From positions 62,001 to 126,000 of the forward strand of contig JAFDXR010000008.1 of NCBI GenBank assembly GCA_018267825.1: a DNA stretch of 64,000 bases. Direction: 5' to 3'. The stretch's first letter is position 1, and the number at the start of each line of letters is the position of its first letter. This stretch comes from Bacteroidota bacterium. GTDB lineage: Bacteria > Bacteroidota > Bacteroidia > B-17B0 > Aurantibacillaceae. Shown one piece after another: positions 1-64,000 of this stretch. Both the position numbers and the translations under genes were made by a program. The notes below the pieces were generated by a model, which was not told the origin of the DNA, did not search any database, and saw only the letters and a list, made by a program, of their open reading frames with translations.

Positions 1-263
1 GCAATAGGGGAGAAACGAAACAGGTATCCACTGTAGGACTAACGGGGAAACCCGTGAATGGCTGAATAACCGGCTTAACGCTTTAAACAGATGTCCGGTC
101 AGCGGAGTGACCATGCGACCCTGGTTTTATTCTTTGTCTTTTTGTTAACTCAAACAGGTATTTATACTCATCCGGAAAAACAGGTAATTATACCCGTGTG
201 AAAGCCCGGGGGAAGATTTAGATTTGGAAACACAAAGCGAAGTTTAACCTTTATAAAAATTGT
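1..263. other. Non-coding left edge
   Basis: No convincing reading frame is visible in these 263 bases on either strand. The stretch is upstream of the nitrilase-like gene, so it probably carries that gene's promoter and perhaps the end of a transcript that begins outside the window. I could not identify a clean TTG/TAnnTTTG promoter pair. Confidence 0.3.
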
Positions 264-1613
264 ATGAGCAGTAATTATTCCAAAATCCGATTCATCGGCT
301 ATGCCATTCCGACTACTCCCGGTAACCTGATACCGATCGGGAATCCTAACGGTCCGGGAGCCGTTGCAGGAACTTACCTGGGAAATCCGGATGTAGAAAC
401 CGACATTAACAACCGCATTCTGGTGCTTAAAAATGCTGTCGACCTGGCAAAAAATGCCTTGCCCAAAAACGAAGACCCTACCAGTATCATTAACCTGTTT
501 GTAGCGCCTGAATTTTATTTCCATGGGGTAGATGGGCCCTATGTATATTCAACAACGGGAACTGATCCTGCGGATATGGTAATTCAGAAGCTACAATCAA
601 CCTTCCCCGCTTCAGATTATCCAAACTGGACCTTTGTATTCGGTAGTGCCATTACAGCAAAAGTCGACAACCTTCAAAATGTATACGACTCTAACTATGC
701 CACCATACGAAACAGTGTGGTTCATAATTTATCAAAAAACTGGCAGGATGCCTACGGCCCTTTACAGGATGTGATATTCGATATGCTGGTAAACTTTATC
801 AAAAACTGCCATTCTTACCCGAATATGGAAGTCCGTAACCGCGCTATGATCGTGAGTAATATTGCCCTGAGTTCTTCGGCGACCAATGAACCCTTTGTAG
901 GATCGGGCATGACCACTGAAAAATATTTTGTGTCGAATGAAGACTTTCTGCTCTATGAAGCAAGTTCACCTCCCAAACAGGTTGTTACTGAGCAGATGAC
1001 AGCTTATCCGGTGATCGACCTGTCGGGTGGCGACCTGAAACGTTCCAACCATGATAAATTCTCAGTATTCCGCCAGAATTACGGTAGTGGCAATTTTCCA
1101 GCCTACATGGATTTCGGAATAGAAATCTGCCTCGACCACAGCGATGTCAGGCTCCGCCGCAACATTAACAACGAGCCGTGGAGTAACCCGGCAGTAGATG
1201 CCATTCATGTGCAGATTATACCTTCCTGCGGCATGCAGATTTCTGCACCCAGTGTAGCAGCCGATAAAAATGGATTTGTGTTTAACTGCGACGGACAATA
1301 TAACCTCGATACCACCACTACCCCACAGGCCAATGCACAATCGGGGGTTAACTGTGCTTATGTGAATTATATACAAAACAGCAACTATGCTGCACATACA
1401 CAGCTGGCCACGGTGTTGCAGCCTGCCACAGGCCCTAACCCGGCCCTGAACGGATCAAACAATGCCACATTCAACACGCTTACTACTAACGATGTGGTGT
1501 CGATACCGGTTACCACAACTCCACTTGGTCAGAACTTTAATTCTTATTTTGCCGGTGGCCCGGGTGAGGTTCACATTTATGGTGTCCAAAATGGCTACGT
1601 GCTCTATCCCTGA
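264..1613 (+). CDS. Divergent nitrilase/carbon-nitrogen hydrolase superfamily protein
   Basis: This 449-residue protein has three landmarks of the nitrilase alpha-beta-beta-alpha fold. They are a Glu in FVAPEFYFHG (about residue 74), a Lys in SNHDKFSVF (about 262) and a Cys in DFGIEICLDH (about 290), followed by a strand resembling HVQIIPSCGMQI. In the family these form the Glu-Lys-Cys triad that attacks amides or nitriles. The protein is longer than usual nitrilases (about 270-330 residues), with extra segments between the Glu and Lys and at the C-terminus. There is no signal peptide, so it is probably cytoplasmic. It stands alone and is followed by a strong terminator. The substrate cannot be inferred. 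The call rests on motif order, not an alignment. Confidence 0.55.
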   Translation: MSSNYSKIRFIGYAIPTTPGNLIPIGNPNGPGAVAGTYLGNPDVETDINNRILVLKNAVDLAKNALPKNEDPTSIINLFVAPEFYFHGVDGPYVYSTTGTDPADMVIQKLQSTFPASDYPNWTFVFGSAITAKVDNLQNVYDSNYATIRNSVVHNLSKNWQDAYGPLQDVIFDMLVNFIKNCHSYPNMEVRNRAMIVSNIALSSSATNEPFVGSGMTTEKYFVSNEDFLLYEASSPPKQVVTEQMTAYPVIDLSGGDLKRSNHDKFSVFRQNYGSGNFPAYMDFGIEICLDHSDVRLRRNINNEPWSNPAVDAIHVQIIPSCGMQISAPSVAADKNGFVFNCDGQYNLDTTTTPQANAQSGVNCAYVNYIQNSNYAAHTQLATVLQPATGPNPALNGSNNATFNTLTTNDVVSIPVTTTPLGQNFNSYFAGGPGEVHIYGVQNGYVLYP

Positions 1614-1636
1614 GCAAACCCATACTGAATATGCAA

Positions 1637-1667
1637 CCAAAAGCCCTGAATCCATCAGGGCTTTTGG
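1637..1667 (+). terminator. Rho-independent terminator of the nitrilase-like gene
   Basis: A 13-bp perfect stem, CCAAAAGCCCTGA paired with TCAGGGCTTTTGG across a 5-nt loop, starts 24 nt after the stop codon of the nitrilase-like gene. Confidence 0.8.
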
Positions 1668-1736
1668 TCTATAATAAATTTCCGTGCTTCTAAAGGGGTT
1701 GCCATTTCATTTATTTCACTTGCAGCGAATCCATTT

Positions 1737-1850
1737 TTATTTCAGGCCGGGATATTCAATTACGAGGTAAATACTCCTTTTGAAACCTGTTGGTGATAAC
1801 ACCAACAGGGCGTAAAGAAATGCAGAGGCAAGTGTCATTCTTGTTTTCAT
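1737..1850 (-). CDS. Doubtful 37-aa ORF with signal-peptide-like N-terminus
   Basis: The frame starts MKTRMTLASAFLYALLVLSP, a positively charged start followed by a hydrophobic core, and ends after 37 residues. Much of it overlaps a perfect hairpin at 1786-1809. It could be a small secreted peptide, a degraded gene end, or chance. I recognise no family. Confidence 0.2.
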   Translation of the reverse strand: MKTRMTLASAFLYALLVLSPTGFKRSIYLVIEYPGLK

Positions 1851-2042
1851 AAAAGTCCTATTACATGATTTCCAAGAGGCCGGTACGCTGATGACGCATT
1901 CCTTTCGCCGGACTGAAGAGGTTTATTAAAGACCCCTAGTTATTGCACGCGCACAGTCTCTTTACCCGTTGCCAGTGGTAACCGGCTCAGATAATGGCAG
2001 TGGCATCCTGTATGTTGCCACCGCCATTTAAATTTCAAAAAA

Positions 2043-2066
2043 TTAAAGGATAATTTTGTCCTTTAA
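2043..2066. promoter_or_regulatory. Palindromic operator before the Rrf2 regulator
   Basis: TTAAAGGA and TCCTTTAA form a perfect inverted repeat around an 8-nt spacer. It overlaps the TTG at 2056-2058, which lies 19 nt upstream of TAATTTTG at 2078-2085 (a Bacteroidota -33/-7 pair). Binding here would block the regulator's own promoter. A related site occurs at 2555-2574. Confidence 0.65.
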
Positions 2067-2085
2067 TATATTTTGGTTAATTTTG
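2056..2085 (+). promoter_or_regulatory. Predicted promoter of the Rrf2-family gene
   Basis: TTG (2056-2058), 19 nt, then TAATTTTG (2078-2085) matches the Bacteroidota housekeeping promoter pattern. It is 19 nt upstream of the start codon and overlaps the palindromic operator. Confidence 0.6.
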
Positions 2086-2104
2086 TATTGAAATACGACG
2101 CATT

Positions 2105-2539
2105 ATGTTTTCGAAATCATGCGAATATGCCATTAAAGCCACAATTTACATTGCGGTGCAATCCAATCAGGGAAACCGCGTAGGGTTAAAAGATATTGCC
2201 CGGGAAATTGCTTCCCCCGAAGCGTTCACAGCAAAAATCCTTCAACAACTTTCAAGAAATCACATCATCGATTCTGTTAAAGGCCCTAATGGAGGTTTTC
2301 AGATCGATAAAAAAGAAATGACCAGAATCAAGCTCAGCCAGATTGTTTCAGCCATTGATGGAGATGCTATTTTTAAGGGTTGTGGCCTTGGCTTCAAAGA
2401 GTGCTCGGAAAAAAAACCCTGCCCGGTGCACGACAAATTCAAAGTCATTCGCAATGAATTAAAAACCATGCTTGAAAACACAAGTGTACAGGAATTGTCT
2501 CTCGGACTCGCCAACGGGTTAACCTTCCTGCATCGCTAA
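2105..2539 (+). CDS. Rrf2-family Fe-S transcriptional regulator (NsrR/IscR-like)
   Basis: At 144 residues it has the normal Rrf2 length. The winged-helix N-terminus begins MFSKSCEYAIKATIYIA, as in IscR/NsrR. A late three-cysteine cluster (GCGLGFKEC then KKPC, about residues 98-111) is the usual [Fe-S] ligand set. Family members sense NO, iron-sulfur status or redox by cluster damage. The genes downstream encode a truncated globin, RIC and a hemerythrin protein, so an NsrR-like NO-sensing role is the best inference. The palindrome at 2043-2066 overlaps its own promoter and a similar half-site pair precedes the next gene. This suggests autoregulation and control of the cluster. Confidence 0.85.
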   Translation: MFSKSCEYAIKATIYIAVQSNQGNRVGLKDIAREIASPEAFTAKILQQLSRNHIIDSVKGPNGGFQIDKKEMTRIKLSQIVSAIDGDAIFKGCGLGFKECSEKKPCPVHDKFKVIRNELKTMLENTSVQELSLGLANGLTFLHR

Positions 2540-2553
2540 AAAAATTTATTTCT

Positions 2554-2575
2554 ATAAAGGATATAAAGGTCCTAA
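2554..2575. promoter_or_regulatory. Second Rrf2-type operator
   Basis: TAAAGGA-N8-TCCTA has the same architecture and spacer length as the operator at 2043-2066. It lies 26 nt before the start of the next gene, so the same regulator probably controls the downstream genes. Confidence 0.55.
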
Positions 2576-2600
2576 TATATTTAATTAAAAACCAACAATC

Positions 2601-2915
2601 ATGAAGACTGAAAAACACAAACAGGTACAAACAACAACCGGAGTAGACGGGTGGTTTAACAGACAGGTACAAAAGTTTGAAAACGCCCGGTTTGGCTGGA
2701 TGACCATTTACATCACCATGCAAAGTTGCCTGGGTTCTATTGCATGCATGTATATTCTGCAAAATAAAGCAAGCGATGTGATGCTGGCCTCCTGTGCCGC
2801 CATAACCATGGCCTGCAACGCCATCTTCATTGCTCAGGGCCCTGGTAAATGGTGTCTGCTTTCATTTTACACAAGCATCATTATCAATTCCGCTTTTATT
2901 CTTATAAATTTTTAA
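2601..2915 (+). CDS. Small membrane protein of the NO-stress cluster
   Basis: A 104-residue protein with a charged N-terminal third and about three hydrophobic segments (roughly residues 33-55, 60-80 and 84-103). I recognise no family. It follows a copy of the Rrf2-type operator and precedes the truncated globin, so it is probably co-controlled with nitrosative-stress genes. Its biochemical role is unknown. Confidence 0.7.
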   Translation: MKTEKHKQVQTTTGVDGWFNRQVQKFENARFGWMTIYITMQSCLGSIACMYILQNKASDVMLASCAAITMACNAIFIAQGPGKWCLLSFYTSIIINSAFILINF

Positions 2916-3019
2916 GCTTCCGATATACCGTAACCATCCATTCAAGCGGAAACCTGTAACCGATTTTGATTTTGTAATCCCATACTCTACGCCCTTCAGA
3001 TTCAAGCACGTCATACGCC

Positions 3020-3409
3020 ATGAAAAAAGACATAAGCACAATAGATGATATAAAATTACTGGTGGATGCTTTTTACACCAGGGTGCAGGAAAACAGCCTG
3101 CTTTCAGGTGTATTCAATGAAAGGATTCTCGACCGGTGGCCATCGCATCTGGAAAAGATGTACAGGTTCTGGCAGACTGTGTTGCTGGATGAGCACACCT
3201 ATAACGGCAGTCCATTTACACCCCATGCCAGATTGCCCGTAAACGAAACTCATTTTGAGAAATGGAAGGAATTATTTTATCAAACCGTCGATGAAAATTT
3301 TGCAGGTGACAAAGCCGAAGAAGCAAAGTGGCGTGCAGGAAAAATGGCCGAAATGTTTTATCATAAAATAACCTATTATCAAAATAATCCCGATAAAATT
3401 TTGCTATGA
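3020..3409 (+). CDS. Group III truncated hemoglobin
   Basis: The 129-residue protein matches the compact 2-on-2 globin fold of group III (trHbP-like). Landmarks are LVDAFYTRVQ at the N-terminus, PHARLPV, then HFEKWKELF with the likely proximal haem-ligand His at about residue 79, and the late RAGKMAEMFYHKI helix. Such proteins bind haem and react with O2, NO or peroxide. Its stop overlaps the start of the next gene, so the two are translationally coupled. The cluster context of Rrf2 regulator, RIC and hemerythrin proteins supports NO detoxification or sensing. Confidence 0.85.
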   Translation: MKKDISTIDDIKLLVDAFYTRVQENSLLSGVFNERILDRWPSHLEKMYRFWQTVLLDEHTYNGSPFTPHARLPVNETHFEKWKELFYQTVDENFAGDKAEEAKWRAGKMAEMFYHKITYYQNNPDKILL

Positions 3410-3840
3410 GTATAGTCATAAAAGAGCCCCTTGTCATTGCATCCGTCTATCTGTGGATAGGATTTGTGGGAGCTATCAGCTTTATGGAAGCCTGGCTTAA
3501 GTTCAGAGCTCCGGGTGTTAACCTGCAGATAGGACTGGGCATAGGGAGGCTGGTGTTCAATGCGCTGAACAAAGTCGAATGGGCCCTGGCCGTATCGATC
3601 CTCTGCGGTTTTTTTATCTCCGGGCAGTCATTCCTTTCTCCGGAAAAGCTCTTGTATTATATTCCCCTGGCCTTGCTGCTTCTGCAGACAATATGGTTGC
3701 TACCGGCGCTTGACCAGCGGGCCGCAATGTACATCCAGGGAATAGATCCCCCTAAATCACGCCTTCATATTTATTATGTGTCTGTAGAAGTGATCAAAGT
3801 GATCTGCCTCCTCATCTTCAGTCTCAAACAATTCAAATAA
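3406..3840 (+). CDS. Four-helix integral membrane protein
   Basis: A 144-residue protein with about four hydrophobic segments and short loops. Its start overlaps the stop of the globin gene by 4 nt (ATGA), so it is co-translated with it. It contains several conserved-looking aromatic and acidic positions in helix 1 (SFMEAWLKF) but no catalytic motif that I can name. A role in the same NO or haem response is inferred from operon position only. Confidence 0.7.
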   Translation: MSIVIKEPLVIASVYLWIGFVGAISFMEAWLKFRAPGVNLQIGLGIGRLVFNALNKVEWALAVSILCGFFISGQSFLSPEKLLYYIPLALLLLQTIWLLPALDQRAAMYIQGIDPPKSRLHIYYVSVEVIKVICLLIFSLKQFK

Positions 3841-3849
3841 TATACACAC

Positions 3850-4770
3850 ATGGACAATTCAACTCTTTACACAGCTATCGAAGAAAAATATAAAACACTG
3901 GGTGAAAAACCCGAAACGTATTTAAAAGGGCTGTTGCATGCAAAGCCAATAAATTACTGGGACTATGTGGAGGTAGATACACTGCTTTCATTGCAAAAAC
4001 CCCGCACCGATTTCAAAGACGAGGAAATCTTCATCATGTATCACCAGGTGACTGAGCTGGTGCTCAAACTGATGATACATGAAATAAAACAACTCGTTTA
4101 CATGAAGCATGTAAATGAGGATGTACTGATCCGGAAAATTCAACGACTCAACCGCTACACGGCCATGCTCATTACCTCATTTGATGTGATGCGCGACGGC
4201 ATGGATTATGACGATTACAACACCTTCAGAGCAACATTGGCACCGGCCAGTGGTTTTCAAAGTGCTCAGTTCAGGCTTGTCGAAATCTACTGCACACGCA
4301 TTGAAAATCTGGTTAACCAGGAAGGTAAAAACCGGTTACCCGAAAACCCCTCTGTCGAAGACTACTTCGAGCATATTTACTGGAAAGACGCCGGTATAAA
4401 CCGCCAGACCGGAGAAAAAACACTGACTCTGCGTCAATTCGAGGACAAATACCTGGATCGTTTCATCGGACTGGCAAAAAAAGTAAAAGGCAGCACCATT
4501 GAAGAACGGATACAAAGCATCCAAAATCCATCCGAAATGCTCATAAAAATATCGAGGGAATTCGACTGCCTTTATAACATCAAATGGCCCCTTGTTCACC
4601 TGAATACAGCCAGGCACTATCTCGATAAAAAAGGGGAGAATCAGGCTGCAACCGGGGGTTCTGAATGGAAAAAATATTTGCACCCAATGTTTCAGCAACG
4701 CAAATTCTTCCCCTCCCTATGGACTGAAACGGAAATACTCGATTGGGGAAAGGAAAACAATCATTTATAA
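3850..4770 (+). CDS. Tryptophan 2,3-dioxygenase-like haem protein
   Basis: At 306 residues it has typical TDO length. The N-terminal YWDYVEVDTLLSLQKP and FIMYHQVTELVLK match the TDO substrate pocket with its distal His. HLNTARHYL supplies the proximal haem-ligand His (about residue 257). TGGSEWKKYL and FFPSLW match the conserved C-terminal loop. TDO oxidises L-tryptophan to N-formylkynurenine. No other kynurenine-pathway gene is nearby. It sits inside a nitrosative-stress cluster, so a haem-based role with NO or another indole-like substrate is possible. It starts 9 nt after the preceding stop. Confidence 0.85.
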   Translation: MDNSTLYTAIEEKYKTLGEKPETYLKGLLHAKPINYWDYVEVDTLLSLQKPRTDFKDEEIFIMYHQVTELVLKLMIHEIKQLVYMKHVNEDVLIRKIQRLNRYTAMLITSFDVMRDGMDYDDYNTFRATLAPASGFQSAQFRLVEIYCTRIENLVNQEGKNRLPENPSVEDYFEHIYWKDAGINRQTGEKTLTLRQFEDKYLDRFIGLAKKVKGSTIEERIQSIQNPSEMLIKISREFDCLYNIKWPLVHLNTARHYLDKKGENQAATGGSEWKKYLHPMFQQRKFFPSLWTETEILDWGKENNHL

Positions 4771-4781
4771 AAAGAGAACAC

Positions 4782-5081
4782 ATGAAAGACCTGATGAAAA
4801 AACCCGAAATAACCCTGGTAAGTAAGGGTGATGCGCTTAAAATATTGCAGGTAACAGGTATGCCGGATACCTTAATGCCAAAACACTACAGCACGAAAGA
4901 GGCCGTTGTTACAGTTTTAGAAGGTCGGGCTATCATGGATATTGACGGAGCTGAATACGTATTGAATCCTTGCGACTCTCTATTGATTCCGGCCAGGCAG
5001 GTCCATACACTTCTGATTGTGTCAAAACTAAAAGCACTGGTTGTTATGCCCGGCGACGCGATTATTGAATTTATCAGTTAA
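4782..5081 (+). CDS. Small cupin-domain protein
   Basis: A 99-residue single cupin. I chose the Met at 4782 because it follows the dioxygenase stop by 11 nt, while the longer frame overlaps that gene. Cupin motif 1 is weakened: only the His of MPKHYSTKEAVVTVLEG resembles a metal ligand. Motif 2 contains PARQVHTLLI. Such proteins often bind a metal or small ligand, or act as stress-linked sensors. Its place between the dioxygenase and RIC genes suggests membership in the NO-stress operon. A specific reaction cannot be named. Confidence 0.7.
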   Translation: MKDLMKKPEITLVSKGDALKILQVTGMPDTLMPKHYSTKEAVVTVLEGRAIMDIDGAEYVLNPCDSLLIPARQVHTLLIVSKLKALVVMPGDAIIEFIS

Positions 5082-5091
5082 AAATAAAATC

Positions 5092-5820
5092 ATGGAAACA
5101 ACTACTGAAAAAACAATCGGCCAGATGGTGGCCCACGATTATCGCACAGCCGCGGTGTTTGAAGCCTTCGGCATAGACTTTTGCTGCAAGGGAAACAAAA
5201 CACTGGACGAAGTTTGCCGCGATAAAGGAATTTTCAAAAGCCTTCTGCTCCGCGACCTGAAACAGGTAACAGCAGTTCCTGCCGACTCAGACCGGAATTA
5301 TAACGACTGGCCGTTGGATGTACTGGCAGATCACATTGAGAAAAAACATCATCGCTATGTGGAAGAGAAAACAACGCAGCTAAAACAATACCTCGATAAA
5401 ATCTGTACGGTGCATGGCAAACAACATCCTGAACTACTCCGGGTCAGAGACCTCTTTCTGGAATCGGCGGGTGATCTGGCAAGTCACATGAAAAAAGAAG
5501 AATTGATCCTCTTTCCTTTTATCCGTAAAATGGTGAGGGCAGAAAAAGAAATTACGGGTTTCAACAAGCCTCCCTTCGGAACGATTAAAAACCCGATAAG
5601 CATGATGAAAGACGATCATGAACATGAAGGGGAGCGCTTCCGGCAGATTGCTGAAATCACAGCAAACTACAGGCCCCCCGCTAATGCCTGCAATACCTAT
5701 AAAGTTACATATGCCATGCTACAGGAATTTGAAGAAAATCTGCATCTGCATATACATCTTGAAAACAACATCCTTTTCCCGCGAGCCGAAGAGGCCGAAA
5801 AAGAAATGTACCGTTCCTGA
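5092..5820 (+). CDS. ric: Iron-sulfur cluster repair di-iron protein RIC (ScdA/YtfE)
   Basis: The 242-residue protein has the two-domain RIC layout. The N-terminal ScdA domain carries IDFCCKGNKTL (about residues 24-34). It is followed by a hemerythrin-like four-helix domain whose His and Glu ligands appear in DHIEKKHHRY, ASHMKKEE, KDDHEHEGERF and HIHLENNILFPR. The family carries a mu-oxo di-iron centre and restores Fe-S clusters damaged by NO or oxidants in the cytoplasm. I took the Met at 5092; an upstream extension overlaps the cupin gene. The Rrf2 regulator at the head of the cluster fits this role. Confidence 0.92.
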   Translation: METTTEKTIGQMVAHDYRTAAVFEAFGIDFCCKGNKTLDEVCRDKGIFKSLLLRDLKQVTAVPADSDRNYNDWPLDVLADHIEKKHHRYVEEKTTQLKQYLDKICTVHGKQHPELLRVRDLFLESAGDLASHMKKEELILFPFIRKMVRAEKEITGFNKPPFGTIKNPISMMKDDHEHEGERFRQIAEITANYRPPANACNTYKVTYAMLQEFEENLHLHIHLENNILFPRAEEAEKEMYRS

Positions 5821-5875
5821 AAACGAAATACCAAAACATATCCCGGGAACCCGGACAAATAAATGGTGAAAGATT

Positions 5876-6337
5876 ATGAAACATGCTCCCATAAGACGAA
5901 ATAACTACCTGCAGCCTTTAAGCCGTGAACATCATCAGGGCTTATTGCTTTGCTGGAAAATAAGAACAGGCTTCAGAAAAACCATTGATCCATTAAGAAT
6001 AAAGGCTTACACCAATTGGTTTTATGAAAAAAATCTGGCAAAGCACTTCGAAATAGAAGAAGACTTCATTTTTCCACTATTGGGAGCCGATCACCCCCTG
6101 GTGAAAAAAGCTATTGCCGAGCACCGCAGACTAAGCCGGCTTTTCAGCGAAAAAAACAATATCATCAAAGCACTTAGCTTTATAGAAGAAGATCTGGAGA
6201 AACATATCCGCTTCGAAGAAAGAATCCTGTTTCATGAAGTTGAACAGGTTGCTTCGCAAAAGGAGCTAAGCCTTATTCTGGAAATTCATCAGGAGATGGT
6301 AACAGTAGAGGATTGGGGAGATGAATTCTGGATATAA
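5876..6337 (+). CDS. Hemerythrin HHE-domain protein
   Basis: A 153-residue four-helix protein with the hemerythrin ligand pattern: LSREHHQGLLLCW, HFEIEEDFIFPL, AEHRRL and LEKHIRFEERILF. There is no ScdA domain. Single HHE proteins bind a di-iron site and can store O2, sense it or scavenge NO. It ends the stress cluster, 55 nt after RIC. Confidence 0.85.
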   Translation: MKHAPIRRNNYLQPLSREHHQGLLLCWKIRTGFRKTIDPLRIKAYTNWFYEKNLAKHFEIEEDFIFPLLGADHPLVKKAIAEHRRLSRLFSEKNNIIKALSFIEEDLEKHIRFEERILFHEVEQVASQKELSLILEIHQEMVTVEDWGDEFWI

Positions 6338-6369
6338 ATGTGCTGACGATCCTACGCTTATGACCAGAA

Positions 6370-6612
6370 CTAATTCACCGTCACATTGGCCGCTTTCAGG
6401 TTTACCTTTACAGACATGCCGTTTTTGATATAATTCAGTGTTGCCGGAAAGTCTGCTTTCAGCACCTCCCCTTTCGGTACCTGCATGGTATATACACAAT
6501 AGATCTCGGGCTCTTTGTTATTTGTCCATATAAACATATTGACATTGATACTGCTTATGCCATGCCTGTATTGCGGCGATTCGCTCTGTGCGAACCTAAG
6601 AAAAGACGTCAC
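6370..6612 (-). CDS. Short hypothetical protein, possibly the tail of a broken gene
   Basis: An 80-codon frame with a GTG start. It overlaps the end region of a broken membrane gene on the same strand. The C-terminal half (VPKGEVLKADFPATLNY and NGMSVKVNLKAANV) looks like a beta-rich real protein, whereas the first 20 residues look unnatural. It may be the C-terminal domain of the upstream fragments after a frameshift. I recognise no family. Confidence 0.35.
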   Translation of the reverse strand: MTSFLRFAQSESPQYRHGISSINVNMFIWTNNKEPEIYCVYTMQVPKGEVLKADFPATLNYIKNGMSVKVNLKAANVTVN

Positions 6613-6614
6613 CT

Positions 6615-6960
6615 TCAGGCTTCCGGTTTAAACCAATCGCGTGTATAACTGTGGTAATAAAGAAACACACGACCGACAGAAACCAGAGCAGGGAAAATCC
6701 CCGGGACAGAATCAAAACCGGTGCGAGCGTCGCCGCTAATGAGGTAAGAATAGCCAACAATCGCCCAAATACAGGAAACAGGATAAACAGCCAGCTGGCG
6801 GAACCGCACTGCTCCAGAAACTCATGTTTGCTATTGTAGCACCTGCGATTGCTTCGTGGTGCCCTGACGACAGGCCGATGCTAAAACCCAGGAGAAAAAA
6901 ATTCAATACCCCCGAAAGAATCGAAATGATCAGAAGCCCTATTTTAAATCCTCCTCTCAT
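6615..6960 (-). pseudogene. Frameshifted small membrane protein
   Basis: Two minus-strand frames together make one plausible membrane protein. The first starts at 6960 with a strong transmembrane segment (FKIGLLIISILSGVLNFFLL) and loses sense near 6800. The second frame, ending at 6615, continues with AVYPVSCIWAIVGYSYLI and a further hydrophobic stretch. A single-base indel near 6800-6810 would join them. It is either a decayed gene or a sequencing error. Confidence 0.4.
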
Positions 6961-7141
6961 ATAGTTCCACCAATATACACATTACTTTCAAGGTCCGGAA
7001 AATGTGCAAAGGTTAGAGATTGGAGTCATAAAAGGGAGCGCTTGTTGGTGAAAGCATAATTGGAGGACTGCATCGAATAAACTTATCTTAGTTTGATTTC
7101 AAAAGATTTAGCCCGGCCTGGAATCTCCGGAGCATTGTCTT

Positions 7142-8044
7142 CTATGGCTGTGTGTTGTCAAAAAAATCAGGATTAAACCGAATATCTTTGTCATTCTCAG
7201 TCAGTCTTTCTGCCATCCCTTTCGCATTAAAATTATCGATCGGCCTCACCGAAGATTCAAATGCGTTCATCACTTCTGCCTTAGCCATTTTCAAAGTATC
7301 GGTTCTGATACCAGCCATCTCAAGAGTTTTCAGGTATCCAAAATCACCCATGATAAGCTTATAGCCGGGCCATCCATGTGCAGTTTGCTCCCAAAGGCCG
7401 AAAATACTCTCACTTATATACACATGTCTTTGGGCTGTATCTATTATCAAACACCCATAAGGTTTTTCCTGTTCTGATGGTAGAGTGATGCCAGTTTTAT
7501 TGATAAGCAAAGGAATTATATCCATTCCGTACCCGATTATAGCCTCCATATTCAGGTTACCTGTTTTTACAATTCTGCAGTTGTTTCCTGTTTTAACGAG
7601 CACCACCGTCATATAAAACGTATCAACAATATCAGTTGTAATTTCTTCACGAGTACAGCTACTCAGTGGCAGCAGTTCCTGGATTGCTATATAATCAATA
7701 CCCAGAATCCTTTCCATGTCGTACATCCTGTTCCAAAGTAGATGCAAAGTCCAGCCTTTCCATTTTTTGGCTAGTTCGCTCATGTAATAATCCTTCACAG
7801 AACTTTCTTCCGGAAATTCCATGGCCCAAAAGTACACGTGTTTCAAAACCGCATCGACCAATACACAAGCTTCAATCCAAGGTTCATCCATAATTTGTTC
7901 CTCGCGCTTACACGTCATTACAAAATCAAGAAATCGTTTCTCACCGAGGTATAAATCGGAGGCTACACAATTAGCCCTCCAGTGGTTGTAATACACAACC
8001 TGCTTGTCACCATCTCTTATAATATAATTAACTCGTTGCCCCAT
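7142..8044 (-). CDS. Uncharacterised 300-aa protein
   Basis: A soluble 300-residue protein without signal peptide or membrane segment. It is rich in aromatic and charged residues, with features such as VVYYNHWRAN near the N-terminus and WKGWTLHLLWNRM near residue 100. I know similar stand-alone bacterial hypotheticals that begin MGQR..YI and contain an HWRA motif, but no function. It is 4 nt downstream of the gene at 8049, so the two are likely co-transcribed. Confidence 0.75.
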   Translation of the reverse strand: MGQRVNYIIRDGDKQVVYYNHWRANCVASDLYLGEKRFLDFVMTCKREEQIMDEPWIEACVLVDAVLKHVYFWAMEFPEESSVKDYYMSELAKKWKGWTLHLLWNRMYDMERILGIDYIAIQELLPLSSCTREEITTDIVDTFYMTVVLVKTGNNCRIVKTGNLNMEAIIGYGMDIIPLLINKTGITLPSEQEKPYGCLIIDTAQRHVYISESIFGLWEQTAHGWPGYKLIMGDFGYLKTLEMAGIRTDTLKMAKAEVMNAFESSVRPIDNFNAKGMAERLTENDKDIRFNPDFFDNTQP

Positions 8045-8048
8045 TTTT

Positions 8049-8582
8049 CTATTGGCAGGAAATAGAATGTATTGCTCTCATCGGGCAATCAAAACTCATG
8101 TCGTCTACGCCGGTAATATTACATCTTAAAAACAACTCATCGCCTTTCTTGTGAAAATGGAATCTGTATTCATGCTGATGTCTCCAGTTAGTCTTGAATT
8201 GTCTGAAAGCAAGGTAGTACGTATTATCATAGGTGATCAGAAAATCATTTTCACCATATTCATTCTCTATTTGCTGGAGTTCCTTGCCTGCAAATAGTAA
8301 ACTGTACTTTCCCATGCGCTTAAACAGTTCGTCATCACTGCTACGGTTTATGGAATTGATACTTATTCCGAATTCAATGATCACTTTATCAGCTGTTAAT
8401 GGCGTATCGGCTGTTACAACAATAGAATTGGTGTTACTCAGGAGTAGGTAATCGTGTTGCACAGCCCAATAAAAAACTCCGCCGGCAAATAAAAGAATAC
8501 AGCCAAAGAATATGAGCAGTGCTTTCATTGTGTAGATATGTCTGAAGAAAATCCCGGCATCTGCGGTGTTAATATTTTTCAC
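8049..8582 (-). CDS. Hypothetical single-span membrane protein
   Basis: A 177-residue frame. The best start is probably the second Met (MKALLIFFGCILLF, about 8528), which gives a normal N-terminal anchor. The remainder is a soluble domain of alternating beta segments, probably outside the membrane, ending with a Cys pair (FDCPMRAIHSISC). It immediately precedes the 300-aa gene. No family recognised. Confidence 0.65.
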   Translation of the reverse strand: MKNINTADAGIFFRHIYTMKALLIFFGCILLFAGGVFYWAVQHDYLLLSNTNSIVVTADTPLTADKVIIEFGISINSINRSSDDELFKRMGKYSLLFAGKELQQIENEYGENDFLITYDNTYYLAFRQFKTNWRHQHEYRFHFHKKGDELFLRCNITGVDDMSFDCPMRAIHSISCQ

Positions 8583-8658
8583 CTCAAATTACAGCATTTT
8601 TTAAAGAACAGCAAAACCACTAAAGCATAACCAGCTCTTTTACTTTGCCTCCGTTTAC

Positions 8659-9360
8659 CTATAACAACCGCGAACTGATTCGTTTCCAGCGACCAGAAGC
8701 AGGGCTGTACTGATACACGTTTTCCTCTACACAACAGGCGCCTGCATGCACCAGGGTTTTGAGGCGCTTACGTTTTGAATCTATCTCATCCGGAAAAAAC
8801 ACCATCGCGTTGGTCAGAAATTTGCTCAGGCTGAATCGCCCGTTTTTGCGTTGCATATAATAACTGTATAATGGTCCGCCATTACCGCCACAATCGTTCA
8901 CAACAGCTATATCATCAAGCCCGTCGAAATTCAGATCAGCCACCACGATATCTCCGTAGATTCCGTCGACAACCTCATCCTCTGCTCTGTAACCGGTTGT
9001 ATAAGACCGAACGTGATTACACTCACGAAACACACAGGATGAAAAATAGGAAGACTCCAGTTCCAGGCTATCGATTCCGGATCCGGTTATTTTGTTCCGG
9101 ATAAACAGCTTAGCGATACAGGAATCACCGCCCCCATCAAGCGTTCTGAGATGACGCGCACACAGCACTATATCAAATTGCTCCGACAATTCATTGTGTC
9201 CGCACCTTATCACTACAGGCACACGCAATTCCCATCGCTGTATGATTGCCTTTTTATGAATTGCCGACAGAGACCTTGCAGGCAAAGGTTCTTCCCCGAC
9301 GGAACAGGCACAAAATATGATCATGAGGCCATAAAAAAGGCAAGCTGTTTTAAAGTTCAT
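8659..9360 (-). CDS. Predicted lipoprotein with FG-GAP/VCBS-like segment
   Basis: A 233-residue protein with a hydrophobic N-terminus ending in a lipobox-like IFCAC at residues 15-19, so it is probably lipidated and exported. DIVVADLNFDGLDDIAVVND (about residue 140) is a calcium-binding VCBS/FG-GAP-type loop. ACCVEENVYQYS near the end holds a Cys pair. Proteins of this kind are surface or periplasmic, and function cannot be assigned. No neighbour clarifies it. Confidence 0.65.
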   Translation of the reverse strand: MNFKTACLFYGLMIIFCACSVGEEPLPARSLSAIHKKAIIQRWELRVPVVIRCGHNELSEQFDIVLCARHLRTLDGGGDSCIAKLFIRNKITGSGIDSLELESSYFSSCVFRECNHVRSYTTGYRAEDEVVDGIYGDIVVADLNFDGLDDIAVVNDCGGNGGPLYSYYMQRKNGRFSLSKFLTNAMVFFPDEIDSKRKRLKTLVHAGACCVEENVYQYSPASGRWKRISSRLL

Positions 9361-9466
9361 CGCACAAATCCTTTAAAGGCGGATTCAGGTATAAAACTAA
9401 AAAATAGCTTGCCCTTCAAAAGGTCATTCCATTATTCGCAGACAATTGTCTATTATCCGCCGGGCA

Positions 9467-9841
9467 TCAGGCGGCTTTCAATGCCTGCTTCTTATGGTAC
9501 AGAAAATAAGAACCAAAAAGCAGTAAAAGCGCCAAGGCCGGGAATATAACATGCGTCAGAGGACTGCCAATAGCCAGTATAGAGTAACCTGCCCCAATAA
9601 CATCGAAAGTAATACCCGCATAAGCCCACTCCTTAAGGCGCGGATACTTAGGCATGAAAATCACAATCAGCCCCAGCAGTTTGGCCACACTTAAAAAAGG
9701 AATGATATAAGCCGGATAGCCCAATGAAGCAAATACCTTCAGGCTGTCTTCATTTGGTACGATACCCATCACAGAGCCGACACCGATTGCAGGAATCAGC
9801 AGGCCCGTGCAAATCCAATAGAAAATATTCAGTTTTTTCAT
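9467..9841 (-). CDS. DoxX-like membrane protein
   Basis: A 124-residue protein with four hydrophobic helices: FYWICTGLLIPAIGV, LSVAKLLGLIVIF, YAGITFDVIGAGYSI and FPALALLLLFGSYF. This is the DoxX-like family pattern, of unclear quinone- or thiol-linked function. It lies 4 nt after the stop of the SRPBCC-VOC gene and so belongs to the ArsR-controlled operon. ArsR-SRPBCC-DoxX operons are common in Bacteroidota. Confidence 0.8.
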   Translation of the reverse strand: MKKLNIFYWICTGLLIPAIGVGSVMGIVPNEDSLKVFASLGYPAYIIPFLSVAKLLGLIVIFMPKYPRLKEWAYAGITFDVIGAGYSILAIGSPLTHVIFPALALLLLFGSYFLYHKKQALKAA

Positions 9842-9845
9842 GCGT

Positions 9846-10808
9846 TTATTTTTTCTCTGTGTAACTGATCATCCAGTTAATGCCGAATTTATCGCTGAGT
9901 TCACCGAAGTAAGCTCCAAAGAACATATCCTGCAAGGGCATGGTTACATGACCTCCGGCAGAAAGTGCATCAAAGAGTCGCTTCGCTTCTTCGCGGGTTT
10001 CAGGCTCCAGGCAAATGTGCATATTGTTACCACGGTTCAGTGTAAATCCCATTTCAGGTGGCGCATCAGTCGCCATCAGTACATGTCCGCCCAGGATCGG
10101 CAACTCCACATGCAATATCATTTTCTTTATTTCTTCTGCTACCGGCGGATGTCCTGATTCTGCCGGAATATCGCCAAAACGCTGAAGACCTTTCCCGCCG
10201 AACTCGGATTTGAAAACCGATTTATAGAAAAGAAATGCTTCTTCGGTATTGCCCGGGAAATTAAGATACGTACAAACACGTGCGGCGTTGCTTGTTTTGT
10301 TTTGCTGACGAAGCATAAAACCGGCTTTGAAATACTGCTCGAGACTATCGAGGCACATGGTGAAGCCGCCCTGGAAGCCCATCTTGAGCATTTCTTCCAT
10401 GCGTTCCTTCGATTCATTGTAAATCGTGATGCTCACTTTTGTAATCCCGTTTTTCTCCTGAAAGTTCAGGTCCCAGTCGGAACCCGGCAATTGCATGTTC
10501 TCATCCTTATCAGCAAAAGCGTTTTTCATTTTGAAATTGGTCTTAGGTGTAATGGAAGTATACTCCTGCACAGACCAGTGTTCCTGCCCTTCAGGGCCTA
10601 CCATGGCATAGAAGCGCCGGCCGCCGACTTTGAAATGCATGTAGCTGGTTCTGGAAGCCCAGGGCTTGGGGGCCCACCACTGATCGAGGTATTCAGGATT
10701 TGTCCAGGCTTCCCAAACCAGATCCAGGTTTGCTGAAAATTCGCGCGTTACCTGCACGGTGGAGGTTTCTTTGTTGACAATAAAATCGAATAATAATGTT
10801 TGGCTCAT
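9846..10808 (-). CDS. Fused SRPBCC (AHSA1-type) and VOC/PhnB-type protein
   Basis: From the Met at 10808 the protein has 320 residues. That start overlaps the ArsR stop by 4 nt (ATGA), whereas the longer frame runs into the ArsR gene. Residues about 1-165 are an SRPBCC/AHSA1 domain ([27 protein letters not shown]). Residues about 180-320 are a vicinal-oxygen-chelate domain of the PhnB type ([38 protein letters not shown]). The two domains are usually separate genes in such operons, so this is a fusion. Both bind small hydrophobic ligands, but the actual ligand is unknown. Confidence 0.85.
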
Positions 10809-11134
10809 TTTTTCTTGTTTTTCATGGTTAGTAATAGATCGTCCAATTGGTTGAATCGCGTTTCCCAGATTTTCCGGAATTGTTCCAGCCATTTATCAAT
10901 TTCTTTCATTTTGTGTACCTGTAGCTGGTAATGTATTTCGCGACCCTGTTGTTTCTGCGACACCAACTCACATTCCGAAAGAATCTGCAGGTGTTTTGAA
11001 ACGGCCTGCCGGCTCATATCGAAATGCTCGGCAATGGCATTGGGAGTCATAGACTGTAATGCGATCAGGGTGATGATCGCCCGACGCGTTGGATCTGCAA
11101 TAGCCTGGTAAATATCTCTTCTCATAGAACTCAT
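10805..11134 (-). CDS. ArsR-family transcriptional regulator
   Basis: A winged-helix protein of about 109 residues. The typical ArsR start [18 protein letters not shown] is followed by the recognition helix [12 protein letters not shown] and the wing. I chose the Met at 11134; the longer frame would place the operator inside the gene. No metal-binding Cys pair is visible, so it is the SRPBCC-linked ArsR subtype rather than a metal sensor. It heads an operon with the SRPBCC-VOC and DoxX genes. Two inverted repeats over its promoter argue for autorepression. Confidence 0.88.
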
Positions 11135-11143
11135 GTAATTTAT

Positions 11144-11185
11144 GCAACTAATCAGTTGCAAATATATACGCAATTAATTGGTTGC
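11144..11185. promoter_or_regulatory. Tandem ArsR operators
   Basis: The perfect inverted repeat GCAACT-AATC-AGTTGC lies at 11144-11159. An imperfect copy, GCAATTAATTGGTTGC, lies at 11170-11185, 26 bp centre to centre. They bracket the -7 box and most of the promoter spacer, as expected for a repressor pair. Confidence 0.65.
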
Positions 11186-11190
11186 ACAAA
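11159..11190 (-). promoter_or_regulatory. Promoter of the ArsR operon
   Basis: On the minus strand TTTG (11190-11187), 20 nt, then TATATTTG (11166-11159) fits the Bacteroidota -33/-7 pattern. It is 24 nt upstream of the chosen ArsR start and is covered by the two operators. Confidence 0.65.
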
Positions 11191-11329
11191 TATTTCTGGA
11201 TTTATTTTCCTTCTGGAGAATTTTCTCTTTAAAGATCAGCACGTTACAAATGCCGGAAGAACGGTCATCGCCTGTTCAATTAAAAAAAACAGGACGGGTA
11301 TTTGTAACACGCATTGGTTTATCCACGCA

Positions 11330-12037
11330 TCAACAGATCAGCAAGAGGCGGGGCTCTCCGTCTTTTTCCCTGGGGGCGCGGTGCACACAGGGCAGCACCG
11401 GGCTGTCGGGATAATCAACGGCCAATCGCCATATATGGCCCAGTCCCAGGTTTACCGGTTTGGCCCCTGGCATTGCCTGGTAGTGAAGATCAAAAAAATG
11501 TGCCTTCAAAAAATCCTCAAAACCTTCCTGTTCACCATGAGCATCTTCGTAAAGCTTTTCAAGCTCTTTTCGTATAACAGGAATCTGTATTTTTTGTTCG
11601 GCCCATGCATTAGCGATCAGCTCACTCGACGCGCCATAATAGGTACATAAAAAAGTATCGGTTGGTACCGGTGAACGATCGACATGATACGAATATACAT
11701 CGGTTGGAAAAAAAGGGTAAGCTGTATCGCGCTCATAATTGCGGATCAGGTTCAGCACAGGAGCAGCGCCGTGATCCTGCAGGAGCGACAGATCCTGCAA
11801 CAGAATGTGGCGGGCCAAACTTCCTTCAGGGCTCAATGCCAACTGTAACAGATCATCCGGATCAATAACCCTGATAGCCTCGTCTGATTCGAGCATCCTG
11901 ACAATCTCCTCAAAATTACCCTCCGGTTTACGGGTCCAGCACATGGCGTTGACATCTCCGTAAAATGGTGTTGACACCAGGCTTTGAAAGTCGTTGACGT
12001 AGCGGATCTGTGATGTAGGGGAATCGTATTCAGACAT
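11330..12037 (-). CDS. DUF1826-like protein
   Basis: I placed the start at the Met at 12037 (MSEYDSPTSQ), giving about 235 residues. The central YSYHVDRSPVPTDTFLCTYYG and the late LPCVHRAPREKDGEPRLL match what I remember of DUF1826 (a His-x-Asp and a His-Arg pair near the end), a family of unknown function. This could be a metal site of the cupin/2OG type, but that is inference. It is the last core-like gene before the AT-rich accessory DNA. Confidence 0.6.
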   Translation of the reverse strand: MSEYDSPTSQIRYVNDFQSLVSTPFYGDVNAMCWTRKPEGNFEEIVRMLESDEAIRVIDPDDLLQLALSPEGSLARHILLQDLSLLQDHGAAPVLNLIRNYERDTAYPFFPTDVYSYHVDRSPVPTDTFLCTYYGASSELIANAWAEQKIQIPVIRKELEKLYEDAHGEQEGFEDFLKAHFFDLHYQAMPGAKPVNLGLGHIWRLAVDYPDSPVLPCVHRAPREKDGEPRLLLIC

Positions 12038-12174
12038 GCATCCAATTTTGGATGGAAGATACAAAACTAAAACCAAGCATCTCGTTTAAATTCATTGCAT
12101 GGTTGGTGATAACACCATATTCAAGAACGAGTATAAGTAACAAACACCAGGCAAATATGAGGATACAAAAAACC

Positions 12175-12197
12175 CCCAAACTTTCGTTTGGGGGTTT
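12175..12197 (-). terminator. Terminator-like hairpin, possible orphaned tRNA-Arg terminator
   Basis: CCCCCAAAC, TTTC, GTTTGGGGG is a 9-bp GC-rich stem. It is followed on the minus strand by a T run. Its core CAAACTTTCGTTTG is identical to the core of the hairpin next to tRNA-Arg at 55799-55831. It may be the original host terminator, displaced by integration. Confidence 0.5.
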
Positions 12198-12375
12198 CCT
12201 TTGATAGTGGTACCAATGGGGGAAAGGTCGTATTATGACGTCGAGGATTTTCATAAAATTCTCGAATTTACAGGACTTTTAGAGCCTTTTTCCGATTGAT
12301 AAATTTCTTCAAAGAACCCCCAGTTTGGGCTTCGGGTATAAAGGTAGAAATCTTAGAGATTTTAGCAAATAATTA

Positions 12376-12398
12376 GGGGCAAATTTTGCCCCTTTTTT
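12376..12398 (+). terminator. Rho-independent terminator
   Basis: GGGGCAA-ATT-TTGCCCC is followed by six T on the plus strand. No plus-strand gene lies directly upstream, so it may shield the next genes from read-through. Confidence 0.55.
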
Positions 12399-12463
12399 AC
12401 GTCATATAATGGCGAAGTCAGCCTATATTTTTACGCCATTATTAACCTTAAACAAAAAATAAA

Positions 12464-12682
12464 ATGAATTTACTTTCAAAAATTTGGGGCATTATTACCC
12501 TTTTCCTTGCAATTATCTGCTTGATTCCTTTTTTAGGATGGGGCAATTGGGGCGTGATTATTCTTGCGATTATTGGGACAATAATTGGTGCTTTTTCAGC
12601 TAAAAAAAGTGGCATGTACCTGAATATTGTAGCTTTGTTGCTTGCTTTTTTTCGCCTAATTTTCGGAGGAGGAATTATTTAA
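12464..12682 (+). CDS. Small two-helix membrane protein
   Basis: A 72-residue hydrophobic protein with two to three membrane spans (ITLFLAIICLIPFLGW, GVIILAIIGTIIGAFSA and VALLLAFFRLIFGG) and a short basic loop. It is separated from the receiver-domain gene by 15 nt and probably shares its transcript. Proteins of this size and layout are common unannotated membrane proteins. No function is inferable. Confidence 0.6.
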   Translation: MNLLSKIWGIITLFLAIICLIPFLGWGNWGVIILAIIGTIIGAFSAKKSGMYLNIVALLLAFFRLIFGGGII

Positions 12683-12697
12683 AAAGTGTTGATATAA

Positions 12698-13036
12698 ATG
12701 GGATATAAGCTTTTCTTAGATGATATTCGTTCTGTAGATATGGTTTATCCGGATTTAACAGATGAAGACTTTATAATTGTAAGAGACTATTTTTCATTTA
12801 TCGAAACTGTTAAAAATAAGGGACTCCCTGACTATATTAGTTTTGATAATGATTTAGGATTAGATAAAACGGGAAACTTGGCTCTTGATGGTTATGCTTG
12901 TGCGAAATGGCTTGTTTATGAATCCGGAACTGATATTGTTAATTTGAAGTTTTACGTGCATTCGGCTAACCCTGTTGCAAAGGTTCAGATCGAGTCTTTA
13001 CTAAACAACTATATTAAATTCCTAAAAGGGAATTAA
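12698..13036 (+). CDS. Cyclic-phosphate-processing receiver-domain protein
   Basis: A 112-residue single-domain protein with a receiver-like fold. KLFLDDIRSVD gives the acidic pocket, ISFDNDLGLDKTGNLALDGY the central strand and loop, and FYVHSANPVAKVQIESLL the final strand with a conserved His-Ser-Ala-Asn-Pro. This is the cREC family, predicted from comparative genomics to act on or sense cyclic phosphates of RNA or nucleotide ends in conflict systems. No partner nuclease or ligase is adjacent, so its role here is open. Confidence 0.7.
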   Translation: MGYKLFLDDIRSVDMVYPDLTDEDFIIVRDYFSFIETVKNKGLPDYISFDNDLGLDKTGNLALDGYACAKWLVYESGTDIVNLKFYVHSANPVAKVQIESLLNNYIKFLKGN

Positions 13037-13311
13037 TATAGTTGTTGAATTTTAGCTTCACGGATTTTCCTTAACTTTTTATATTTAATATCTAAATTAT
13101 CAATGTCTTCGATGATTTCTGTACCAAACATTTCAATCATGTTGCTTCTACACGAATCAATTTGTTGTTTCAATTCGATCATAAAAGTAACTCTATACTC
13201 TTTTTGATTATATCCCATTTTGGCTGCAACTTCCAATACGCCCAATGGATAAATCTTTGCCCTTTCAAATATTTTCAAATAAATATCCTCAAGGGTAATA
13301 TCACTAATCAT
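13033..13311 (-). CDS. Hypothetical 92-aa protein
   Basis: I took the Met at 13311 (MISDITLEDIYLKIFERAKI) because the longer frame overlaps the repeat-protein gene. The protein is helical and charged, with MGYNQKEYRVTFMIELKQQI in the middle and an amphipathic C-terminus that may form a coiled coil. It sits 10 nt after the stop of the repeat protein and is probably co-transcribed with it. It converges with the receiver gene, overlapping its end by 4 nt. No family recognised. Confidence 0.55.
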   Translation of the reverse strand: MISDITLEDIYLKIFERAKIYPLGVLEVAAKMGYNQKEYRVTFMIELKQQIDSCRSNMIEMFGTEIIEDIDNLDIKYKKLRKIREAKIQQLY

Positions 13312-13321
13312 CGTATTAAAA

Positions 13322-13639
13322 TTACCTATCAGGAGTAGACTTGTTAGTATAGCGACCTTCAAAGTCATAATATTTAATGTAGCTACCATCTTTCACTAAG
13401 ATTGTTGCTCCGGAAACATTTCTGATAGATTTGCCTCCGCTTAAAGAAATTGATTTGTTGGTATAGTGCCCATCAGCATCATAAATTTTAGCATAACTTC
13501 CATCTATTATTACAATGTATTGGTTGTTATAGCCGGCTATAGATTTGCCACCACTTAAAGAAATCGATTTGTTAGTATAACGTCCTTTATCGTCATAAAT
13601 CTTGGCGTATGAGCCATCTTGTTTTACTTCAGCAATCAT
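13322..13639 (-). CDS. Three-repeat beta protein (GSYAKIYD repeats)
   Basis: A 105-residue protein made of three copies of a roughly 37-residue unit: DGSYAKIYDDKGRYTNKSIS, then LSGGKSI, then a variable strand. Repeats 1 and 2 are nearly identical in protein and in DNA, which points to recent duplication. There is no signal peptide. The pattern (alternating aromatic and Gly/Lys) suggests a small beta solenoid or partial propeller similar in style to WG repeats. Function unknown; it precedes the 92-aa gene. Confidence 0.65.
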   Translation of the reverse strand: MIAEVKQDGSYAKIYDDKGRYTNKSISLSGGKSIAGYNNQYIVIIDGSYAKIYDADGHYTNKSISLSGGKSIRNVSGATILVKDGSYIKYYDFEGRYTNKSTPDR

Positions 13640-13712
13640 AGTTTGTGTTTTTAGTTGTTTATAAAATTAATAAAGAAGGCGAAAGGAAAAAAAAGATTTT
13701 AAACAATTAGTT

Positions 13713-14552
13713 TTAAATTTTTGCATAAAACGCCTTTGCAAATGTTTTATCTAAAGTTGATAGTTTCTTGTTTATTCCGTTAATTTGATAATTAGATGAC
13801 CACCCGTGAGGGATAGCGTAAATCATAATAGAATCAGTATCAAATATTTTACTATAAAATAGCTCGTTTGAATTATAGGTGTTGAATATGTTGTGATCAA
13901 CCTTATCTGTATTCCAACCATACCATGAATTACAGTCAGAATAAATCTTGCTTTTGTTCCAAATAATTGGTGAAGATTCCTTTTGATGCTCATGAATCAA
14001 TCCTAAAGAATGACCAATTTCATGGAGTATTATTCCACTTATAGTTGATTGATCATTTTGCTTAAAGTCAACAGGATCAAAATTCATTGTTGCCTTACCA
14101 ATTAATGATGGATGCTCCGCTTCTCTTCCTATGAATGACCAATGTCCATCATTTTCGACGCAAGAAATTCTTATGTCAGAGTTATCCAATGAGTTCGCTT
14201 GCACAAACTCTATACCTGTACATTTACTCCATTCTTCAAAAGCATTTATAAGTTCACTATGATAGTCCGTACACTTCATAAAAGCTACTGTTAACTTCTT
14301 TTTATTCCACTTTTTACTAAGAAGTGCTGCAAATTCAAATAATTTCTGATAATTATCTCCAGTTAAAAATCTTGTTTCTTCTCTAATAATATTAACAACA
14401 CTCTCATTAAGCATTCCACCCAAGGGAGAATTTTCAACCACATCTTTTAAACTGCGACTACCATCATCTTGTAGAAATCTAAAAAAATCTCTTCTAACTT
14501 TTTCCTCATTAATAAGGGCGTTATTTCTCTTAATAAACAATATTGATTTCAT
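13713..14552 (-). CDS. Astacin-like zinc metallopeptidase
   Basis: A 279-residue protein. The site LHEIGHSLGLIHEHQ (about residue 168) is the extended HExxHxxGxxHE zinc signature of astacin-type metzincins. SIMIYAIPHG supplies the Met-turn, although the usual His-Tyr after Met is Ile-Tyr. There is no signal peptide; the N-terminal region reads MKSILFIKRNNALINEEKVR, so it may act inside the cell or leave by another route. The approximately 100-residue N-terminal region could be a propeptide. It has its own upstream gap and no clear partner. Confidence 0.8.
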   Translation of the reverse strand: MKSILFIKRNNALINEEKVRRDFFRFLQDDGSRSLKDVVENSPLGGMLNESVVNIIREETRFLTGDNYQKLFEFAALLSKKWNKKKLTVAFMKCTDYHSELINAFEEWSKCTGIEFVQANSLDNSDIRISCVENDGHWSFIGREAEHPSLIGKATMNFDPVDFKQNDQSTISGIILHEIGHSLGLIHEHQKESSPIIWNKSKIYSDCNSWYGWNTDKVDHNIFNTYNSNELFYSKIFDTDSIMIYAIPHGWSSNYQINGINKKLSTLDKTFAKAFYAKI

Positions 14553-14628
14553 GGGTTATTTTTTTCTGAATCTGGTTATAAGGTACAAATATTTTAGAAT
14601 TTTTACTTATGTGGTTTTCGGAATCCGT

Positions 14629-15330
14629 TTATAAACTTAAGATTTTATTGCCTATCTCATCTATTATAAGTTTATTGTTATCAAAATTTGTTACAAGTGA
14701 GTATCCATTATAAAAAGGCTCAATTGCTAAATATCTATCAGAATACAGTTCATTCCCGTGTCTGTCAATATGAAACCAACCTCTTTCATCCTTTGCTGTA
14801 GCATAGCCTTTATGAAAGACTCCCAAATCTAAGAAGGTTTTGTTATTGATGCGATTGCCACGTTTATCAATATGTTTAAAATCTCCGGTAGAAGTTTTTA
14901 CACATGCTATTCCATCTTTGAAATCTCCACAGTAGATATATTTTTCTGAGTATATTTTTTCTCCCTCAAGATTGATGTGATAATAGCAGTTATTGTTATC
15001 ACGAACTGTACAAAGGTTCTCTTGGAAATTGCCAGCCCAATTAAACGAATTATTACAAGCTCTCTCTCCACTTTCAGTCAAATGAAACCATTGATCTTCC
15101 TTAACTACAGCTGCACGTTTACAGTAATAACCAAAAGTTCGAGAATACCTCTCTGAATAAATTTCCTTACCACAAACATCTATGTGATAGGAGCCTGTAA
15201 TATCCTTAACCGGAGCAAGTCCGGGAGAATGGAATTTCAATACTTCAATAAATGTTTTTCTGAAAATTGGTTTTCCGTCAAATAAAAAATGCGTGTTGTC
15301 TGCTGATACTTTAATTTCTTGCCAATTCAT
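14629..15330 (-). CDS. WG-repeat protein
   Basis: A 233-residue protein with about six repeats of a beta unit ending in forms such as GWFHIDRHGNELY, CYYHINLEGEKIYS and DFKHIDKRGNRIN. It is a WG/KWG-type repeat protein, expected to fold as a beta-propeller-like binder. No signal peptide. The first codons overlap the end of the phosphatase gene by 20 nt, so it is the last gene of the sugar/radical SAM operon. A scaffold or binding role is inferred. Confidence 0.75.
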   Translation of the reverse strand: MNWQEIKVSADNTHFLFDGKPIFRKTFIEVLKFHSPGLAPVKDITGSYHIDVCGKEIYSERYSRTFGYYCKRAAVVKEDQWFHLTESGERACNNSFNWAGNFQENLCTVRDNNNCYYHINLEGEKIYSEKYIYCGDFKDGIACVKTSTGDFKHIDKRGNRINNKTFLDLGVFHKGYATAKDERGWFHIDRHGNELYSDRYLAIEPFYNGYSLVTNFDNNKLIIDEIGNKILSL

Positions 15331-15880
15331 TATTTCTAAATGTTAATCCTGTTAAATAGTTTACCCAATTCTCTTTTGTGTAAACAGTTTTGTTTATGCT
15401 GTAATGATAAAACGCAATCAACATATCGTGAGTGATGAAAATTGTTGTTCCATTTTGAGTGGAATTTTCGTTAATGAAATGGGTGATTCTATAATTTAAT
15501 TCGTTAATGTTCGGAATACCCGGAACGTTTTCGTTTTGCACAAAACGTTTATACATTTCGTAAAGACCATATTGAGCAAGAAATTCTCCTGCAATATTTT
15601 CATCTGCAATGTGCAATCCTGGCGCACCCAACGCAGTTGTTTCAATTATATTTATTGAACTACCATAACCTTTAGTGATAAACTCTGCTGTTTGAACGCA
15701 ACGCAAAATAGGACTCGTGTAAATTTTATTGATTTTTGTTTCAACTAAACTTTCGCCAAATTTTTGAGCGCTTAGCTTTCCTCTTTCGTTCAATAAAATT
15801 TCATTTCCAAAAGAACCTTGCGGAATGTCGTCCCTGTCAGAGTGCCGAATTAAAAGGGAAATTTTATCTTGTGAACTCAT
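15311..15880 (-). CDS. Histidine phosphatase superfamily protein
   Basis: From the Met at 15880 the protein has 189 residues. The phosphohistidine motif is ISLLIRHSDRDD, with RH at about residues 12-13. YTSPILRCVQTAEFI is the second Arg-containing motif, and TTIFITHDMLIAFYHY holds the second catalytic His. This is the phosphoglycerate-mutase-like fold, which removes phosphate from sugars, metabolites or proteins. Its start overlaps the preceding glycosyltransferase gene by 17 nt. In this operon a sugar phosphate or phosphorylated glycan is the most likely substrate. Confidence 0.82.
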   Translation of the reverse strand: MSSQDKISLLIRHSDRDDIPQGSFGNEILLNERGKLSAQKFGESLVETKINKIYTSPILRCVQTAEFITKGYGSSINIIETTALGAPGLHIADENIAGEFLAQYGLYEMYKRFVQNENVPGIPNINELNYRITHFINENSTQNGTTIFITHDMLIAFYHYSINKTVYTKENWVNYLTGLTFRNNELARN

Positions 15881-16553
15881 ATTTCTTTTCAATTAATGAG
15901 TTTAACATTTCAAAATTTCTAAGGTGTAAAAAATAAGTATTCTCTGTTACATCTTTAAAATCTATTTCTTCCCAAATGTTTATTACAAAATCATCTAACC
16001 AATATTGATTTAACGAGCAAATGTTTTCGGGTAAAACGGATTTCCACAAAAGTTCATCATTAGGTTCTGAGACAACAGAATTAAAGCTTTGTTTCATTAG
16101 TGAAACGTAATTTTTATTTAAGTAATAAACTGAACAATTTACAGTTGCCCAATAATTGTTTATTAAAGTGAATTTCGGATGTTCGGACTGAATGCACTTA
16201 TTTATAAAAGTTTCATCTATTGGTTTCAATGAATATGTGTCCCAGTCTATCCAAACTACATCATTAAATTCCTTTACTGCATTTAACATTATCCAATGTT
16301 TCATTTTATGAGCAGCATCATTTTTTACTTCTTGTGGTGCGTCATCAAAAACTTTATGAACATACAATCCTTTATCTGATAAAATTTTTGCCATTTCTTG
16401 AGTGTCCGCATAGCAAATAAGTTTTTCTTTATACCAAGAATTTATTTGTACAGATTTTTCCAACTCTAAAATAATTTTTTCGGGATATATAGTTTGTCCA
16501 TTTCTTGTATAGAAATATAATCCTGACACAAAAGTTAATTCTCTTTTATTCAT
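15864..16553 (-). CDS. DxD glycosyltransferase-like protein
   Basis: A 229-residue protein with VVWIDWDTYSLKPIDE (about residue 99), a DxD-type metal/nucleotide-sugar motif in the setting seen in GT32- and GT8-like enzymes. The preceding KMKHWIMLNAVKEF helix also fits. There is no membrane anchor. Its start overlaps the stop of the GT4-radical SAM gene by 4 nt (ATGA), so translation is coupled. It probably adds a sugar to the product of the upstream fusion enzyme, but the acceptor is unknown. Confidence 0.7.
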   Translation of the reverse strand: MNKRELTFVSGLYFYTRNGQTIYPEKIILELEKSVQINSWYKEKLICYADTQEMAKILSDKGLYVHKVFDDAPQEVKNDAAHKMKHWIMLNAVKEFNDVVWIDWDTYSLKPIDETFINKCIQSEHPKFTLINNYWATVNCSVYYLNKNYVSLMKQSFNSVVSEPNDELLWKSVLPENICSLNQYWLDDFVINIWEEIDFKDVTENTYFLHLRNFEMLNSLIEKKYEFTR

Positions 16554-18841
16554 TTCGGTTTACGCATATTGCAGGTTTTACATAATTCTATTTGTTTGTA
16601 ATTCTTCACAAGGTTTTGGTAGTTGTCGCTTTGCAACACCTCTTCAATATTTGTGTTTTCAATGTTCCCAAAGTTGCCCAACGTTTTACGCATTTCATCA
16701 GGCGCACAACAAGGAGAAATATTTCCTATTGCTGAAACCCAAAGTTCCTTTTCTAAAAACGGACATTCGTAGCTTTCGGGAATTTCTTTGTCTTCGCTTT
16801 TTCTTAATGGAATAATGTTTTCCAAAATCACTTTTTCGCCATTTGGTTTGCGGAATTTCTCTTGTGCTTCGTTCGCTTGCTTTACATACTCATTCCATTG
16901 CAAAATGCTTTCGGGCGTTGCTTTCATTGATAAATTTTTGATTTCATCAAAATGCGCCCAAAGCTGGTGTCCTTTCACTCTATCAACTCCAAGTTTTGAA
17001 GCTAATTTCACGATGTCTGCCAACTCGTGCATATTGTTTTGCATAAACGTAAGTTGAAACGTTACACGGCAGTAATAACCGGTTTTTGCAAAGTGTTCAT
17101 CACGAATACGGATAAACTCTTTCACGTTCGCAACTGCTTCTTCAAAGTTTATTTTCAACATTACTTTTTGTGAAGTTTCGACAGTTGCGCCGTTCCAGCT
17201 TATTTTTACGTCCGTTGTAATTGGAACAATTAGTTTCGCCCATTCGGTAACAGTTTTCTCTGTTGTTCTCGGAAATGTTCCGTTAGTTGTCAAATTCATC
17301 TTGATGTTGTATTTGTAACACAACTCAATGAAGTGAGCAAAATGCTTATAGATTAGCGGTTCGCCCATTGTGGACGGTATCATTTCAGTAACACCGATTT
17401 TTTTCGCTTGCTCAAAAATTGGTTCTAACCATTCTTTCGGCATTCTGCGATGTTTGCCGTTTAGTTTTTCTTTGATGTAAGTTGAAAACGGACTGTGTTC
17501 TTCGCACATTGTGCAACTCAAATTACAATCTTCAGGATTTGTGTCAAGCGTAACACGCCAAAGTTTGTAAATGAATTTGCTGTAAATGTTTTCTAATTCT
17601 TTACAATGGTCTTGAATATTTGGAACGCTTCCGTCTGCGGAATACAAATAACCACGTTTGCCTAAGGTCTTCATTTTGTCGGGATTTGAAATAGCAAATT
17701 TCATTTGTTCCACTAACGAATTTGCGTTGCGATGTTCAAACAAAAGTCCATTTACATTGTGCTGAACATATTCTTTCATACCACCATAGTCAGCTGTAAT
17801 CACCGGAACTTTACAAGCTTGTGCCTCATGAATTACTAAGGGAGAGTTTTCCGCCCAAATACTCGGTACTACTATACAATCCACCTTTGAAAAAACATCA
17901 TTAGCAAGGTTATGGTTTATGTACTCTCCCTCGAATTCAATTTTGTTTTTTGATTTGGCTGCAAGAAGTTTAAGTGCATTTGTACTTTGACCATTATGCC
18001 TGCCAAATATTTTTAGAGAAGCGGGTTCCTGAATCTTACAAAATGCCTCGATAAGCTGATTTATTCCTTTTGCAGGTATATGTGTGCCGATATAGCCAAA
18101 TGTGAAATTTGCGATCTCTTTTTTCTTTTCAGTTTGTGTTAAATATTCAGTAGGGAATCCGTAATCTAGATAAACAATTTTGTCTGCCGGGACATTGAAT
18201 TCATTTATGAATCGATCACGCAAATAGTTTGAAGGTGCAATAAACAAATCTACTTTATTGACAATGGCTTTAGTTTCAATCATTCGTTGATGTATCCAAT
18301 TGCTCCAATTTTCAACCTCTAAATTTTCATTTTCTTTTATGCCGCTGAAATATACTTTGTAGCAATCTGTCGCACATTTTTTATCGTTTTGCTTTTCGCA
18401 TAACTGAAAGTTATCTGTATGTCCAATACTACGAGTCAAAAATTGACCTCTTGGACACATTAGCCAAAAGTCGTGAAGTGTATATATAATAGGAATTTTA
18501 AGCTTGTTTAATTCATCAATCAAACCCGTTGAAAGATGATTAACGTGTCCAATATGTGCGATGTCGGGCTTTATTTGTATCAGTAATTCCGAAAAGTTGT
18601 CGTCCATCTGTTTGTGACGATAACCATCTTTGCCTTGCGGATTGTTTACAAAGTAAAGCGTTAAATTATTGTTTACCTTTTGCTCACGAATACTAAAGCA
18701 ACTTGAATACGGATTTTCTTCTCTCGTAAAAACGGAAACTTTATGATGCTTTGAAAACTCGGTACAAATTGATTGGCTGTAAACTTCTGAACCTGCGTTG
18801 TAATTTGTCGGATAGCCGTGTATTATTTTTAAAATGTGCAT
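16550..18841 (-). CDS. GT4 glycosyltransferase-radical SAM/SPASM fusion protein
   Basis: A 763-residue two-enzyme fusion. Residues about 1-410 form a GT-B glycosyltransferase of family GT4: HGYPTNYNAGSEVYSQSI at the N-terminus, TFGYIGTHIPAKGINQLIEA at the domain switch and the donor-site ENSPLVIHEAQACKVPVITA. Residues about 430-763 form a radical SAM domain with the cluster motif CNLSCTMC, then MGEPL and TTNGTF, and a C-terminal SPASM-like Cys set (CPFLEKELW, ISPCCAPDE, CKTCNMRKP). The linker is short. Such SPASM enzymes modify peptides or sugars by radical chemistry. It heads a four-gene overlapping operon. I do not know a characterised homologue with this fusion. Confidence 0.85.
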   Translation of the reverse strand: MHILKIIHGYPTNYNAGSEVYSQSICTEFSKHHKVSVFTREENPYSSCFSIREQKVNNNLTLYFVNNPQGKDGYRHKQMDDNFSELLIQIKPDIAHIGHVNHLSTGLIDELNKLKIPIIYTLHDFWLMCPRGQFLTRSIGHTDNFQLCEKQNDKKCATDCYKVYFSGIKENENLEVENWSNWIHQRMIETKAIVNKVDLFIAPSNYLRDRFINEFNVPADKIVYLDYGFPTEYLTQTEKKKEIANFTFGYIGTHIPAKGINQLIEAFCKIQEPASLKIFGRHNGQSTNALKLLAAKSKNKIEFEGEYINHNLANDVFSKVDCIVVPSIWAENSPLVIHEAQACKVPVITADYGGMKEYVQHNVNGLLFEHRNANSLVEQMKFAISNPDKMKTLGKRGYLYSADGSVPNIQDHCKELENIYSKFIYKLWRVTLDTNPEDCNLSCTMCEEHSPFSTYIKEKLNGKHRRMPKEWLEPIFEQAKKIGVTEMIPSTMGEPLIYKHFAHFIELCYKYNIKMNLTTNGTFPRTTEKTVTEWAKLIVPITTDVKISWNGATVETSQKVMLKINFEEAVANVKEFIRIRDEHFAKTGYYCRVTFQLTFMQNNMHELADIVKLASKLGVDRVKGHQLWAHFDEIKNLSMKATPESILQWNEYVKQANEAQEKFRKPNGEKVILENIIPLRKSEDKEIPESYECPFLEKELWVSAIGNISPCCAPDEMRKTLGNFGNIENTNIEEVLQSDNYQNLVKNYKQIELCKTCNMRKPK

Positions 18842-18865
18842 TTTAAGATTGGATTAAAATTATAA

Positions 18866-18889
18866 AAGCAAGCGGGCTTCACCCGCTTG
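18866..18889 (-). terminator. Hairpin between the small peptide gene and the fusion gene
   Basis: AGCAAGCGGG, TTCA-type loop, CCCGCTTGCT forms a strong 10-bp stem. It lies between the 45-aa gene and the radical SAM fusion, so it may attenuate read-through into the operon and make the small gene the more abundant product. Confidence 0.6.
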
Positions 18890-18901
18890 CTTAATGCACA
18901 G

Positions 18902-19039
18902 CTATCTTTTACCTTTTTGGTTCGGATTTAGCTGTTTCCCACGATTCCCTTGATTTTTATCATAGGTCGTGTTGCTGCCCTTTGTGCCTTTGTTGGCATT
19001 TTTGATGTCAGCTTGATGATTAGATGATTTGTTTTTCAT
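18902..19039 (-). CDS. 45-aa Asn/Lys/Gly-rich small protein
   Basis: A short frame that starts MKNKSSNHQADIKNANKG and ends with GNRGKQLNPNQKGKR. It is highly basic, lacks hydrophobic residues and contains GSNTTYDKNQGNRGKQ. I recall similar tiny proteins scattered through Bacteroidota, sometimes mis-named, with unknown function. It has a good promoter at 19133-19163 and precedes the GT4-radical SAM gene by 60 nt. It could therefore be a peptide substrate, or just an unrelated small protein. Confidence 0.6.
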   Translation of the reverse strand: MKNKSSNHQADIKNANKGTKGSNTTYDKNQGNRGKQLNPNQKGKR

Positions 19040-19132
19040 AAATCACAACAGATTAGAAGTTACGCCTACTCTTGTTTTGCTTTTCGGCTTCCGCACCTTT
19101 CGTTTTAAGTGGACGTTAGAATAACCACTTAC

Positions 19133-19163
19133 CAAAGATATAAAATAAGGAAAATGTATACAA
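19133..19163 (-). promoter_or_regulatory. Promoter of the small peptide/radical SAM operon
   Basis: On the minus strand TTG (19163-19161), 20 nt, then TATCTTTG (19140-19133) matches the Bacteroidota promoter pattern. An inverted repeat TAAGTGG/CCACTTA (19106-19131) sits at the expected transcript start. Confidence 0.55.
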
Positions 19164-19175
19164 TATTTCAAAGAA

Positions 19176-19195
19176 CGACCAAAAGCGGAGAATTA
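19176..19195 (-). terminator. Terminator of the virus-like operon
   Basis: AGCGGAG-AATTA-CTCCGCT lies about 30 nt after the stop of the ATPase gene and is followed by T residues on the minus strand. Confidence 0.7.
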
Positions 19196-19225
19196 CTCCG
19201 CTAAAATTCAAATAATTAAAGACCC

Positions 19226-21418
19226 TTATTTTTTGATCTTATGGATCTGAGCAGCTTTATCAAAGCCAACCCAATTACCCTCGGCATTAAGTCCCCTGTT
19301 GGCTAATTCTCGCCTAACAAGCTGCTTTAAATCGAAGTCTCCCCTCAGAGCTTCCACCAATAAAGCTGTCGATGTTGTGCTAAAAATAAACCTTGGGTTA
19401 ATGTCGTCAGCCCGGTTCTCATAATCCTTTGACATCATTCGGTCTTTTCCGGTTTGCGTTAATTCGCCACCAATCTCCACCCAAATCTTTGGCGGAATTT
19501 CTTCCCGAACAATAGTCTCTAATCTTGAGGCATAATTCATGGCTTGTTTGAAATCACCTTCATCGTAGTATTTCTTTACCAGTTTTAGATCACGCCAATC
19601 AGAGTGGTTCAGATGCTTTGGCTCTGTCCAGTCCACTTCCTGTTTTTGTTTCTTTTTCATGGTGTCTACGTTCGATACTTTCTTCGGAACTTCCAAGTTC
19701 TTTCTGCTCTTTCTGACACCACTTACAGCACCTTCCCAATCGTAAACAATCTCTTTATCCTCTCCGGCAATCCTTTTTAAATCTGCCTTTGAACCGTTTA
19801 ACTTAATTGAGAAATAAGCAACTCCATGAGTAACATTGTATGAGTCGTTATATGCATGTTCTATTTCACGAACTTTCACATTGACTTTCTTTTTCTTGAT
19901 GATAGAATTTACAATCTTGGTTATTTCGGCAATTGCACGTTCAGGTTCGTTATCTAAAATGTCGGTGACATCTTCTTCTTTCTCGCCCTTACGTTTGATG
20001 TAAATAAACAATTCGCCTAATGGAATAGGTAATTCTGCTTCAATCTCCATCACGCTTTGTTTTACGCCTGATAGTTCTTGTGGAGCATCATCAAAAATAC
20101 TCATCTCTCCACCTTGATTGAAACGACCGAACTGCACAGCCTTTCCTCTTTCCGGTACTTCAATCACAACATCCACATCATGCTGATATGAATTTGCACC
20201 TTTAAACTTTCCATCTTTAGTTGTTTGAAAAATAAAAATAAATGATTTACCCGGATTCTTGCGCTTCAGCATTTGCAAGTCTTGTGGACTTAATCCAAGA
20301 TTGTTAACGCTATCCAAAATAACAAACTGATACTTGCTTAAATCAGTTGGCAAATAATCACTCACAAATAAATTCTCATGCTTGACATCTTTGTCGTTGA
20401 GTTTCATTTGGAGCGTTGCATCTAACTTCTCTTCATTAGCAATATAAAGAACTGTTCCATGATTGCGAGCCAAGTATCCTGCAAAGTCAACGCACAAATA
20501 AGACTTGCCCATCTTAGGTCTTCCAAAAACCATCGCTGTAAATCCTGGACTTGGATCACCAATTAAATTTAACCACTTGCCTGAGAAACCAATTGAATTA
20601 AAATGAAGTTTTGCAAAATCAATACTGTTCATCAAGTTTTGTTTCGGATCAACCACTTCCGGTTTTTCTTCAACACCACTTAGTGGTTTCTTACTTGCTT
20701 TCTTTGCAGCCGGCTTTTTCTTTTCCTTATTCAAAGTAGCAGTAAATTGCTTTTTTGTTGCAGCAGATAAAACAACCTTGATGCTTTTACCCATTGTATT
20801 TAGCAGGGACAAAAGCTTTGTTTGAACAAGCTGAACTTCTTTAGATAGCTTTGAGTTCGCAGTAATCTTTTTACTTTTAATAGCACTTTGAACATCATTA
20901 AGAAATCCCTCAATTTCTTGCTTCTGTATTGTTTTGCCATCAAGTAGTAAAAATCTCTTTACAAACTTTTCTGCTATTGTAGATTCTTGTTTCATTGTTT
21001 CTTTTGGTATTGCTTTACCTTCTTTTTCTGCTATGGCTTTTTCTAAAGCCGATTTTCTTATTTTGATTTCATCTGTTAAGCCATCTTCTAGTTCCGCATC
21101 ACACTCTAGGCGATATATCATGTTTAATTTATCGAGTGGTAAATCTTTATATCCGGCAGCATCCGCTTTTGCACGAGCAATAATAGGATTATCACTTACT
21201 CCCGACAAACCTTCCTTCTTATCTATAAATTCAAACAACTTTTCAAAAGCTAAATCAAAGACTCGTTTCACTTCTGTATCATGTTCGTATATACTCCAGT
21301 CGTTACCGTGGTCGGTTCGTTCTTCTATTAGCGTGTGAGATTTTTTAAGCGCTTCCGGCAGGTTCTCAAAACCAACTTCACTAACAGCTTTAAAATAATT
21401 TTTAGTTGTAATTCTCAT
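19226..21418 (-). CDS. RecA-fold ATPase of the virus-like module
   Basis: A 730-residue protein with a central RecA/AAA_25-type ATPase. Walker A is VFGRPKMGKSYLCVDFAG (about residue 300) and Walker B is KYQFVILDSVNNLGL (about 370). The N-terminal 270 residues are helical and highly charged. The C-terminal 130 residues end in a domain containing NPRFIFSTTSTALLVEALRG, which I recall from other Bacteroidota mobile-element proteins. It overlaps the Dam gene by 4 nt. Candidate roles are DNA replication, recombination or genome packaging. Motifs alone do not settle which, and it does not look like a classical terminase or A32-type ATPase. Confidence 0.75.
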   Translation of the reverse strand: MRITTKNYFKAVSEVGFENLPEALKKSHTLIEERTDHGNDWSIYEHDTEVKRVFDLAFEKLFEFIDKKEGLSGVSDNPIIARAKADAAGYKDLPLDKLNMIYRLECDAELEDGLTDEIKIRKSALEKAIAEKEGKAIPKETMKQESTIAEKFVKRFLLLDGKTIQKQEIEGFLNDVQSAIKSKKITANSKLSKEVQLVQTKLLSLLNTMGKSIKVVLSAATKKQFTATLNKEKKKPAAKKASKKPLSGVEEKPEVVDPKQNLMNSIDFAKLHFNSIGFSGKWLNLIGDPSPGFTAMVFGRPKMGKSYLCVDFAGYLARNHGTVLYIANEEKLDATLQMKLNDKDVKHENLFVSDYLPTDLSKYQFVILDSVNNLGLSPQDLQMLKRKNPGKSFIFIFQTTKDGKFKGANSYQHDVDVVIEVPERGKAVQFGRFNQGGEMSIFDDAPQELSGVKQSVMEIEAELPIPLGELFIYIKRKGEKEEDVTDILDNEPERAIAEITKIVNSIIKKKKVNVKVREIEHAYNDSYNVTHGVAYFSIKLNGSKADLKRIAGEDKEIVYDWEGAVSGVRKSRKNLEVPKKVSNVDTMKKKQKQEVDWTEPKHLNHSDWRDLKLVKKYYDEGDFKQAMNYASRLETIVREEIPPKIWVEIGGELTQTGKDRMMSKDYENRADDINPRFIFSTTSTALLVEALRGDFDLKQLVRRELANRGLNAEGNWVGFDKAAQIHKIKK

Positions 21419-22287
21419 GCCGCTTTTAATTTTAATTGATTTAATTGTTTGTAGATAATTTTTAAGTCTCTTGTATCCTTGGTGTTTAGTGTATGTATAA
21501 AGGGTTTTATTTTAGAAGGATCGTAGTTCATAACAATCATTTCCGTTTTTACTTTGTCGGTGTGCTTTGTTACTGCCACGCTCTTCGACACCTTTTGTAC
21601 TTTCCACTTATACTTTATGATGTAGGATTGCAAAATTTTAGAAGGGTAGGAACTCAAGAGGAACTTTCCTTTTACCTTGGAAAGCGCATCGAGAAGTTCT
21701 CGGTAATTGTCTTCTGAATAACCTTTATAATGACCTTGATCCGATCCAATGTACGGAGGGTCTGCATAGATAAATGTTTCTTTGTCATCGCACCTTTTTA
21801 TTACTTTAATTGCATTATTGTTTTCCACTTGCACTCTTGCAAGTCGGCTTTCATATTGTTTGGTAAAAGCATCACGCTTGTTAGCGAGTGATGCCTCTTT
21901 TGAATCGTCTTTTCCAAAGCCCCATGAACCAATCATTCCTGCGAATCCTTGGTTGGTAGCTGTCCACAATGCCCACGCTCTTTTCACATCAGAATAGCGT
22001 TCAGGATTGTTGTAAATTGTCATGGCTTTTTTATATAGCTCACGACTGTGTAATGTTGATTGAATTTCTTTTTGAAGTTCAGGGAACTTCGTTTTTATGA
22101 CTTTAAAAAAATTAATGACCTCGCCATTAATGTCATTTATCACTTCCACATCCGATTTCGGTTTTGCAAAGAATACCGCACCACCACCAAAGAATGGCTC
22201 ACAGTATAGCTTATGCTGTGGGATAAGCGGAAGTAAATATTTTAACAGGGTTTGTTTCCCTCCGTAGTATGTTATTGGTGTCTTCAT
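21415..22287 (-). CDS. dam: Dam-type N6-adenine DNA methyltransferase
   Basis: At 290 residues it has the normal length of D12-class methylases. TPITYYGGKQTLLKYLLPLI and CEPFFGGGAVFF form the SAM site, and FIYADPPYIGSDQGHYKG holds the catalytic DPPY (about residue 180). It methylates adenine in a short duplex target. The partner ATPase overlaps it by 4 nt. No cognate nuclease is adjacent, so this is an orphan phage-type methylase that probably protects the element DNA from host restriction or times its replication. Confidence 0.9.
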   Translation of the reverse strand: MKTPITYYGGKQTLLKYLLPLIPQHKLYCEPFFGGGAVFFAKPKSDVEVINDINGEVINFFKVIKTKFPELQKEIQSTLHSRELYKKAMTIYNNPERYSDVKRAWALWTATNQGFAGMIGSWGFGKDDSKEASLANKRDAFTKQYESRLARVQVENNNAIKVIKRCDDKETFIYADPPYIGSDQGHYKGYSEDNYRELLDALSKVKGKFLLSSYPSKILQSYIIKYKWKVQKVSKSVAVTKHTDKVKTEMIVMNYDPSKIKPFIHTLNTKDTRDLKIIYKQLNQLKLKAA

Positions 22288-22297
22288 TTAAAAAAGG

Positions 22298-22328
22298 AAT
22301 AAAGAGCCTCCCGAAAGAGGCTCTTTGT
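22298..22328 (-). terminator. Terminator dividing the virus-like operon
   Basis: AAAGAGCCTC-CCGAAA-GAGGCTCTTT forms a 10-bp stem. It is followed on the minus strand by T-rich sequence. It separates the structural/lysis genes from the Dam-ATPase pair. Confidence 0.8.
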
Positions 22329-22331
22329 TTT

Positions 22332-22874
22332 TTAGCTATAGATTAATGCAGTTCTGTTGTTCCAAACTTTGTCAAAGGTTTTGTTTCCTGCTGCCCATTG
22401 GTAAGTCAGCACACCTTTCACTTTTGTTACTTTCTGAATTGCCCACACAGGGTCTGCTACTTTTGCACCCGGTAATGCATATCCGTTGTAGATTACGTTT
22501 GGATTGCTTTCATCGATTAAGATGGGGTCAATAAACATTTTCTCATTTAATGCATTGATGGTGTTTTGCAAAGACTTAAGTGTTTCTAATTCTTTGTTTT
22601 GATTTACTTCAGTTGCAAAGCCAGTAATGTTTGTTGTAGTTTGAATGAAACCCATTAATTGATCTCGTAAATCTTCTACACCTGTTGAAGCCGGAGCAGT
22701 TACACTTGCCTGATCAACAAATATGTTGTTCAATGCGCCCTGTCCGATATCCAACTTGATGATGGTATCTCTTACGACTTCCACCTCACGGATTTGATTT
22801 TTTAATACAAAGCGAGTTGCACCGTCTTCGGTGATTTTTAAGCTCGCACCATTGTTTTCAATTGTAATTGCCAT
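22332..22874 (-). CDS. Fibre-like protein with phage-type C-terminal motif
   Basis: A 180-residue protein. The N-terminus (MAITIENNGASLKITEDG) and a central helical part lead to a C-terminal domain with NGYALPGAKVADPVWAIQKV and GNKTFDKVWNNRTALIY. This Pro-Val-Trp ... Trp-Asn-Asn-Arg pattern recurs at the end of phage fibre or spike proteins. A receptor-binding or vertex role is therefore likely. It is the last gene before a terminator, which fits a late structural gene. Confidence 0.6.
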   Translation of the reverse strand: MAITIENNGASLKITEDGATRFVLKNQIREVEVVRDTIIKLDIGQGALNNIFVDQASVTAPASTGVEDLRDQLMGFIQTTTNITGFATEVNQNKELETLKSLQNTINALNEKMFIDPILIDESNPNVIYNGYALPGAKVADPVWAIQKVTKVKGVLTYQWAAGNKTFDKVWNNRTALIYS

Positions 22875-22876
22875 AA

Positions 22877-23053
22877 TTAGTGTTTTTTATTTTTGTTTAG
22901 ATATTCAACAATGCTCTCTCCGATAACTGCGCCCATAAATCCACCTATCATTACATAGGGTACAGCATCTTTTTCAGCATTCCTCGCATAGAAATACATC
23001 AAGAGAGAGGTTGCTAATGTTGCGGTGGAAACGATGGTTTTTTCTTTTATCAT
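22877..23053 (-). CDS. Small membrane protein of the virus-like module
   Basis: A 58-residue protein starting MIKEKTIVSTATLATSLL, with a first hydrophobic segment (residues 8-22) and a second Gly-rich one (MIGGFMGAVIG). Its start overlaps the stop of the spanin-like gene by 4 nt (ATGA). It may be a holin-type or virion membrane protein. No family recognised. Confidence 0.6.
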   Translation of the reverse strand: MIKEKTIVSTATLATSLLMYFYARNAEKDAVPYVMIGGFMGAVIGESIVEYLNKNKKH

Positions 23054-23655
23054 TGTTGTGATTTAATAAATAGTGATGTTGTTATTCCTGCCATTATCAT
23101 AAGCCCACAGGTAAGCGCTTTATTTTCAAATCGCTTTTTTCTGTTCGCTTTTAAAGCTGTGTTCAAATCATTAGCGAGTTGCATTTGTCGTTGCTGATTC
23201 TCTTTCTGTAGGTCATACATGCTATCGTAATTCCGGTTGCAAATGACCAATTGAGAATCCTTGATGGCGACTGCCTGATTTAATGAACTAATGGAAACGT
23301 TGCACAAACTGTCTTGCATATTACTTAATCTATTCAGCACTAAAACTTCCCTTCGCAATGTGTCACAGGGGATATTGCTTGCTACAAGCATTTGCTGTTT
23401 CTTAAGTAAGGCTCTTGTGTTTTGCAATTTCACACTCAGCTTTTTGTTTTCAGTTTTCAAAGAGTCGGCAATCTTGTTGAACTCTTGCTTCGCTTTCTGA
23501 TAGTTTTGATGAAGCGTTTCCACTAAGTTGCCGGAGATTTTAATTTCCTTTTTGACTTCTTTTACATTTACCTGTTGTGGTTTGTCATTGCAGCTTTTTA
23601 CAGCAATGAAGCAAACGATGATGCCTATGATAAAGGCGGAGAATAACTGTTTCAT
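23050..23655 (-). CDS. Spanin-like coiled-coil membrane protein
   Basis: A 201-residue protein. An N-terminal segment (FSAFIIGIIVCFIAVKSCND) could be a signal anchor or lipoprotein signal with Cys at 22. A long central region (about 40-170) is coiled-coil, and a C-terminal hydrophobic stretch (LTCGLMIMAGITTSLF) follows. This layout resembles one-component spanins that fuse inner and outer membranes at lysis. It lies among amidase, YkuD-like and holin-like genes, which supports a lysis role. Confidence 0.55.
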   Translation of the reverse strand: MKQLFSAFIIGIIVCFIAVKSCNDKPQQVNVKEVKKEIKISGNLVETLHQNYQKAKQEFNKIADSLKTENKKLSVKLQNTRALLKKQQMLVASNIPCDTLRREVLVLNRLSNMQDSLCNVSISSLNQAVAIKDSQLVICNRNYDSMYDLQKENQQRQMQLANDLNTALKANRKKRFENKALTCGLMIMAGITTSLFIKSQQ

Positions 23656-23676
23656 ATTTATTTTATTTTTAATTAA

Positions 23677-23901
23677 TTACACTTGTTTTTTTTCAATCGA
23701 GTACCCAAAGCATCCTGCACCTACCAAGCCTACTAAGGAGTAGAACATAAATTCCGGTATTTCTTTCCCGAAGAATTGTTGCGCTATCCAACTGATAATT
23801 ACTATCACAATGAATAGTGCAGTTGCTACTTCTCGCAAACTATGACAACCGTTCTTGTCTTTCAGTAATGCTGCTAATGCTATTAAGAATTGATTTTTCA
23901 T
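23677..23901 (-). CDS. Holin-like two-span protein
   Basis: From the Met at 23901 (ATGA overlap with the upstream gene) the protein has 74 residues. There are two hydrophobic segments (ATALFIVIVIISWIAQQFF and FMFYSLVGLVGAGCFGY) and a charged ending. Small two-span proteins next to an endolysin are typical holins, but sequence alone is weak evidence. Confidence 0.55.
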   Translation of the reverse strand: MKNQFLIALAALLKDKNGCHSLREVATALFIVIVIISWIAQQFFGKEIPEFMFYSLVGLVGAGCFGYSIEKKQV

Positions 23902-24587
23902 TTTTGTTTTTTCTTTTTGTTTTTCCTTCTTAGAATTCCCCACAAGGCTGTTAAACCTAATGCTACCGACACCGATCCGATTGCCCATCGTTTAAGGGTT
24001 TGTCTTTTTACCGCTCTGAAATCAATCAGCGTATAAGTAAAACTGTTACCATGTAGTGACCTGTGCTTTTCTGCCAATCCCATGAACTCATTAAATTCAC
24101 TAATGTTCGCAAACACCTGACATCCGGCTGAGTATTTGTCTACCTGCTTTGTGATTCCATTCAAACTTGCACGGTGGATGTTAATCCCATACATTCCCTT
24201 ACTCTTTGTGCCATTTTTAAAATCTAGTTTTGCATCTCTGTCGTAATCTCTGATAACTGTTAGGGGCTTCGCCTCAACTAACGCTTTGTACTTTCCCTGA
24301 TGCAATCCGATTTTATAAGCACCCTTGTATTGACCTTGAGCGAGGATGGCTGTACCTTGTGGCTGCATCGGATTACGCAACCAAAAAGTACCCGGATCGG
24401 TAGTGACCTTGTAAACATGGTAATGCCACTTTAAAGGAGCTACTTTGTAAAAGACATGCATCTCATCATCAAACCTGTTGGGGATGGTACTTGCTGACCT
24501 GATCCCGACAATATTTAACTCGTATGGCTTTGTATAGAGTTCGTATCCTTTACTTCGCAGTATCCCTTTGATCTTCGCCAGTATCAT
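23898..24587 (-). CDS. YkuD-like (L,D-transpeptidase fold) protein with C-terminal membrane anchor
   Basis: A 229-residue protein. GINIHRASLNGITK and VDKYSAGCQVFANI reproduce the His ... Ser-x-Gly-Cys catalytic pattern of the YkuD fold. A hydrophobic segment near the C-terminus (AIGSVSVALGLTALWGI) and a Lys-rich end anchor it. Proteins like this are seen in Bacteroidota phages next to amidases and probably modify or cut peptidoglycan. Its ATG overlaps the amidase stop (TAATG). Confidence 0.65.
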   Translation of the reverse strand: MILAKIKGILRSKGYELYTKPYELNIVGIRSASTIPNRFDDEMHVFYKVAPLKWHYHVYKVTTDPGTFWLRNPMQPQGTAILAQGQYKGAYKIGLHQGKYKALVEAKPLTVIRDYDRDAKLDFKNGTKSKGMYGINIHRASLNGITKQVDKYSAGCQVFANISEFNEFMGLAEKHRSLHGNSFTYTLIDFRAVKRQTLKRWAIGSVSVALGLTALWGILRRKNKKKKQK

Positions 24588-25033
24588 TATGCAGCGTTGC
24601 CTAAATCGGGTTCATACTCCTTCAACCATTTCTTCACATCAAAGCAAGGGCAAGCTTTGTGTACATCCGGAAAGTCTCGGTGTCCCAACACTTCTGCTTG
24701 AGGATATTTCTCAGTAAGAGAAACTATCAAATCAAACATGGAATGTTTTTGAGCATCGCTTCTGTTGTCAACAGGTTTGTTGTCTTTATCCACGCCACCG
24801 ATGTAAGCGATATTGATGCAGTTCGAGTTGTGTAAATAAACTCCGTTGCTGTTTTTACTTTCATCTAACAACTGAATTAAAGTTCCTTGGCGTTGGATTA
24901 GGTAATGGTATCCGGGAGTATCTCCCCATCCACGTTGCTCTTTCCAAAAGCGTTTGATTGACTCCACAGTTGTTGTTGGAGGAGTGGCTGTGCAATGAAC
25001 CACGATATATTTTATGTTTCTAAGATTTTTCAT
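24587..25033 (-). CDS. N-acetylmuramoyl-L-alanine amidase (Amidase_2 family)
   Basis: A 148-residue enzyme of T7-lysozyme type. IKYIVVHCTATPPTT gives the first zinc His, GYHYLIQRQGTLIQLL the core strand, VLGHRDFPDVHKACPCFDV the second His and the zinc Cys. It cuts the amide between muramic acid and the stem peptide. There is no signal sequence, so release through a holin is expected. It overlaps the neighbouring genes at both ends, which marks it as part of the lysis block. Confidence 0.88.
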   Translation of the reverse strand: MKNLRNIKYIVVHCTATPPTTTVESIKRFWKEQRGWGDTPGYHYLIQRQGTLIQLLDESKNSNGVYLHNSNCINIAYIGGVDKDNKPVDNRSDAQKHSMFDLIVSLTEKYPQAEVLGHRDFPDVHKACPCFDVKKWLKEYEPDLGNAA

Positions 25034-25634
25034 TTTTAAATTCTTTTACTGATTTAACTTGTTCTTTTCTTACCCTGAATAGTTCCGTGCTGTTTTTAGG
25101 AATGAAATAAATCCAACCTTGATGCGTGAACTCTTTAACTCCAAGAATGATGTGTTTGGGAATTTTCATTTTGAGTTTACCTTCTACTTTGAAGATCTCG
25201 CACTCTTCGATGGAGATCACTTCTTCTCCGTATTTGATTAAGCCACTTAAACCGCTACCTACAATTTTGCTATAGTTTGCTTCGTTGATTGTGGTCGGCA
25301 TTTTTGCTTTTACTAATGCTGCTTCCACTTCTTTTCCGAACATTCCATCCACTCCATATTTTGGCAGTATGCCTGCACCGTATTTTTTTACTAATGCATT
25401 TTGCAAGAGTGTTACCCGGTTTCCTTTACTTCCTCTCTTCAATGGAAAGTCATCGTTTCTTGAGGCAGCAGTTGTTGTACTTGCAGTTTCTGTTAGGGAA
25501 CTTGTATCCTCTTCCTGATTTGCTTTCTTTTTGTTTTTCCAATAGTTCCATCCCAAGAAACCTGCGACTCCAGTTCCTAATACGCCAAGTCCAATCAGGA
25601 TTGTTCTTCTTTTATTGTGTGTTTTGTTTTCCAT
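25020..25634 (-). CDS. Membrane-anchored peptidoglycan-binding protein
   Basis: Starting at the Met at 25634 (one-base TAATG overlap) the protein has 204 residues. After a basic N-terminus comes one transmembrane segment (TILIGLGVLGTGVAGFLGW). A PG_binding_1-type helical domain follows, with LKRGSKGNRVTLLQNALV and YGVDGMFGKEVEAALVKA (about residues 60-115), then a beta-rich C-terminus. It may be a virion membrane protein that contacts the cell wall at entry. The membrane anchor plus wall-binding domain fits a membrane-containing virus. Confidence 0.7.
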   Translation of the reverse strand: MENKTHNKRRTILIGLGVLGTGVAGFLGWNYWKNKKKANQEEDTSSLTETASTTTAASRNDDFPLKRGSKGNRVTLLQNALVKKYGAGILPKYGVDGMFGKEVEAALVKAKMPTTINEANYSKIVGSGLSGLIKYGEEVISIEECEIFKVEGKLKMKIPKHIILGVKEFTHQGWIYFIPKNSTELFRVRKEQVKSVKEFKNEKS

Positions 25635-26311
25635 TATCCCTTTGGTTTTGATAGTATTATTTTCATGTAGTCGTTTATTTCCCACATCTCCAATTCTCCT
25701 TTTAAGTCGCTTGTCAAATCACTTCCATAAAGCTTTTTATAAGCGACTCCGGTTGCTATGAATGCCTTTTGTGTTGGCAGTTCATTGAATACAGCTTTGA
25801 TGGCATCTTCATCTGTACCGGGTAAAAAGCCGTAGCTTTTGTCAAAGGCAGCTTTTAATCGCTTTGCCCAACCCACATAGCTGTAACCTGTTATTTGAGG
25901 TTTACCGCCTGTTTTATCCGGTTTCTGACCGATGATTTGCAGCATCTCATTGTACTCGGTCGTTTGTAACTCATCGCTCATATCGGTGATGAGATTTGAG
26001 TTGTAGAGTTTTTTGTAGGACTCTTGAACTTTGGCAAAAACTTGTTTGCTCGGAATGTCTCGCAACGTGCTTCTTAACTTTTCGGTATCCGTTCCCCACC
26101 ATCCATCATTTTCAAATGCCATCTTTATTTGTTTGGCATAGGTTGCCGGAGTACCATCTTCAAAAGATTTTTTCTCTTCACGGTTAGCGACACTCTTCAA
26201 AACAAGTTTTCTCCCAAAGAAAACACCACCTCCCACGATCCCTAATCCAATCAGGGAGTAAAGGATTTTCTCCTTCAGGGTTAAATCATTATTGGTGGTA
26301 TCTTTTTTCAT
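25634..26311 (-). CDS. Membrane-anchored protein with two annexin-like repeats
   Basis: A 225-residue protein. An N-terminal helix (ILYSLIGLGIVGGGVFFG) is followed by two related units, about residues 52-125 and 140-222. Each has an Ala-Lys-x-hydrophobic helix, a GTD motif (GWWGTDTEKLRSTL and LPGTDEDAIKAVF), a YKKLYxSxL helix and a xxELxxxE end. This is the annexin repeat pattern (type II GxGT loop and helix layout), which binds Ca2+ and acidic lipids in eukaryotes. A membrane-binding or membrane-shaping role in a viral particle is possible. Confidence in the fold is fair; in calcium binding it is low. Confidence 0.65.
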   Translation of the reverse strand: MKKDTTNNDLTLKEKILYSLIGLGIVGGGVFFGRKLVLKSVANREEKKSFEDGTPATYAKQIKMAFENDGWWGTDTEKLRSTLRDIPSKQVFAKVQESYKKLYNSNLITDMSDELQTTEYNEMLQIIGQKPDKTGGKPQITGYSYVGWAKRLKAAFDKSYGFLPGTDEDAIKAVFNELPTQKAFIATGVAYKKLYGSDLTSDLKGELEMWEINDYMKIILSKPKG

Positions 26312-26312
26312 T

Positions 26313-26495
26313 TTAAACTCCTAATGCTTTTTTCGCTAATGCGGTTTTTACAGGATCATTTTGCACGATGTCGGCAAGCTTCACGATTTCTTTTGTGTTT
26401 AACTTTTTTGCAATCGTAGTTAATGCTTTCATTTTTGAGTCGGCTTCTGCTTCAGTAGCCGCTTCAAGGGTTATGTCGTAACTAAACTTTTTCAT
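26313..26495 (-). CDS. 60-aa small protein of the virus-like module
   Basis: A short helical protein (MKKFSYDITLEAATEAEADS, Ala/Lys-rich thereafter). It fits snugly between neighbours with one-base gaps. No membrane segment. Likely a minor structural or scaffold protein by position. Confidence 0.6.
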   Translation of the reverse strand: MKKFSYDITLEAATEAEADSKMKALTTIAKKLNTKEIVKLADIVQNDPVKTALAKKALGV

Positions 26496-26496
26496 T

Positions 26497-27360
26497 TTAC
26501 TTTTTGATTTCTAATAGTTCAAATACTGTTTCAATGTTCTTTGGTGTTTCTACAAAGGATTGTAGGATGAGCATAATCTTGTCGAGTTGTTCCTGATTGA
26601 AATGCGTCTCCAATTGTTTTAAGAAACCAAGCTGCGCTTTTACTTCTTCAGACAGACCATCTTCGGCAGGTGTTTTCTTTTTGAACACCACTTCGTTTTC
26701 TACTACTTCTGCTGTTGCGTTTTCAGTCGTTGCTTCGGTTGCAATCAATCCGGCAAGTGCATCTCCTCCGGGTAATTTGGCAACCCAATGCGGATTACGT
26801 TTAACCATTCCCTCAACAATTACAGAGGCTACATCGCCTAGGTTTACATCACCCCAATGCAATTTTTTGCTCTTGTATTGGCTGAGTTGTTTTTCTAAAT
26901 CTTCGATGTACTCTTCCGCATCTGCTAAGTCTTTTTTACAAGTTTCAAACTCTCGTTTAACTTGTTCGTTGTGCCAGCGTTCTCTCTCTTGAGCCAAGGC
27001 AGCAGTTAATCGCTCGTTGATTTTGTTTTCCAACTCGATACCTGACAATCCTTGCGGTTGTTGTGGAGCAGGGATATGTTCGGTATGTTCAACTGGCTTT
27101 TTCTTTTCAATAAAGAAGATGAACTGTGTATAGCGGTTTGAGTTTTCGGTGTTGTACACAAATACTTTTACCGTTTCAGTTGTATCTTCTAGATAAGCCT
27201 TATGGTCATCCATCTGCTCAATCTTATTGGTGCGTGGTACAACTTTTACATCGTTCACATACACTTCAAAATGTTTCTCTTCGCCTTTGGTAGCCATGTC
27301 GTGAAGCCACATTTTAAATTGCGATAGCTTCACATCGTTATATGGATTTGTTTGTTGCAT
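26497..27360 (-). CDS. Coiled-coil structural protein
   Basis: A 287-residue protein with a beta-rich N-terminal domain (FEVYVNDVKVVPRT, YTQFIFFIEKKK, about residues 1-90). A long coiled coil follows (NERLTAALAQERERW to LEDLEKQL, about 110-165), then a C-terminal helical part. Its ATG overlaps the stop of the preceding gene. It could be a scaffold or a spike/vertex protein. No known family. Confidence 0.6.
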   Translation of the reverse strand: MQQTNPYNDVKLSQFKMWLHDMATKGEEKHFEVYVNDVKVVPRTNKIEQMDDHKAYLEDTTETVKVFVYNTENSNRYTQFIFFIEKKKPVEHTEHIPAPQQPQGLSGIELENKINERLTAALAQERERWHNEQVKREFETCKKDLADAEEYIEDLEKQLSQYKSKKLHWGDVNLGDVASVIVEGMVKRNPHWVAKLPGGDALAGLIATEATTENATAEVVENEVVFKKKTPAEDGLSEEVKAQLGFLKQLETHFNQEQLDKIMLILQSFVETPKNIETVFELLEIKK

Positions 27361-27692
27361 TATCTTTTCTTTTTTATTTTGTGTTTTGGTATTACTTGAA
27401 TAAATCGCAAATGATTAATACCGGATAAATAATTTGTGATCTGTATTTTACTTTGGTGTTCGTATTGCATTTCATTGGTACTGCTTTCACTCAAGTCGAA
27501 TATTCCTGTTTCACTTTCCACTCTCACGTTTTCAGCTTCTTCAACGAGGTAATAGAATTGGTTAAAGGCATCAATGATTTGCTCTTCGTTTGGCTGTAAG
27601 ACCAAGTGTCGGAATCGGATAAAGTAATCTGCCTTGTATCCTAACTCCTGCATCCTTCGTGGGATGTATTCTAAAGCGAGATTTATTGTCAT
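27360..27692 (-). CDS. Hypothetical 110-aa virus-module protein
   Basis: A 110-residue mixed alpha/beta protein with LVLQPNEEQIIDAFNQFYYL and a beta-rich C-terminus ending in a basic tail (KHKIKKKR). It is closely spaced with both neighbours. I recognise no family. Small beta-rich proteins beside a capsid candidate could be capsid-associated. Confidence 0.55.
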   Translation of the reverse strand: MTINLALEYIPRRMQELGYKADYFIRFRHLVLQPNEEQIIDAFNQFYYLVEEAENVRVESETGIFDLSESSTNEMQYEHQSKIQITNYLSGINHLRFIQVIPKHKIKKKR

Positions 27693-27695
27693 TTT

Positions 27696-28247
27696 CTATT
27701 CCTCCACATTAATCCATACATAGATGGTTACTTCGTAATTGATATCTGTTTTTTGCGTTTTGCCAATGGCATCTAAATACCATCCCTGAACAATTGTTGA
27801 CTCGGCATCCACTTTCACAATCTCTTCTGTTCTTTTATTGCCGTGTGTAAAATCATTTACAGGGAATCCGGATTGAGAGAAATCACCAAGACCAATATTG
27901 CTGTCGTTCAACAAAACATCCGCTGCATAAAACCAATTCGACTCTTCACTACTTTGTAATTTCAACTCTCCAACTAATTGGTTTCTTTTAAAGAATGTTT
28001 TTCCTCTTTCTTTTACTTCAACATATTCTGCCATTGGGTAAGTTGCTTCAGTTGTTACAACTTCACTTTGAACAGCAGCCTTTGGTATAGCTTCCACAGC
28101 TTTGGTATCTGCCTTGCTTACTAATCTTCCTCCATACTCAATACCAATGATGTGCTTTGTGTCGTTCGGAAGTTTTATTTGAAAGTGCTTCCGTTCTCCT
28201 TGACGCTTGATATTGATCTTAGTGATTATAACTCCTTCCTTCATCAT
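27696..28247 (-). CDS. Beta-rich virus-module protein
   Basis: A 183-residue protein of alternating strands (MMKEGVIITKINIKRQGERK, FQIKLPNDTKHIIGIEYGG, EVTIYVWINVEE). It overlaps the upstream gene by 4 nt. The fold looks like a jelly-roll or beta sandwich, but I cannot prove it. It is one of three adjacent beta-rich genes that together could form the capsid shell and its accessory proteins. Confidence 0.55.
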   Translation of the reverse strand: MMKEGVIITKINIKRQGERKHFQIKLPNDTKHIIGIEYGGRLVSKADTKAVEAIPKAAVQSEVVTTEATYPMAEYVEVKERGKTFFKRNQLVGELKLQSSEESNWFYAADVLLNDSNIGLGDFSQSGFPVNDFTHGNKRTEEIVKVDAESTIVQGWYLDAIGKTQKTDINYEVTIYVWINVEE

Positions 28248-28627
28248 AACTCATCCTCCATTTCACAGTCTAAATACAAACTCACTCGGTAGGGTTCAAA
28301 TCGGGTTCTGCCATCGTCCAAATCTTTGTAAGTGATTTGAACTCTTCCGTTGCCCGGTGCAACGCCTCCCAAATCATAGTAGCGTTGTTTGGGTGCTACA
28401 TTGATTCCTGACATCAACAACTTACTCTCGTAGTTTTCCGGAAAGAATTCCTCCTTGTTGATTTCGATTTTTTGTGTGCCTCTGTAATACAGTAAATCGT
28501 CCTTATCCGATGTAACCAACACACCATGCACTTTCACAATATTCTTGTCGAGTTCAAAGGTGTCACTCACAGTAGAGTTAGCCTGAGTAATCTTTATGTC
28601 AAATCTTTTCTTCGTTGCTTTTAACAT
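28244..28627 (-). CDS. Beta-rich virus-module protein (small capsid candidate)
   Basis: A 127-residue protein with a pattern seen in tailless-phage structural proteins: VKVHGVLVTSDKDDLLYY, QKIEINKEEFFPENYESKLL and NVAPKQRYYDLGG. A stranded core with an external loop fits a jelly roll. It sits between the capsid candidate and the 183-aa gene, with ATGA overlap at its 3' end. Confidence 0.55.
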   Translation of the reverse strand: MLKATKKRFDIKITQANSTVSDTFELDKNIVKVHGVLVTSDKDDLLYYRGTQKIEINKEEFFPENYESKLLMSGINVAPKQRYYDLGGVAPGNGRVQITYKDLDDGRTRFEPYRVSLYLDCEMEDEL

Positions 28628-28679
28628 GGTATTGTTTTTTAAAAGCCGGGAGATTGCTCTCCCGACTATTGGTTAATGA

Positions 28680-29399
28680 TTAAGGAGTTGTGATTGTTCC
28701 GTGTAAACCAACATACAATTGTGTCTTTGGATCAAGTCCTTCCATTGAGCCAAGGTCAACTGTAAACTCAACCAAGATGTCATCATGAATTAAGCGTGGG
28801 TTCGCTAATTTGTAATAACCTAATGGCAGGTTGTGCATGTTGCTTGTTTTGAAAGCTGCGATGCTTGTTTCAGGGATGATCACTTTTTTATTGGCTTTCA
28901 AACTGAACTCTCCGCTTGCGATTGAAGGGAAGTCCTCCAATTGACCAAACTTCGATCCCATTACTTTATCCGGTGTTCCATCAGCAGGAATGGATGCCAA
29001 TAAGAAGATACCGCTAACCAATAAGGCTTGGTTCTTTGGCAACTTCGCATTGCTGATGTTTCTCAAACCAACTTCTTTTACATCTTGTGTTTCAAACAAC
29101 TTAATTGTTTTTGAATTCACAGGTTTGATGGAGTAGATGATGGTATCTGCTAATCGCAATTCTCCTTTTGCTAATGCACTCTTGATGTGAGCAGGTAACT
29201 CACGGAAATGTTTTTCCATTTCTGCACGAGAGCCTTTGCTCACTACTCCTGGACTCGCCAATTTGTTAATGGTTCTTTGACGAGCAATCGGATTCATTCT
29301 GCGTAATGCCCCCAACAGTTCTTCTCCTTCTGCACCATCTAATCCTAGTAATGCTCCAGCATTGTTGTACTCTTCTGTTCCGTCTAATAATTCTAACAT
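28680..29399 (-). CDS. Candidate major capsid protein
   Basis: A 239-residue protein. An acidic helical N-terminus (GLDGAEGEELLGALRRMNPI) is followed from about residue 85 by a beta-rich domain (ELRLADTIIYSIKPVNSKTI, LVEFTVDLGSMEGLDPKTQL, LYVGLHGTITTP). It is the gene with the fullest 5' spacing in the block (63 nt before the next start, 53 nt after). This is often true of abundant capsid genes. It is not HK97-like as far as I can see. At this size a single jelly roll, or a short double jelly roll, is possible. Assignment is by position and composition only. Confidence 0.45.
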   Translation of the reverse strand: MLELLDGTEEYNNAGALLGLDGAEGEELLGALRRMNPIARQRTINKLASPGVVSKGSRAEMEKHFRELPAHIKSALAKGELRLADTIIYSIKPVNSKTIKLFETQDVKEVGLRNISNAKLPKNQALLVSGIFLLASIPADGTPDKVMGSKFGQLEDFPSIASGEFSLKANKKVIIPETSIAAFKTSNMHNLPLGYYKLANPRLIHDDILVEFTVDLGSMEGLDPKTQLYVGLHGTITTP

Positions 29400-29462
29400 G
29401 ATTTTTTGTTTTTAAAATTTAACTTCTGTTTATTTTTTTGTGTGATGGATGTTTGATTTTGT

Positions 29463-30050
29463 TTAGTAGATTTTTTCTGATGGTTCTACCATTTCCATTT
29501 CTCCGTTTAGTCCGTTGGTGGCGTGGTTCTGAATCTGCTCGTGGAATTTATCCAAGGCACTCATATCCAATTCGCCCATTGACTCTTCGCTATTCGGATA
29601 CACGAAGTATTGCACTTGACCTAGTCCGTTGGTTCCGTTCTCTTCGGTCTTTGGAGCTTTTGCTTTCAGCACCTTGTCAAGGAAGACTCTCTTTTTCATA
29701 TCATCTTTCAATGCAAGTAATCTTTCCTTAACTCCTTCTAATCCCTCGGCAGGCTTTCCGTTCATGCCGGATACTGTTTGATAAGTACCCGAAGCCATCA
29801 TTCCTAATCCGAGTGCTGATGCCAATCTGCTTTTAGCGAAGTGACCAACTCCTGAAACTGCTGCTCCAACAAGGAAGGACAATCGCCCTAATGCAGCACC
29901 TGCCACTCCGCCACCAATCACTCCAACCACGATGTCTTTTCCCAACTCGGTTGCCGCATCCTTCATTTTCTCTCCGGTGCTTGCATCGCCTGTTCCGCTA
30001 AGTGCTTTTTTCTGCGCTGCTTTTTGATAACTGTTTTTACTCTTTGCCAT
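29463..30050 (-). CDS. Gly/Ala-rich membrane protein of the virus-like module
   Basis: A 195-residue protein. A basic N-terminus precedes a long Gly/Ala hydrophobic region (DIVVGVIGGGVAGAALGRLS to LASALGLGMMASG, about residues 40-95) and a polar C-terminus. It could insert in the internal membrane of a virion or act in genome delivery. No named family. Confidence 0.6.
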   Translation of the reverse strand: MAKSKNSYQKAAQKKALSGTGDASTGEKMKDAATELGKDIVVGVIGGGVAGAALGRLSFLVGAAVSGVGHFAKSRLASALGLGMMASGTYQTVSGMNGKPAEGLEGVKERLLALKDDMKKRVFLDKVLKAKAPKTEENGTNGLGQVQYFVYPNSEESMGELDMSALDKFHEQIQNHATNGLNGEMEMVEPSEKIY

Positions 30051-30081
30051 TTCTCTTTTCTTTAATCGTTTGTTTCTGTTT

Positions 30082-31719
30082 TTACATGTATGCTACTGCT
30101 TGCTTTTTCTTCTTGCCCTTACGTCCTCCTTTCTTTTTTTTCTTTCTGTGATTTACTCCTGTTAAAGCAGGTTGTGGTGCAGGTGGTTTTGGTTTATTCA
30201 TCATCTTTACTCCGAGAAAAACCAATCCTAATCCTGTTAATCCAATTGCTGTTGGCTTAATCCATTTTTTGTTCTTGTCCCAAAAGCCTTGTGGTTTGTC
30301 AGGATCAGAAGTGTCGCTGCTATCGGATGAACCACCGCTTGTTTTCATTAATGCTTTTTTGTTGCCTGAATCATCTGAACTGTTTGATGTAGTTGAACTA
30401 CCATCATCGCTGTTTGTAATTTTTACATTCCCTGCATTTTGAGAAACCTCTGCTGTGGATGTTCCATCGCCCGGTGTTGATTCAGGATTTTCAAAGTCTG
30501 CTCCCTCTTTACTTTTTTTAGGGAACATGTTTCCGATGCCTTTTAGTAATCCTGCAATCGCTCCGATGATACCTGTTGCTGCTGTTATTGAAGCTGCTGC
30601 TGCGGTTGCTGAACCTAGTTCTCCAAAGCCTTCACTCTCGTACATTTCAACTCCTAACAAAGTGCTTGATGGTGTATTCTCATCCATGCCACTCATGTCA
30701 TCGATAATGTATCCGAGTCCGTTTACATCGTGCTTGCCTTTTGAATTTCCTTTTCCGGTTAGAATTGCTTTTTTCAAATTCTCAGGCTTACCACCGGCAT
30801 CGTAAAAAATCTTTTCTAATTTTTCTTTTATCTTTCTCAGTTTGGAAAACTTCTCCATATCCATTTCTTTTTTTCGTGCATCATCTTCACTCAAGTATGC
30901 ATACTTGAGGCGTTGAGCAACTTTGAAGAGATTAAGTTTCATACTGATTAAAACTCCTTCACGGATCAATGTTGTAGCAGGGTTCAATCGGTTTGTGATA
31001 TGCAGACCTTTATGCAAAAGGTTTTTTAACTTTCCTTTCTTTGATGTATCGCCTTCACTTCCCGGTGGCTGACTCATTTTTTTGAAGAGTTTAATTTTAC
31101 CGAGGTCGCCACCTTCTAACTCTTCCCAACCCATTAGGTCTTGCACATCTACGCTGTTTGTGCTGGGTACGCCATTTAAATATTCTAATTCCATTTTTGT
31201 GTCTTGTTTTTCTGTGTATGGTTCTTCGTAATTGAATCGGTCTACCACACAATCGACCGTGATGTAATTTCCTCCTGTTGTCGGCACTATTGGATAGATG
31301 TGCTGAAAGTGATCTTGGCTGTATTTTGTGATTCGCAGTTTGTGCTTTATTTTTAAGTTGCTCAATATGCTGCTGATAAACACCGTGTAACAATCGCAAT
31401 CTATCCCATGAAACCTGTCGTGCCATCCTCTTGCCGGGCTTCTGATTTGTTCTTTACCATCTTCATCTTTTTTGTAAGCGATGTGGTTGTAAACAAATTC
31501 CCAAATGTTCTTGCAGGTTTCGTACACATTATTTCCTTTCAGTAGTGGTGCTAACTTTGAAGTTTGAGACAAAGTTTCTCGCACTACTTGTGGAATGAAT
31601 CGGACTGTGTCATTTACCGTTGCGCCTTTTTTAATTGTTGGATCAAGGAATAATGGTTTTGGAAACAAATGCTCAAACTCTTCTCCGCTTTTTATTTTCC
31701 TTTTTTTATTTGCCTCCAT
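30082..31719 (-). CDS. Transglutaminase-like protein with membrane and Lys-rich tail
   Basis: A 545-residue protein. Residues about 60-190 hold a transglutaminase-like (papain-fold) core with Cys in HGIDCDCYTVFISSI, His in DHFQHIYPIV and Asp in ITVDCVVDRF. A hydrophobic Gly/Ala segment lies near residue 375 and a Ser/Asp-rich linker near 430. A membrane helix (PTAIGLTGLGLVFLGVKMM) precedes an extremely Lys-rich end (RKKKKKGGRKGKKKK). Such enzymes cross-link or cleave proteins. In a phage it may mature the capsid or open the wall. Its start overlaps the upstream gene by 14 nt. Confidence 0.68.
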   Translation of the reverse strand: MEANKKRKIKSGEEFEHLFPKPLFLDPTIKKGATVNDTVRFIPQVVRETLSQTSKLAPLLKGNNVYETCKNIWEFVYNHIAYKKDEDGKEQIRSPARGWHDRFHGIDCDCYTVFISSILSNLKIKHKLRITKYSQDHFQHIYPIVPTTGGNYITVDCVVDRFNYEEPYTEKQDTKMELEYLNGVPSTNSVDVQDLMGWEELEGGDLGKIKLFKKMSQPPGSEGDTSKKGKLKNLLHKGLHITNRLNPATTLIREGVLISMKLNLFKVAQRLKYAYLSEDDARKKEMDMEKFSKLRKIKEKLEKIFYDAGGKPENLKKAILTGKGNSKGKHDVNGLGYIIDDMSGMDENTPSSTLLGVEMYESEGFGELGSATAAAASITAATGIIGAIAGLLKGIGNMFPKKSKEGADFENPESTPGDGTSTAEVSQNAGNVKITNSDDGSSTTSNSSDDSGNKKALMKTSGGSSDSSDTSDPDKPQGFWDKNKKWIKPTAIGLTGLGLVFLGVKMMNKPKPPAPQPALTGVNHRKKKKKGGRKGKKKKQAVAYM

Positions 31720-32206
31720 TTTGCGCTCCGATTAATTGTACTTCATCTGTTTTTTCATAAGGAACTTTTTTAATTCCCAAATCAATTGTTGTCATGGTCG
31801 TTACACCAATCATAAAGGCTTCTCCTTGTTGTACTGCTTGCAGTAAGCTTTTGGCAGTAGAGAGGAGGCTGAACATTGGAACACGAATCATTATCGCTTC
31901 AAACTTTGCCTCACCGAATGCAGGAAGTGCGATGTCCTGATTGACCGACTGCGAGCTTCCGATGCTGCTTCCCTTAATCAATAGTTTGATGAAAGGGAAC
32001 TTGAGTTTTAAACTCGTGCGAGTTGGATTTTTCAATTGCACATCTACTCTCAACACCAACCCTTGCAAATCCAACTTGTGCAGCTTAACTGTTGGAACTA
32101 CTTCCAAGTTAACCGAGGTCTTATTTAATCTCCACAGATATGTTCCACCTGCTACCAAGCCTCCTCCTATGCCTAGACCCAACAATATTTTTTTAATGCT
32201 TGCCAT
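31706..32206 (-). CDS. LEA14/WHy-like beta protein with N-terminal anchor
   Basis: A 166-residue protein. One N-terminal membrane helix (ILLGLGIGGGLVAGGTYLW) precedes a beta-sandwich of LEA14/WHy type: LQGLVLRVDVQLKNPTRTSL (with the Asn-Pro of the family), KFPFIKLLIKGSSIGSS and PAFGEAKFEAIMIRVP. WHy domains occur in stress and membrane proteins. In this gene block it is probably a structural protein facing the lipid layer. Confidence 0.7.
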   Translation of the reverse strand: MASIKKILLGLGIGGGLVAGGTYLWRLNKTSVNLEVVPTVKLHKLDLQGLVLRVDVQLKNPTRTSLKLKFPFIKLLIKGSSIGSSQSVNQDIALPAFGEAKFEAIMIRVPMFSLLSTAKSLLQAVQQGEAFMIGVTTMTTIDLGIKKVPYEKTDEVQLIGAQNGGK

Positions 32207-32401
32207 TTACTTCTTCTTGATCTTGTTACTTAAATACTCTCCGCCCACTTTAAAAGCCATCCATATTGCACCACCTACAAAGGCTTTTATCGCATAATCA
32301 GCAAGACCGGAGTAGTCAATGTTTGCAAACAGGATGCTTGCTGTTAAAAGCATATTACCTGTTCCATCTTGCGTTTGGTGGTTGTGTTTAATTTCTGACA
32401 T
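32207..32401 (-). CDS. Small membrane protein at the head of the virus-like operon
   Basis: From the Met at 32401 the protein has 64 residues (MSEIKHNHQTQDGTGNMLLT), with two hydrophobic stretches and a Lys-rich end. This start is preferred because it gives a 40-nt spacing to the promoter-like motif at 32441-32454. It may be a virion or holin-type membrane protein. Confidence 0.55.
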   Translation of the reverse strand: MSEIKHNHQTQDGTGNMLLTASILFANIDYSGLADYAIKAFVGGAIWMAFKVGGEYLSNKIKKK

Positions 32402-32440
32402 TGTTTTTTCTTTTGTTGTTAGTATTTCATCCATCACGAG

Positions 32441-32454
32441 TACAAAGGTGCAGC
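32441..32454 (-). promoter_or_regulatory. Copy A of a shared promoter-like motif
   Basis: On the minus strand GCTGCACCTTTGTA contains the CACCTTTG form of a -7 box. The identical 14-mer occurs at 33354-33367, again 40-50 nt before a gene start. It is likely the operon promoter. Confidence 0.5.
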
Positions 32455-32532
32455 GGTGGTCTGAGTCGTTTTCTGCTTATGGCTTTAGGTTTTATTTTGC
32501 TTTAAGAGATTTTAAACTGTTTGTTTTTGTTT

Positions 32533-32742
32533 TCAATAAAAAATTGTCTTTGGCATTCCGAACTCTTCAAAAATTATTTCCACTTGTTTAACTGAAAAGT
32601 ATTGTCCGTTACGTTTACCAAGCTTCTCGCTGATTCCCTTAACCCACTTATTAAATGTGGGATGGCTCACTTGATAAAATCTCGCCAATTCATTGGGCAT
32701 GTAAGGCTTTATATCGATTGATTTTTTTTCTGATTGTTGCAT
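32533..32742 (-). CDS. Small HTH-like protein (DUF4248-type)
   Basis: A 69-residue protein with ELARFYQVSHPTFNKWVKGI (a helix-turn-helix look) and a winged end FSVKQVEIIFEEFG. A paralogue lies at 33734-33937 with the same layout. These small DNA-binding proteins are frequent in Bacteroidota mobile elements and probably regulate the operon. Confidence 0.65.
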   Translation of the reverse strand: MQQSEKKSIDIKPYMPNELARFYQVSHPTFNKWVKGISEKLGKRNGQYFSVKQVEIIFEEFGMPKTIFY

Positions 32743-32753
32743 AGTTTTATTTG

Positions 32754-33305
32754 TTAATTATTGATTTGAAAATTGATTACTGTGTTGTTGAACATTTGAA
32801 GAAGATCGAATTGCTTTTGTGCAATTAGTTTTTTGCGAACAGCTACAATAGTTTTGATTGTTGGTTCTTGCAGATATTTGGTAATTGATTTTGCAAGTAG
32901 TGTAATTCCTTTGTTGTATTCAGGTACACTTATGCGTTGCAAACACACTTCTTGATACCAACCTTCTGTTCCTGCTAATCCTTTATGGTAATTGATGTTT
33001 AACCAATCGATTGGTTTTGATAAATAGCGTCCACGTTTTCTGTTTACATAACGCTTTGCTAAACACACTCGCTCGATAATTTCTTCAAAAACTTTTGTTG
33101 GATTTTTTGCAGTATTGTAATGTTCTGCGATTAAGTTTTGAAATTGAGTTTCTTCTTTATTTGTAAACTCATTATTGCACCATAATGCTGCGTGAATAAA
33201 AATCCAAGTGTTTTCAACGGTGTTGTTTTTTGGACTTGATTTACCACCTTTTATTACTCTTAAATAAGGTGCTGATGTAGTTTTGATTTTTCTTACTGCT
33301 GTCAT
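32754..33305 (-). CDS. Hypothetical 183-aa protein near the virus-like operon
   Basis: A helical protein. The basic N-terminus (RKIKTTSAPYLRVIKGGK) is followed by ENTWIFIHAALWCNNEF and RYVNRKRGRYLSKPIDWLNI. The RGRY-rich part suggests nucleic-acid binding. It precedes the HTH gene by 11 nt. It may be a replication or regulatory protein; no family recognised. Confidence 0.55.
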   Translation of the reverse strand: MTAVRKIKTTSAPYLRVIKGGKSSPKNNTVENTWIFIHAALWCNNEFTNKEETQFQNLIAEHYNTAKNPTKVFEEIIERVCLAKRYVNRKRGRYLSKPIDWLNINYHKGLAGTEGWYQEVCLQRISVPEYNKGITLLAKSITKYLQEPTIKTIVAVRKKLIAQKQFDLLQMFNNTVINFQINN

Positions 33306-33353
33306 TTTATTTAGTTTTTATGATTACTATTTTGTGTCGTTTGCTTTTGACGA

Positions 33354-33367
33354 TACAAAGGTGCAGC
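33354..33367 (-). promoter_or_regulatory. Copy B of a shared promoter-like motif
   Basis: The same 14-mer as at 32441-32454 (GCTGCACCTTTGTA on the minus strand), placed 49 nt upstream of the gene starting at 33305. Confidence 0.5.
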
Positions 33368-33680
33368 AGCAGTAAATGGTGGTTTCTTGCTTCGGGTTAA
33401 TTCGGGCAAACTTTGACGCAATGAGATAAACTATTCCATTTTCTGACAAAATTTTCCAATATGAAACGATATCGGATTGAATGGAAAATAATGGGCAGAT
33501 TCAGGTTAATTTGAATCGTGCTTTTAGATTTTTTTTAAGAAGTTTTCTATGAAAATACTCCGGGATTTATCGGGGGTAATACCGGGATGACCTCGGAACG
33601 TTTAAGATGCTTTCGCATTTATTCCGGGTTTTTATGGGGTTTATCGGGGAATGACTTTGGGATGATTTACTAAAAACAAA

Positions 33681-33703
33681 AGAGGCGACTATCAGTCACC
33701 TCT
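33681..33703 (-). terminator. Terminator hairpin after the second HTH gene
   Basis: AGAGG and CCTCT arms with GACT/AGTC inner stem around ATC, followed by TTTTGTTTTT on the minus strand. It lies 31 nt after the stop of the HTH gene at 33734. Confidence 0.65.
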
Positions 33704-33733
33704 CACAATAATTTTCAAGAAAATAAAACGGAA

Positions 33734-33937
33734 TTAATTTACCGTACCCGGTACTCCAAGTACCTCTAACATTGTTTTTACTTGGTTCACTGTATAAAAG
33801 CGACCTCTTTTTTCGCCAATCTTTTCTGAAAATGGTTTTAACCATTTGTCAAAAGTTTTAACTGATACTTGATACTTCTCCGCTAACTCCTTCTTGGAGT
33901 ATGCCCTCAACTCGAACTTGTCATTTGTGATTCCCAT
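33734..33937 (-). CDS. Small HTH-like protein (DUF4248-type), paralogue
   Basis: A 67-residue protein parallel to the one at 32533: SKKELAEKYQVSVKTFDKWL followed by RFYTVNQVKTMLEVLGVP. The same helix-turn-helix and ending suggest a duplicated regulator. It is transcribed in the same direction just downstream of the HTH-ImmA gene. Confidence 0.65.
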   Translation of the reverse strand: MGITNDKFELRAYSKKELAEKYQVSVKTFDKWLKPFSEKIGEKRGRFYTVNQVKTMLEVLGVPGTVN

Positions 33938-33962
33938 GTCCTCTATATCTAAAAATTTACTA

Positions 33963-34997
33963 CTATGAATACTTACTCAAAAACTCATCTTCGTTTGAAT
34001 TAAAAAACAAAGCGAGTTGCTTAACATTTAATCGTTGTTTGTTTTTGTAATTGGTAATCATGTCCCTCAATTTCATTGGATTTTCTCTCGGTATATCCAA
34101 TTCCGCAGGTTCTCTTCTGCGGATATTCATTGAGTTAAAAAGATTAATCAAGTACCTTTTTTGATTATCGGTAATCACACCGATATCATTTGCTCTGTAT
34201 AGTAGAGCCTGCATAGAGAGTTTCCATTTGCGTTTTAAATCTGCTAAGACATTTAAATTAACGCCATCTTTAAAATCTCCTTTGATATCCTTTTCCGGCA
34301 TTAGAAATTCAGCAGCAAACTCATTTGCTTCATGACTAATATCTCTTGTAAAGGATGGATTGGTTTGTAGGTGCATTACTAAATGCCCTAACTCATAAGC
34401 CAAAGTAAATCGTTGACGATCCCCAAGGCTTCTCTTGTTGGAAAATATTATTGGGAATTTCCCATTGGCTAAAATGCTCATTCCATCTACACGATCAGTA
34501 TTAAAATCAAAGTTGATTACAAACAAACCATTCTCTTCTAATACATTTGTAAGATTTGGAATAACACCTTTTTCAATTTTCCAAATTTTACGCAGCTTAC
34601 GTGCCGCTTCAGCAGGCGATCCTAACTTCTCGATATCAAGCACAGGTAAACTAATCTCAGGATAATTAATTGCTTTAATAAGCTTCTCTACGTTTAAACG
34701 ATAGATGTTTACTTGTGCCTCAATCGGAACCATTATTTTCTGCGCTACAATATTGCGTTTACGCAAAGCAAGTGCAGGTGGTAAAGTTTCTCCTTCTTGA
34801 TAGAAGAATTCTTCAGGGTAATTAAGAACGGAAACTATTGAACTAAAATTGGTAGATGTAACCTCGATAAAATCTTGCTCCATCCGGCTAATATTTGATG
34901 CGGATAGGTTCACTTTTTCTGCAAGTTCGGCTTGGTTTAAACCTCTGCTTTCACGAGCAACCGTTAACATTTTGGGATTTAATTTTAGAGTAGTCAT
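33963..34997 (-). CDS. XRE HTH-ImmA/IrrE metallopeptidase regulator
   Basis: A 344-residue protein. Residues about 5-65 are an XRE helix-turn-helix (LTVARESRGLNQAELAEKV, SASNISRMEQDF). The middle carries FTLAYELGHLVMHLQTNP, the (H)ELGH zinc site of the ImmA/IrrE family with a second ligand in EANEFAAEFLMP. The first site residue is Tyr rather than His, so zinc binding may be altered. Family members degrade a repressor on DNA damage or phage signals. Its divergent promoter carries a TGCATATATGCA palindrome, which suggests autoregulation and possibly induction of the virus-like module. Confidence 0.82.
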   Translation of the reverse strand: MTTLKLNPKMLTVARESRGLNQAELAEKVNLSASNISRMEQDFIEVTSTNFSSIVSVLNYPEEFFYQEGETLPPALALRKRNIVAQKIMVPIEAQVNIYRLNVEKLIKAINYPEISLPVLDIEKLGSPAEAARKLRKIWKIEKGVIPNLTNVLEENGLFVINFDFNTDRVDGMSILANGKFPIIFSNKRSLGDRQRFTLAYELGHLVMHLQTNPSFTRDISHEANEFAAEFLMPEKDIKGDFKDGVNLNVLADLKRKWKLSMQALLYRANDIGVITDNQKRYLINLFNSMNIRRREPAELDIPRENPMKLRDMITNYKNKQRLNVKQLALFFNSNEDEFLSKYS

Positions 34998-35026
34998 CTT
35001 TCTTTACTTTCAGTTCAACTGCATAT

Positions 35027-35057
35027 CAAAAGTATAAACATTCTGCATATATGCAAA
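35027..35057 (-). promoter_or_regulatory. Promoter of the HTH-ImmA gene with a palindromic operator
   Basis: TTTG (35057-35054), 19 nt, then TACTTTTG (35034-35027) on the minus strand. The perfect palindrome TGCATATATGCA (35044-35055) lies in the spacer and touches the -33 element, a likely operator for autorepression. Confidence 0.6.
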
Positions 35058-35164
35058 ATAAATTGCACGAAATAAATTGTACATTTTTATAAGTATCTGT
35101 ATTTCTGTATGTTACTATTTTTGTGGGTGCAAAACAATTGTTGATAAGTAATGTCAGATTAATT

Positions 35165-35187
35165 TCATTTTATATCTCATAAAATGA
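35165..35187. promoter_or_regulatory. Operator-like inverted repeat before the R-M controller gene
   Basis: TCATTTTAT-N5-ATAAAATGA is a perfect 9-bp inverted repeat, 50 nt upstream of the small HTH gene. This matches the arrangement of controller-protein operators in R-M systems. Confidence 0.5.
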
Positions 35188-35236
35188 GATTCGATTCCAA
35201 ATTATAGTATATTTATGAAGTTGAATTATTTATATA

Positions 35237-35446
35237 ATGAATAGAATAAAGGAAGTTCTTGAAAGCAGGGGGCTTACACAAACTTGGTTAGCTGAAACAC
35301 TAGGTAAAAGTTATAATATGGTTAATTCTTATGCTCAGAACAGAAGACAGCCAAGTATTGAAATTTTGTTTGAGATAGCTCAAATATTAAATGTAGATCC
35401 AAAAGAATTGATAAACTCTAATATGAATTATTCCATAAAGAAGTAA
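35237..35446 (+). CDS. XRE-family controller-type HTH protein
   Basis: A 69-residue pure helix-turn-helix protein (ESRGLTQTWLAETLGKSYNM, RRQPSIEILFEIAQIL) of Cro/C-protein size. It starts the R-M operon; the first methylase begins 17 nt after its stop. C-proteins delay nuclease expression until methylation is established. The inverted repeat upstream is its probable site. Confidence 0.8.
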   Translation: MNRIKEVLESRGLTQTWLAETLGKSYNMVNSYAQNRRQPSIEILFEIAQILNVDPKELINSNMNYSIKK

Positions 35447-35463
35447 AAACTAATTTTTGTAAA

Positions 35464-36138
35464 GTGAGTGATTTAACAGAAGATATAAAACCGGATAATC
35501 AAGTAAAATCTAAAAAGCGTGTTACTGATCACGGTGAGGTATTTACTAATGAACGTGAGGTTAATGCAATGCTTGATCTTGTAAAAGAGGAAACAGAGCG
35601 CATTGATTCTCGATTTCTTGAACCTGCCTGTGGAAATGGAAATTTTCTAGCTGAAGTTCTTAATAGAAAACTAAATATTGTAGACCAGCGTTATGGCAAA
35701 AGTCAAACGGAATGGGAGCGCTATGCAGTAATTGCAATTTCAAGTATTTATGGAGTAGACATTTTAGAGGATAACGCTGAAGAGTGCAGAGAACGACTGT
35801 TCAAACTATTTGAAGAACGCTATAAAGTTCTTTTTAAAGATGGAATTAAAGAAGAATGTAACAGGAGTGTAAAATTTCTTTTGAAGCGAAATATTCTTTG
35901 GGGTGACGCTCTAGATTTCACAAATCCTTTATCAAAAAAACCAATTGTATTCTCGGAATGGACAGCGGTTAATGGTTTTTATATGAAAAGAAAAGATTAT
36001 GTGTTTCAATTTTTGGTAGAGGGCAGCTTTCAACTTTCCATATTTGATGAAAATGATACTGCACAATATTTTGACAAAGAGATTCAGGACTTTCCAATGA
36101 TGCACTTTTTAAAACTAGGCGAAGATGATAGAAGCTAA
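35464..36138 (+). CDS. SAM-binding methyltransferase subunit lacking NPPY
   Basis: A 224-residue protein with a GTG start. DHGEVFTNEREVNAMLDLVK and FLEPACGNGNFLAEVLNR (about residue 56) form an intact SAM site as in adenine methylases. However, no NPPY-type catalytic motif follows: the expected place reads LWGDALDFTNPLSKKP. The protein is short for a full methylase. Its end overlaps the next gene by 14 nt. The next protein has NPPY but a weak motif I, so the two may form one functional enzyme. Confidence 0.72.
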   Translation: MSDLTEDIKPDNQVKSKKRVTDHGEVFTNEREVNAMLDLVKEETERIDSRFLEPACGNGNFLAEVLNRKLNIVDQRYGKSQTEWERYAVIAISSIYGVDILEDNAEECRERLFKLFEERYKVLFKDGIKEECNRSVKFLLKRNILWGDALDFTNPLSKKPIVFSEWTAVNGFYMKRKDYVFQFLVEGSFQLSIFDENDTAQYFDKEIQDFPMMHFLKLGEDDRS

Positions 36139-37630
36139 TTATAACCCCGATGTTCTTTCCTGTCTTGCAAATTTAAGCAATGATGAAGTTTTTACGCCAC
36201 CAAATGTGGCAAATGATGTTTTAGATTTATTACCAGCTAATATTTGGAGTAATCCCAAAATTACATTTTTAGACCCAGTGTCTAAAAGTGGCGTTTTCCT
36301 TAGAGAAATAGCAAAGCGTTTAGACAAAGGTTTGGAAAAAAAAATTCCTGACAAACAAACGCGAATCGATCACATCTTTAATGAGCAACTCTTTGGAATA
36401 GCTATAACAGAACTTACATCTTTGCTCAGTCGACGAAGCGTTTATGGCTCTAAGACAGCAAATGGGAAATATTCTTTTTGTGATTCCTTTAAAAATGATC
36501 AGGGAAATATTCAATTTAAAAAAATAAAACATTCATGGTCAGGCAATAAATGTGATTATTGTGGAGCTAGTAAGGAAGTCTATGATCGTGAAGAATCTTT
36601 AGAATCTTATGCATACAATTTTATTCATACCAAAAATCCAGAAAAAATCTTTAATATGAAATTTGATGTTATTATCGGAAATCCACCATATCAATTAAGT
36701 GATGGTGGGGCAGGTGCAAGTGCAATACCTTTGTATCATAAATTTGTTGAACAAGCAAAAAAACTAAATCCGAGATATCTTGCAATGATTATTCCTGCTC
36801 GATGGTTTGCAGGTGGACGAGGATTAGATGAATTTCGGAGCGAGATGCAAAAAGATAAGCGAATCAAAGTTTTAGTTGATTATCCGAAAAGTAGAGAATG
36901 TTTTCCTGGCGTCGATATAGCAGGTGGGGTATGCTATTTTTTGTGGGAAAAAGATTATAGTGGATCATGCAAATTTGTCTCAAGAATTAAGAATCAAGAA
37001 ACGATAAGTGAAAGATATCTAGATGAATTTGATATGGTGTTACGTGATAACGTCGGTATTAACATAGTACATAAAGTACTAAGCAAGAAGGAAAAAATGA
37101 TGTCGGATGTTGTTCTTCGAGTAAGTCCATTTGGATTACGTTCTTACGAAAGAGGAAAATCTAGTCCATTTAAAGATTCCGTTAAGCTTATTAGTAGTGC
37201 AGGAGAAGGATACATTAAAAAAGAAGATGTTGCAAAAAATCAAGAATTAATAAATCATTATAAAGTGTGTATTGGTTATTTGAATCCCGATAGGGCTGGT
37301 GTAAACAACGCTGCTGATGGGATGGTTAACGTGACAACGAAAGTTAAACTTCTTAGTAAAAATGAAGTTGTAACAGAAACCTATATTATTCCTTACACTG
37401 ACAAGGATCGTGAGAAAGTTCTTAATTGCGCCAATTATGTTAAAACAAAATTTGTCCGTTTCATGATTCAGCTTACATTATCTTCAATGCATATAGCTCA
37501 AAAGAATTTTTCATTTGTTCCCTTTCAAGATTTTTCTAAAAATTGGTCAGATGAAAAACTGTATAAAAAATATGATTTAAGTAAGGAAGAGATTGCCTTT
37601 ATTGAAAGTATGATACGTCCAATGGATTAA
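36125..37630 (+). CDS. Eco57I-like adenine methyltransferase with NPPY
   Basis: A 501-residue protein. SNDEVFTPPNVANDVLDLLP is followed by a degenerate motif I (FLDPVSKSGVFLREI, about residue 49, with Ser-Lys-Ser-Gly replacing Gly-x-Gly). A four-Cys zinc-knuckle-like piece (KCDYCGASKEV) comes next, then an intact catalytic motif IV FDVIIGNPPYQLSDGGAG (about 182) and IIPARWFAGGRGLDEF. The C-terminal third resembles a target-recognition domain. It modifies N6-adenine in a specific site, probably together with the preceding subunit. Confidence 0.82.
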   Translation: MIEANYNPDVLSCLANLSNDEVFTPPNVANDVLDLLPANIWSNPKITFLDPVSKSGVFLREIAKRLDKGLEKKIPDKQTRIDHIFNEQLFGIAITELTSLLSRRSVYGSKTANGKYSFCDSFKNDQGNIQFKKIKHSWSGNKCDYCGASKEVYDREESLESYAYNFIHTKNPEKIFNMKFDVIIGNPPYQLSDGGAGASAIPLYHKFVEQAKKLNPRYLAMIIPARWFAGGRGLDEFRSEMQKDKRIKVLVDYPKSRECFPGVDIAGGVCYFLWEKDYSGSCKFVSRIKNQETISERYLDEFDMVLRDNVGINIVHKVLSKKEKMMSDVVLRVSPFGLRSYERGKSSPFKDSVKLISSAGEGYIKKEDVAKNQELINHYKVCIGYLNPDRAGVNNAADGMVNVTTKVKLLSKNEVVTETYIIPYTDKDREKVLNCANYVKTKFVRFMIQLTLSSMHIAQKNFSFVPFQDFSKNWSDEKLYKKYDLSKEEIAFIESMIRPMD

Positions 37631-37646
37631 ACAAAAAAGTTAAATA

Positions 37647-40169
37647 ATGAGTAAAAAAGATTTCTTCCCATCAAGACCTGCAACCAACCCAACTATATAC
37701 GCTTACGAATTAGTTGATGTAGCAACTCATAAAGGATTGCTTAAAATCGGCTTTACAGATCGTGATGCAAAGACTCGTATAAAGGAGCAATTAGGCACTT
37801 CAAAAATCCAATATAAAATTGTATTCGAGGAAAGTGCAATGAAGAGAGATGGCTCTTCATTTACGGATCACGATGTCCATCGTACATTACGACATAATGG
37901 TTTTGCTAATCCTGATGGAGAATGGTTTAAGTGTAAAGTAAATGATTTACGCAAGGCAATTTGGGAAATCAAAACGGGGGAGCAAACTGAAGAGCAACGT
38001 GTATTAAGTTTTGGTATGCGACCTGAACAGGAAGAGGCTGTTACTAAAACTATAAATTACTATAAGAGTTTTAAAAAGGAAAATAAAAGTAAAACGCCTC
38101 ACTTTTTGTGGAATGCAAAAATGCGCTTTGGAAAAACCTTTGCGAGTTATCAGTTAGCAAAAAAGTTGGGTTGGAAAAAGATACTCATCCTTACATTTAA
38201 ACCGGCTGTTCAAAGTGCATGGGATGAAGATTTAAAAACTCACGTAGATTTCAAAGGTTGGCAATTTATCGCAAGAAATGGTTTAAGCTTTGAAGATGCC
38301 GATCTGAAAAAACCAATTGTTTGTTTTGGTTCTTTTCAAGATTATTTAGGAAAGAATACAAGTACAGGTGGAATCAAAACAAAAAATGAATGGGTGCATT
38401 CAACAAATTGGGATTGTGTAATTTTTGATGAATATCATTATGGTGCTTGGCGTGAAAATGCAAAAGAACTATTTGAAGCTGAAGGAAAGAAAGAGATTGA
38501 ATTCGGGGAAGGAGAAGGTGTTGAATACTTTGATGAGGAGACCATGCCTATTACAACTAATCATTATCTTTATTTATCAGGCACACCATTTAGAGCAATT
38601 GCATCAGGTGAGTTTATTGAAGAACAAATATTTAACTGGACATATTCTGACGAACAAAAAGCAAAAGAAAATTGGAAAGGGAGTAACAATCCCTATTCTT
38701 CTTTACCACGAATGGTAATGTTGACTTATCAATTACCTGATTCTATAAGACAAATTGCAATGCAAGGAGAGTTTGATGGTTTTGATTTAAATGTATTTTT
38801 TGCAGCAGAAGGAGATGGGCGTACAGCACGTTTTAAATTTGAGGATGAAGTTCAGAAATGGCTTGATTTAATAAGAGGTGACTTCAAAGAAACAACTGTT
38901 GATAACCTTAAAATGGGCGCAAAAAAACCACCATTACCTTTCTCGCATGCTCCATTATTAAAAGTATTAAATCATACCTTTTGGTTTCTGCCAACTGTAG
39001 CTTCTTGTCAAGCAATGTCAAACCTATTAAAACAAAGGCAGAATAAATTTTATCATGATTATACGGTTGTTGTGGCAGCTGGAACGCAAGCAGGAATAGG
39101 TGTTGAAGCAATGCCTCCGGTTTTAGATGCAATGACAGATAATCCTTTAGAATCGAAAACGATTACTCTATCTTGCGGTAAACTAACTACTGGCGTGTCA
39201 ATAAAGCCGTGGACAGGTATTTTTATGCTACGAAATTCTTCCAGCCCTGAAACATATTTTCAGGCTGCATTCCGTGTTCAAACGCCTTGGACAATTCGAA
39301 ATCCAGATAGCAAATCACCAAATAAAGTAGAAATTTTAAAAGAGGAATGTTATGTGTTTGATTTTGCTCCTGATAGGGCGTTAAGACAAATTGCAGATTA
39401 CAGTTGTCGACTAAATGTTAATGAAACAAATCCCGAAGCAAAAGTTGCAGAGTTTATTAATTTTTTACCTGTACTTGCTTACGATGGAAGTTCAATGAAA
39501 CAGGTAGATGCTGCTGGAATTTTGGATATGGCGATGAGCGGCACTACAGCTACCTTATTAGCAAGAAGATGGGAAAGTGCATTGCTTGTAAATGTTGATA
39601 ATAGTACACTTGCAAGGCTTATGGCTAATGAAGAGGCTATGAAAGCATTAATGAGCATTGAAGGGTTTAGAAATTTGAATCAGGATATTGAAACTATAAT
39701 TAATAAATCTGAAGCAGTTAAAAAAGCTAAAAAGGAAGCGAATGACAAAGAATTATCTGCTAAAAAGAAAAAAGAATTATCAGATGCGGAGAAAGAATTT
39801 CAAAGCAAGAGAAAACAAATCCAAGAAAAGTTAATAAAGTTTGCAACGAGAATCCCGGTGTTTATGTACCTCACTGATTTTAGAGAACGAAGTCTAAAAG
39901 ATGTTATCACGAAACTTGAACCTAACCTTTTCAAAAAAGTAACAGGACTAACTGTGAAAGATTTTGATTTATTGGTAAGACTTGGCGTTTTTAATTCTGC
40001 ATTAATGAATGACGCTGTATATAAGTTTAAACGTTATGAGGATGCAAGTTTAACTTACGTTGGAGTAAACAAACATGCTGAAGAAGAGAATGTAGGTGGT
40101 TGGGATACAGTAATTACTAAGGATGAGTATAAAGAAAGCTTTGTTAATGAGTCATTTGATGAAAAATAA
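37647..40169 (+). CDS. GIY-YIG (T5orf172-type) nuclease-SF2 helicase restriction protein
   Basis: An 840-residue protein. Residues about 8-110 form a T5orf172/GIY-YIG nuclease: TIYAYELVDVATHKGLLKIG, TDRDAKTRI, DVHRTL, NPDGEWF. A superfamily 2 helicase follows: Walker A WNAKMRFGKTFASYQL (about 155), DExH-like CVIFDEYHYGAW (about 256), SGTPFRAIASG and a late TYFQAAFRVQTPW (motif VI). The C-terminus is helical and Lys-rich. It is the likely translocating DNA-cutting component of this R-M operon. Confidence 0.83.
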   Translation: MSKKDFFPSRPATNPTIYAYELVDVATHKGLLKIGFTDRDAKTRIKEQLGTSKIQYKIVFEESAMKRDGSSFTDHDVHRTLRHNGFANPDGEWFKCKVNDLRKAIWEIKTGEQTEEQRVLSFGMRPEQEEAVTKTINYYKSFKKENKSKTPHFLWNAKMRFGKTFASYQLAKKLGWKKILILTFKPAVQSAWDEDLKTHVDFKGWQFIARNGLSFEDADLKKPIVCFGSFQDYLGKNTSTGGIKTKNEWVHSTNWDCVIFDEYHYGAWRENAKELFEAEGKKEIEFGEGEGVEYFDEETMPITTNHYLYLSGTPFRAIASGEFIEEQIFNWTYSDEQKAKENWKGSNNPYSSLPRMVMLTYQLPDSIRQIAMQGEFDGFDLNVFFAAEGDGRTARFKFEDEVQKWLDLIRGDFKETTVDNLKMGAKKPPLPFSHAPLLKVLNHTFWFLPTVASCQAMSNLLKQRQNKFYHDYTVVVAAGTQAGIGVEAMPPVLDAMTDNPLESKTITLSCGKLTTGVSIKPWTGIFMLRNSSSPETYFQAAFRVQTPWTIRNPDSKSPNKVEILKEECYVFDFAPDRALRQIADYSCRLNVNETNPEAKVAEFINFLPVLAYDGSSMKQVDAAGILDMAMSGTTATLLARRWESALLVNVDNSTLARLMANEEAMKALMSIEGFRNLNQDIETIINKSEAVKKAKKEANDKELSAKKKKELSDAEKEFQSKRKQIQEKLIKFATRIPVFMYLTDFRERSLKDVITKLEPNLFKKVTGLTVKDFDLLVRLGVFNSALMNDAVYKFKRYEDASLTYVGVNKHAEEENVGGWDTVITKDEYKESFVNESFDEK

Positions 40170-40195
40170 TAATTAGGTATTAAACTAAAGATATA

Positions 40196-42250
40196 ATGTC
40201 GACAATAAAGAGAGATGATAAATTTGTTTTTACAACAAATTCAAGAATTATAAAAGATTATTTAACTCAGTACAAGAATACGTTTTATGCTTTTTGTGAA
40301 TTAATTAATAATGCAATTCAAGTAAAAGCGAAAAATATTGAAATTGAAATTGACTATGCTAAATCAGAGGTAACTAAAGCCCCAATAAAAAAAATCACTA
40401 TAAAGGATAATGGACATGGTGTTCCGATTTCAGAATTTGACAAGAGAATTTTGGAAGTAGGTACTGATGTGAAAACAGATGGCTTAGGTGTCGGCAGATT
40501 TGCAGCATTGCAAATCGGTAGTCATATGGAAATTGAAACTGTCGCTTTCGATGAAACATTAAAAAAATTCACTAAAGTTACGTTGCCAATAAATTCTACT
40601 CTATTTAAAAATCAGAGTATGACCGCTCTTAATTTCCCCGGAAAAAAGGAGGTGCTTGACACAAAAACTAATCCGTACTATCAGGTTCAAATAAAAGCGT
40701 TACATCATAATCAAAACCAAAAAACTGACCGAAAAAATATTATTGCCAAGGAACTAATGGCTGATAATATTAGACTTTCGCTTTTTGAGCGTTATCCTTA
40801 TGAAATATTCAATGAAACTGTTCAGTTTTCAGTTAATGGAAAAAAGCTTAAGAAGACAGAGTTCATTCATGATAAGCCAGTAATCAAAAAGGAAAAATTC
40901 ATTGATATGTTAGGTAACGAGCATAAAATGCATTTCTATTTCTATAAAGTTAAATTGAATGATAATAAAGCCAAAGTGTTTTTTCAATTAGAAAATGCAG
41001 GTCTAAAGACTGTAGCAACATCATTTCTGTATTCTTCTGAATGGTTATCTAGAGATATGGGTAGTTGGTTTATATACGTTGAGTCGCCATTCTTTACTGC
41101 TGATGTTTTTCGTGATATTGACATGGATGAATTGGGCGATGATGGCATTGGTAAATTAAAAACATTTGCAAAAGAAGTAATAACACAATTTTTTATTTCA
41201 ATAAACAAAGAATTCGAGACTTTTACAATAAAGCTCAAGGAAGCCTACCCCGGTTATGAGGAAGCTAATTCTTCTTCAGAGACACAAAAATTATTATTTG
41301 AGCAATTCGCATATATCGCTGAGCAAAAATATAAACTCATTGAAAAGGATGTGAAAATTAAAGAAATATTTTATCCCTTAATGGAACGTGCGATTGCTGA
41401 TGGAAACATTGTTGATATACTTGATGGGTTATTAAGTTCAGATAAACCTACAACTGATAAATTCAAATCTCTTTTAGACACAACAGACCTTCCAAATGTT
41501 GTTCATTTCAATAGTGAAGTAGCAAAAAAAATTGAATTTTTAGATTTTCTTTACGAATTAAACTATGGAAAAATTTCGGAATATGTGCTTGAAAGATCTC
41601 AACTTCATAAGGTTGTTGAAAAGGAATTATGGCTTTTTGGGGAAGCGTATAATGGATCACCCAATATTCTTTGGTCAGATAATAAACTACTAGGAATTTT
41701 TGAAGACTTAAGAACTACGTACATGGGTTATGAACCCAAAAAGGAGGATGAGAATTATGTTGATGTAGATGGGGTTGGACTTAATAACATTACGGATTTG
41801 TTTTTTACAAATGAGAAGCCTATGGATAATGGCAGCAGAGAATTTATGATAGTTGAATTGAAAGCCCCTAGATGCAAAATATCATCAAAAGAAATTACCC
41901 AAATTGAAAAATATGCATATGCAGTAGAAAGTTCCGCTTCAATTCCAAAACAGAATACGAAGTATAAATTAATTCTTATTGCAGCAGATATAACTGCACA
42001 AGCAAAATCAAAAATAAAATCCGCTTCAGAAGCCTACCATACTCCATTTTTGCTTGAAAGAAAAAAGGATGTAGACATTGAAATTTATTTAATGACTTGG
42101 TCTGAACTTATAAATATTCAACGAGCGAAGTTGAGTTATTTGTCAAAACATTTGAAAATTAAGGATAAGTCAGTAAAGCAGAAGTTCGAAGAAGAATATC
42201 CAAATTTAATTAATCAGAAAATGAGGACAATGCTAAAAAAAATAGCATAA
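40196..42250 (+). CDS. MORC-like GHKL ATPase with C-terminal PD-(D/E)xK nuclease
   Basis: A 684-residue protein. The N-terminal GHKL ATPase is complete: N-box AFCELINNAIQ (about residue 35), G1 box IKDNGHGVPI (71), G2 box TDGLGVGRFAA (94). The middle resembles the S5 transducer region. The C-terminus has NNITDLFFTNEKP (Asp about 533) and EFMIVELKAPRCK (Glu-x-Lys about 553), the PD-(D/E)xK catalytic pattern. MORC/MutL-type ATPases in prokaryotic R-M systems were described by comparative genomics (Iyer, Abhiman and Aravind). They probably clamp and reshape DNA in the restriction complex. Confidence 0.8.
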   Translation: MSTIKRDDKFVFTTNSRIIKDYLTQYKNTFYAFCELINNAIQVKAKNIEIEIDYAKSEVTKAPIKKITIKDNGHGVPISEFDKRILEVGTDVKTDGLGVGRFAALQIGSHMEIETVAFDETLKKFTKVTLPINSTLFKNQSMTALNFPGKKEVLDTKTNPYYQVQIKALHHNQNQKTDRKNIIAKELMADNIRLSLFERYPYEIFNETVQFSVNGKKLKKTEFIHDKPVIKKEKFIDMLGNEHKMHFYFYKVKLNDNKAKVFFQLENAGLKTVATSFLYSSEWLSRDMGSWFIYVESPFFTADVFRDIDMDELGDDGIGKLKTFAKEVITQFFISINKEFETFTIKLKEAYPGYEEANSSSETQKLLFEQFAYIAEQKYKLIEKDVKIKEIFYPLMERAIADGNIVDILDGLLSSDKPTTDKFKSLLDTTDLPNVVHFNSEVAKKIEFLDFLYELNYGKISEYVLERSQLHKVVEKELWLFGEAYNGSPNILWSDNKLLGIFEDLRTTYMGYEPKKEDENYVDVDGVGLNNITDLFFTNEKPMDNGSREFMIVELKAPRCKISSKEITQIEKYAYAVESSASIPKQNTKYKLILIAADITAQAKSKIKSASEAYHTPFLLERKKDVDIEIYLMTWSELINIQRAKLSYLSKHLKIKDKSVKQKFEEEYPNLINQKMRTMLKKIA

Positions 42251-42320
42251 TAAATTTGCATATAAGTACTAATCATATTTAATTTCTGACAGCGCTCTTT
42301 CATAAAGAATTATAAAAGTA

Positions 42321-43010
42321 TTAATCAACATTGTCATGCCAAAAAGAATTACCGTTACTCCCAATAAGTATATTTAAAACTGATTTTGGACTTAATCCAA
42401 CTATAATTTTTGTCAGGCAATTTTGCATACCGAATTCATCACCCAAAAGAATAACATTTTGGTTTAGCAACTTCACACCTTCGTAAACGCAAACATCATA
42501 TTTAACCTCATTAACTGAGATTTTTTCTCTGCCATTCGCTAATTGCTCCACTTCACTCAAAACCAATCCTTCTTCTAGTTCGTCGCCTCTTCCTGCAACT
42601 ATAATTTTCCCCACCTGTTGTTTTTTTAAGAGTTCATAAAGTTGTTTTAAAATATTTTCAGATGAAGTACCCATGTCATTTGCACATACTACTACAACAT
42701 AATTTTCCTTGTTGAAAGTAACGTTTACCAAATCATTTATTTGTTTTGTAATTTCTTTGTTTAATATAACCTTGCGACCAAATGTACCGGATGTTACTTC
42801 AATAAAATATTTTTTAAAAGGGAATTTAAGTTCTTTGAAATCGATAAACTTTTCTCTACCTCTTTTGCTTTTGTAATAAAACTCAGAAGCTTCAATAAGT
42901 TCAAAATCATTTACATAATTATTTAATAGATTTAATTGAGATTCCAATTCGCTGCGAAGTTTTTGTACTTTCTCTTGGATTTGATCTAGGTTTACTTCTT
43001 GTTTTTTCAT
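42321..43010 (-). CDS. Unknown protein of the WYL regulon
   Basis: From the Met at 43010 the protein has 229 residues. The first 50 form a coiled coil (DQIQEKVQKLRSELESQLN). The rest is alpha/beta, with YVVVVCANDMGTSSENILKQ and KIIVAGRGDELEEG giving a Rossmann-like look. I recognise no family. It has its own promoter with the shared operator at 43046-43060 and a TTTATTTG -7 exactly 11 nt from it. That ties it to the nuclease/helicase/retron genes. Confidence 0.6.
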   Translation of the reverse strand: MKKQEVNLDQIQEKVQKLRSELESQLNLLNNYVNDFELIEASEFYYKSKRGREKFIDFKELKFPFKKYFIEVTSGTFGRKVILNKEITKQINDLVNVTFNKENYVVVVCANDMGTSSENILKQLYELLKKQQVGKIIVAGRGDELEEGLVLSEVEQLANGREKISVNEVKYDVCVYEGVKLLNQNVILLGDEFGMQNCLTKIIVGLSPKSVLNILIGSNGNSFWHDNVD

Positions 43011-43045
43011 ACGATTATTTTTTATACAAATAAACGAATACACTA

Positions 43046-43060
43046 CGCCAAAATATGGCG
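43046..43060. promoter_or_regulatory. WYL-regulon operator 1
   Basis: CGCCA-AAATA-TGGCG, a perfect 5-bp inverted repeat with 5-nt spacer. It is 11 nt from the -7-like TTTATTTG (43034-43027, minus strand) of the 229-aa gene. Three further copies with the same spacing occur at 44529, 45505 and 46928. Confidence 0.68.
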
Positions 43061-43067
43061 CATAAAA

Positions 43068-43089
43068 AAAGAGGATTTTACTCCTCTTT
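43068..43089 (-). terminator. Terminator after the 71-aa gene
   Basis: AAAGAGGA-TTTTAC-TCCTCTTT, followed by a T run on the minus strand. It separates the AAA operon from the 229-aa gene, which therefore needs its own promoter. Confidence 0.75.
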
Positions 43090-43093
43090 CTTT

Positions 43094-43309
43094 TTAAACT
43101 TTCTTTACGTCAAGATAAACACTTGAATTTCCTCCGTTTTTCTTTAAGTCTAAACCATATTTTCTCATAAAAGCATCTTGTACTTCGTGTCCACCATTTG
43201 TTGTTAGTGGATTAGAGTAATTTGAAGAGACCTCTACTGACATTCCCTTTTCTAAGCGAATTCCATTAGCAATGTGATTTTGTTTTACTGTAATTAAAAA
43301 TAGAGCCAT
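43094..43309 (-). CDS. 71-aa beta-rich partner of the AAA ATPase (DUF6140-like)
   Basis: A 71-residue protein starting MALFLITVKQNHIANGIRLE. I recall near-identical small proteins (DUF6140) that often sit beside BCS1-like AAA genes in Bacteroidota, but I cannot verify this here. It is 22 nt after the AAA stop. A small partner, sensor or substrate of the AAA ATPase is the working idea. Confidence 0.6.
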   Translation of the reverse strand: MALFLITVKQNHIANGIRLEKGMSVEVSSNYSNPLTTNGGHEVQDAFMRKYGLDLKKNGGNSSVYLDVKKV

Positions 43310-43331
43310 AATTTTTGTTTTATTTTTTTGC

Positions 43332-44489
43332 CTACTCTATGCAGTTTTCGGCTTCCCTGATGTTGTTAAACCCGATTGATTTAAACCCGATTAGTTCCCT
43401 TTTAGGTTTATTAAATTCCTTATCTGATTGATTATAAATATCTGTTAGAGTCATGCGCTCGTTGAGATTAGAATCGTAGCCTAATTTTCTCGATAACTCT
43501 CTTGCCTTTTCAATTTCAAGCTCTTTAAATTCATATTTGGCAATCAATCTACCTTTTCGAAGTAATGCGTTATCAACCTTCGAAATGTCTGTGTTAAAAG
43601 AGCAAATAATTTGAATATTTAAACAATCAGATAAAAGCCCATCTGTGATATTTAGTAAAGCAGATACTGGGGAAGCACCTTCTTTATTTCGATCCATTAT
43701 TATATTTTCAGCGTCCTCAATCACAAATATTGAGTTCGGGTTGTCAATTAATATTGACACTAAATTTGGATTTGTAATTTCACTTGCCATACTAGGTGGC
43801 AGAAATATGATGTTCTTTTTTAAACTAGAAATTAAGTATCGTATGTAGGATGTTTTTCCTGTGCCCGGTTTGCCATGCAACAATACTAAGCCTTTATCAT
43901 CCTTTTTTGATAGTCGTTTGATGATTGTTTGATGAATATCCTTGAAATCAGAATTGTAATTATCATCAATCGAAAGTTTCGGTTTTTTTATAGTCAGAGA
44001 TTTAGTTTCAATTCCATGTTTAGAAAACACGAGTAGGGACATTTCAGGTTTATCTCTTTGCTTACGTTCTTTAAATTTCTTTACCTCGGACATTATTTGT
44101 TCTACTCGATCTGTAGCAGTATTCCTAAACAGAAATCGCACAGTATTACTATTTGTGTCAAAATCAACAAGTAAATCATCAAATATTATGTAGAATATAT
44201 CATCGTAGATTGCAGACTTACTTCTATTAAAGTATCTTTTATTATAAAAGCAATCTTTGATTTCCTTTTTATAATTCTCTATAAACCATGTGTGCGCCTT
44301 TTTACAATCAATATTGACCTCGTGTGTGGCATTTGGTATCACATTGAAATAAGCCAAATAAAGTTTGAATTCATTCAAATAGTAGTTTCCCCGATCAGAA
44401 AAAACATCGTTAATATTTAACTTCGAACAATTAATTTTGGCAGCATTGCCTTTGGCTTGAAACCCGCTAATGTCAATTTCCTTTTTCAT
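43332..44489 (-). CDS. BCS1-like AAA ATPase
   Basis: A 385-residue protein. A non-conserved N-terminal half is followed by an AAA domain: Walker A LVLLHGKPGTGKTSYIRYL (about residue 205), Walker B NSIFVIEDAENIIMD (about 253) and sensor/arginine region DISKVDNALLRKGRLIAKY. The DNALLRKGR ending is characteristic of BCS1-type AAA proteins. In bacteria these occur in defence and stress gene sets as remodelling ATPases. There is no membrane helix, unlike mitochondrial BCS1. It is transcribed divergently from the WYL gene, over a shared operator. Confidence 0.8.
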   Translation of the reverse strand: MKKEIDISGFQAKGNAAKINCSKLNINDVFSDRGNYYLNEFKLYLAYFNVIPNATHEVNIDCKKAHTWFIENYKKEIKDCFYNKRYFNRSKSAIYDDIFYIIFDDLLVDFDTNSNTVRFLFRNTATDRVEQIMSEVKKFKERKQRDKPEMSLLVFSKHGIETKSLTIKKPKLSIDDNYNSDFKDIHQTIIKRLSKKDDKGLVLLHGKPGTGKTSYIRYLISSLKKNIIFLPPSMASEITNPNLVSILIDNPNSIFVIEDAENIIMDRNKEGASPVSALLNITDGLLSDCLNIQIICSFNTDISKVDNALLRKGRLIAKYEFKELEIEKARELSRKLGYDSNLNERMTLTDIYNQSDKEFNKPKRELIGFKSIGFNNIREAENCIE

Positions 44490-44509
44490 GTTTAGTATTT
44501 TATTTTGAA

Positions 44510-44517
44510 CAAAACTA
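44510..44517 (-). promoter_or_regulatory. -7 box of the AAA operon
   Basis: TAGTTTTG on the minus strand, 20 nt before the AAA start and 11 nt from operator 2. The operator occupies the expected -33 position, as at the sister promoters. Confidence 0.55.
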
Positions 44518-44528
44518 ATTTTACACTA

Positions 44529-44543
44529 CGCCATTTTGTGGCG
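44529..44543. promoter_or_regulatory. WYL-regulon operator 2 (divergent promoter)
   Basis: CGCCA-TTTTG-TGGCG, a perfect inverted repeat between the divergent AAA and WYL genes. One site could control both directions. Confidence 0.72.
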
Positions 44544-44588
44544 GAATGAATTAAAAGCCTTATATTCGAGAAAACTTAAATCAATTCT

Positions 44589-45497
44589 ATGTCAACTCAA
44601 GCGACAATAAAAAGATATACCTTAATTGTAGAAAAAGTTTCTTCAGTAAGAAACCCATCAATAAAGGAGATAAAGGATTATTTGGAGGATCATGGATTGG
44701 ATATTTCCGACCGTACTTTGCAAAGAGATATTGAACAAATCCGATATGAATTTGGGATTGATATTATTTATGACCGCTTAAATAAGGGCTATTCGATAAA
44801 CAAAGAAGAAAGTATTAATATAGATTCATTTTTAAAATTTTTAGAAATTGTAGGGACTGCAAATTTGCTCTCAGATAGTTTAAAAGAAGGTAAAGAAACG
44901 TTGAACTATTTATCGTTTGAAGCACATGGAAACTTAAAAGGGGTTGATAATTTAAAAGACCTTTTGTTTGCTATAAAAAACAAACGTTTTATTAGTTTCA
45001 TACATCATAATTTTGTTTCCGAAACATCTAAATCATACAGGATACGACCGGGATTACTTAAAGAATATCGAGGAAGGTGGTATGTTATTGGATATCTAAA
45101 CAAATCAAATGATGTAAGAACATTTGGTGTTGACAGGCTTGAAAATTTAAAAATAGAAAGCGAGACTTTTACAAACAGTAAAAAGCAAAATTTAGCTACT
45201 TTGTTTGAAGATGTTGTTGGATTAAATTACACAGAGCATTCGAAAAAAGAAACTGTCACACTCTCGGCAACTCCAATTCAAGCTAGATACCTAAAAGCGT
45301 TACCCTTACATCCATCTCAATACATTTCAAAAGAGACGGACAATGAAGTTCTTATTAGTTTAAATGTAATTCCAAACTATGAATTAACTCAACAATTAAT
45401 GATGCTGGGCGAAAATGTTAAAGTAATTGAACCTAAATGGTTAGCTGATGAAATGATAGAATTATTAAAGACCGCACTTAAGCGATATAAAAAATAA
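44589..45497 (+). CDS. WYL-domain transcriptional regulator
   Basis: A 302-residue protein with the YafY-type layout. An N-terminal winged helix (SDRTLQRDIEQIRYEFGIDI, about residues 38-57) is followed by a WYL domain with YRIRPGLLKEYRGRWYVIGY (about 150-170; WYV in place of WYL). A C-terminal dimerisation region follows. WYL proteins such as BrxR and CapW repress phage-defence genes and respond to nucleic-acid-like ligands. The CGCCA-N5-TGGCG repeat lies in its own promoter region and at least three neighbouring promoters. It is the natural candidate to bind them. Confidence 0.88.
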   Translation: MSTQATIKRYTLIVEKVSSVRNPSIKEIKDYLEDHGLDISDRTLQRDIEQIRYEFGIDIIYDRLNKGYSINKEESINIDSFLKFLEIVGTANLLSDSLKEGKETLNYLSFEAHGNLKGVDNLKDLLFAIKNKRFISFIHHNFVSETSKSYRIRPGLLKEYRGRWYVIGYLNKSNDVRTFGVDRLENLKIESETFTNSKKQNLATLFEDVVGLNYTEHSKKETVTLSATPIQARYLKALPLHPSQYISKETDNEVLISLNVIPNYELTQQLMMLGENVKVIEPKWLADEMIELLKTALKRYKK

Positions 45498-45504
45498 TCC
45501 ATTG

Positions 45505-45519
45505 CGACACACTTTAGCG
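45505..45519. promoter_or_regulatory. WYL-regulon operator 3
   Basis: CGACA-CACTT-TAGCG, one mismatch per half-site from the consensus but with the same spacing. It is 11 nt from the -7-like TTGATTTG at 45531-45538, before the DUF2779 nuclease gene. Confidence 0.58.
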
Positions 45520-45557
45520 TAATAAAATAGTTGATTTGCTAATAAAACTTTTATCAC

Positions 45558-46919
45558 ATGGCTGAAAATAAATTTCACATACTTTCAAAGTCAACATTTG
45601 TTTATGGTTGTCAATGTCCTAAAAGATTGTTTTTGCATAAATACAAACCCGAAGTACGAAACGAAGAGGAAGAAGAACAACTTTCAATCTTTAGTACAGG
45701 AACAAATGTGGGTATTATAGCACAAGGACTATTTCCGGGAGGAATAAACGCTGAGCCGGCAGATGCATTTTCTTATGCACAATCTGTTGCAAAGACTAAG
45801 GAACTTATTGAATCCGGTACAAACATAATTTATGAGGCTGCATTTGTACATAATCAAGTGCTTTGTGCAATAGATATTCTCGTTAAAGAAAATGGCTGTT
45901 GGTATGCATTCGAGGTTAAGAGTACATCGAAAGTTAAAGAGCCTCATATAACTGATGCTGCTCTTCAGTATAATGTAATTACCAATAGTGGAATTGCATT
46001 AAAAGATATTTCTATTGTACATCTAAACACAAAATATATAAAAGACGGAGAGCTTGATGTTACCCAATTGTTTACGAAGTCCTCTGTTCTCAATGAAGTG
46101 TTGGAATTGCAATCATTTATAAATGAAAAAACAAAGAGTTTGCTTCAATTGGTAAAGGATAAAACAGAGCCTATAATTGAAGTTGGCGATCACTGCAATA
46201 TACCATATGCTTGTGATTTTAGTGATTATTGCAGTAATGGTGTTGAAGTGATTGAAGATATCTCGGATAGACCCGAAAACATAGATTCAGATTACATACA
46301 ATCCTTTCTGAATGAATTGCAATATCCACTTTACTTCTTTGATTTTGAAACTGTAATGCCAGTCATTCCTGAATTTGACTTTAGTAGACCGTATCAGCAA
46401 ATTCCCTTTCAATTTTCAGTTCACGTTTTGAAGTCTCCTAAAAGTAAACTAGAGCATTATGAATTTTTAGGAGATGGAATAAATGACCCACGACCTGAAC
46501 TTACAAAGCAATTAGTTAAATGCCTTGGCAAATCAGGAAGTGTAATTGTTTGGAATCAAGGTTTTGAAAAAACAAGGCTTCGTGAATTGGCAATAATGTC
46601 ACCTAAATACGCAAAGCAATTAGAGGCTATAAATGAAAGAATTGTTGATCTAATGAATCCATTTAGAAAAAAGGCATTTTACAAACGTGATTTTAATGAG
46701 TCATATTCTATTAAAGTAGTTTTACCTGTATTAGTTCCGGAATTCAGTTATGATTCACTTACCATACAAAACGGAGGTGATGCAAGTGCCATCTATGCAG
46801 ACCTTAAAAATATTCCGAAGGAAAACATTGAACAAACAAGAAAAGATTTGTTGGAGTATTGCAAGTTAGATACACTTGCTATGGTAAAAATATTGGAAGT
46901 AATTAAATTGAAAAACTAA
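45558..46919 (+). CDS. Cas4-like/DEDD nuclease of the DUF2779 family
   Basis: A 453-residue protein. The N-terminal half is a RecB/Cas4-type nuclease: an N-terminal Cys pair (YGCQCPKRLFLHKY), the catalytic Asp and EVK in DILVKENGCWYAFEVKSTSK, and a C-terminal Cys pair (CNIPYACDFSDYC) that could hold an Fe-S cluster. The C-terminal half (DUF2779) is RNase H-like: YFFDFETVMPVIPEF and LLEYCKLDTLAMVKIL give DEDD-type acids. Such proteins process DNA or RNA ends. It has its own operator/promoter and lies upstream of the helicase and retron. Confidence 0.8.
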   Translation: MAENKFHILSKSTFVYGCQCPKRLFLHKYKPEVRNEEEEEQLSIFSTGTNVGIIAQGLFPGGINAEPADAFSYAQSVAKTKELIESGTNIIYEAAFVHNQVLCAIDILVKENGCWYAFEVKSTSKVKEPHITDAALQYNVITNSGIALKDISIVHLNTKYIKDGELDVTQLFTKSSVLNEVLELQSFINEKTKSLLQLVKDKTEPIIEVGDHCNIPYACDFSDYCSNGVEVIEDISDRPENIDSDYIQSFLNELQYPLYFFDFETVMPVIPEFDFSRPYQQIPFQFSVHVLKSPKSKLEHYEFLGDGINDPRPELTKQLVKCLGKSGSVIVWNQGFEKTRLRELAIMSPKYAKQLEAINERIVDLMNPFRKKAFYKRDFNESYSIKVVLPVLVPEFSYDSLTIQNGGDASAIYADLKNIPKENIEQTRKDLLEYCKLDTLAMVKILEVIKLKN

Positions 46920-46927
46920 ATTGTAAA

Positions 46928-46942
46928 CGTCATACTTTGGCG
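46928..46942. promoter_or_regulatory. WYL-regulon operator 4
   Basis: CGTCA-TACTT-TGGCG, one mismatch from a perfect repeat. It is 11 nt from the -7-like TTCCTTTG at 46954-46961, before the DnaB-like gene. Confidence 0.63.
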
Positions 46943-46979
46943 TTCCTATATTGTTCCTTTGTTTAAATTATTTTAGGCA

Positions 46980-48344
46980 ATGGATACTTTAGAAAAGGAA
47001 TTAATAGGTTCGTTGATTAAGCAACCCGGCTTAATAGATACTTTCCACGAATTTATATTTACAGATGGAGTTTTACAGAGTGAATTTTGCAAGAAGCTAA
47101 TTAAGGCGTTAAAATATCTTCGATCAAATGGTATTGAAATCGATGGTGCAATTTTAAGAAGTCATATTGAAACAACAGAGGGAAGTTCTGAAGAAATTAA
47201 AATCTTCTTTCTTGAACTTAATGATGATAAAATAACTCCTAATTTTAATTACCTGTTATCTCTTCTTTTATTGCGAAAAAAAAGAAAAGAAGCAATTTCT
47301 ATTGGCGAACAATTAATCAATATTGAAACCCAAAATCCGGAAAATTATAATGCCTTGTTGCTGCAATTATTTGATAAGTTTGAAAGAGTTATCTCAGATG
47401 AAATACGAGAAATTAGCCCAGTACATTTCGAACCTCTCTCAAGATATATCTTAGAATTAGGAAGTAAAAAAGCTATAGGGATGAGTACAGGGTTTCCTGA
47501 ACTTGATAATTTATTTGGTGCGTTCAATTGGAGTGAATTTATTGTTGTTGGAGGTCGTCCGGGAATGGGCAAGTCTACTTTAACTTTTAATATTGCTTTA
47601 TACTCAGCACTTACACATAAAATTCCAACCGCTATTCTTAGCCTCGATTATTCTGATAAAAACTGTTATTCAAAACTTTTAAGTATTCTAACTGAAGTAG
47701 AGTTTAAGAAATTCACACAAAACGAATTTTCAGATGAGGAAATTTATAAAATCAAAGATGCTTCAAAATTATTGCTAAGTAATGACTTAATTGTCAATGC
47801 TCCAATAAGTCCAACATTAAAGAATATTATTTACAAAATTCATTACTTAAAGCGAGAGTATGGGATTAAATTAATTGTGATTGATTATCTACAATTAATT
47901 GAAATTGAAAACACCAAGCACAACCGAGATCATGTAATATCCGCAATAAGCAGGAAGCTAAAGGAACTCTCCCGATCTTTATCAATAACAATAATTGCTA
48001 CTTCGCAATTAAGCCGGGCTGTGGAATATAGAGGGGGAGATAAGCGCCCAGTACTTTCCGATTTAAGAGAAAGTGGCTCGTTAGAACAAGACGCAGATTC
48101 TGTATGGTTTGTTTATAGACCCGAATATTACGGTCTTACTGAGGATGAAGTGGGTAATTCGACCGCTGGAATTGGTGAAATAATTATAGCTAAAAATAAA
48201 TCAGGAGCCTGTGGTTCTGCTAGATTGAATTTTAAATCATCAATTCCAACCTTCAAGAATTTAGATATATCCGAAAGCAACAATTTGCATGAAATAAAAT
48301 CCACATGGGATTTATCAAATACACGGAAAGATGAATTTAGTTAA
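46980..48344 (+). CDS. DnaB-like replicative helicase (accessory copy)
   Basis: A 454-residue protein with DnaB layout: a small N-terminal helical domain (about 1-130) and a RecA-type helicase core. Walker A is VVGGRPGMGKSTLTFNIAL (about 192), Walker B is KLIVIDYLQLIEIE, and SQLSRAVEYRGGDKRPVLSD followed by SGSLEQDADSVWFVYRP match the conserved C-terminal motifs. It diverges from housekeeping DnaB and sits in a defence-type operon right before a retron. The retron a1 arm starts at its stop codon. It may be the retron's effector or substrate, or a decoy of the host helicase; this is inference. Confidence 0.85.
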   Translation: MDTLEKELIGSLIKQPGLIDTFHEFIFTDGVLQSEFCKKLIKALKYLRSNGIEIDGAILRSHIETTEGSSEEIKIFFLELNDDKITPNFNYLLSLLLLRKKRKEAISIGEQLINIETQNPENYNALLLQLFDKFERVISDEIREISPVHFEPLSRYILELGSKKAIGMSTGFPELDNLFGAFNWSEFIVVGGRPGMGKSTLTFNIALYSALTHKIPTAILSLDYSDKNCYSKLLSILTEVEFKKFTQNEFSDEEIYKIKDASKLLLSNDLIVNAPISPTLKNIIYKIHYLKREYGIKLIVIDYLQLIEIENTKHNRDHVISAISRKLKELSRSLSITIIATSQLSRAVEYRGGDKRPVLSDLRESGSLEQDADSVWFVYRPEYYGLTEDEVGNSTAGIGEIIIAKNKSGACGSARLNFKSSIPTFKNLDISESNNLHEIKSTWDLSNTRKDEFS

Positions 48345-48518
48345 TACAATGACTCCACTTAGTATAATGAAATTATGAATGCATTAAACGCATTAGGCTG
48401 TGTACCTGCGGTCGGAATTAAAAAGGGGAAGCGCTGCGCCTCCCGGCATCATTCTTAAGCAGAGCTTAAGAATGAATCAATAAAATGATAATTTAAATAC
48501 TAGTGGGGTTATTGTATT
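48343..48518 (+). ncRNA. Predicted retron msr-msd RNA
   Basis: The ends pair: AATACAATGACTCCACTTAG plus TAT at 48343-48365 complements 48497-48518 over about 22 pairs (two G-U, one bulge), the a1/a2 arm. Inside are a hairpin with AATGC/GCATT arms (48378-48394), a GC-rich hairpin at 48426-48444 and a perfect 12-bp hairpin at 48449-48475 with an AGA loop, the likely msd stem. The RNA begins at the DnaB stop codon and ends 5 nt before the reverse transcriptase start. This is the standard order msr-msd-ret. Confidence 0.82.
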
Positions 48519-48523
48519 AATTT

Positions 48524-49525
48524 ATGAAATCAAAATACAAATTTCTAGACAGTCAATTAGCAATAGAAGATATTTCTTCCATTCTTAATATTCGATTTAC
48601 AGAATTAATCAAAAACATTGAAAAGCCCAACTATACTACGTTTAGAATTCCCAAAAAGTCAGGAGGACATAGAGTTGTATTCGCTCCTTGCTCTGATTTA
48701 ATGAAAATCCATAATATCGTAAACAATAAATTACGGTCAACATATCACATGATGCAACCAAAAGTTGTTCATGGATTTACATACAAAACTGCCAAAGAAA
48801 AGTATTTGGATATTGGCATTAAGGCAAATGCTAAAATGCATCTTAATAAAAAGTGTATCCTGAATATTGACATAAAGGATTTCTTTCCAAGCATTAGTAT
48901 TTCAAGAGTAAGAGCGATGTTCGAATGCCCTCCATTCAATTATGATCATAATTTAGCGACTGGTTTAGCTTTATTATTTTGCTATAAAGGACAGCTTCCT
49001 GCCGGAGCGCCTACATCTCCATTAATTTCAAATTTCTATTGTTTGAAATTAGACGCAGATGTGTTGGAACTTAGTAACTCAGAAAACATAACGTATAGTC
49101 GTTACGCTGATGATTTAACCTTTTCATCAAATGCAATAATAGATACAAAGTTTGTAGTAAAAGTATCAGAAATCTTAAAGAATTTTGGATTCGAGATAAA
49201 TAGGAAAAAACTTCGCAAAGCTTCAAATTTTCAGGCACAGTATGTTACCGGGATAAAAGTAAACCAAACACTCAATTTAAACCGCACCTATTATCGTAAT
49301 TTAAGGGCTGTGTTGCATAGTATTGAGCAAATTGGCGTATCTGCCTCAATGCTAAAATACAAAGGCAAGAAACGGTATATTTTAGGGGAAGAGCATAAAT
49401 TTCTATCCTCAGTTAGAGGAAGGATAGAATATTTAGGTTACATCCGAGGAAACAATGATGTATTGTATAAGGAACTTAAGAATAAATTTAACGCTTTGAT
49501 TGACCGAGCGCCAATAAATTACTAA
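48524..49525 (+). CDS. ret: Retron reverse transcriptase
   Basis: A 333-residue enzyme. Catalytic motifs are NIDIKDFFPSI (about residue 114), LPAGAPTSPLISN (158-170) and SRYADDLTFSS (YADD at 194-197). Two retron hallmarks are present: NAxxH as NAKMH at 102-106 and VTG at 241-243 (YVTGIKVN). It copies part of the upstream RNA into msDNA primed from a 2'-OH. The RNA fold at 48343-48518 supports the call strongly. No effector follows; the next gene converges. The upstream DnaB-like and nuclease genes are the effector candidates. Confidence 0.93.
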   Translation: MKSKYKFLDSQLAIEDISSILNIRFTELIKNIEKPNYTTFRIPKKSGGHRVVFAPCSDLMKIHNIVNNKLRSTYHMMQPKVVHGFTYKTAKEKYLDIGIKANAKMHLNKKCILNIDIKDFFPSISISRVRAMFECPPFNYDHNLATGLALLFCYKGQLPAGAPTSPLISNFYCLKLDADVLELSNSENITYSRYADDLTFSSNAIIDTKFVVKVSEILKNFGFEINRKKLRKASNFQAQYVTGIKVNQTLNLNRTYYRNLRAVLHSIEQIGVSASMLKYKGKKRYILGEEHKFLSSVRGRIEYLGYIRGNNDVLYKELKNKFNALIDRAPINY

Positions 49526-51820
49526 CTAATTTACTGTCAAGTCTTTTATAAAATCATTTAACGCATCAATTCGATCCATTGATTCTTCTGCCATCAACAT
49601 ATACATATTTTCATTTTCTATGATTTTATATTTTTTAATAAGCTTAGTATCTATTTTTTCGCTTTCTATCGGAATAATCTTCCAGCCATCTGAAACACAA
49701 TAAATCTTAAATATTTCATTTATTAGCAAATAACTAATTTCTGTAAATCTCCCCCAAAACAATTGAATTTTTTTATTTTCCTTTTGCAACTGCTTTATGC
49801 AGATTAAATAAGGATTTAGATGGTATGAATGTAATGGTAACTTTCCGGAATTCCCAAGACTGTTGATTTCAAAACCATTTTCATCTTTCCATGTAAAAAG
49901 ATTTTGCCTTTCAAATGTTCCATCTGAAAATGAGTCATACTTCACAAAATAATATCTCCAGTCCTTTGTCTCTGAATCATAATTATTAATCATGGCTTTT
50001 AATTTTGCTTCTGCATTTTGCCCCTTAGTTATGATATATGTCTCTAGAAATTTATCAAGTGTTTCAATGATCTTACTATTGCTGTCATTATCGAAAGTTA
50101 AAATTCTATTCCAACAGTTTTTGATTCCAAAATACCAAATGTCACCTAAAACAGAATATCCATGAGTTTCAATTGAATAGTCGCCTATTGACAAAAGTGC
50201 CCTGACGATATTTGAGTCCTTGGTGTTTTCAGACCAAATTTCATTAAACGCTAATATTTTACTTTTTAGGTTTTCTGATCGCAATTTGAAATTAATTGTA
50301 TTTCCTTGTATATATCTATGGTCTTCTAAGAGAAATATGCTTTCTAATAATGTTGGATTTTTACTTATTATTTTTGCTTTAAGTTTTTCATTATTAATGT
50401 TGTCTTTAGTAAAGCCTGAAAGGTTACTTTCGCTAAATAGTTCGAAAACATCTTTTTCTTTATTTAGGGATATAATATCAATTAATCCATCAATGAATTT
50501 TGAATAGTCAGCTACACTTGGCAAACGTAAACTTGATGAATATTCAATTCTTTTATTAGCATTGGGTTGACGAACAGCTAGTAATTGGTTTCGGATGATT
50601 CTAATAAAGTATCGGAGTTTTTTATCGGAGTTTTTGGTTTGTGTTTTTATACAATAATTTAAAATTGAATACAATAAAGTTTTATGCTTTACGTCAAAAC
50701 CCACATCTGTAAGTGATTTCAGAAATAAATCATTTTGATCGTTTTCAAACAGACTAACTTCATTGAATATTTCATTGAAGAACGCTTCTTTATCTTGAAG
50801 ACTTGAAAGAAAATCAAGCGAATCAAATAGAAATTGTACGTTTTGTTTTTCTAGGAACACAAGTTCCAAAAATGCAAAATCTCTAGATTGAGAAGATTGA
50901 TTGTCGGGTAGAGTGTTTTTAAAATAAAGAATATCTGCAATAAAATGAATAAAATTAAGAATCGAATCATCGATTTTAATTTTTGTTTTCAGCCTATATT
51001 CCCAAAACAAATCCATCCATACACTATCAATTTTAAATGCAAAATACTGCTGATATGATACTCTTGCATTATTATATTCAAGTTTTGATTCAAAATAATT
51101 TGTTTGTTTTGAAGAAAGCAAATCTGAGAATTGTGCTTTGAAATTTTCAAATGGACTAAGAGGTTTCCCTCTAGAGTTCATCTTAATGTAAAGCTCGTCT
51201 GTTAATTTAAATTCATCCGATTTGATATCAATATAATCAAACGTAACTTTGTCATTAATTACAAGATTTTTCCACACGTTTTCGCATCCTCCCAGTACTT
51301 CATGAATAGAATCAATCATATTTAGCATCGACAAAATTGTGGGATCATTATTCCATGATGCCATATACCAAGACGAATCCTTTATGTTTTCACTTATTGT
51401 TCCCGAATGAAATAATTTCACATTTGAATATGATATGAGATTTGCACAAAATCGCTTTGATGAAATACGAGTTTCATAAGTGAATTTCTGAAGAGTTTCT
51501 TGAATGCTATTTTTTTCTTCTTGAATGATTGCAATATTTTCTTTTAAAGAAAAATACCAATGCACTAACCACAATGTTGTGAGTCTCTGTTGCCCATCAA
51601 GAGGAATAAACATTTTGCTACCAGCTCCATTGTTTTCGGTAAATCCGTATACAAAATCAAGATTCAAAGGCTTTGTGTCGTTTTCCAACACGTTTTTTAA
51701 TTTATGTAAAAAATTCCGTCTTAATTCAACTGCACTATCTCTTCCTTGTGCATAGTCTCGTTGAATAAGTGGAATTACAATTTCACATTCAGTTAGTAGT
51801 TTATGTAGGGTATATTTCAT
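49526..51820 (-). CDS. DUF262 protein (GmrS-like ParB-fold) of a two-gene pair
   Basis: A 764-residue protein. The N-terminal DUF262 domain has IPLIQRDYAQGRDS and FIPLDGQQRLTTLWLVHWYF, the ParB/Srx-like NTPase motif set. The remaining 500 residues are helical and divergent, without a visible HNH. Its start lies 2 nt after the stop of its partner. It ends convergent with the retron gene without a gap. Such pairs form type IV-like restriction systems acting on modified DNA. Confidence 0.78.
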   Translation of the reverse strand: MKYTLHKLLTECEIVIPLIQRDYAQGRDSAVELRRNFLHKLKNVLENDTKPLNLDFVYGFTENNGAGSKMFIPLDGQQRLTTLWLVHWYFSLKENIAIIQEEKNSIQETLQKFTYETRISSKRFCANLISYSNVKLFHSGTISENIKDSSWYMASWNNDPTILSMLNMIDSIHEVLGGCENVWKNLVINDKVTFDYIDIKSDEFKLTDELYIKMNSRGKPLSPFENFKAQFSDLLSSKQTNYFESKLEYNNARVSYQQYFAFKIDSVWMDLFWEYRLKTKIKIDDSILNFIHFIADILYFKNTLPDNQSSQSRDFAFLELVFLEKQNVQFLFDSLDFLSSLQDKEAFFNEIFNEVSLFENDQNDLFLKSLTDVGFDVKHKTLLYSILNYCIKTQTKNSDKKLRYFIRIIRNQLLAVRQPNANKRIEYSSSLRLPSVADYSKFIDGLIDIISLNKEKDVFELFSESNLSGFTKDNINNEKLKAKIISKNPTLLESIFLLEDHRYIQGNTINFKLRSENLKSKILAFNEIWSENTKDSNIVRALLSIGDYSIETHGYSVLGDIWYFGIKNCWNRILTFDNDSNSKIIETLDKFLETYIITKGQNAEAKLKAMINNYDSETKDWRYYFVKYDSFSDGTFERQNLFTWKDENGFEINSLGNSGKLPLHSYHLNPYLICIKQLQKENKKIQLFWGRFTEISYLLINEIFKIYCVSDGWKIIPIESEKIDTKLIKKYKIIENENMYMLMAEESMDRIDALNDFIKDLTVN

Positions 51821-51822
51821 AA

Positions 51823-53664
51823 CTAGTCGATCATTCTATTTGTAAAGAAATTATATGTTTCCTCTAGACTATTTAAATAATGCTTTCTGTCATTCTCATC
51901 CCAATAAGCATTATTTGGTGGGTATTCAGAATATGCTTTTAAAAAAACATTTCTAGTGCAAATGGGAATATAGAAACCTTCTAATTCACGACTTTTAATT
52001 ATTTCTCTTTTTACATCAAATACTGAATTATTAAGCTTGCTATTTGTAGGCGCATCAATTAGGCATAAATTCTCAATTGAATGTTTATTACTTTCTGTAA
52101 TGCCGGAATATTTATTAATTGCGGAGTATACATCTTCGACAATGCTATCGAAAACTAAATCTTCTATTTTATCAAGTTTTATTGCACTTTCCATTCTCTG
52201 TATTAATTCTTGAAATTCATTTTGATTCAAATTCCTTAACGACTTTAAATGGTCTGAAAGCCAAGTAATGCGATATTCATACCTTACAATATTTTCTGAG
52301 TTCTGCGCATGGATGTGTTCTAAGCTCCACTTTTCATTCTTCTTTGTCTGCTTGTATAAGTTGAATGGGAAGCGAGCTTTTTCTTTTTCACTTTTCAATG
52401 TTGTAAATACATTGTGCAATAATAGAATTTTGTGTATTTCACTTTTATCTGTCGAGTTTTGATCTTCATACTCATATCTTAAAGACTGTACATCCAAATT
52501 GTACAAATTGCCATCTGCATCAGTACGAGTTTTTGTAATTAAAATATTTTTAGAAATTTCACTTTCTAAATACTCTTCAAACTTACTTTTAGTTAAACTT
52601 TTGGATTTTAAAATCAAAGTATCAATGCTACTTCGTTTTTCAGAGATTAAGTAACCTATATAGTGGAAAAGTCGACGGTTATTAAACCAATCTTTAAAAT
52701 GTTCAAAATATTCAATTACAGATTCCCAAATGTGTTCTACTGCGTCAATTCTACTTTTCTTTTCATTTTCCAATAAGTCATCCAAATATTCTGACAAGAT
52801 TAGAAAGGTTGCATGCTTAATTGGTTTTGTATCAAAATATTTTTTCTCCTTTTGAATTTTATCTGCTATTAATTCAAAAATAAATTCTATGTGCGTAGGC
52901 TTTCCGTTCGCTTCGTTACTTAAAAAATACCAAAATTCTTCATTCTGTAGAGTATACTCTATTGAATCCCATTCAGAAGCAATCTCAAAGAGTTTCATTT
53001 TTATGAATTTCAATTCATCAGGGTGGTACTTATCACTTTGAAGTAATAAAGCCTTTGTTAATTCAGCATCGGTTAATGGTATTTTCCCAACATTAAGGCG
53101 AATAAATACTTCAATGGGATTGGTGTCTTTCTCAACTTCATATTTAATAAATCTAACATTTCGATTGCCGGTGTCGTTATTATCCATTAGAATAGGCACT
53201 AACTTTCCTTTAGCTCCTTTATGCTTTTCTTTTTCGAACCATTCCTTTATGCTTGCATAGGCATTACATATATGTGAGAAGTCAATATTAGTATCGTCTT
53301 CAGTAGCAGTAAACTTTTTGTTATTTAAAAACTCTTCGCACTTTGTCCTTGTTTCATAGTTGAGAGAAAATAGTTTTTGAGAATATCCATCCTCAATTCT
53401 TCTCTCCTCCAAATAGACAAGAATTAGATAAAGAGTAGTTAACCTTTGCTGACCATCCAATACATTATAGCTACCATCTTCATTTTTCTGCAAAACGATT
53501 GGTTGAAGGCAATAGAACTCACCGCCTTTAGAGGTCTTCCAAAAACTCCATAAATCATCCAATAGCTCGGTAACTTCTTGCGCCTCCCATCTGTATCCAC
53601 GCTGATAGTGAGGGATGATAAATTTTTCGCCAAATAAATCGATTAATGGTGTTGTTTTACTCAT
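51823..53664 (-). CDS. DUF262-DUF1524 HNH nuclease (GmrSD-type)
   Basis: A 613-residue protein. DUF262 motifs IIPHYQRGYRWEAQEV and VLDGQQRLTTLYLILVYL lie at the N-terminus. The C-terminal DUF1524 HNH-like part has WSLEHIHAQNSENI (about residue 430) and NKHSIENLCLIDAPTNSKL with VFDVKREII. GmrSD enzymes use NTP to cut glucosyl-hydroxymethylcytosine DNA; related SspE senses phosphorothioate. It precedes the second DUF262 gene by 2 nt, so they likely work together. Confidence 0.85.
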   Translation of the reverse strand: MSKTTPLIDLFGEKFIIPHYQRGYRWEAQEVTELLDDLWSFWKTSKGGEFYCLQPIVLQKNEDGSYNVLDGQQRLTTLYLILVYLEERRIEDGYSQKLFSLNYETRTKCEEFLNNKKFTATEDDTNIDFSHICNAYASIKEWFEKEKHKGAKGKLVPILMDNNDTGNRNVRFIKYEVEKDTNPIEVFIRLNVGKIPLTDAELTKALLLQSDKYHPDELKFIKMKLFEIASEWDSIEYTLQNEEFWYFLSNEANGKPTHIEFIFELIADKIQKEKKYFDTKPIKHATFLILSEYLDDLLENEKKSRIDAVEHIWESVIEYFEHFKDWFNNRRLFHYIGYLISEKRSSIDTLILKSKSLTKSKFEEYLESEISKNILITKTRTDADGNLYNLDVQSLRYEYEDQNSTDKSEIHKILLLHNVFTTLKSEKEKARFPFNLYKQTKKNEKWSLEHIHAQNSENIVRYEYRITWLSDHLKSLRNLNQNEFQELIQRMESAIKLDKIEDLVFDSIVEDVYSAINKYSGITESNKHSIENLCLIDAPTNSKLNNSVFDVKREIIKSRELEGFYIPICTRNVFLKAYSEYPPNNAYWDENDRKHYLNSLEETYNFFTNRMID

Positions 53665-54034
53665 AAATTTTTATGTAAATAAATTCGTTGCTATAAAAAT
53701 ACATTAAAAAGTCATGACTTGTTTTTTAGACTTTTCAATTTCCTTTTTTGTAACCGCTTAAATCTTCTTAAAACCTTTCGGTACTATTTTAAAAGTTGTG
53801 AAACCCAATCCCGAAAACAGAACCTACTCTTTATCATGGGCATAGTTTTGCTTTGTGTTTTGTTATACCCCATATCCCCCGAAAATAGATGATTCTTAGA
53901 GGTATTTGCCATTGAGTATGGCATTTAGTTTTTGAACGTGCAAGTTTATTCCCTTGATTTTTTCCCCTCAAAAAAAGATAGTTGGAATCGCTACCACGTT
54001 CCCAAAAGTGTACGTAATTTTTCAATAATAACAA
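53665..54034. other. Intergenic region between DUF262 and recombinase genes
   Basis: A 370-bp AT-rich divergent region with no gene that I can support. It should hold the promoters for both flanking transcripts, but I see no unambiguous -33/-7 pair. Confidence 0.4.
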
Positions 54035-54277
54035 ATGGAGAAGGTGGAAAACGCCCATATAGACTGGGCTAGAGAGCAGGATGTAACTGCGGAAGAGATA
54101 TTAGCTTCAGATGAATTTAAACATCTAAGCGAAGTGCAAGCGAAAGAAGTTGTTGAGTTTGTTAGAACGATGAGTACTGTTTTTTATTCCCTCTATAAAA
54201 AGCAATACGAGTCCGAAATAGAAATTGAAGACAATGAAACAAATAACAATTACGAACCAATAAAAAATGCAGCATGA
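54035..54277 (+). CDS. Small acidic protein before the serine recombinase
   Basis: An 80-residue acidic, helical protein (AREQDVTAEEILASDEFKHL, EVQAKEVVEFVRTM). Its stop overlaps the recombinase start by 4 nt (ATGA), so they are co-translated. I recall that such small proteins precede serine recombinases in Bacteroidota elements. It may help regulate or direct recombination, but this is inference. Confidence 0.6.
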   Translation: MEKVENAHIDWAREQDVTAEEILASDEFKHLSEVQAKEVVEFVRTMSTVFYSLYKKQYESEIEIEDNETNNNYEPIKNAA

Positions 54278-55875
54278 AAGAATCAATTTTATTCGATCAA
54301 TTTGCAAAAGGTAAGTCTGCGCATCTCAAACGAACCAACAATTGCGTAATCTATACAAGGGTATCAAGTAAAGAACAGGAACTTGGATACAGTTTAGAAA
54401 CGCAACGAAAGGCTTGTGAAGAATACGCTAAGAAAACCCAATACTCAGTAATGGGAATTTTTGGAGGTACTTATGAGAGTGCGAAAACGGATGAACGAAA
54501 AGAGTTTAACCGGATGCTTTCTTTTGTAAAAAAGAGTAGAGAGAAAATCTCCTACATTATTGTTTATAGCGTTGACCGATTTTCTCGGTCAGGTGCAAAT
54601 GCAATTTACATTAAGGATCAATTAAGAGAACAAGGAATTTATCTTGTTGCGGTCACCCAACCCGGCGATGCTTCGACCTCAAGTGGTGACTTTCAACAAA
54701 ACATTCAAATTATTTTCTCACAATATGATAACCAGCTTCGAAGAGAAAAATGTATGGCAGGTGTTAAAGAGGCTCTTCTTAAAGGAGAGTGGTGTCATAA
54801 AGCGCCATACGGTTATGACGAAATAAAGGAAAATGGCAAACGCAAAATCGTTATAAACGAAAAAGGTAAACTTTTACAAAGAGCATTTTATTGGAAAGCA
54901 ACAGAAAGGATAACGCATACTGAAATATCGGAGCGATTAGATGCCCTTGGTTTGAAGCTTGACGAAAAAAGATTGTCCGGTTATTTCAGGAATCCTTTTT
55001 ATTGTGGCTTAATGGCTCACTCGGCATTAAAGGGGGAGCTAGTAGAAGGCAATCAGGAGAAGATGGTTTCTAAAGAAATGTTCTTAAAAGTGAATGAAAT
55101 TTTAAGCGAGAATAGGCATGGGTATTCTTGCCATGAAGAGGCTGAAGATATACCCTTAAAACGCTTCTTGAAATGCGACCATTGTGGCTCTTTTATGAGG
55201 GGCTATGTGGTAAAAGCCAAAAACCTGCCTTATTATAAATGCAACACTAAGGGGTGTTGTAACAACAAAAGCGCAAAGGAAATTCATGGACTTTTTGAGT
55301 CGGTTCTTAAGTATTTTAGTTTATTCGGAAATGAGGCAATTAAAGGCTTTGTAACGAAACAATTGGTTGCAAACTATAATAGGGCGCATAAAGAGAAAGA
55401 CCAAAGCAAAGAGGCTATAAAACGCCAAATTATGGAGGTTGAAAAGCGCCTTGAAAGAATGGAGGAAAGGCTAGTAAACGAAGAATTAACCCTAGAAATA
55501 TACAGCAAGCACTCTTTGAAATTGAAGCAGGAAAGAATGGATTTGGAGAAAAGCCTAGTAAAGAGCCAAAAGAGGGTGTCGAACCTAGAACATTGCGTAA
55601 ATATTATCTTGGATTATATCGCAAACCTCCCGTCTTCTTGGGCTTTGATGGCATATAAGGACAAACAATTACTTCAATTTTTGCTGTTTCCGGATGGCAT
55701 TCGCTACAGTAAAAAAAATAACGAGTGTCGAACCACAAAAATAAATTCGGTATTCTCGTACATCGCTGGATTGGTGCGGGATTTGGCGGAAATAAAAATG
55801 GGGGATATCAAACTTTCGTTTGACATCCCCCACTTGGTGGCTCCGGCAGGAATCGAACCTGCATCAAAAGTTTAG
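54274..55875 (+). CDS. Large serine recombinase (integrase of the element)
   Basis: A 533-residue enzyme. The resolvase domain has the active-site NNCVIYTRVSSKEQELGYSL (Ser at about residue 32) and SVDRFSRSGANAIY. A Recombinase domain (about 175-290) and a zinc-ribbon (CDHCGSFMRG with CNTKGCCNN) follow, then a coiled coil (about 380-440). The C-terminal approximately 20 codons run through a terminator hairpin into the 3' part of tRNA-Arg, so this tail was created or changed by integration. It inserts and excises the island at attachment sites in or next to that tRNA. Confidence 0.9.
   Translation: MKESILFDQFAKGKSAHLKRTNNCVIYTRVSSKEQELGYSLETQRKACEEYAKKTQYSVMGIFGGTYESAKTDERKEFNRMLSFVKKSREKISYIIVYSVDRFSRSGANAIYIKDQLREQGIYLVAVTQPGDASTSSGDFQQNIQIIFSQYDNQLRREKCMAGVKEALLKGEWCHKAPYGYDEIKENGKRKIVINEKGKLLQRAFYWKATERITHTEISERLDALGLKLDEKRLSGYFRNPFYCGLMAHSALKGELVEGNQEKMVSKEMFLKVNEILSENRHGYSCHEEAEDIPLKRFLKCDHCGSFMRGYVVKAKNLPYYKCNTKGCCNNKSAKEIHGLFESVLKYFSLFGNEAIKGFVTKQLVANYNRAHKEKDQSKEAIKRQIMEVEKRLERMEERLVNEELTLEIYSKHSLKLKQERMDLEKSLVKSQKRVSNLEHCVNIILDYIANLPSSWALMAYKDKQLLQFLLFPDGIRYSKKNNECRTTKINSVFSYIAGLVRDLAEIKMGDIKLSFDIPHLVAPAGIEPASKV
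55799..55831 (-). terminator. Terminator of tRNA-Arg inside the recombinase gene
   Basis: A 14-bp stem with one mismatch, GGGGGATATCAAAC / GTTTGACATCCCCC. It lies 4 nt past the tRNA CCA end and is followed by T residues on the minus strand. It overlaps the 3' end of the recombinase ORF. Confidence 0.65.
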
Positions 55876-55909
55876 GAAACTTCTATTCTATCCATTGAAC
55901 TACGGTGCC
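55835..55909 (-). tRNA. tRNA-Arg (anticodon CCU), integration site
   Basis: A complete cloverleaf read on the minus strand: acceptor GGCACCG/CGGAGCC, D arm GTTC, anticodon stem GAAGT/ACTTT with loop TTCCTAA (anticodon CCT), T arm GCAGGTTCGATTCCTGC, A73 and an encoded CCA. The 3' side faces the recombinase. Acceptor pair 4-69 is A-A, a mismatch. This suggests that the 3' part came from the element while the 5' part is the host's. Confidence 0.9.
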
Positions 55910-55916
55910 TGTTTTT
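55899..55916. repeat. 18-bp direct repeat, copy 1 (tRNA 5' end)
   Basis: ACTACGGTGCCTGTTTTT covers the 5' end of tRNA-Arg. An identical copy lies at 56033-56050. Between them are two hairpins. Confidence 0.75.
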
Positions 55917-56032
55917 AATGAATGTTCTGTTATAACATTGAATCCATTGAATGCCGAAAAACAGCAACCTGGTTGCGTCGTTTTCCGGGCATCCTCGCAA
56001 ATCTATAAAATCTCCGATTTTAGATTTGCGGG
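55917..56032. other. Hairpin-rich spacer between the direct repeats
   Basis: No gene. It contains GCAACC/GGTTGC (about 55968-55980) inside a longer imperfect stem, and a strong hairpin GCAAATCTATAAAATC/GATTTTAGATTTGC (about 55997-56029). These could be promoter- or recombination-related structures, or the remains of another inserted unit. Confidence 0.45.
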
Positions 56033-56050
56033 ACTACGGTGCCTGTTTTT
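56033..56050. repeat. 18-bp direct repeat, copy 2
   Basis: An identical copy of the tRNA-Arg 5' end and flank (ACTACGGTGCCTGTTTTT) but with no tRNA body on the other side. It is a duplicated fragment. Confidence 0.75.
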
Positions 56051-56112
56051 TACCCCGGCATTCCATACTGCTCCCAAATCCGGGGATACAAATTTAATCT
56101 AATTTTTCTAAC

Positions 56113-56850
56113 CTACGCGGGCCGGCCAATGATCGCCCACATACGGCCCGTTTGCCCTTTACCTGCACGATAGGAAAAGAAACGATCATTGTCCTTCACC
56201 GTACAATAGGGCGATACCCCGATGTTTTCGGCCTTTAGCCCGGCTTCGAGCAGTTGCCGCCTGTTTGCCTCTTTCAAATCAACAAAATACTTCCGAATGC
56301 CCGGCTCATAGCGTTTTTCGGCATCTTCAAAATAAGCCGCTACATCATCCCCTACCTCAAACGATTCCTTACTGATGCATGCACCGATCCAGGCTACACA
56401 ATCGGCCGGATTACTCCCGTAACCCTGCTGCATAGCCTCCAGGGTCTTTCTTACAATATAGGCTACAGTGCCCTTCCAGCCTGCATGAATAGCCGCCGAA
56501 ACACCCTGTACAGGGTCGTAAACCAATACTGGTGTACAATCGGCCACAGATACACAGGCATATACCCCCGGCGTAGCCGTTATGATAGCATCATAACCTT
56601 CGGTTTGCAAAGGCTCACTGGTTTGCAGCACCTGGTTTCCATGAACCTGGCGGCTCAGGGCCAGCTGGCTGACTGAAATTCCCAGGTATTGACATAAAGT
56701 TTCACGATTACGTTGAACCACAGGCTCTTCATCGCCCACAGAAAGACTCAGATTCAGGGAATCGAAGGGTGCCCTGCTAAACCCTCCCTGACGGGTGCTT
56801 TGGGCGGCCAGGAGGTCAAATGACTTGAAAACAGAAGGAATTATAACCAT
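56113..56850 (-). CDS. YfiH/PgeF family multicopper-type oxidase
   Basis: From the Met at 56850 the protein has 245 residues. The three-ligand site is visible: HGNQVLQTSEP (first His), VYACVSVADCTPVLVYD (Cys) and VSAAIHAGWKGTVAYI (His). This laccase-domain family was long called polyphenol oxidase. Family members act on purine nucleosides or remove mis-incorporated L-Ser from peptidoglycan precursors. The longer frame overlaps the DUF2007 gene. Confidence 0.85.
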   Translation of the reverse strand: MVIIPSVFKSFDLLAAQSTRQGGFSRAPFDSLNLSLSVGDEEPVVQRNRETLCQYLGISVSQLALSRQVHGNQVLQTSEPLQTEGYDAIITATPGVYACVSVADCTPVLVYDPVQGVSAAIHAGWKGTVAYIVRKTLEAMQQGYGSNPADCVAWIGACISKESFEVGDDVAAYFEDAEKRYEPGIRKYFVDLKEANRRQLLEAGLKAENIGVSPYCTVKDNDRFFSYRAGKGQTGRMWAIIGRPA

Positions 56851-56869
56851 AGAGAAAATTGCGGAACAT

Positions 56870-57265
56870 TTATATTTTCCATACGTGGCCGCAGTTTGCA
56901 CACACGTGCTCACGCGCTGAAAATGAGGCTAAAAATGATACATTTTTCCGATATACATCTGAAGAATCGCAAAGCGGGCAAAATACAGTTACTTTTTTAT
57001 AGCCTTTCCATTTTTCGCCCTCTGCCTTTTCACTCGCTTCCCGGGCAGCATTTACCTCATCGAGCACGGCTCTGGCCCGATCGTAGTCTGCCTCGCACAC
57101 CTGTACTTTAACACCCCCGACTGCATTCGACAGAAAAGGATCTGCCGAAATGAGATTTTCATCCTTCAGAAAGTACTTAATGCCTGCATCATCCAGCCTT
57201 GCTGCAAGCATCATGGTGTCTGACGAGTAGGTGTAAGTGGTTAGGGTAACCAGGTTATCATGCAT
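56870..57265 (-). CDS. DUF2007-type signal-transducing-like protein with zinc ribbon
   Basis: A 131-residue protein. Residues 1-75 match DUF2007 (DTMMLAARLDDAGIKYFLKD, VKVQVCEADYDRARAVLDEV). The C-terminus is a Cys4 ribbon (FCPLCDSSDVYRK and HVCANCGHVWKI). A binding or regulatory role is likely. It is upstream of YfiH by 19 nt. Confidence 0.78.
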   Translation of the reverse strand: MHDNLVTLTTYTYSSDTMMLAARLDDAGIKYFLKDENLISADPFLSNAVGGVKVQVCEADYDRARAVLDEVNAAREASEKAEGEKWKGYKKVTVFCPLCDSSDVYRKNVSFLASFSAREHVCANCGHVWKI

Positions 57266-57329
57266 ATCGTGTGTTTTTACCGAATTTACGAAAAGCTATA
57301 CAGAAACAGACGTTCAGGCATATAAAACA

Positions 57330-57357
57330 AAAAAGCCACCCGACATTGGTGGCTTTT
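57330..57357 (-). terminator. Terminator of tRNA-Asn
   Basis: AAAAAGCCACC-N7-GGTGGCTTTTT lies just 3' of tRNA-Asn on the minus strand, with a T-rich end. Confidence 0.75.
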
Positions 57358-57360
57358 TGC

Positions 57361-57434
57361 TCCCCCTCCTGGGCTCGAACCAGGGACCCCATGATTAACA
57401 GTCATGTGCTCTAACCAGCTGAGCTAAGGAGGAA
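57361..57434 (-). tRNA. tRNA-Asn (anticodon GUU)
   Basis: The minus strand reads TCCTCCTTAGCTCAGCTGGT at the 5' end. The anticodon arm CATGACTGTTAATCATG has loop CTGTTAA (GTT), and the T arm CCTGGTTCGAGCCCAGG is followed by the acceptor GAGGA. A normal cloverleaf. Confidence 0.92.
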
Positions 57435-57520
57435 TTTCCCGTATTGGGGCTGCAATATTACTATAGATTTTGTAAATAAACAATATATTTGCGAAAAAAT
57501 TAATCAAACACCTTAAAAAA

Positions 57521-58444
57521 ATGAGTCTTTTAATTGTTGGAACCGTTGCATTTGATGCCATTGAAACCCCGTTTGGGAAAACAGACAAGATCGTAGGCGG
57601 CGCAGCCAGCTACATTGCCCTTGCTGCATCGTATTTTACCAAATCCAGTCAACTGGTGTCTGTTGTGGGCGACGATTTCCCGCAGGAATTTTTAAACACG
57701 TTAAAAGCTCAGGGTGTTGACCTCAGCGGCTTACAGATCAAACAGGGTCAAAAGTCCTTTTTCTGGAGTGGACGTTATCACAACGACCTCAACTCGCGCG
57801 ATACGCTTGACACACAACTGAATGTACTGGCTGATTTTGATCCGGTAGTTCCGGAAAGCTGCAGGGAAGTGGATTTCCTGATGCTTGGTAACCTGATGCC
57901 TATTATTCAGCAGAAAGTGCTTGATCAGCTTACCAAACGCCCGAAACTGATCGTTCTGGACACCATGAACTTCTGGATGGATACTTCTATGGACCAGTTA
58001 CTGAAAACACTGCAGCAGGTAGATGTGCTTACAATCAATGATTCGGAAGCCCGCCAGTTATCCGGCGAATATTCCCTGGTAAAAGCAGCTCAGAAAATAT
58101 TAAAAATGGGACCAAAAGTACTCGTGATCAAAAAAGGCGAGCACGGCGCCCTGCTATTCAACAAAGACGAAGTTTTCTTTGCTCCGGCGCTTCCGCTTGA
58201 AGACGTGTATGACCCAACCGGTGCAGGCGACAGCTTTGCCGGTGGTTTTATCGGTTACCTCGCCAAAACCAAGGATATTTCTTTCGAAAACATGAAACGA
58301 GCCATTATTTTCGGTTCGGCCATGGCAAGTTTTACTGTAGAGCGCTTTGGTACGGAACGCCTCATCGGGTTGGCACCAAAAGATGTGGAAGAACGTGTGC
58401 AGGAGTTTATTGATCTGGTACAGTTCGATATATCGCTGGTATAA
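57521..58444 (+). CDS. PfkB-family carbohydrate kinase
   Basis: A 307-residue kinase. GGAASYIALAASYF near residue 27 and the signature DPTGAGDSFAGGFIGYLA (about 236, catalytic Asp in GAGD) define the ribokinase fold. It phosphorylates a sugar or nucleoside; the substrate is not clear. It stands alone next to tRNA-Asn with its own upstream promoter region. Confidence 0.9.
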   Translation: MSLLIVGTVAFDAIETPFGKTDKIVGGAASYIALAASYFTKSSQLVSVVGDDFPQEFLNTLKAQGVDLSGLQIKQGQKSFFWSGRYHNDLNSRDTLDTQLNVLADFDPVVPESCREVDFLMLGNLMPIIQQKVLDQLTKRPKLIVLDTMNFWMDTSMDQLLKTLQQVDVLTINDSEARQLSGEYSLVKAAQKILKMGPKVLVIKKGEHGALLFNKDEVFFAPALPLEDVYDPTGAGDSFAGGFIGYLAKTKDISFENMKRAIIFGSAMASFTVERFGTERLIGLAPKDVEERVQEFIDLVQFDISLV

Positions 58445-58449
58445 GCGTT

Positions 58450-59202
58450 TCAGAATTTTACACTTAATCCGTTTTTCAGGCTGTATACAAGGTCAGGAAC
58501 CCCTGTGGGCTGACGCGTATCGTATAACAGGTTGAAACCACATTTGTAATTCAGGAATTTATTCATGTGAATTTCGAGCGCACTGTCGTTTGCAATTCTG
58601 TAGTCCCTGCTATCGCCCAGCTTGGGCTGGTAAAACGTGGTACTTGTGAGTTCTACTGTTTTAAACAGGCTGAATGTAAATGTGAGGTAAGAACTGATCC
58701 TGTGTTCATAAAAACGCGGCCCTCCCTCCGTAATATCGTCGTACTCATACATGTAAAGCGCAGCTGCATAAATGCGTGCATTTGGCTTTTTAAGCAGTTT
58801 TATACGTGGGCCAGCCCCAATGAGGTATCTGAAATCCAGCTTCAGTACAGGGTTATATTGGGTTTGCGTAAAGGCTTCGAGCGTCAGCGGATTTGCGACT
58901 TTATAACTGTAGCGCAGATGCTGATATCCCCAGTTCTCGAAACTGGTACCACCGGCCCGTATAAAATTAGCATCATTCAGGAAAAGAATTTTGCTCCTGT
59001 TTTTCTGATACTGAACCCGTGTGGTATTACCGAAAGAAACAACCTGGCTAACATTCTGGATGACATTAAACGTAAAATCTGTATTCCCCACCCAGCCGTT
59101 TGTGTCGTTGAGAAATCGCTTGTTTTCTATATTAATGACCTGCCCGGTCAGAAAACAACTGTAAAAAAAGAGTGCGCAGAAAAGAATAAAATGCCGCCGC
59201 AT
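58450..59202 (-). CDS. DUF481-like exported beta-barrel protein
   Basis: A 250-residue protein with a signal peptide (FILFCALFFYSCFLTG). A run of amphipathic strands (YQHLRYSYKVANPLTLEAFT, RISSYLTFTFSLFKTVELTS) ends in a C-terminal aromatic strand (GLSVKF). This is the DUF481-type outer-membrane barrel style. No partner is adjacent. Confidence 0.7.
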   Translation of the reverse strand: MRRHFILFCALFFYSCFLTGQVINIENKRFLNDTNGWVGNTDFTFNVIQNVSQVVSFGNTTRVQYQKNRSKILFLNDANFIRAGGTSFENWGYQHLRYSYKVANPLTLEAFTQTQYNPVLKLDFRYLIGAGPRIKLLKKPNARIYAAALYMYEYDDITEGGPRFYEHRISSYLTFTFSLFKTVELTSTTFYQPKLGDSRDYRIANDSALEIHMNKFLNYKCGFNLLYDTRQPTGVPDLVYSLKNGLSVKF

Positions 59203-59216
59203 AAATACGTCGTTCG

Positions 59217-59693
59217 TTATACTTTAAGCAAAGCTACAATAGCCTTGAGTTCGCGTTCGTCATCAGCATCGAAACCAGCATAGCTATCACTATCCACATC
59301 CAGAACTCCACACACATCACCCGCTGCATTAAACATGGGTACTACAATCTCGGATTTGGATAAAGAACTGCAGGCAATATGCCCCGGAAACGCGTCTACA
59401 TCATCTACAATAAGTGTTTTCCGTTCTTTCCAGGCAGTGCCGCAAACACCCTTGCCCAGTGCAATACGCGTGCAGGCCACAGGGCCCTGAAACGGACCGA
59501 GTACAAGCTGATTGTCTTTTACCAGGTAAAATCCAACCCAGAAAAAACCGAAAGCTTCTTTGAGTGCGGCACACACATTTGCCATGTTGGCAATAGCATC
59601 TGTTTCGCCTTCAAGCAATGCTTTGATCTGCGGGAGAAGTGATGTGTATCGCTCTGACTTTGTTGTGCCCTGTATGGTTAAATCTTCTGCCAT
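59217..59693 (-). CDS. msrC: GAF-domain free methionine-(R)-sulfoxide reductase
   Basis: A 158-residue GAF protein with the three catalytic Cys of fRMsr: GPVACTRIALGKGVCGTAW (Cys84/Cys94-like) and FPGHIACSSLSKSEIVVP. It reduces free methionine-R-sulfoxide using thioredoxin. The length and motifs match well. Confidence 0.92.
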   Translation of the reverse strand: MAEDLTIQGTTKSERYTSLLPQIKALLEGETDAIANMANVCAALKEAFGFFWVGFYLVKDNQLVLGPFQGPVACTRIALGKGVCGTAWKERKTLIVDDVDAFPGHIACSSLSKSEIVVPMFNAAGDVCGVLDVDSDSYAGFDADDERELKAIVALLKV

Positions 59694-59705
59694 GATTTAT
59701 GAATG

Positions 59706-59731
59706 ATAAAAAAAGCGTTGTGATCAACGCT
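59706..59731 (-). terminator. Terminator of the ferritin gene
   Basis: AAAGCGTT-GATCAC-AACGCTTT followed by a T run on the minus strand, 12 nt after the ferritin stop. Confidence 0.8.
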
Positions 59732-59742
59732 TTCAGTTTATG

Positions 59743-60270
59743 CTATTTCGCCGGTTTTCCTTCGGCGCCCGCAGAACCACTGGCAGCAATGCCTTCGAGG
59801 TCACGATCAAAGAAATAAAGGCCGCCTTTATCCTCGCCGATCAGTTTCATCTTATCAACGATCTGACGCGAAAGTGCCTCTTCTTCGATCTGCTCACTCA
59901 CATACCATTGCAAGAAGTTGTGCGTTGTATAGTCTTTCTCCTTCAGGGTAATTTCAACGAGGTTATTGATTTCCGTAGTTACTTTCACCTCATGTTTAAG
60001 CACTTCTTCAAATACGGCTTTCACCGATTTAAATGTTGCCGGTGGTTGTTTTAATGCCGGTACAATACCATGTCCGCCACGTTCGTTTACAAACTTAATC
60101 AGTTTCAACATGTGCATTCTCTCTTCATCGGCATGCTTATATAAAAATCCCGCAATTCCGTTTAAACCCTGCGTTTCGGCCCAGCTGGCCATTGACAGGT
60201 AATATTGCGAAGAAAACGCTTCCATTTCAATTTGCTTATTGAGCGCACTTGTAACTTTTGAGCTTAACAT
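59743..60270 (-). CDS. ftnA: Non-haem ferritin
   Basis: A 175-residue ferritin. The ferroxidase ligands are visible in NKQIEMEAFSSQYYLSMASW and FLYKHADEERMHMLKLIKFV. QWYVSEQIEEEALSRQIVDK is on the fourth helix. A Gly/Ala-rich C-terminal extension (EGIAASGSAGAEGKPAK) is unusual but modest. It stores iron as mineral in the cytoplasm. Confidence 0.93.
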   Translation of the reverse strand: MLSSKVTSALNKQIEMEAFSSQYYLSMASWAETQGLNGIAGFLYKHADEERMHMLKLIKFVNERGGHGIVPALKQPPATFKSVKAVFEEVLKHEVKVTTEINNLVEITLKEKDYTTHNFLQWYVSEQIEEEALSRQIVDKMKLIGEDKGGLYFFDRDLEGIAASGSAGAEGKPAK

Positions 60271-60335
60271 GTTTGTCGGTTTTTAGTTAAAACAAATATA
60301 CTTATTTTTAACAAGTCGCCCTGACACCCCAACAC

Positions 60336-60887
60336 ATGGCACTGCAAAAATATTTCATAGCGCTTATTCCACCCGAAGCTATTTCGGAAAGAATAAAATC
60401 CATCAAACAGGATATAGCCAACCGCTTCGGATCAAAGGGGGCATTGCGCTCGCCGGCACATATTACTCTGCACATGCCTTTTGAATACGAGGACTCTAAA
60501 GAAGCGAAACTGATATCCACCCTCGATCAGTTTCGGTTTGAAACTCCATTCGATATCCGGCTTCATCATATTGATGCTTTTGAACCCCGGGTTGTCTTTA
60601 TTCATGTGGATGCCAGTGATGCCCTTATGGCTATGCAAAAACAACTTGTGCAGTACCTCAAAATGCGCTTACATCTTTATAACCAGGCAGAGTCCATGCG
60701 TGGCTTTCATCCGCATGTAACCGTTGCTTTCCGGGATCTGAAAAAAGCCGCATTCTACGAGATCATGAATGCTTATCGCTCTATGGAATTCACCGAAACA
60801 TTCCGGTGCAGCAGCCTTTACTTATTGAAACAGAACGCCGGACAATGGATTCCGTATCATGAATCTGTTTTTATCCCAAAGCCCTGA
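60336..60887 (+). CDS. thpR: 2'-5' RNA ligase-like phosphoesterase (2H family)
   Basis: A 183-residue protein with the two HxTx motifs of the 2H family: PAHITLHMPFEY (about residue 47) and FHPHVTVAFRDL (about 128). It cleaves or joins 2'-5' RNA bonds or acts as a cyclic phosphodiesterase. It starts 65 nt from the ferritin start in the opposite direction. Confidence 0.88.
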   Translation: MALQKYFIALIPPEAISERIKSIKQDIANRFGSKGALRSPAHITLHMPFEYEDSKEAKLISTLDQFRFETPFDIRLHHIDAFEPRVVFIHVDASDALMAMQKQLVQYLKMRLHLYNQAESMRGFHPHVTVAFRDLKKAAFYEIMNAYRSMEFTETFRCSSLYLLKQNAGQWIPYHESVFIPKP

Positions 60888-60899
60888 ATATTTGATATA

Positions 60900-60931
60900 A
60901 AAAAAGCCCGCAATGTGCGGGCTTTTTTTTG
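60900..60931. terminator. Bidirectional terminator
   Basis: AAAAAAGCCCGCA-ATG-TGCGGGCTTTTTT serves both the RNA ligase-like gene (plus) and the adhesin-like gene (minus), whose ends flank it. Confidence 0.88.
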
Positions 60932-60945
60932 GTTCTATCTATTTA

Positions 60946-63900
60946 TTATTTACCATGGAATACGGTGATGAAGCCATTGTACGATTTATCATCAGGCACA
61001 TTAACAATGTAGAAGAATGTTCCGTCTGAAGTACCATCTCCCTTCCACTCATTGTGGTAGTCAGAACTTTCGAACACTTTTTTACCCCAGCGGTCATAAA
61101 TGGTTACTGCTGTATTCGGGTGATGTTCTACGTTTTTGATCACGAAGGCATCATTCACACCGTCACTGTTAGGTGTAATAACGTTCGGAATAACCACACT
61201 GCATGGAGGCAATACATTAATCACCTGGTAATCGGTGTGCATATAACCACAGCTATCCGATACAGTCAGTGTAACTACATAATTACCCTGAGACGACGGT
61301 GTTGTATAGTTCAGTGTAGGTGATGTGCCAATAATGCTTGGGCTCGGATCGAGGGTCCATTTGTATGTGTAAGCCGGAACACCACCTGAAGCCAGAGAGT
61401 TCAGCGAGAACGGAACCTCAGCGCATAATGATACTGAATCCACAATGCTCACTGTCAGGTTATTCGGGATATTGCTTACCACAACCGTGTCTTTATCCGA
61501 ATTTGCACACACCCCGTTTACAGTTACCACGAGGGTTTGAGTTGTATTGGAGTTAGCCTGGTAGTTAGCGCCGTTGTTGGTTCCCGGAGCAGGTGAGTTA
61601 CCCGGTAAGGTTGTCCAGCTATAGCTGTAAGGCGCTCCTGTATTCTGGCCCGGCATATTGCTGCTCACGCCCGTCTGAAGAATCACATAGGAGTTCAGAC
61701 ATTTATTTACATCTACCAGTGGTGTCAGAATCAGATCGGCCACAGGCGTTACTTTTACTTTCAGGGTATCGTAATCCGGTGCTGCACCACAATAACCGCC
61801 ACCTTTAATGATATAAGTATTTGTACCCGCTGCCGGTGGCGTCACGGTAATGGTAGGGTTTGTAGAAATGCTCATCGAACTGGTTGGACTGGTCATATAG
61901 TACCAGGTATAACCATTGGCATTGCTTGCTGATAAAGTCACACTGTTACCGGCACAGATCATTGTATCTTTCAGGGCATGAACATCTGTTACACTTCCTG
62001 CATATATAATCTTGATCACTGTATCTTTCACACAGCCACCGATCGGATTTTTAACCGATACGGTATAAGAAACCGGTGTATTCACACTTGGTGTTGCTGT
62101 AAATGTAGGTAACACCGTGATTGTGCCGTTGTTGGCTGTCACCGTAGCCGGAGGTGTAGCCGGAAGCACGGTGACTGTATACGTCGACGGATCCGGTGAG
62201 TTCTGACAGAATCCAAAACGCATATTCGGAACAAGGTTCTGGTTTGTAAATGCATTCGGTACGGCCGATGTGTTTCCGCACACCGGGTTCGAATCTTCCA
62301 CATGCCATGTCGAAGCAATGTAAGGTGTATTTACCAATTCAATAGAACAGTTTTGTGTATAGTTGAATGAGCTGTTCATACCGAAACATGTTTCAATGAT
62401 GATGTTCGAAATACCATCCCAGAGGAATGACTGCTGGAAGTTGTGAACGTTCCATCCGAGCGATACAGGCTGGTTCGCATTGGAGTATACGGTTGACAGA
62501 CCTGTTTCGAACGATGATGTAAAGTTGCCGATGGTTGTACATCCCATCTTGATTTCAAAGTTAGGGTAGTTCGTAATACTGGTATTCAGGTTGGTGATGC
62601 GGAAGGCCAGGCTGGATATTTTTCCGGCTGACAGACCCGCAGCAATCAGATCCGATTGTTTTACGAGGAACTGTTGCTTGGAATATGTATACCAGTTACC
62701 GTAAGGTGTTGGGTAAGTAGTAGATGTATTGGTGAATGTACCTGCTGAGAATAACTGCATTGTGTTTGGCGAAGTACAGTTATTCGGTGTAATACCGCAT
62801 GTTGTTGGAGGCGATGCACCGTAAGTCATGTAAATTCTGGCTGTATCGTTCGGGAAACAAATCACAGACCCCGATGGCGCTGCCGTAGATGGTGTGGAAA
62901 TGTTTGTAATGGTAAACGTGGAAGCATATAAACAGGCACCGTCATTTACGGTGTAAGAGTAAACACCCATGGCAAGACCGCTCAAGCTGTCTTTCAGGCT
63001 GGATGAAGCAAACTGATCGTTGCTGTATCCGCCCGGGCCAGTTACATGGTAATTATACGTCGGCACATTGCTGGTTTGCAGATTAATCACTGCTGTACCA
63101 TTAGAACTACCAGGACATACGTTATTCATGCTCGACAGGTATGTGCTGCCACCGCTGATCAGAGTCAGTGTATATTTGACAGAGTCACGACAACCGTAAG
63201 TATTTGTGTAAGAGAGATTATAATTTGCTCCTACAACCGGTGTATTGATGTAGAGTGTATCGTTGGTTCCCTGTGGTGCGGCAATTGGTGTTGTGCCATT
63301 ATACCACTGGTAGTTGGATCCACCGCCTTTTGTAATGAAGGCTACGTTACCACAATAGGATGCTGACTGGGAATAGAACTGGGCCGGCGAGACACCTACG
63401 TTGACGACGGCACTGGCCGTACCGCAGGCCGTAGAGGAGACGTTGACTGTATAGTTACCAGGTGGAAGGTTCGTGGCCGTGGCACTTGTACTGACGACGG
63501 AGCCAAGCGAGTTGATCCAGGAATACAAGAGTGTGCCGCTACTACCTGCTGCTGTTACCTGTGCTAAACCGCTGGCACCATTCTGGCAGGATGGGCTTGA
63601 GTTGGTGTTAAGGATGTTAACACTGGTTAATTTAATTGTGTCATTCAATGTTAAGGTACAGCTACCCGGAGAAACCATTTGAACATGATAAACCTGGCCA
63701 GGTGTGGCAGGGTTTACAATAAGTGTATCATTGGTTCCCTGTGGTGCGGCAATCGGGTTATTCGACGGGTCGAACCACTGGTACCCGACAAATCCTGTAG
63801 GCGCAACAAGGATAGCGGACGGAGAACCAGAGCACATGTTACTGTAAGGTACACCAATACCACCGCACTCAGCATCTACGTAGGCATAACCCCAGTGACC

Positions 63901-64000
63901 ACTTTGTGTACAGCCACCTACTTCAAAATTTACAGATACAGATGTACCGATGGGTAATGTAGATAAATCGACAGAGTAGTATTGCCATTTGCGGTACATG
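60946..64000 (-). CDS. T9SS-sorted gliding-motility-type surface protein (5' end outside window)
   Basis: At least 1017 residues, cut by the window edge; the first Met in the window is internal. The C-terminal approximately 85 residues are the CHU_C/gliding-motility sorting domain (SVVIPNVITPNSDGVNDAFV, TIYDRWGKKVFES, YNGFITVFHGK), a type IX secretion signal. The rest consists of PKD/Ig-like beta modules. Two near-repeats contain IAAPQGTNDTL, with matching DNA repeats near 63250 and 63730. It should be exported through the outer membrane and attached to the surface. Confidence in class is high; the ligand is unknown. Confidence 0.93.
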   Translation of the reverse strand, partial: MYRKWQYYSVDLSTLPIGTSVSVNFEVGGCTQSGHWGYAYVDAECGGIGVPYSNMCSGSPSAILVAPTGFVGYQWFDPSNNPIAAPQGTNDTLIVNPATPGQVYHVQMVSPGSCTLTLNDTIKLTSVNILNTNSSPSCQNGASGLAQVTAAGSSGTLLYSWINSLGSVVSTSATATNLPPGNYTVNVSSTACGTASAVVNVGVSPAQFYSQSASYCGNVAFITKGGGSNYQWYNGTTPIAAPQGTNDTLYINTPVVGANYNLSYTNTYGCRDSVKYTLTLISGGSTYLSSMNNVCPGSSNGTAVINLQTSNVPTYNYHVTGPGGYSNDQFASSSLKDSLSGLAMGVYSYTVNDGACLYASTFTITNISTPSTAAPSGSVICFPNDTARIYMTYGASPPTTCGITPNNCTSPNTMQLFSAGTFTNTSTTYPTPYGNWYTYSKQQFLVKQSDLIAAGLSAGKISSLAFRITNLNTSITNYPNFEIKMGCTTIGNFTSSFETGLSTVYSNANQPVSLGWNVHNFQQSFLWDGISNIIIETCFGMNSSFNYTQNCSIELVNTPYIASTWHVEDSNPVCGNTSAVPNAFTNQNLVPNMRFGFCQNSPDPSTYTVTVLPATPPATVTANNGTITVLPTFTATPSVNTPVSYTVSVKNPIGGCVKDTVIKIIYAGSVTDVHALKDTMICAGNSVTLSASNANGYTWYYMTSPTSSMSISTNPTITVTPPAAGTNTYIIKGGGYCGAAPDYDTLKVKVTPVADLILTPLVDVNKCLNSYVILQTGVSSNMPGQNTGAPYSYSWTTLPGNSPAPGTNNGANYQANSNTTQTLVVTVNGVCANSDKDTVVVSNIPNNLTVSIVDSVSLCAEVPFSLNSLASGGVPAYTYKWTLDPSPSIIGTSPTLNYTTPSSQGNYVVTLTVSDSCGYMHTDYQVINVLPPCSVVIPNVITPNSDGVNDAFVIKNVEHHPNTAVTIYDRWGKKVFESSDYHNEWKGDGTSDGTFFYIVNVPDDKSYNGFITVFHGK

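What the first reader, a model, noticed from the sequence alone, without database searches (positions are those of the whole stretch)
43046..46942. One 15-bp operator with fixed geometry unites the WYL island
CGCCA-N5-TGGCG occurs at 43046 (perfect), 44529 (perfect), 46928 (one mismatch) and 45505 (two mismatches), all in the intergenic control regions. At the 229-aa, AAA, DUF2779 and DnaB promoters the distance from the operator to the -7-like box (T[T/A]nnTTTG) is exactly 11 nt. A WYL regulator is encoded in the middle. This is strong sequence evidence that AAA/71-aa, 229-aa, DUF2779 nuclease and DnaB-retron units form a single regulon, even though they lie on both strands.
Basis: seen in the sequence. 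Interest (0 to 1): 0.82.

Follow-up and report, generated by a model that had tools for sequence, protein, structure and literature searches.

The report
WYL activator regulon for defence island
Four promoters in one bacterial defence island carry the same regulator-binding site at exactly the same distance from the start-of-transcription box, and the same layout recurs across many Bacteroidia genomes next to the same regulator, which suggests that one probable single-stranded-DNA sensor switches the whole set of defence genes on together.

Summary
The four 15-bp sites lie where stated, each exactly 11 nt upstream of a TNNNTTTG box. The composite (site, 11 nt, box) occurs four times in the 4.82-Mb genome, all four in this island. 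The bare perfect palindrome is not unique (six genomic copies, four off-island).

The layout is conserved. In 295 Bacteroidia genomes the generalised site (CGNCA-N5-TGNCG) peaks at 11 nt: 50 hits, against a mean of 6.7 at other spacings. Loci found this way without using WYL usually encode a related WYL protein (14/20; 0/20 controls). Homologues of all four target genes carry the site elsewhere. The site occurs only with WYL proteins that have Arg42/Arg46 in the recognition helix.

The mechanism goes further: site, half-site and 11-nt spacing match those of two activators that respond to single-stranded DNA, Caulobacter DriD and mycobacterial PafBC. DriD is also the closest solved structure. 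The site covers the -33 region, and these promoters lack a -33 TTG. The regulator is therefore most likely a DriD-type activator, not a BrxR/CapW-type repressor. Activation, ssDNA sensing and anti-phage function are inferred, not shown.

The parts
43046..43060 (-). Operator for the 229-aa gene, CGCCATATTTTGGCG; 11 nt to -7 box TTTATTTG at 43027-43034
   Evidence: homologue of the 229-aa gene in L103 also has a gap-11 operator
44529..44543 (-). Operator for the AAA-DUF6140 unit, CGCCACAAAATGGCG; 11 nt to -7 box TAGTTTTG at 44510-44517; lies between the divergent AAA and WYL genes
   Evidence: AAA homologues in 11 other loci carry a gap-11 operator
45505..45519 (+). Operator for DUF2779, CGACACACTTTAGCG; 11 nt to -7 box TTGATTTG at 45531-45538
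   Evidence: DUF2779 homologues in L042, L158 and L161 carry a gap-11 operator
46928..46942 (+). Operator for the DnaB-retron unit, CGTCATACTTTGGCG; 11 nt to -7 box TTCCTTTG at 46954-46961
   Evidence: DnaB-like gene in L138 carries a gap-11 operator
44589..45497 (+). WYL regulator (wHTH-WYL-WCX, 302 aa), recognition helix SDRTLQRDIEQIR with R42 and R46
   Evidence: Pfam WYL and WCX; AF2 model pLDDT 84.9; DriD best fold match; helix/operator covariation
43332..44489 (-). AAA+ ATPase, 385 aa (target)
   Evidence: Pfam AAA 4e-12
43094..43309 (-). 71-aa DUF6140 protein, in line behind AAA, probably the same transcript
   Evidence: Pfam DUF6140 8.8e-31; 22-nt intergenic gap
42321..43010 (-). 229-aa protein without a Pfam hit (target)
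45558..46919 (+). DUF2779/RNase H-like putative nuclease, 453 aa (target)
   Evidence: Pfam DUF2779 4.8e-44, RNase_H_2; weak RecB-like match below cut-off
46980..48344 (+). DnaB-family helicase, 454 aa (target)
   Evidence: Pfam DnaB_C 2.3e-73
48345..48515 (+). Putative retron msr-msd RNA between DnaB and RT, long end-to-end stem
   Evidence: fold -62.2 kcal/mol, z -7.2
48524..49525 (+). Retron reverse transcriptase, 333 aa; no operator of its own, probably in the DnaB unit
   Evidence: RVT_1; PADLOC retron RT models down to 7e-90

Best explanation
The WYL protein (44589-45497) is a DriD-type transcription activator. As a dimer it binds CGNCA-N5-TGNCG sites whose proximal half-site ends exactly 11 nt upstream of the -7 box, over the place where a -33 element would be. 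From there it holds RNA polymerase on four otherwise weak promoters, so that the 229-aa gene, AAA-DUF6140, DUF2779 and DnaB-(msr-msd)-RT come on together. By analogy with DriD and PafBC the signal is probably single-stranded DNA produced by phage replication or DNA damage. Shown by sequence: the sites, the invariant geometry, their conservation across species, their co-occurrence with this WYL clade and with its Arg42/Arg46 helix, and the missing -33 TTG. Inferred: binding by this protein, activation rather than repression, ssDNA as ligand, and defence as the outcome.
For: Composite unique to the island, 4 of 4 in 4.82 Mb. Class-wide gap scan in 295 genomes: gap 11 has 50 of the listed hits, the other 15 gaps average 6.7 and reach at most 15. 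Among 34 close WYL loci gap 11 has 23 hits and any other gap at most 2; half-site alone TTG[GTA]CG gives 22 at gap 11 and at most 3 elsewhere. Loci found by the motif alone contain this WYL family in 14/20 cases against 0/20 for gap-not-11 loci, p=3e-6. The operator occurs with Arg42/Arg46 helices only: 0/40 loci with other residues, and 3/6 against 0/40 within the distant set that was not chosen by operator, p=0.0013. The equivalent Arg pair is R38/R42 in SiwR, needed for promoter binding and activation (PMC10693628), and R44/R48 in PafB (PMC6789036). DriD's consensus ATACGAC(X)7GTCGTAT contains CGACA-N5-TGTCG (PMC12340889), and its three cryo-EM promoters have TG[GT]CG-N11-(-10). PafBC's motif tTGTCRgtg-8nt-TannnT equals TGTCR-N11-TAnnnT (PMC5656591). 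DriD is the top fold match, Foldseek 1.6e-13 and Z about 17, BrxR/CapW Z about 10-12. TTG at the -33 position: 81/374 ordinary and 0/34 operator promoters.
Against: No expression or binding data. About a third of close WYL loci show no recognisable site, some because the contig ends. Two of the four PafB ssDNA-binding residues named in PMC11804915 (R181, R204) are not conserved here; Y196 and R208 align with Y165 and R177. The zero TTG at gaps 18-21 follows largely from the operator sequence itself, and -33 elements are weak in this phylum anyway. Known defence-linked WYL proteins (BrxR, CapW) are repressors. Sequence identity to DriD is only 17-20%.
Confidence: 0.74

Rival explanations
1. The WYL protein is a BrxR/CapW-type repressor: it blocks the four promoters by covering the -33 region and lets go when a ligand binds, so the same genes still form one regulon.
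For: The defence-associated WYL regulators studied so far repress (PMC9122601, PMC9122589, PMC9122588), and BrxR sites also have half-sites 5 bp apart. The operator would block polymerase. The TTTG inside the proximal arm could serve as a -33 element at gap 14, which would also fix the spacing.
Against: CapW sites overlap the -10 box and BrxR sites reach -51 to -27 or lie downstream of the promoter, so repressor position varies, while this one is exact to 1 nt across genera. The ordinary -33 TTG peak is at gaps 18-21, with a smaller count of 19 at gap 14. Operator sequence and spacing match the activators DriD and PafBC instead. Fold and profile matches are stronger to DriD/PafBC than to BrxR/CapW.
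Confidence: 0.2
2. The repeated block is a promoter for an alternative sigma factor whose upstream element happens to be palindromic, and the WYL gene is a neighbour without a role.
For: Two blocks at fixed spacing is also what a sigma factor recognises.
Against: Sites co-occur with this WYL clade (14/20 against 0/20) and only with Arg42/Arg46 helices; the downstream box is the ordinary -7 box of this phylum; the upstream block equals DriD's known site.
Confidence: 0.04
3. The four sites are copies of one duplicated promoter segment or chance matches.
For: The bare palindrome also occurs four times off-island.
Against: The 11-nt spacers and -7 boxes of the four sites differ; the same geometry recurs in other genera.
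Confidence: 0.01

Closest known systems
DriD of Caulobacter crescentus (homodimeric WYL activator; PMC12340889)
   Same: wHTH-WYL-WCX fold (best structural match), operator CGACA-N5-TGTCG, proximal half-site TG[GT]CG exactly 11 nt before the -10 hexamer, poor -35, several promoters under one regulator, and a site in the divergent region that serves the neighbouring operon
   Different: DriD controls DNA-damage genes scattered over a chromosome (didA, bapE, recJ, dnaG); here the targets are AAA, DUF2779, DnaB-retron and other genes clustered in one island of a Bacteroidia genome with a TAnnTTTG promoter; 17-20% identity
PafBC of mycobacteria (WYL heterodimer, sigma adaptation; PMC11804915, PMC5656591)
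   Same: Promoter TGTCR-N11-TAnnnT with the same half-site core and spacing; missing -35; recognition-helix Arg pair; best PDB profile hit
   Different: PafBC is a heterodimer (or fused protein) reading one half-site; here there is a single WYL gene and a two-half-site operator
SiwR of Mycobacterium smegmatis (PMC10693628)
   Same: Homodimeric WYL activator acting from the -26 region, palindrome upstream of a divergent operon, needed Arg pair in the HTH
   Different: Controls one DinB-like operon; 19-bp palindrome of other sequence
BrxR and CapW (WYL repressors of BREX and CBASS; PMC9122601, PMC9122589, PMC9122588)
   Same: WYL regulators inside phage-defence loci; BrxR half-sites also 5 bp apart
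   Different: Repressors; sites overlap the -10 box or vary in position; different recognition residues; weaker fold match

Membership tests
DriD-type homodimeric WYL activators | wHTH, helical linker, WYL and WCX domains | tested here: met
   Pfam WYL and WCX; AF2 model with helices 78-105 between wHTH and WYL; DriD top match over residues 3-302
DriD-type homodimeric WYL activators | Operator ATACGAC(X)7GTCGTAT, i.e. CGACA-N5-TGTCG core | tested here: met
   Family consensus CGACA-N5-TG[GT]CG with flanking CTA/TAG; DriD oligo contains CGACA-N5-TGTCG. Window sites have third-position variants
DriD-type homodimeric WYL activators | Constant distance from site to -10 element over several promoters, with a poor -35 | tested here: met
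   11 nt in all four window promoters and at the peak in relatives; 11 nt in three DriD promoters; no TTG at -33 in 34 operator promoters
DriD-type homodimeric WYL activators | Binds ssDNA through the WYL domain | not testable with these tools
   Two of four PafB ssDNA contacts align with identical residues, Y165 and R177
DriD-type homodimeric WYL activators | Activates transcription | not testable with these tools
   No expression data; argued from geometry
PafBC | Two different WYL subunits, or a fused pair, encoded together | tested here: not met
   One single-unit WYL gene in the island; the other WYL-like genes of the genome lie on contigs C31 and C33
PafBC | TGTCR half-site 11 nt before TAnnnT | tested here: met
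   T[GA][GTA]CG-N11-TAnnTTTG in the family; TGTCG in several members
BrxR/CapW repressors | Operator overlapping the -10 box (CapW) | tested here: not met
   The operator core ends 11 nt upstream of the -7 box at every window site
BrxR/CapW repressors | Represses its defence operon | not testable with these tools
   Needs an expression assay
Retron (DnaB-RT unit) | Retron RT with an adjacent structured msr-msd RNA | tested here: inconclusive
   RT matches retron models and a strongly folded RNA lies upstream, but Rfam gave no msr match

The most novel reading that the evidence does not exclude
A clade of DriD-type WYL activators found across Bacteroidia, with examples in Ignavibacteria and one Riflebacteria genome, runs an ssDNA-triggered, SOS-independent alarm that turns on clustered and interchangeable gene units in defence islands. 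Its polymerase-docking geometry (TGKCG, 11 nt, -10 element) is shared with Caulobacter DriD and mycobacterial PafBC, so the operator becomes a portable tag by which new genes join the regulon.
Probability: 0.55. Interest if true: 0.85.

Novelty: new variant of a known kind. Interest (0 to 1): 0.72.

Why it matters
How islands of unrelated defence genes are coordinated is poorly understood, and the regulators described so far mostly repress single systems. This gives a sequence rule (15-bp box, 11 nt, -7 box) that predicts the members of a WYL regulon from DNA alone, and it links defence islands of Bacteroidia to an ssDNA-sensing activator mechanism known from DNA-damage responses in two other phyla. 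It also offers a way to find new candidate defence genes, for example the AAA-M41 protease found behind the box in ten loci.

Tried and rejected
Bare perfect palindrome as a specific marker: rejected, four of its six genomic copies are off-island. General SOS-type promoter: one recA with a gap-11 site turned up (L123), but 0/30 other recA upstream regions had one. A site shared by all WYL proteins: distant WYL loci with other recognition helices had none. AAA homologues keeping the site without the regulator: nine loci lacking WYL had no matching promoter site; one unrelated bare site lies far away in L273. A general palindrome search for other site sequences at gap 11 in distant WYL loci gave only three scattered hits. 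Named defence systems: PADLOC hits only for WYL, retron RT and one GmrSD-like protein, besides weak matches of the AAA and DnaB proteins. The Sci Adv 2021 PafBC paper and the DriD crystal paper were not held.

Full report
Observation. The four sites exist at 43046, 44529, 45505 and 46928 with 0, 0, 2 and 1 mismatches and lie between genes. In the direction of the target gene each is followed after exactly 11 nt by TTTATTTG, TAGTTTTG, TTGATTTG or TTCCTTTG. The composite CGNCAN5TNGCG-N11-TNNNTTTG matches four times in the 4.82-Mb genome, all here, with no match for the reversed control. With gaps of 5-20 allowed, only two off-island matches appear, neither at gap 11. The pattern was built from these four sites, so the genome count alone is not an independent test; the tests below are. 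The bare perfect 15-mer is not specific: six copies, four off-island.

Genes. The targets are a 229-aa protein without known domains, an AAA ATPase with a DUF6140 protein behind it, a DUF2779/RNase H-like putative nuclease, and a DnaB-type helicase followed by a structured RNA and a retron-type RT. The regulator has WYL and WCX domains. The neighbourhood looks like a mobile defence island: an Eco57I-like methylase, a ResIII helicase and a HATPase protein on one side, two GmrSD proteins and a serine recombinase abutting tRNA-Arg on the other. No composite site lies in front of those flanking genes.

Conservation across species. A scan of 295 Bacteroidia genomes for CGNCA-N5-TGNCG with TAnnTTTG at 11 nt found 52 matches in 23 genomes, with only a handful for the reversed control. 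Letting the gap run from 5 to 20 gave, among 150 listed matches, 50 at gap 11 and a mean of 6.7 (maximum 15, partly a conserved rRNA-like sequence) at the others. Two genomes of one genus hold many of the gap-11 sites, so sites are not all independent. Around 34 loci chosen only by a close WYL protein (41-56% identity), the gap counts were 23 at 11 and at most 2 elsewhere. The proximal half-site alone gave 22 at gap 11 and at most 3 elsewhere. Relaxing the -7 box shows the operator in about two thirds of these loci, often just behind the WYL stop codon.

Link to the WYL protein. Of 20 loci found by the motif outside the query genome, its near relative G014 and the genus with a dispersed regulon (G081, G190), 14 encode a protein of this WYL family within the fetched stretch; of 20 control loci with another gap, none do, p=3e-6. 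Within 46 distant WYL loci not chosen by operator, 3 of 6 with Arg42/Arg46 in the recognition helix have the operator and 0 of 40 with other residues do, p=0.0013. The matching arginines in SiwR are needed for promoter binding and activation (PMC10693628), and those in PafB were proposed to read G and C bases (PMC6789036).

Regulon content. Clustering the genes behind 68 sites (61 at gap 11) gave AAA homologues in 12 loci, an AAA-M41 protease in 10, WYL itself in 5, DUF2779 in 4, DnaB in 2 and the 229-aa family in 2, the window members included. An island in another family (L264) has WYL, AAA and a DUF2779-like gene with four gap-11 sites. AAA homologues without a WYL neighbour (nine loci) have no such site in front. 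In one genus (G081, G190) the same box has spread to at least eleven promoters, among them a patatin, an M15 peptidase and secreted proteins with a type IX sorting domain, so membership is not confined to defence.

Mechanism. DriD of Caulobacter, an ssDNA-responsive WYL activator, binds ATACGAC(X)7GTCGTAT; its assay oligonucleotide is ATACGACAGTAACTGTCGTAT, which contains CGACA-N5-TGTCG (PMC12340889). [quoted passage not shown] Reading their three promoter sequences, I find TG[GT]CG followed by 11 nt and then the -10 hexamer, placed by the G-14 they report; this placement is mine. The PafBC motif tTGTCRgtg-8nt-TannnT (PMC5656591) is likewise TGTCR-N11-TAnnnT. The Bacteroidia promoters thus share half-site and spacing with activators of two other phyla. 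The predicted structure matches DriD best (Foldseek 1.6e-13; Z about 17), ahead of PafBC, BrxR and CapW. In non-operator promoters TTG peaks 18-21 nt before the -7 box (81/374); it is absent there in 34 operator promoters, because the operator occupies the place. Three of the four window -7 boxes have T instead of A at the second position, which fits weak promoters that need help. I therefore favour activation (about 0.74) over repression (about 0.2).

Limits. No binding, expression or phage data exist. The sites were picked by pattern, so only the positions left free by the pattern (T-rich right spacer, pyrimidine at position 6, flanking bases) are informative there. ssDNA as ligand is an analogy: Y165 and R177 are shared with PafB's ssDNA contacts, two others are not. 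A defence role of AAA, DUF6140, DUF2779 and the 229-aa protein is inferred from company.

Noticed in passing
window 48345-48515 (+): Strongly folded RNA with a long end-to-end stem between DnaB and RT (z -7.2), typical of a retron msr-msd; the pairing of a retron RT with a DnaB-like helicase looks unusual.
   Followed up: partly
window 43329-43361 (-): Rfam DUF805b RNA motif above its gathering score (37.1 against 35.6), between the AAA stop and the DUF6140 start; no DUF805 gene was found next to it.
   Followed up: no
window 54274-55909: Serine recombinase whose end overlaps a tRNA-Arg gene (55835-55909, -), a likely edge of the island.
   Followed up: no
window 35464-42250: Eco57I-like methylase, ResIII helicase with a T5orf172 domain, and a HATPase protein weakly like BbrUII restriction enzymes: a probable restriction-modification set outside the WYL regulon.
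   Followed up: no
window 49526-53664 (-): Two adjacent GmrSD-type proteins; L042 of the same family carries WYL, DUF2779 (58%), AAA and two GmrSD-like genes together.
   Followed up: partly
L111-L114, L125-L133 (G081, G190): In one genus the same operator with 11-nt spacing sits at eleven or more dispersed promoters, including type IX-sorted secreted proteins, a patatin and an M15 peptidase.
   Followed up: partly
L135 10965-13010 and nine other loci: An AAA-M41 (FtsH-like) protease is the second commonest gene behind the operator, a candidate defence protein not present in the window.
   Followed up: partly
L123 (G660), upstream of recA: A gap-11 operator lies 106 nt upstream of recA in a genome that also has the WYL regulator; none of 30 other recA regions has one.
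   Followed up: yes
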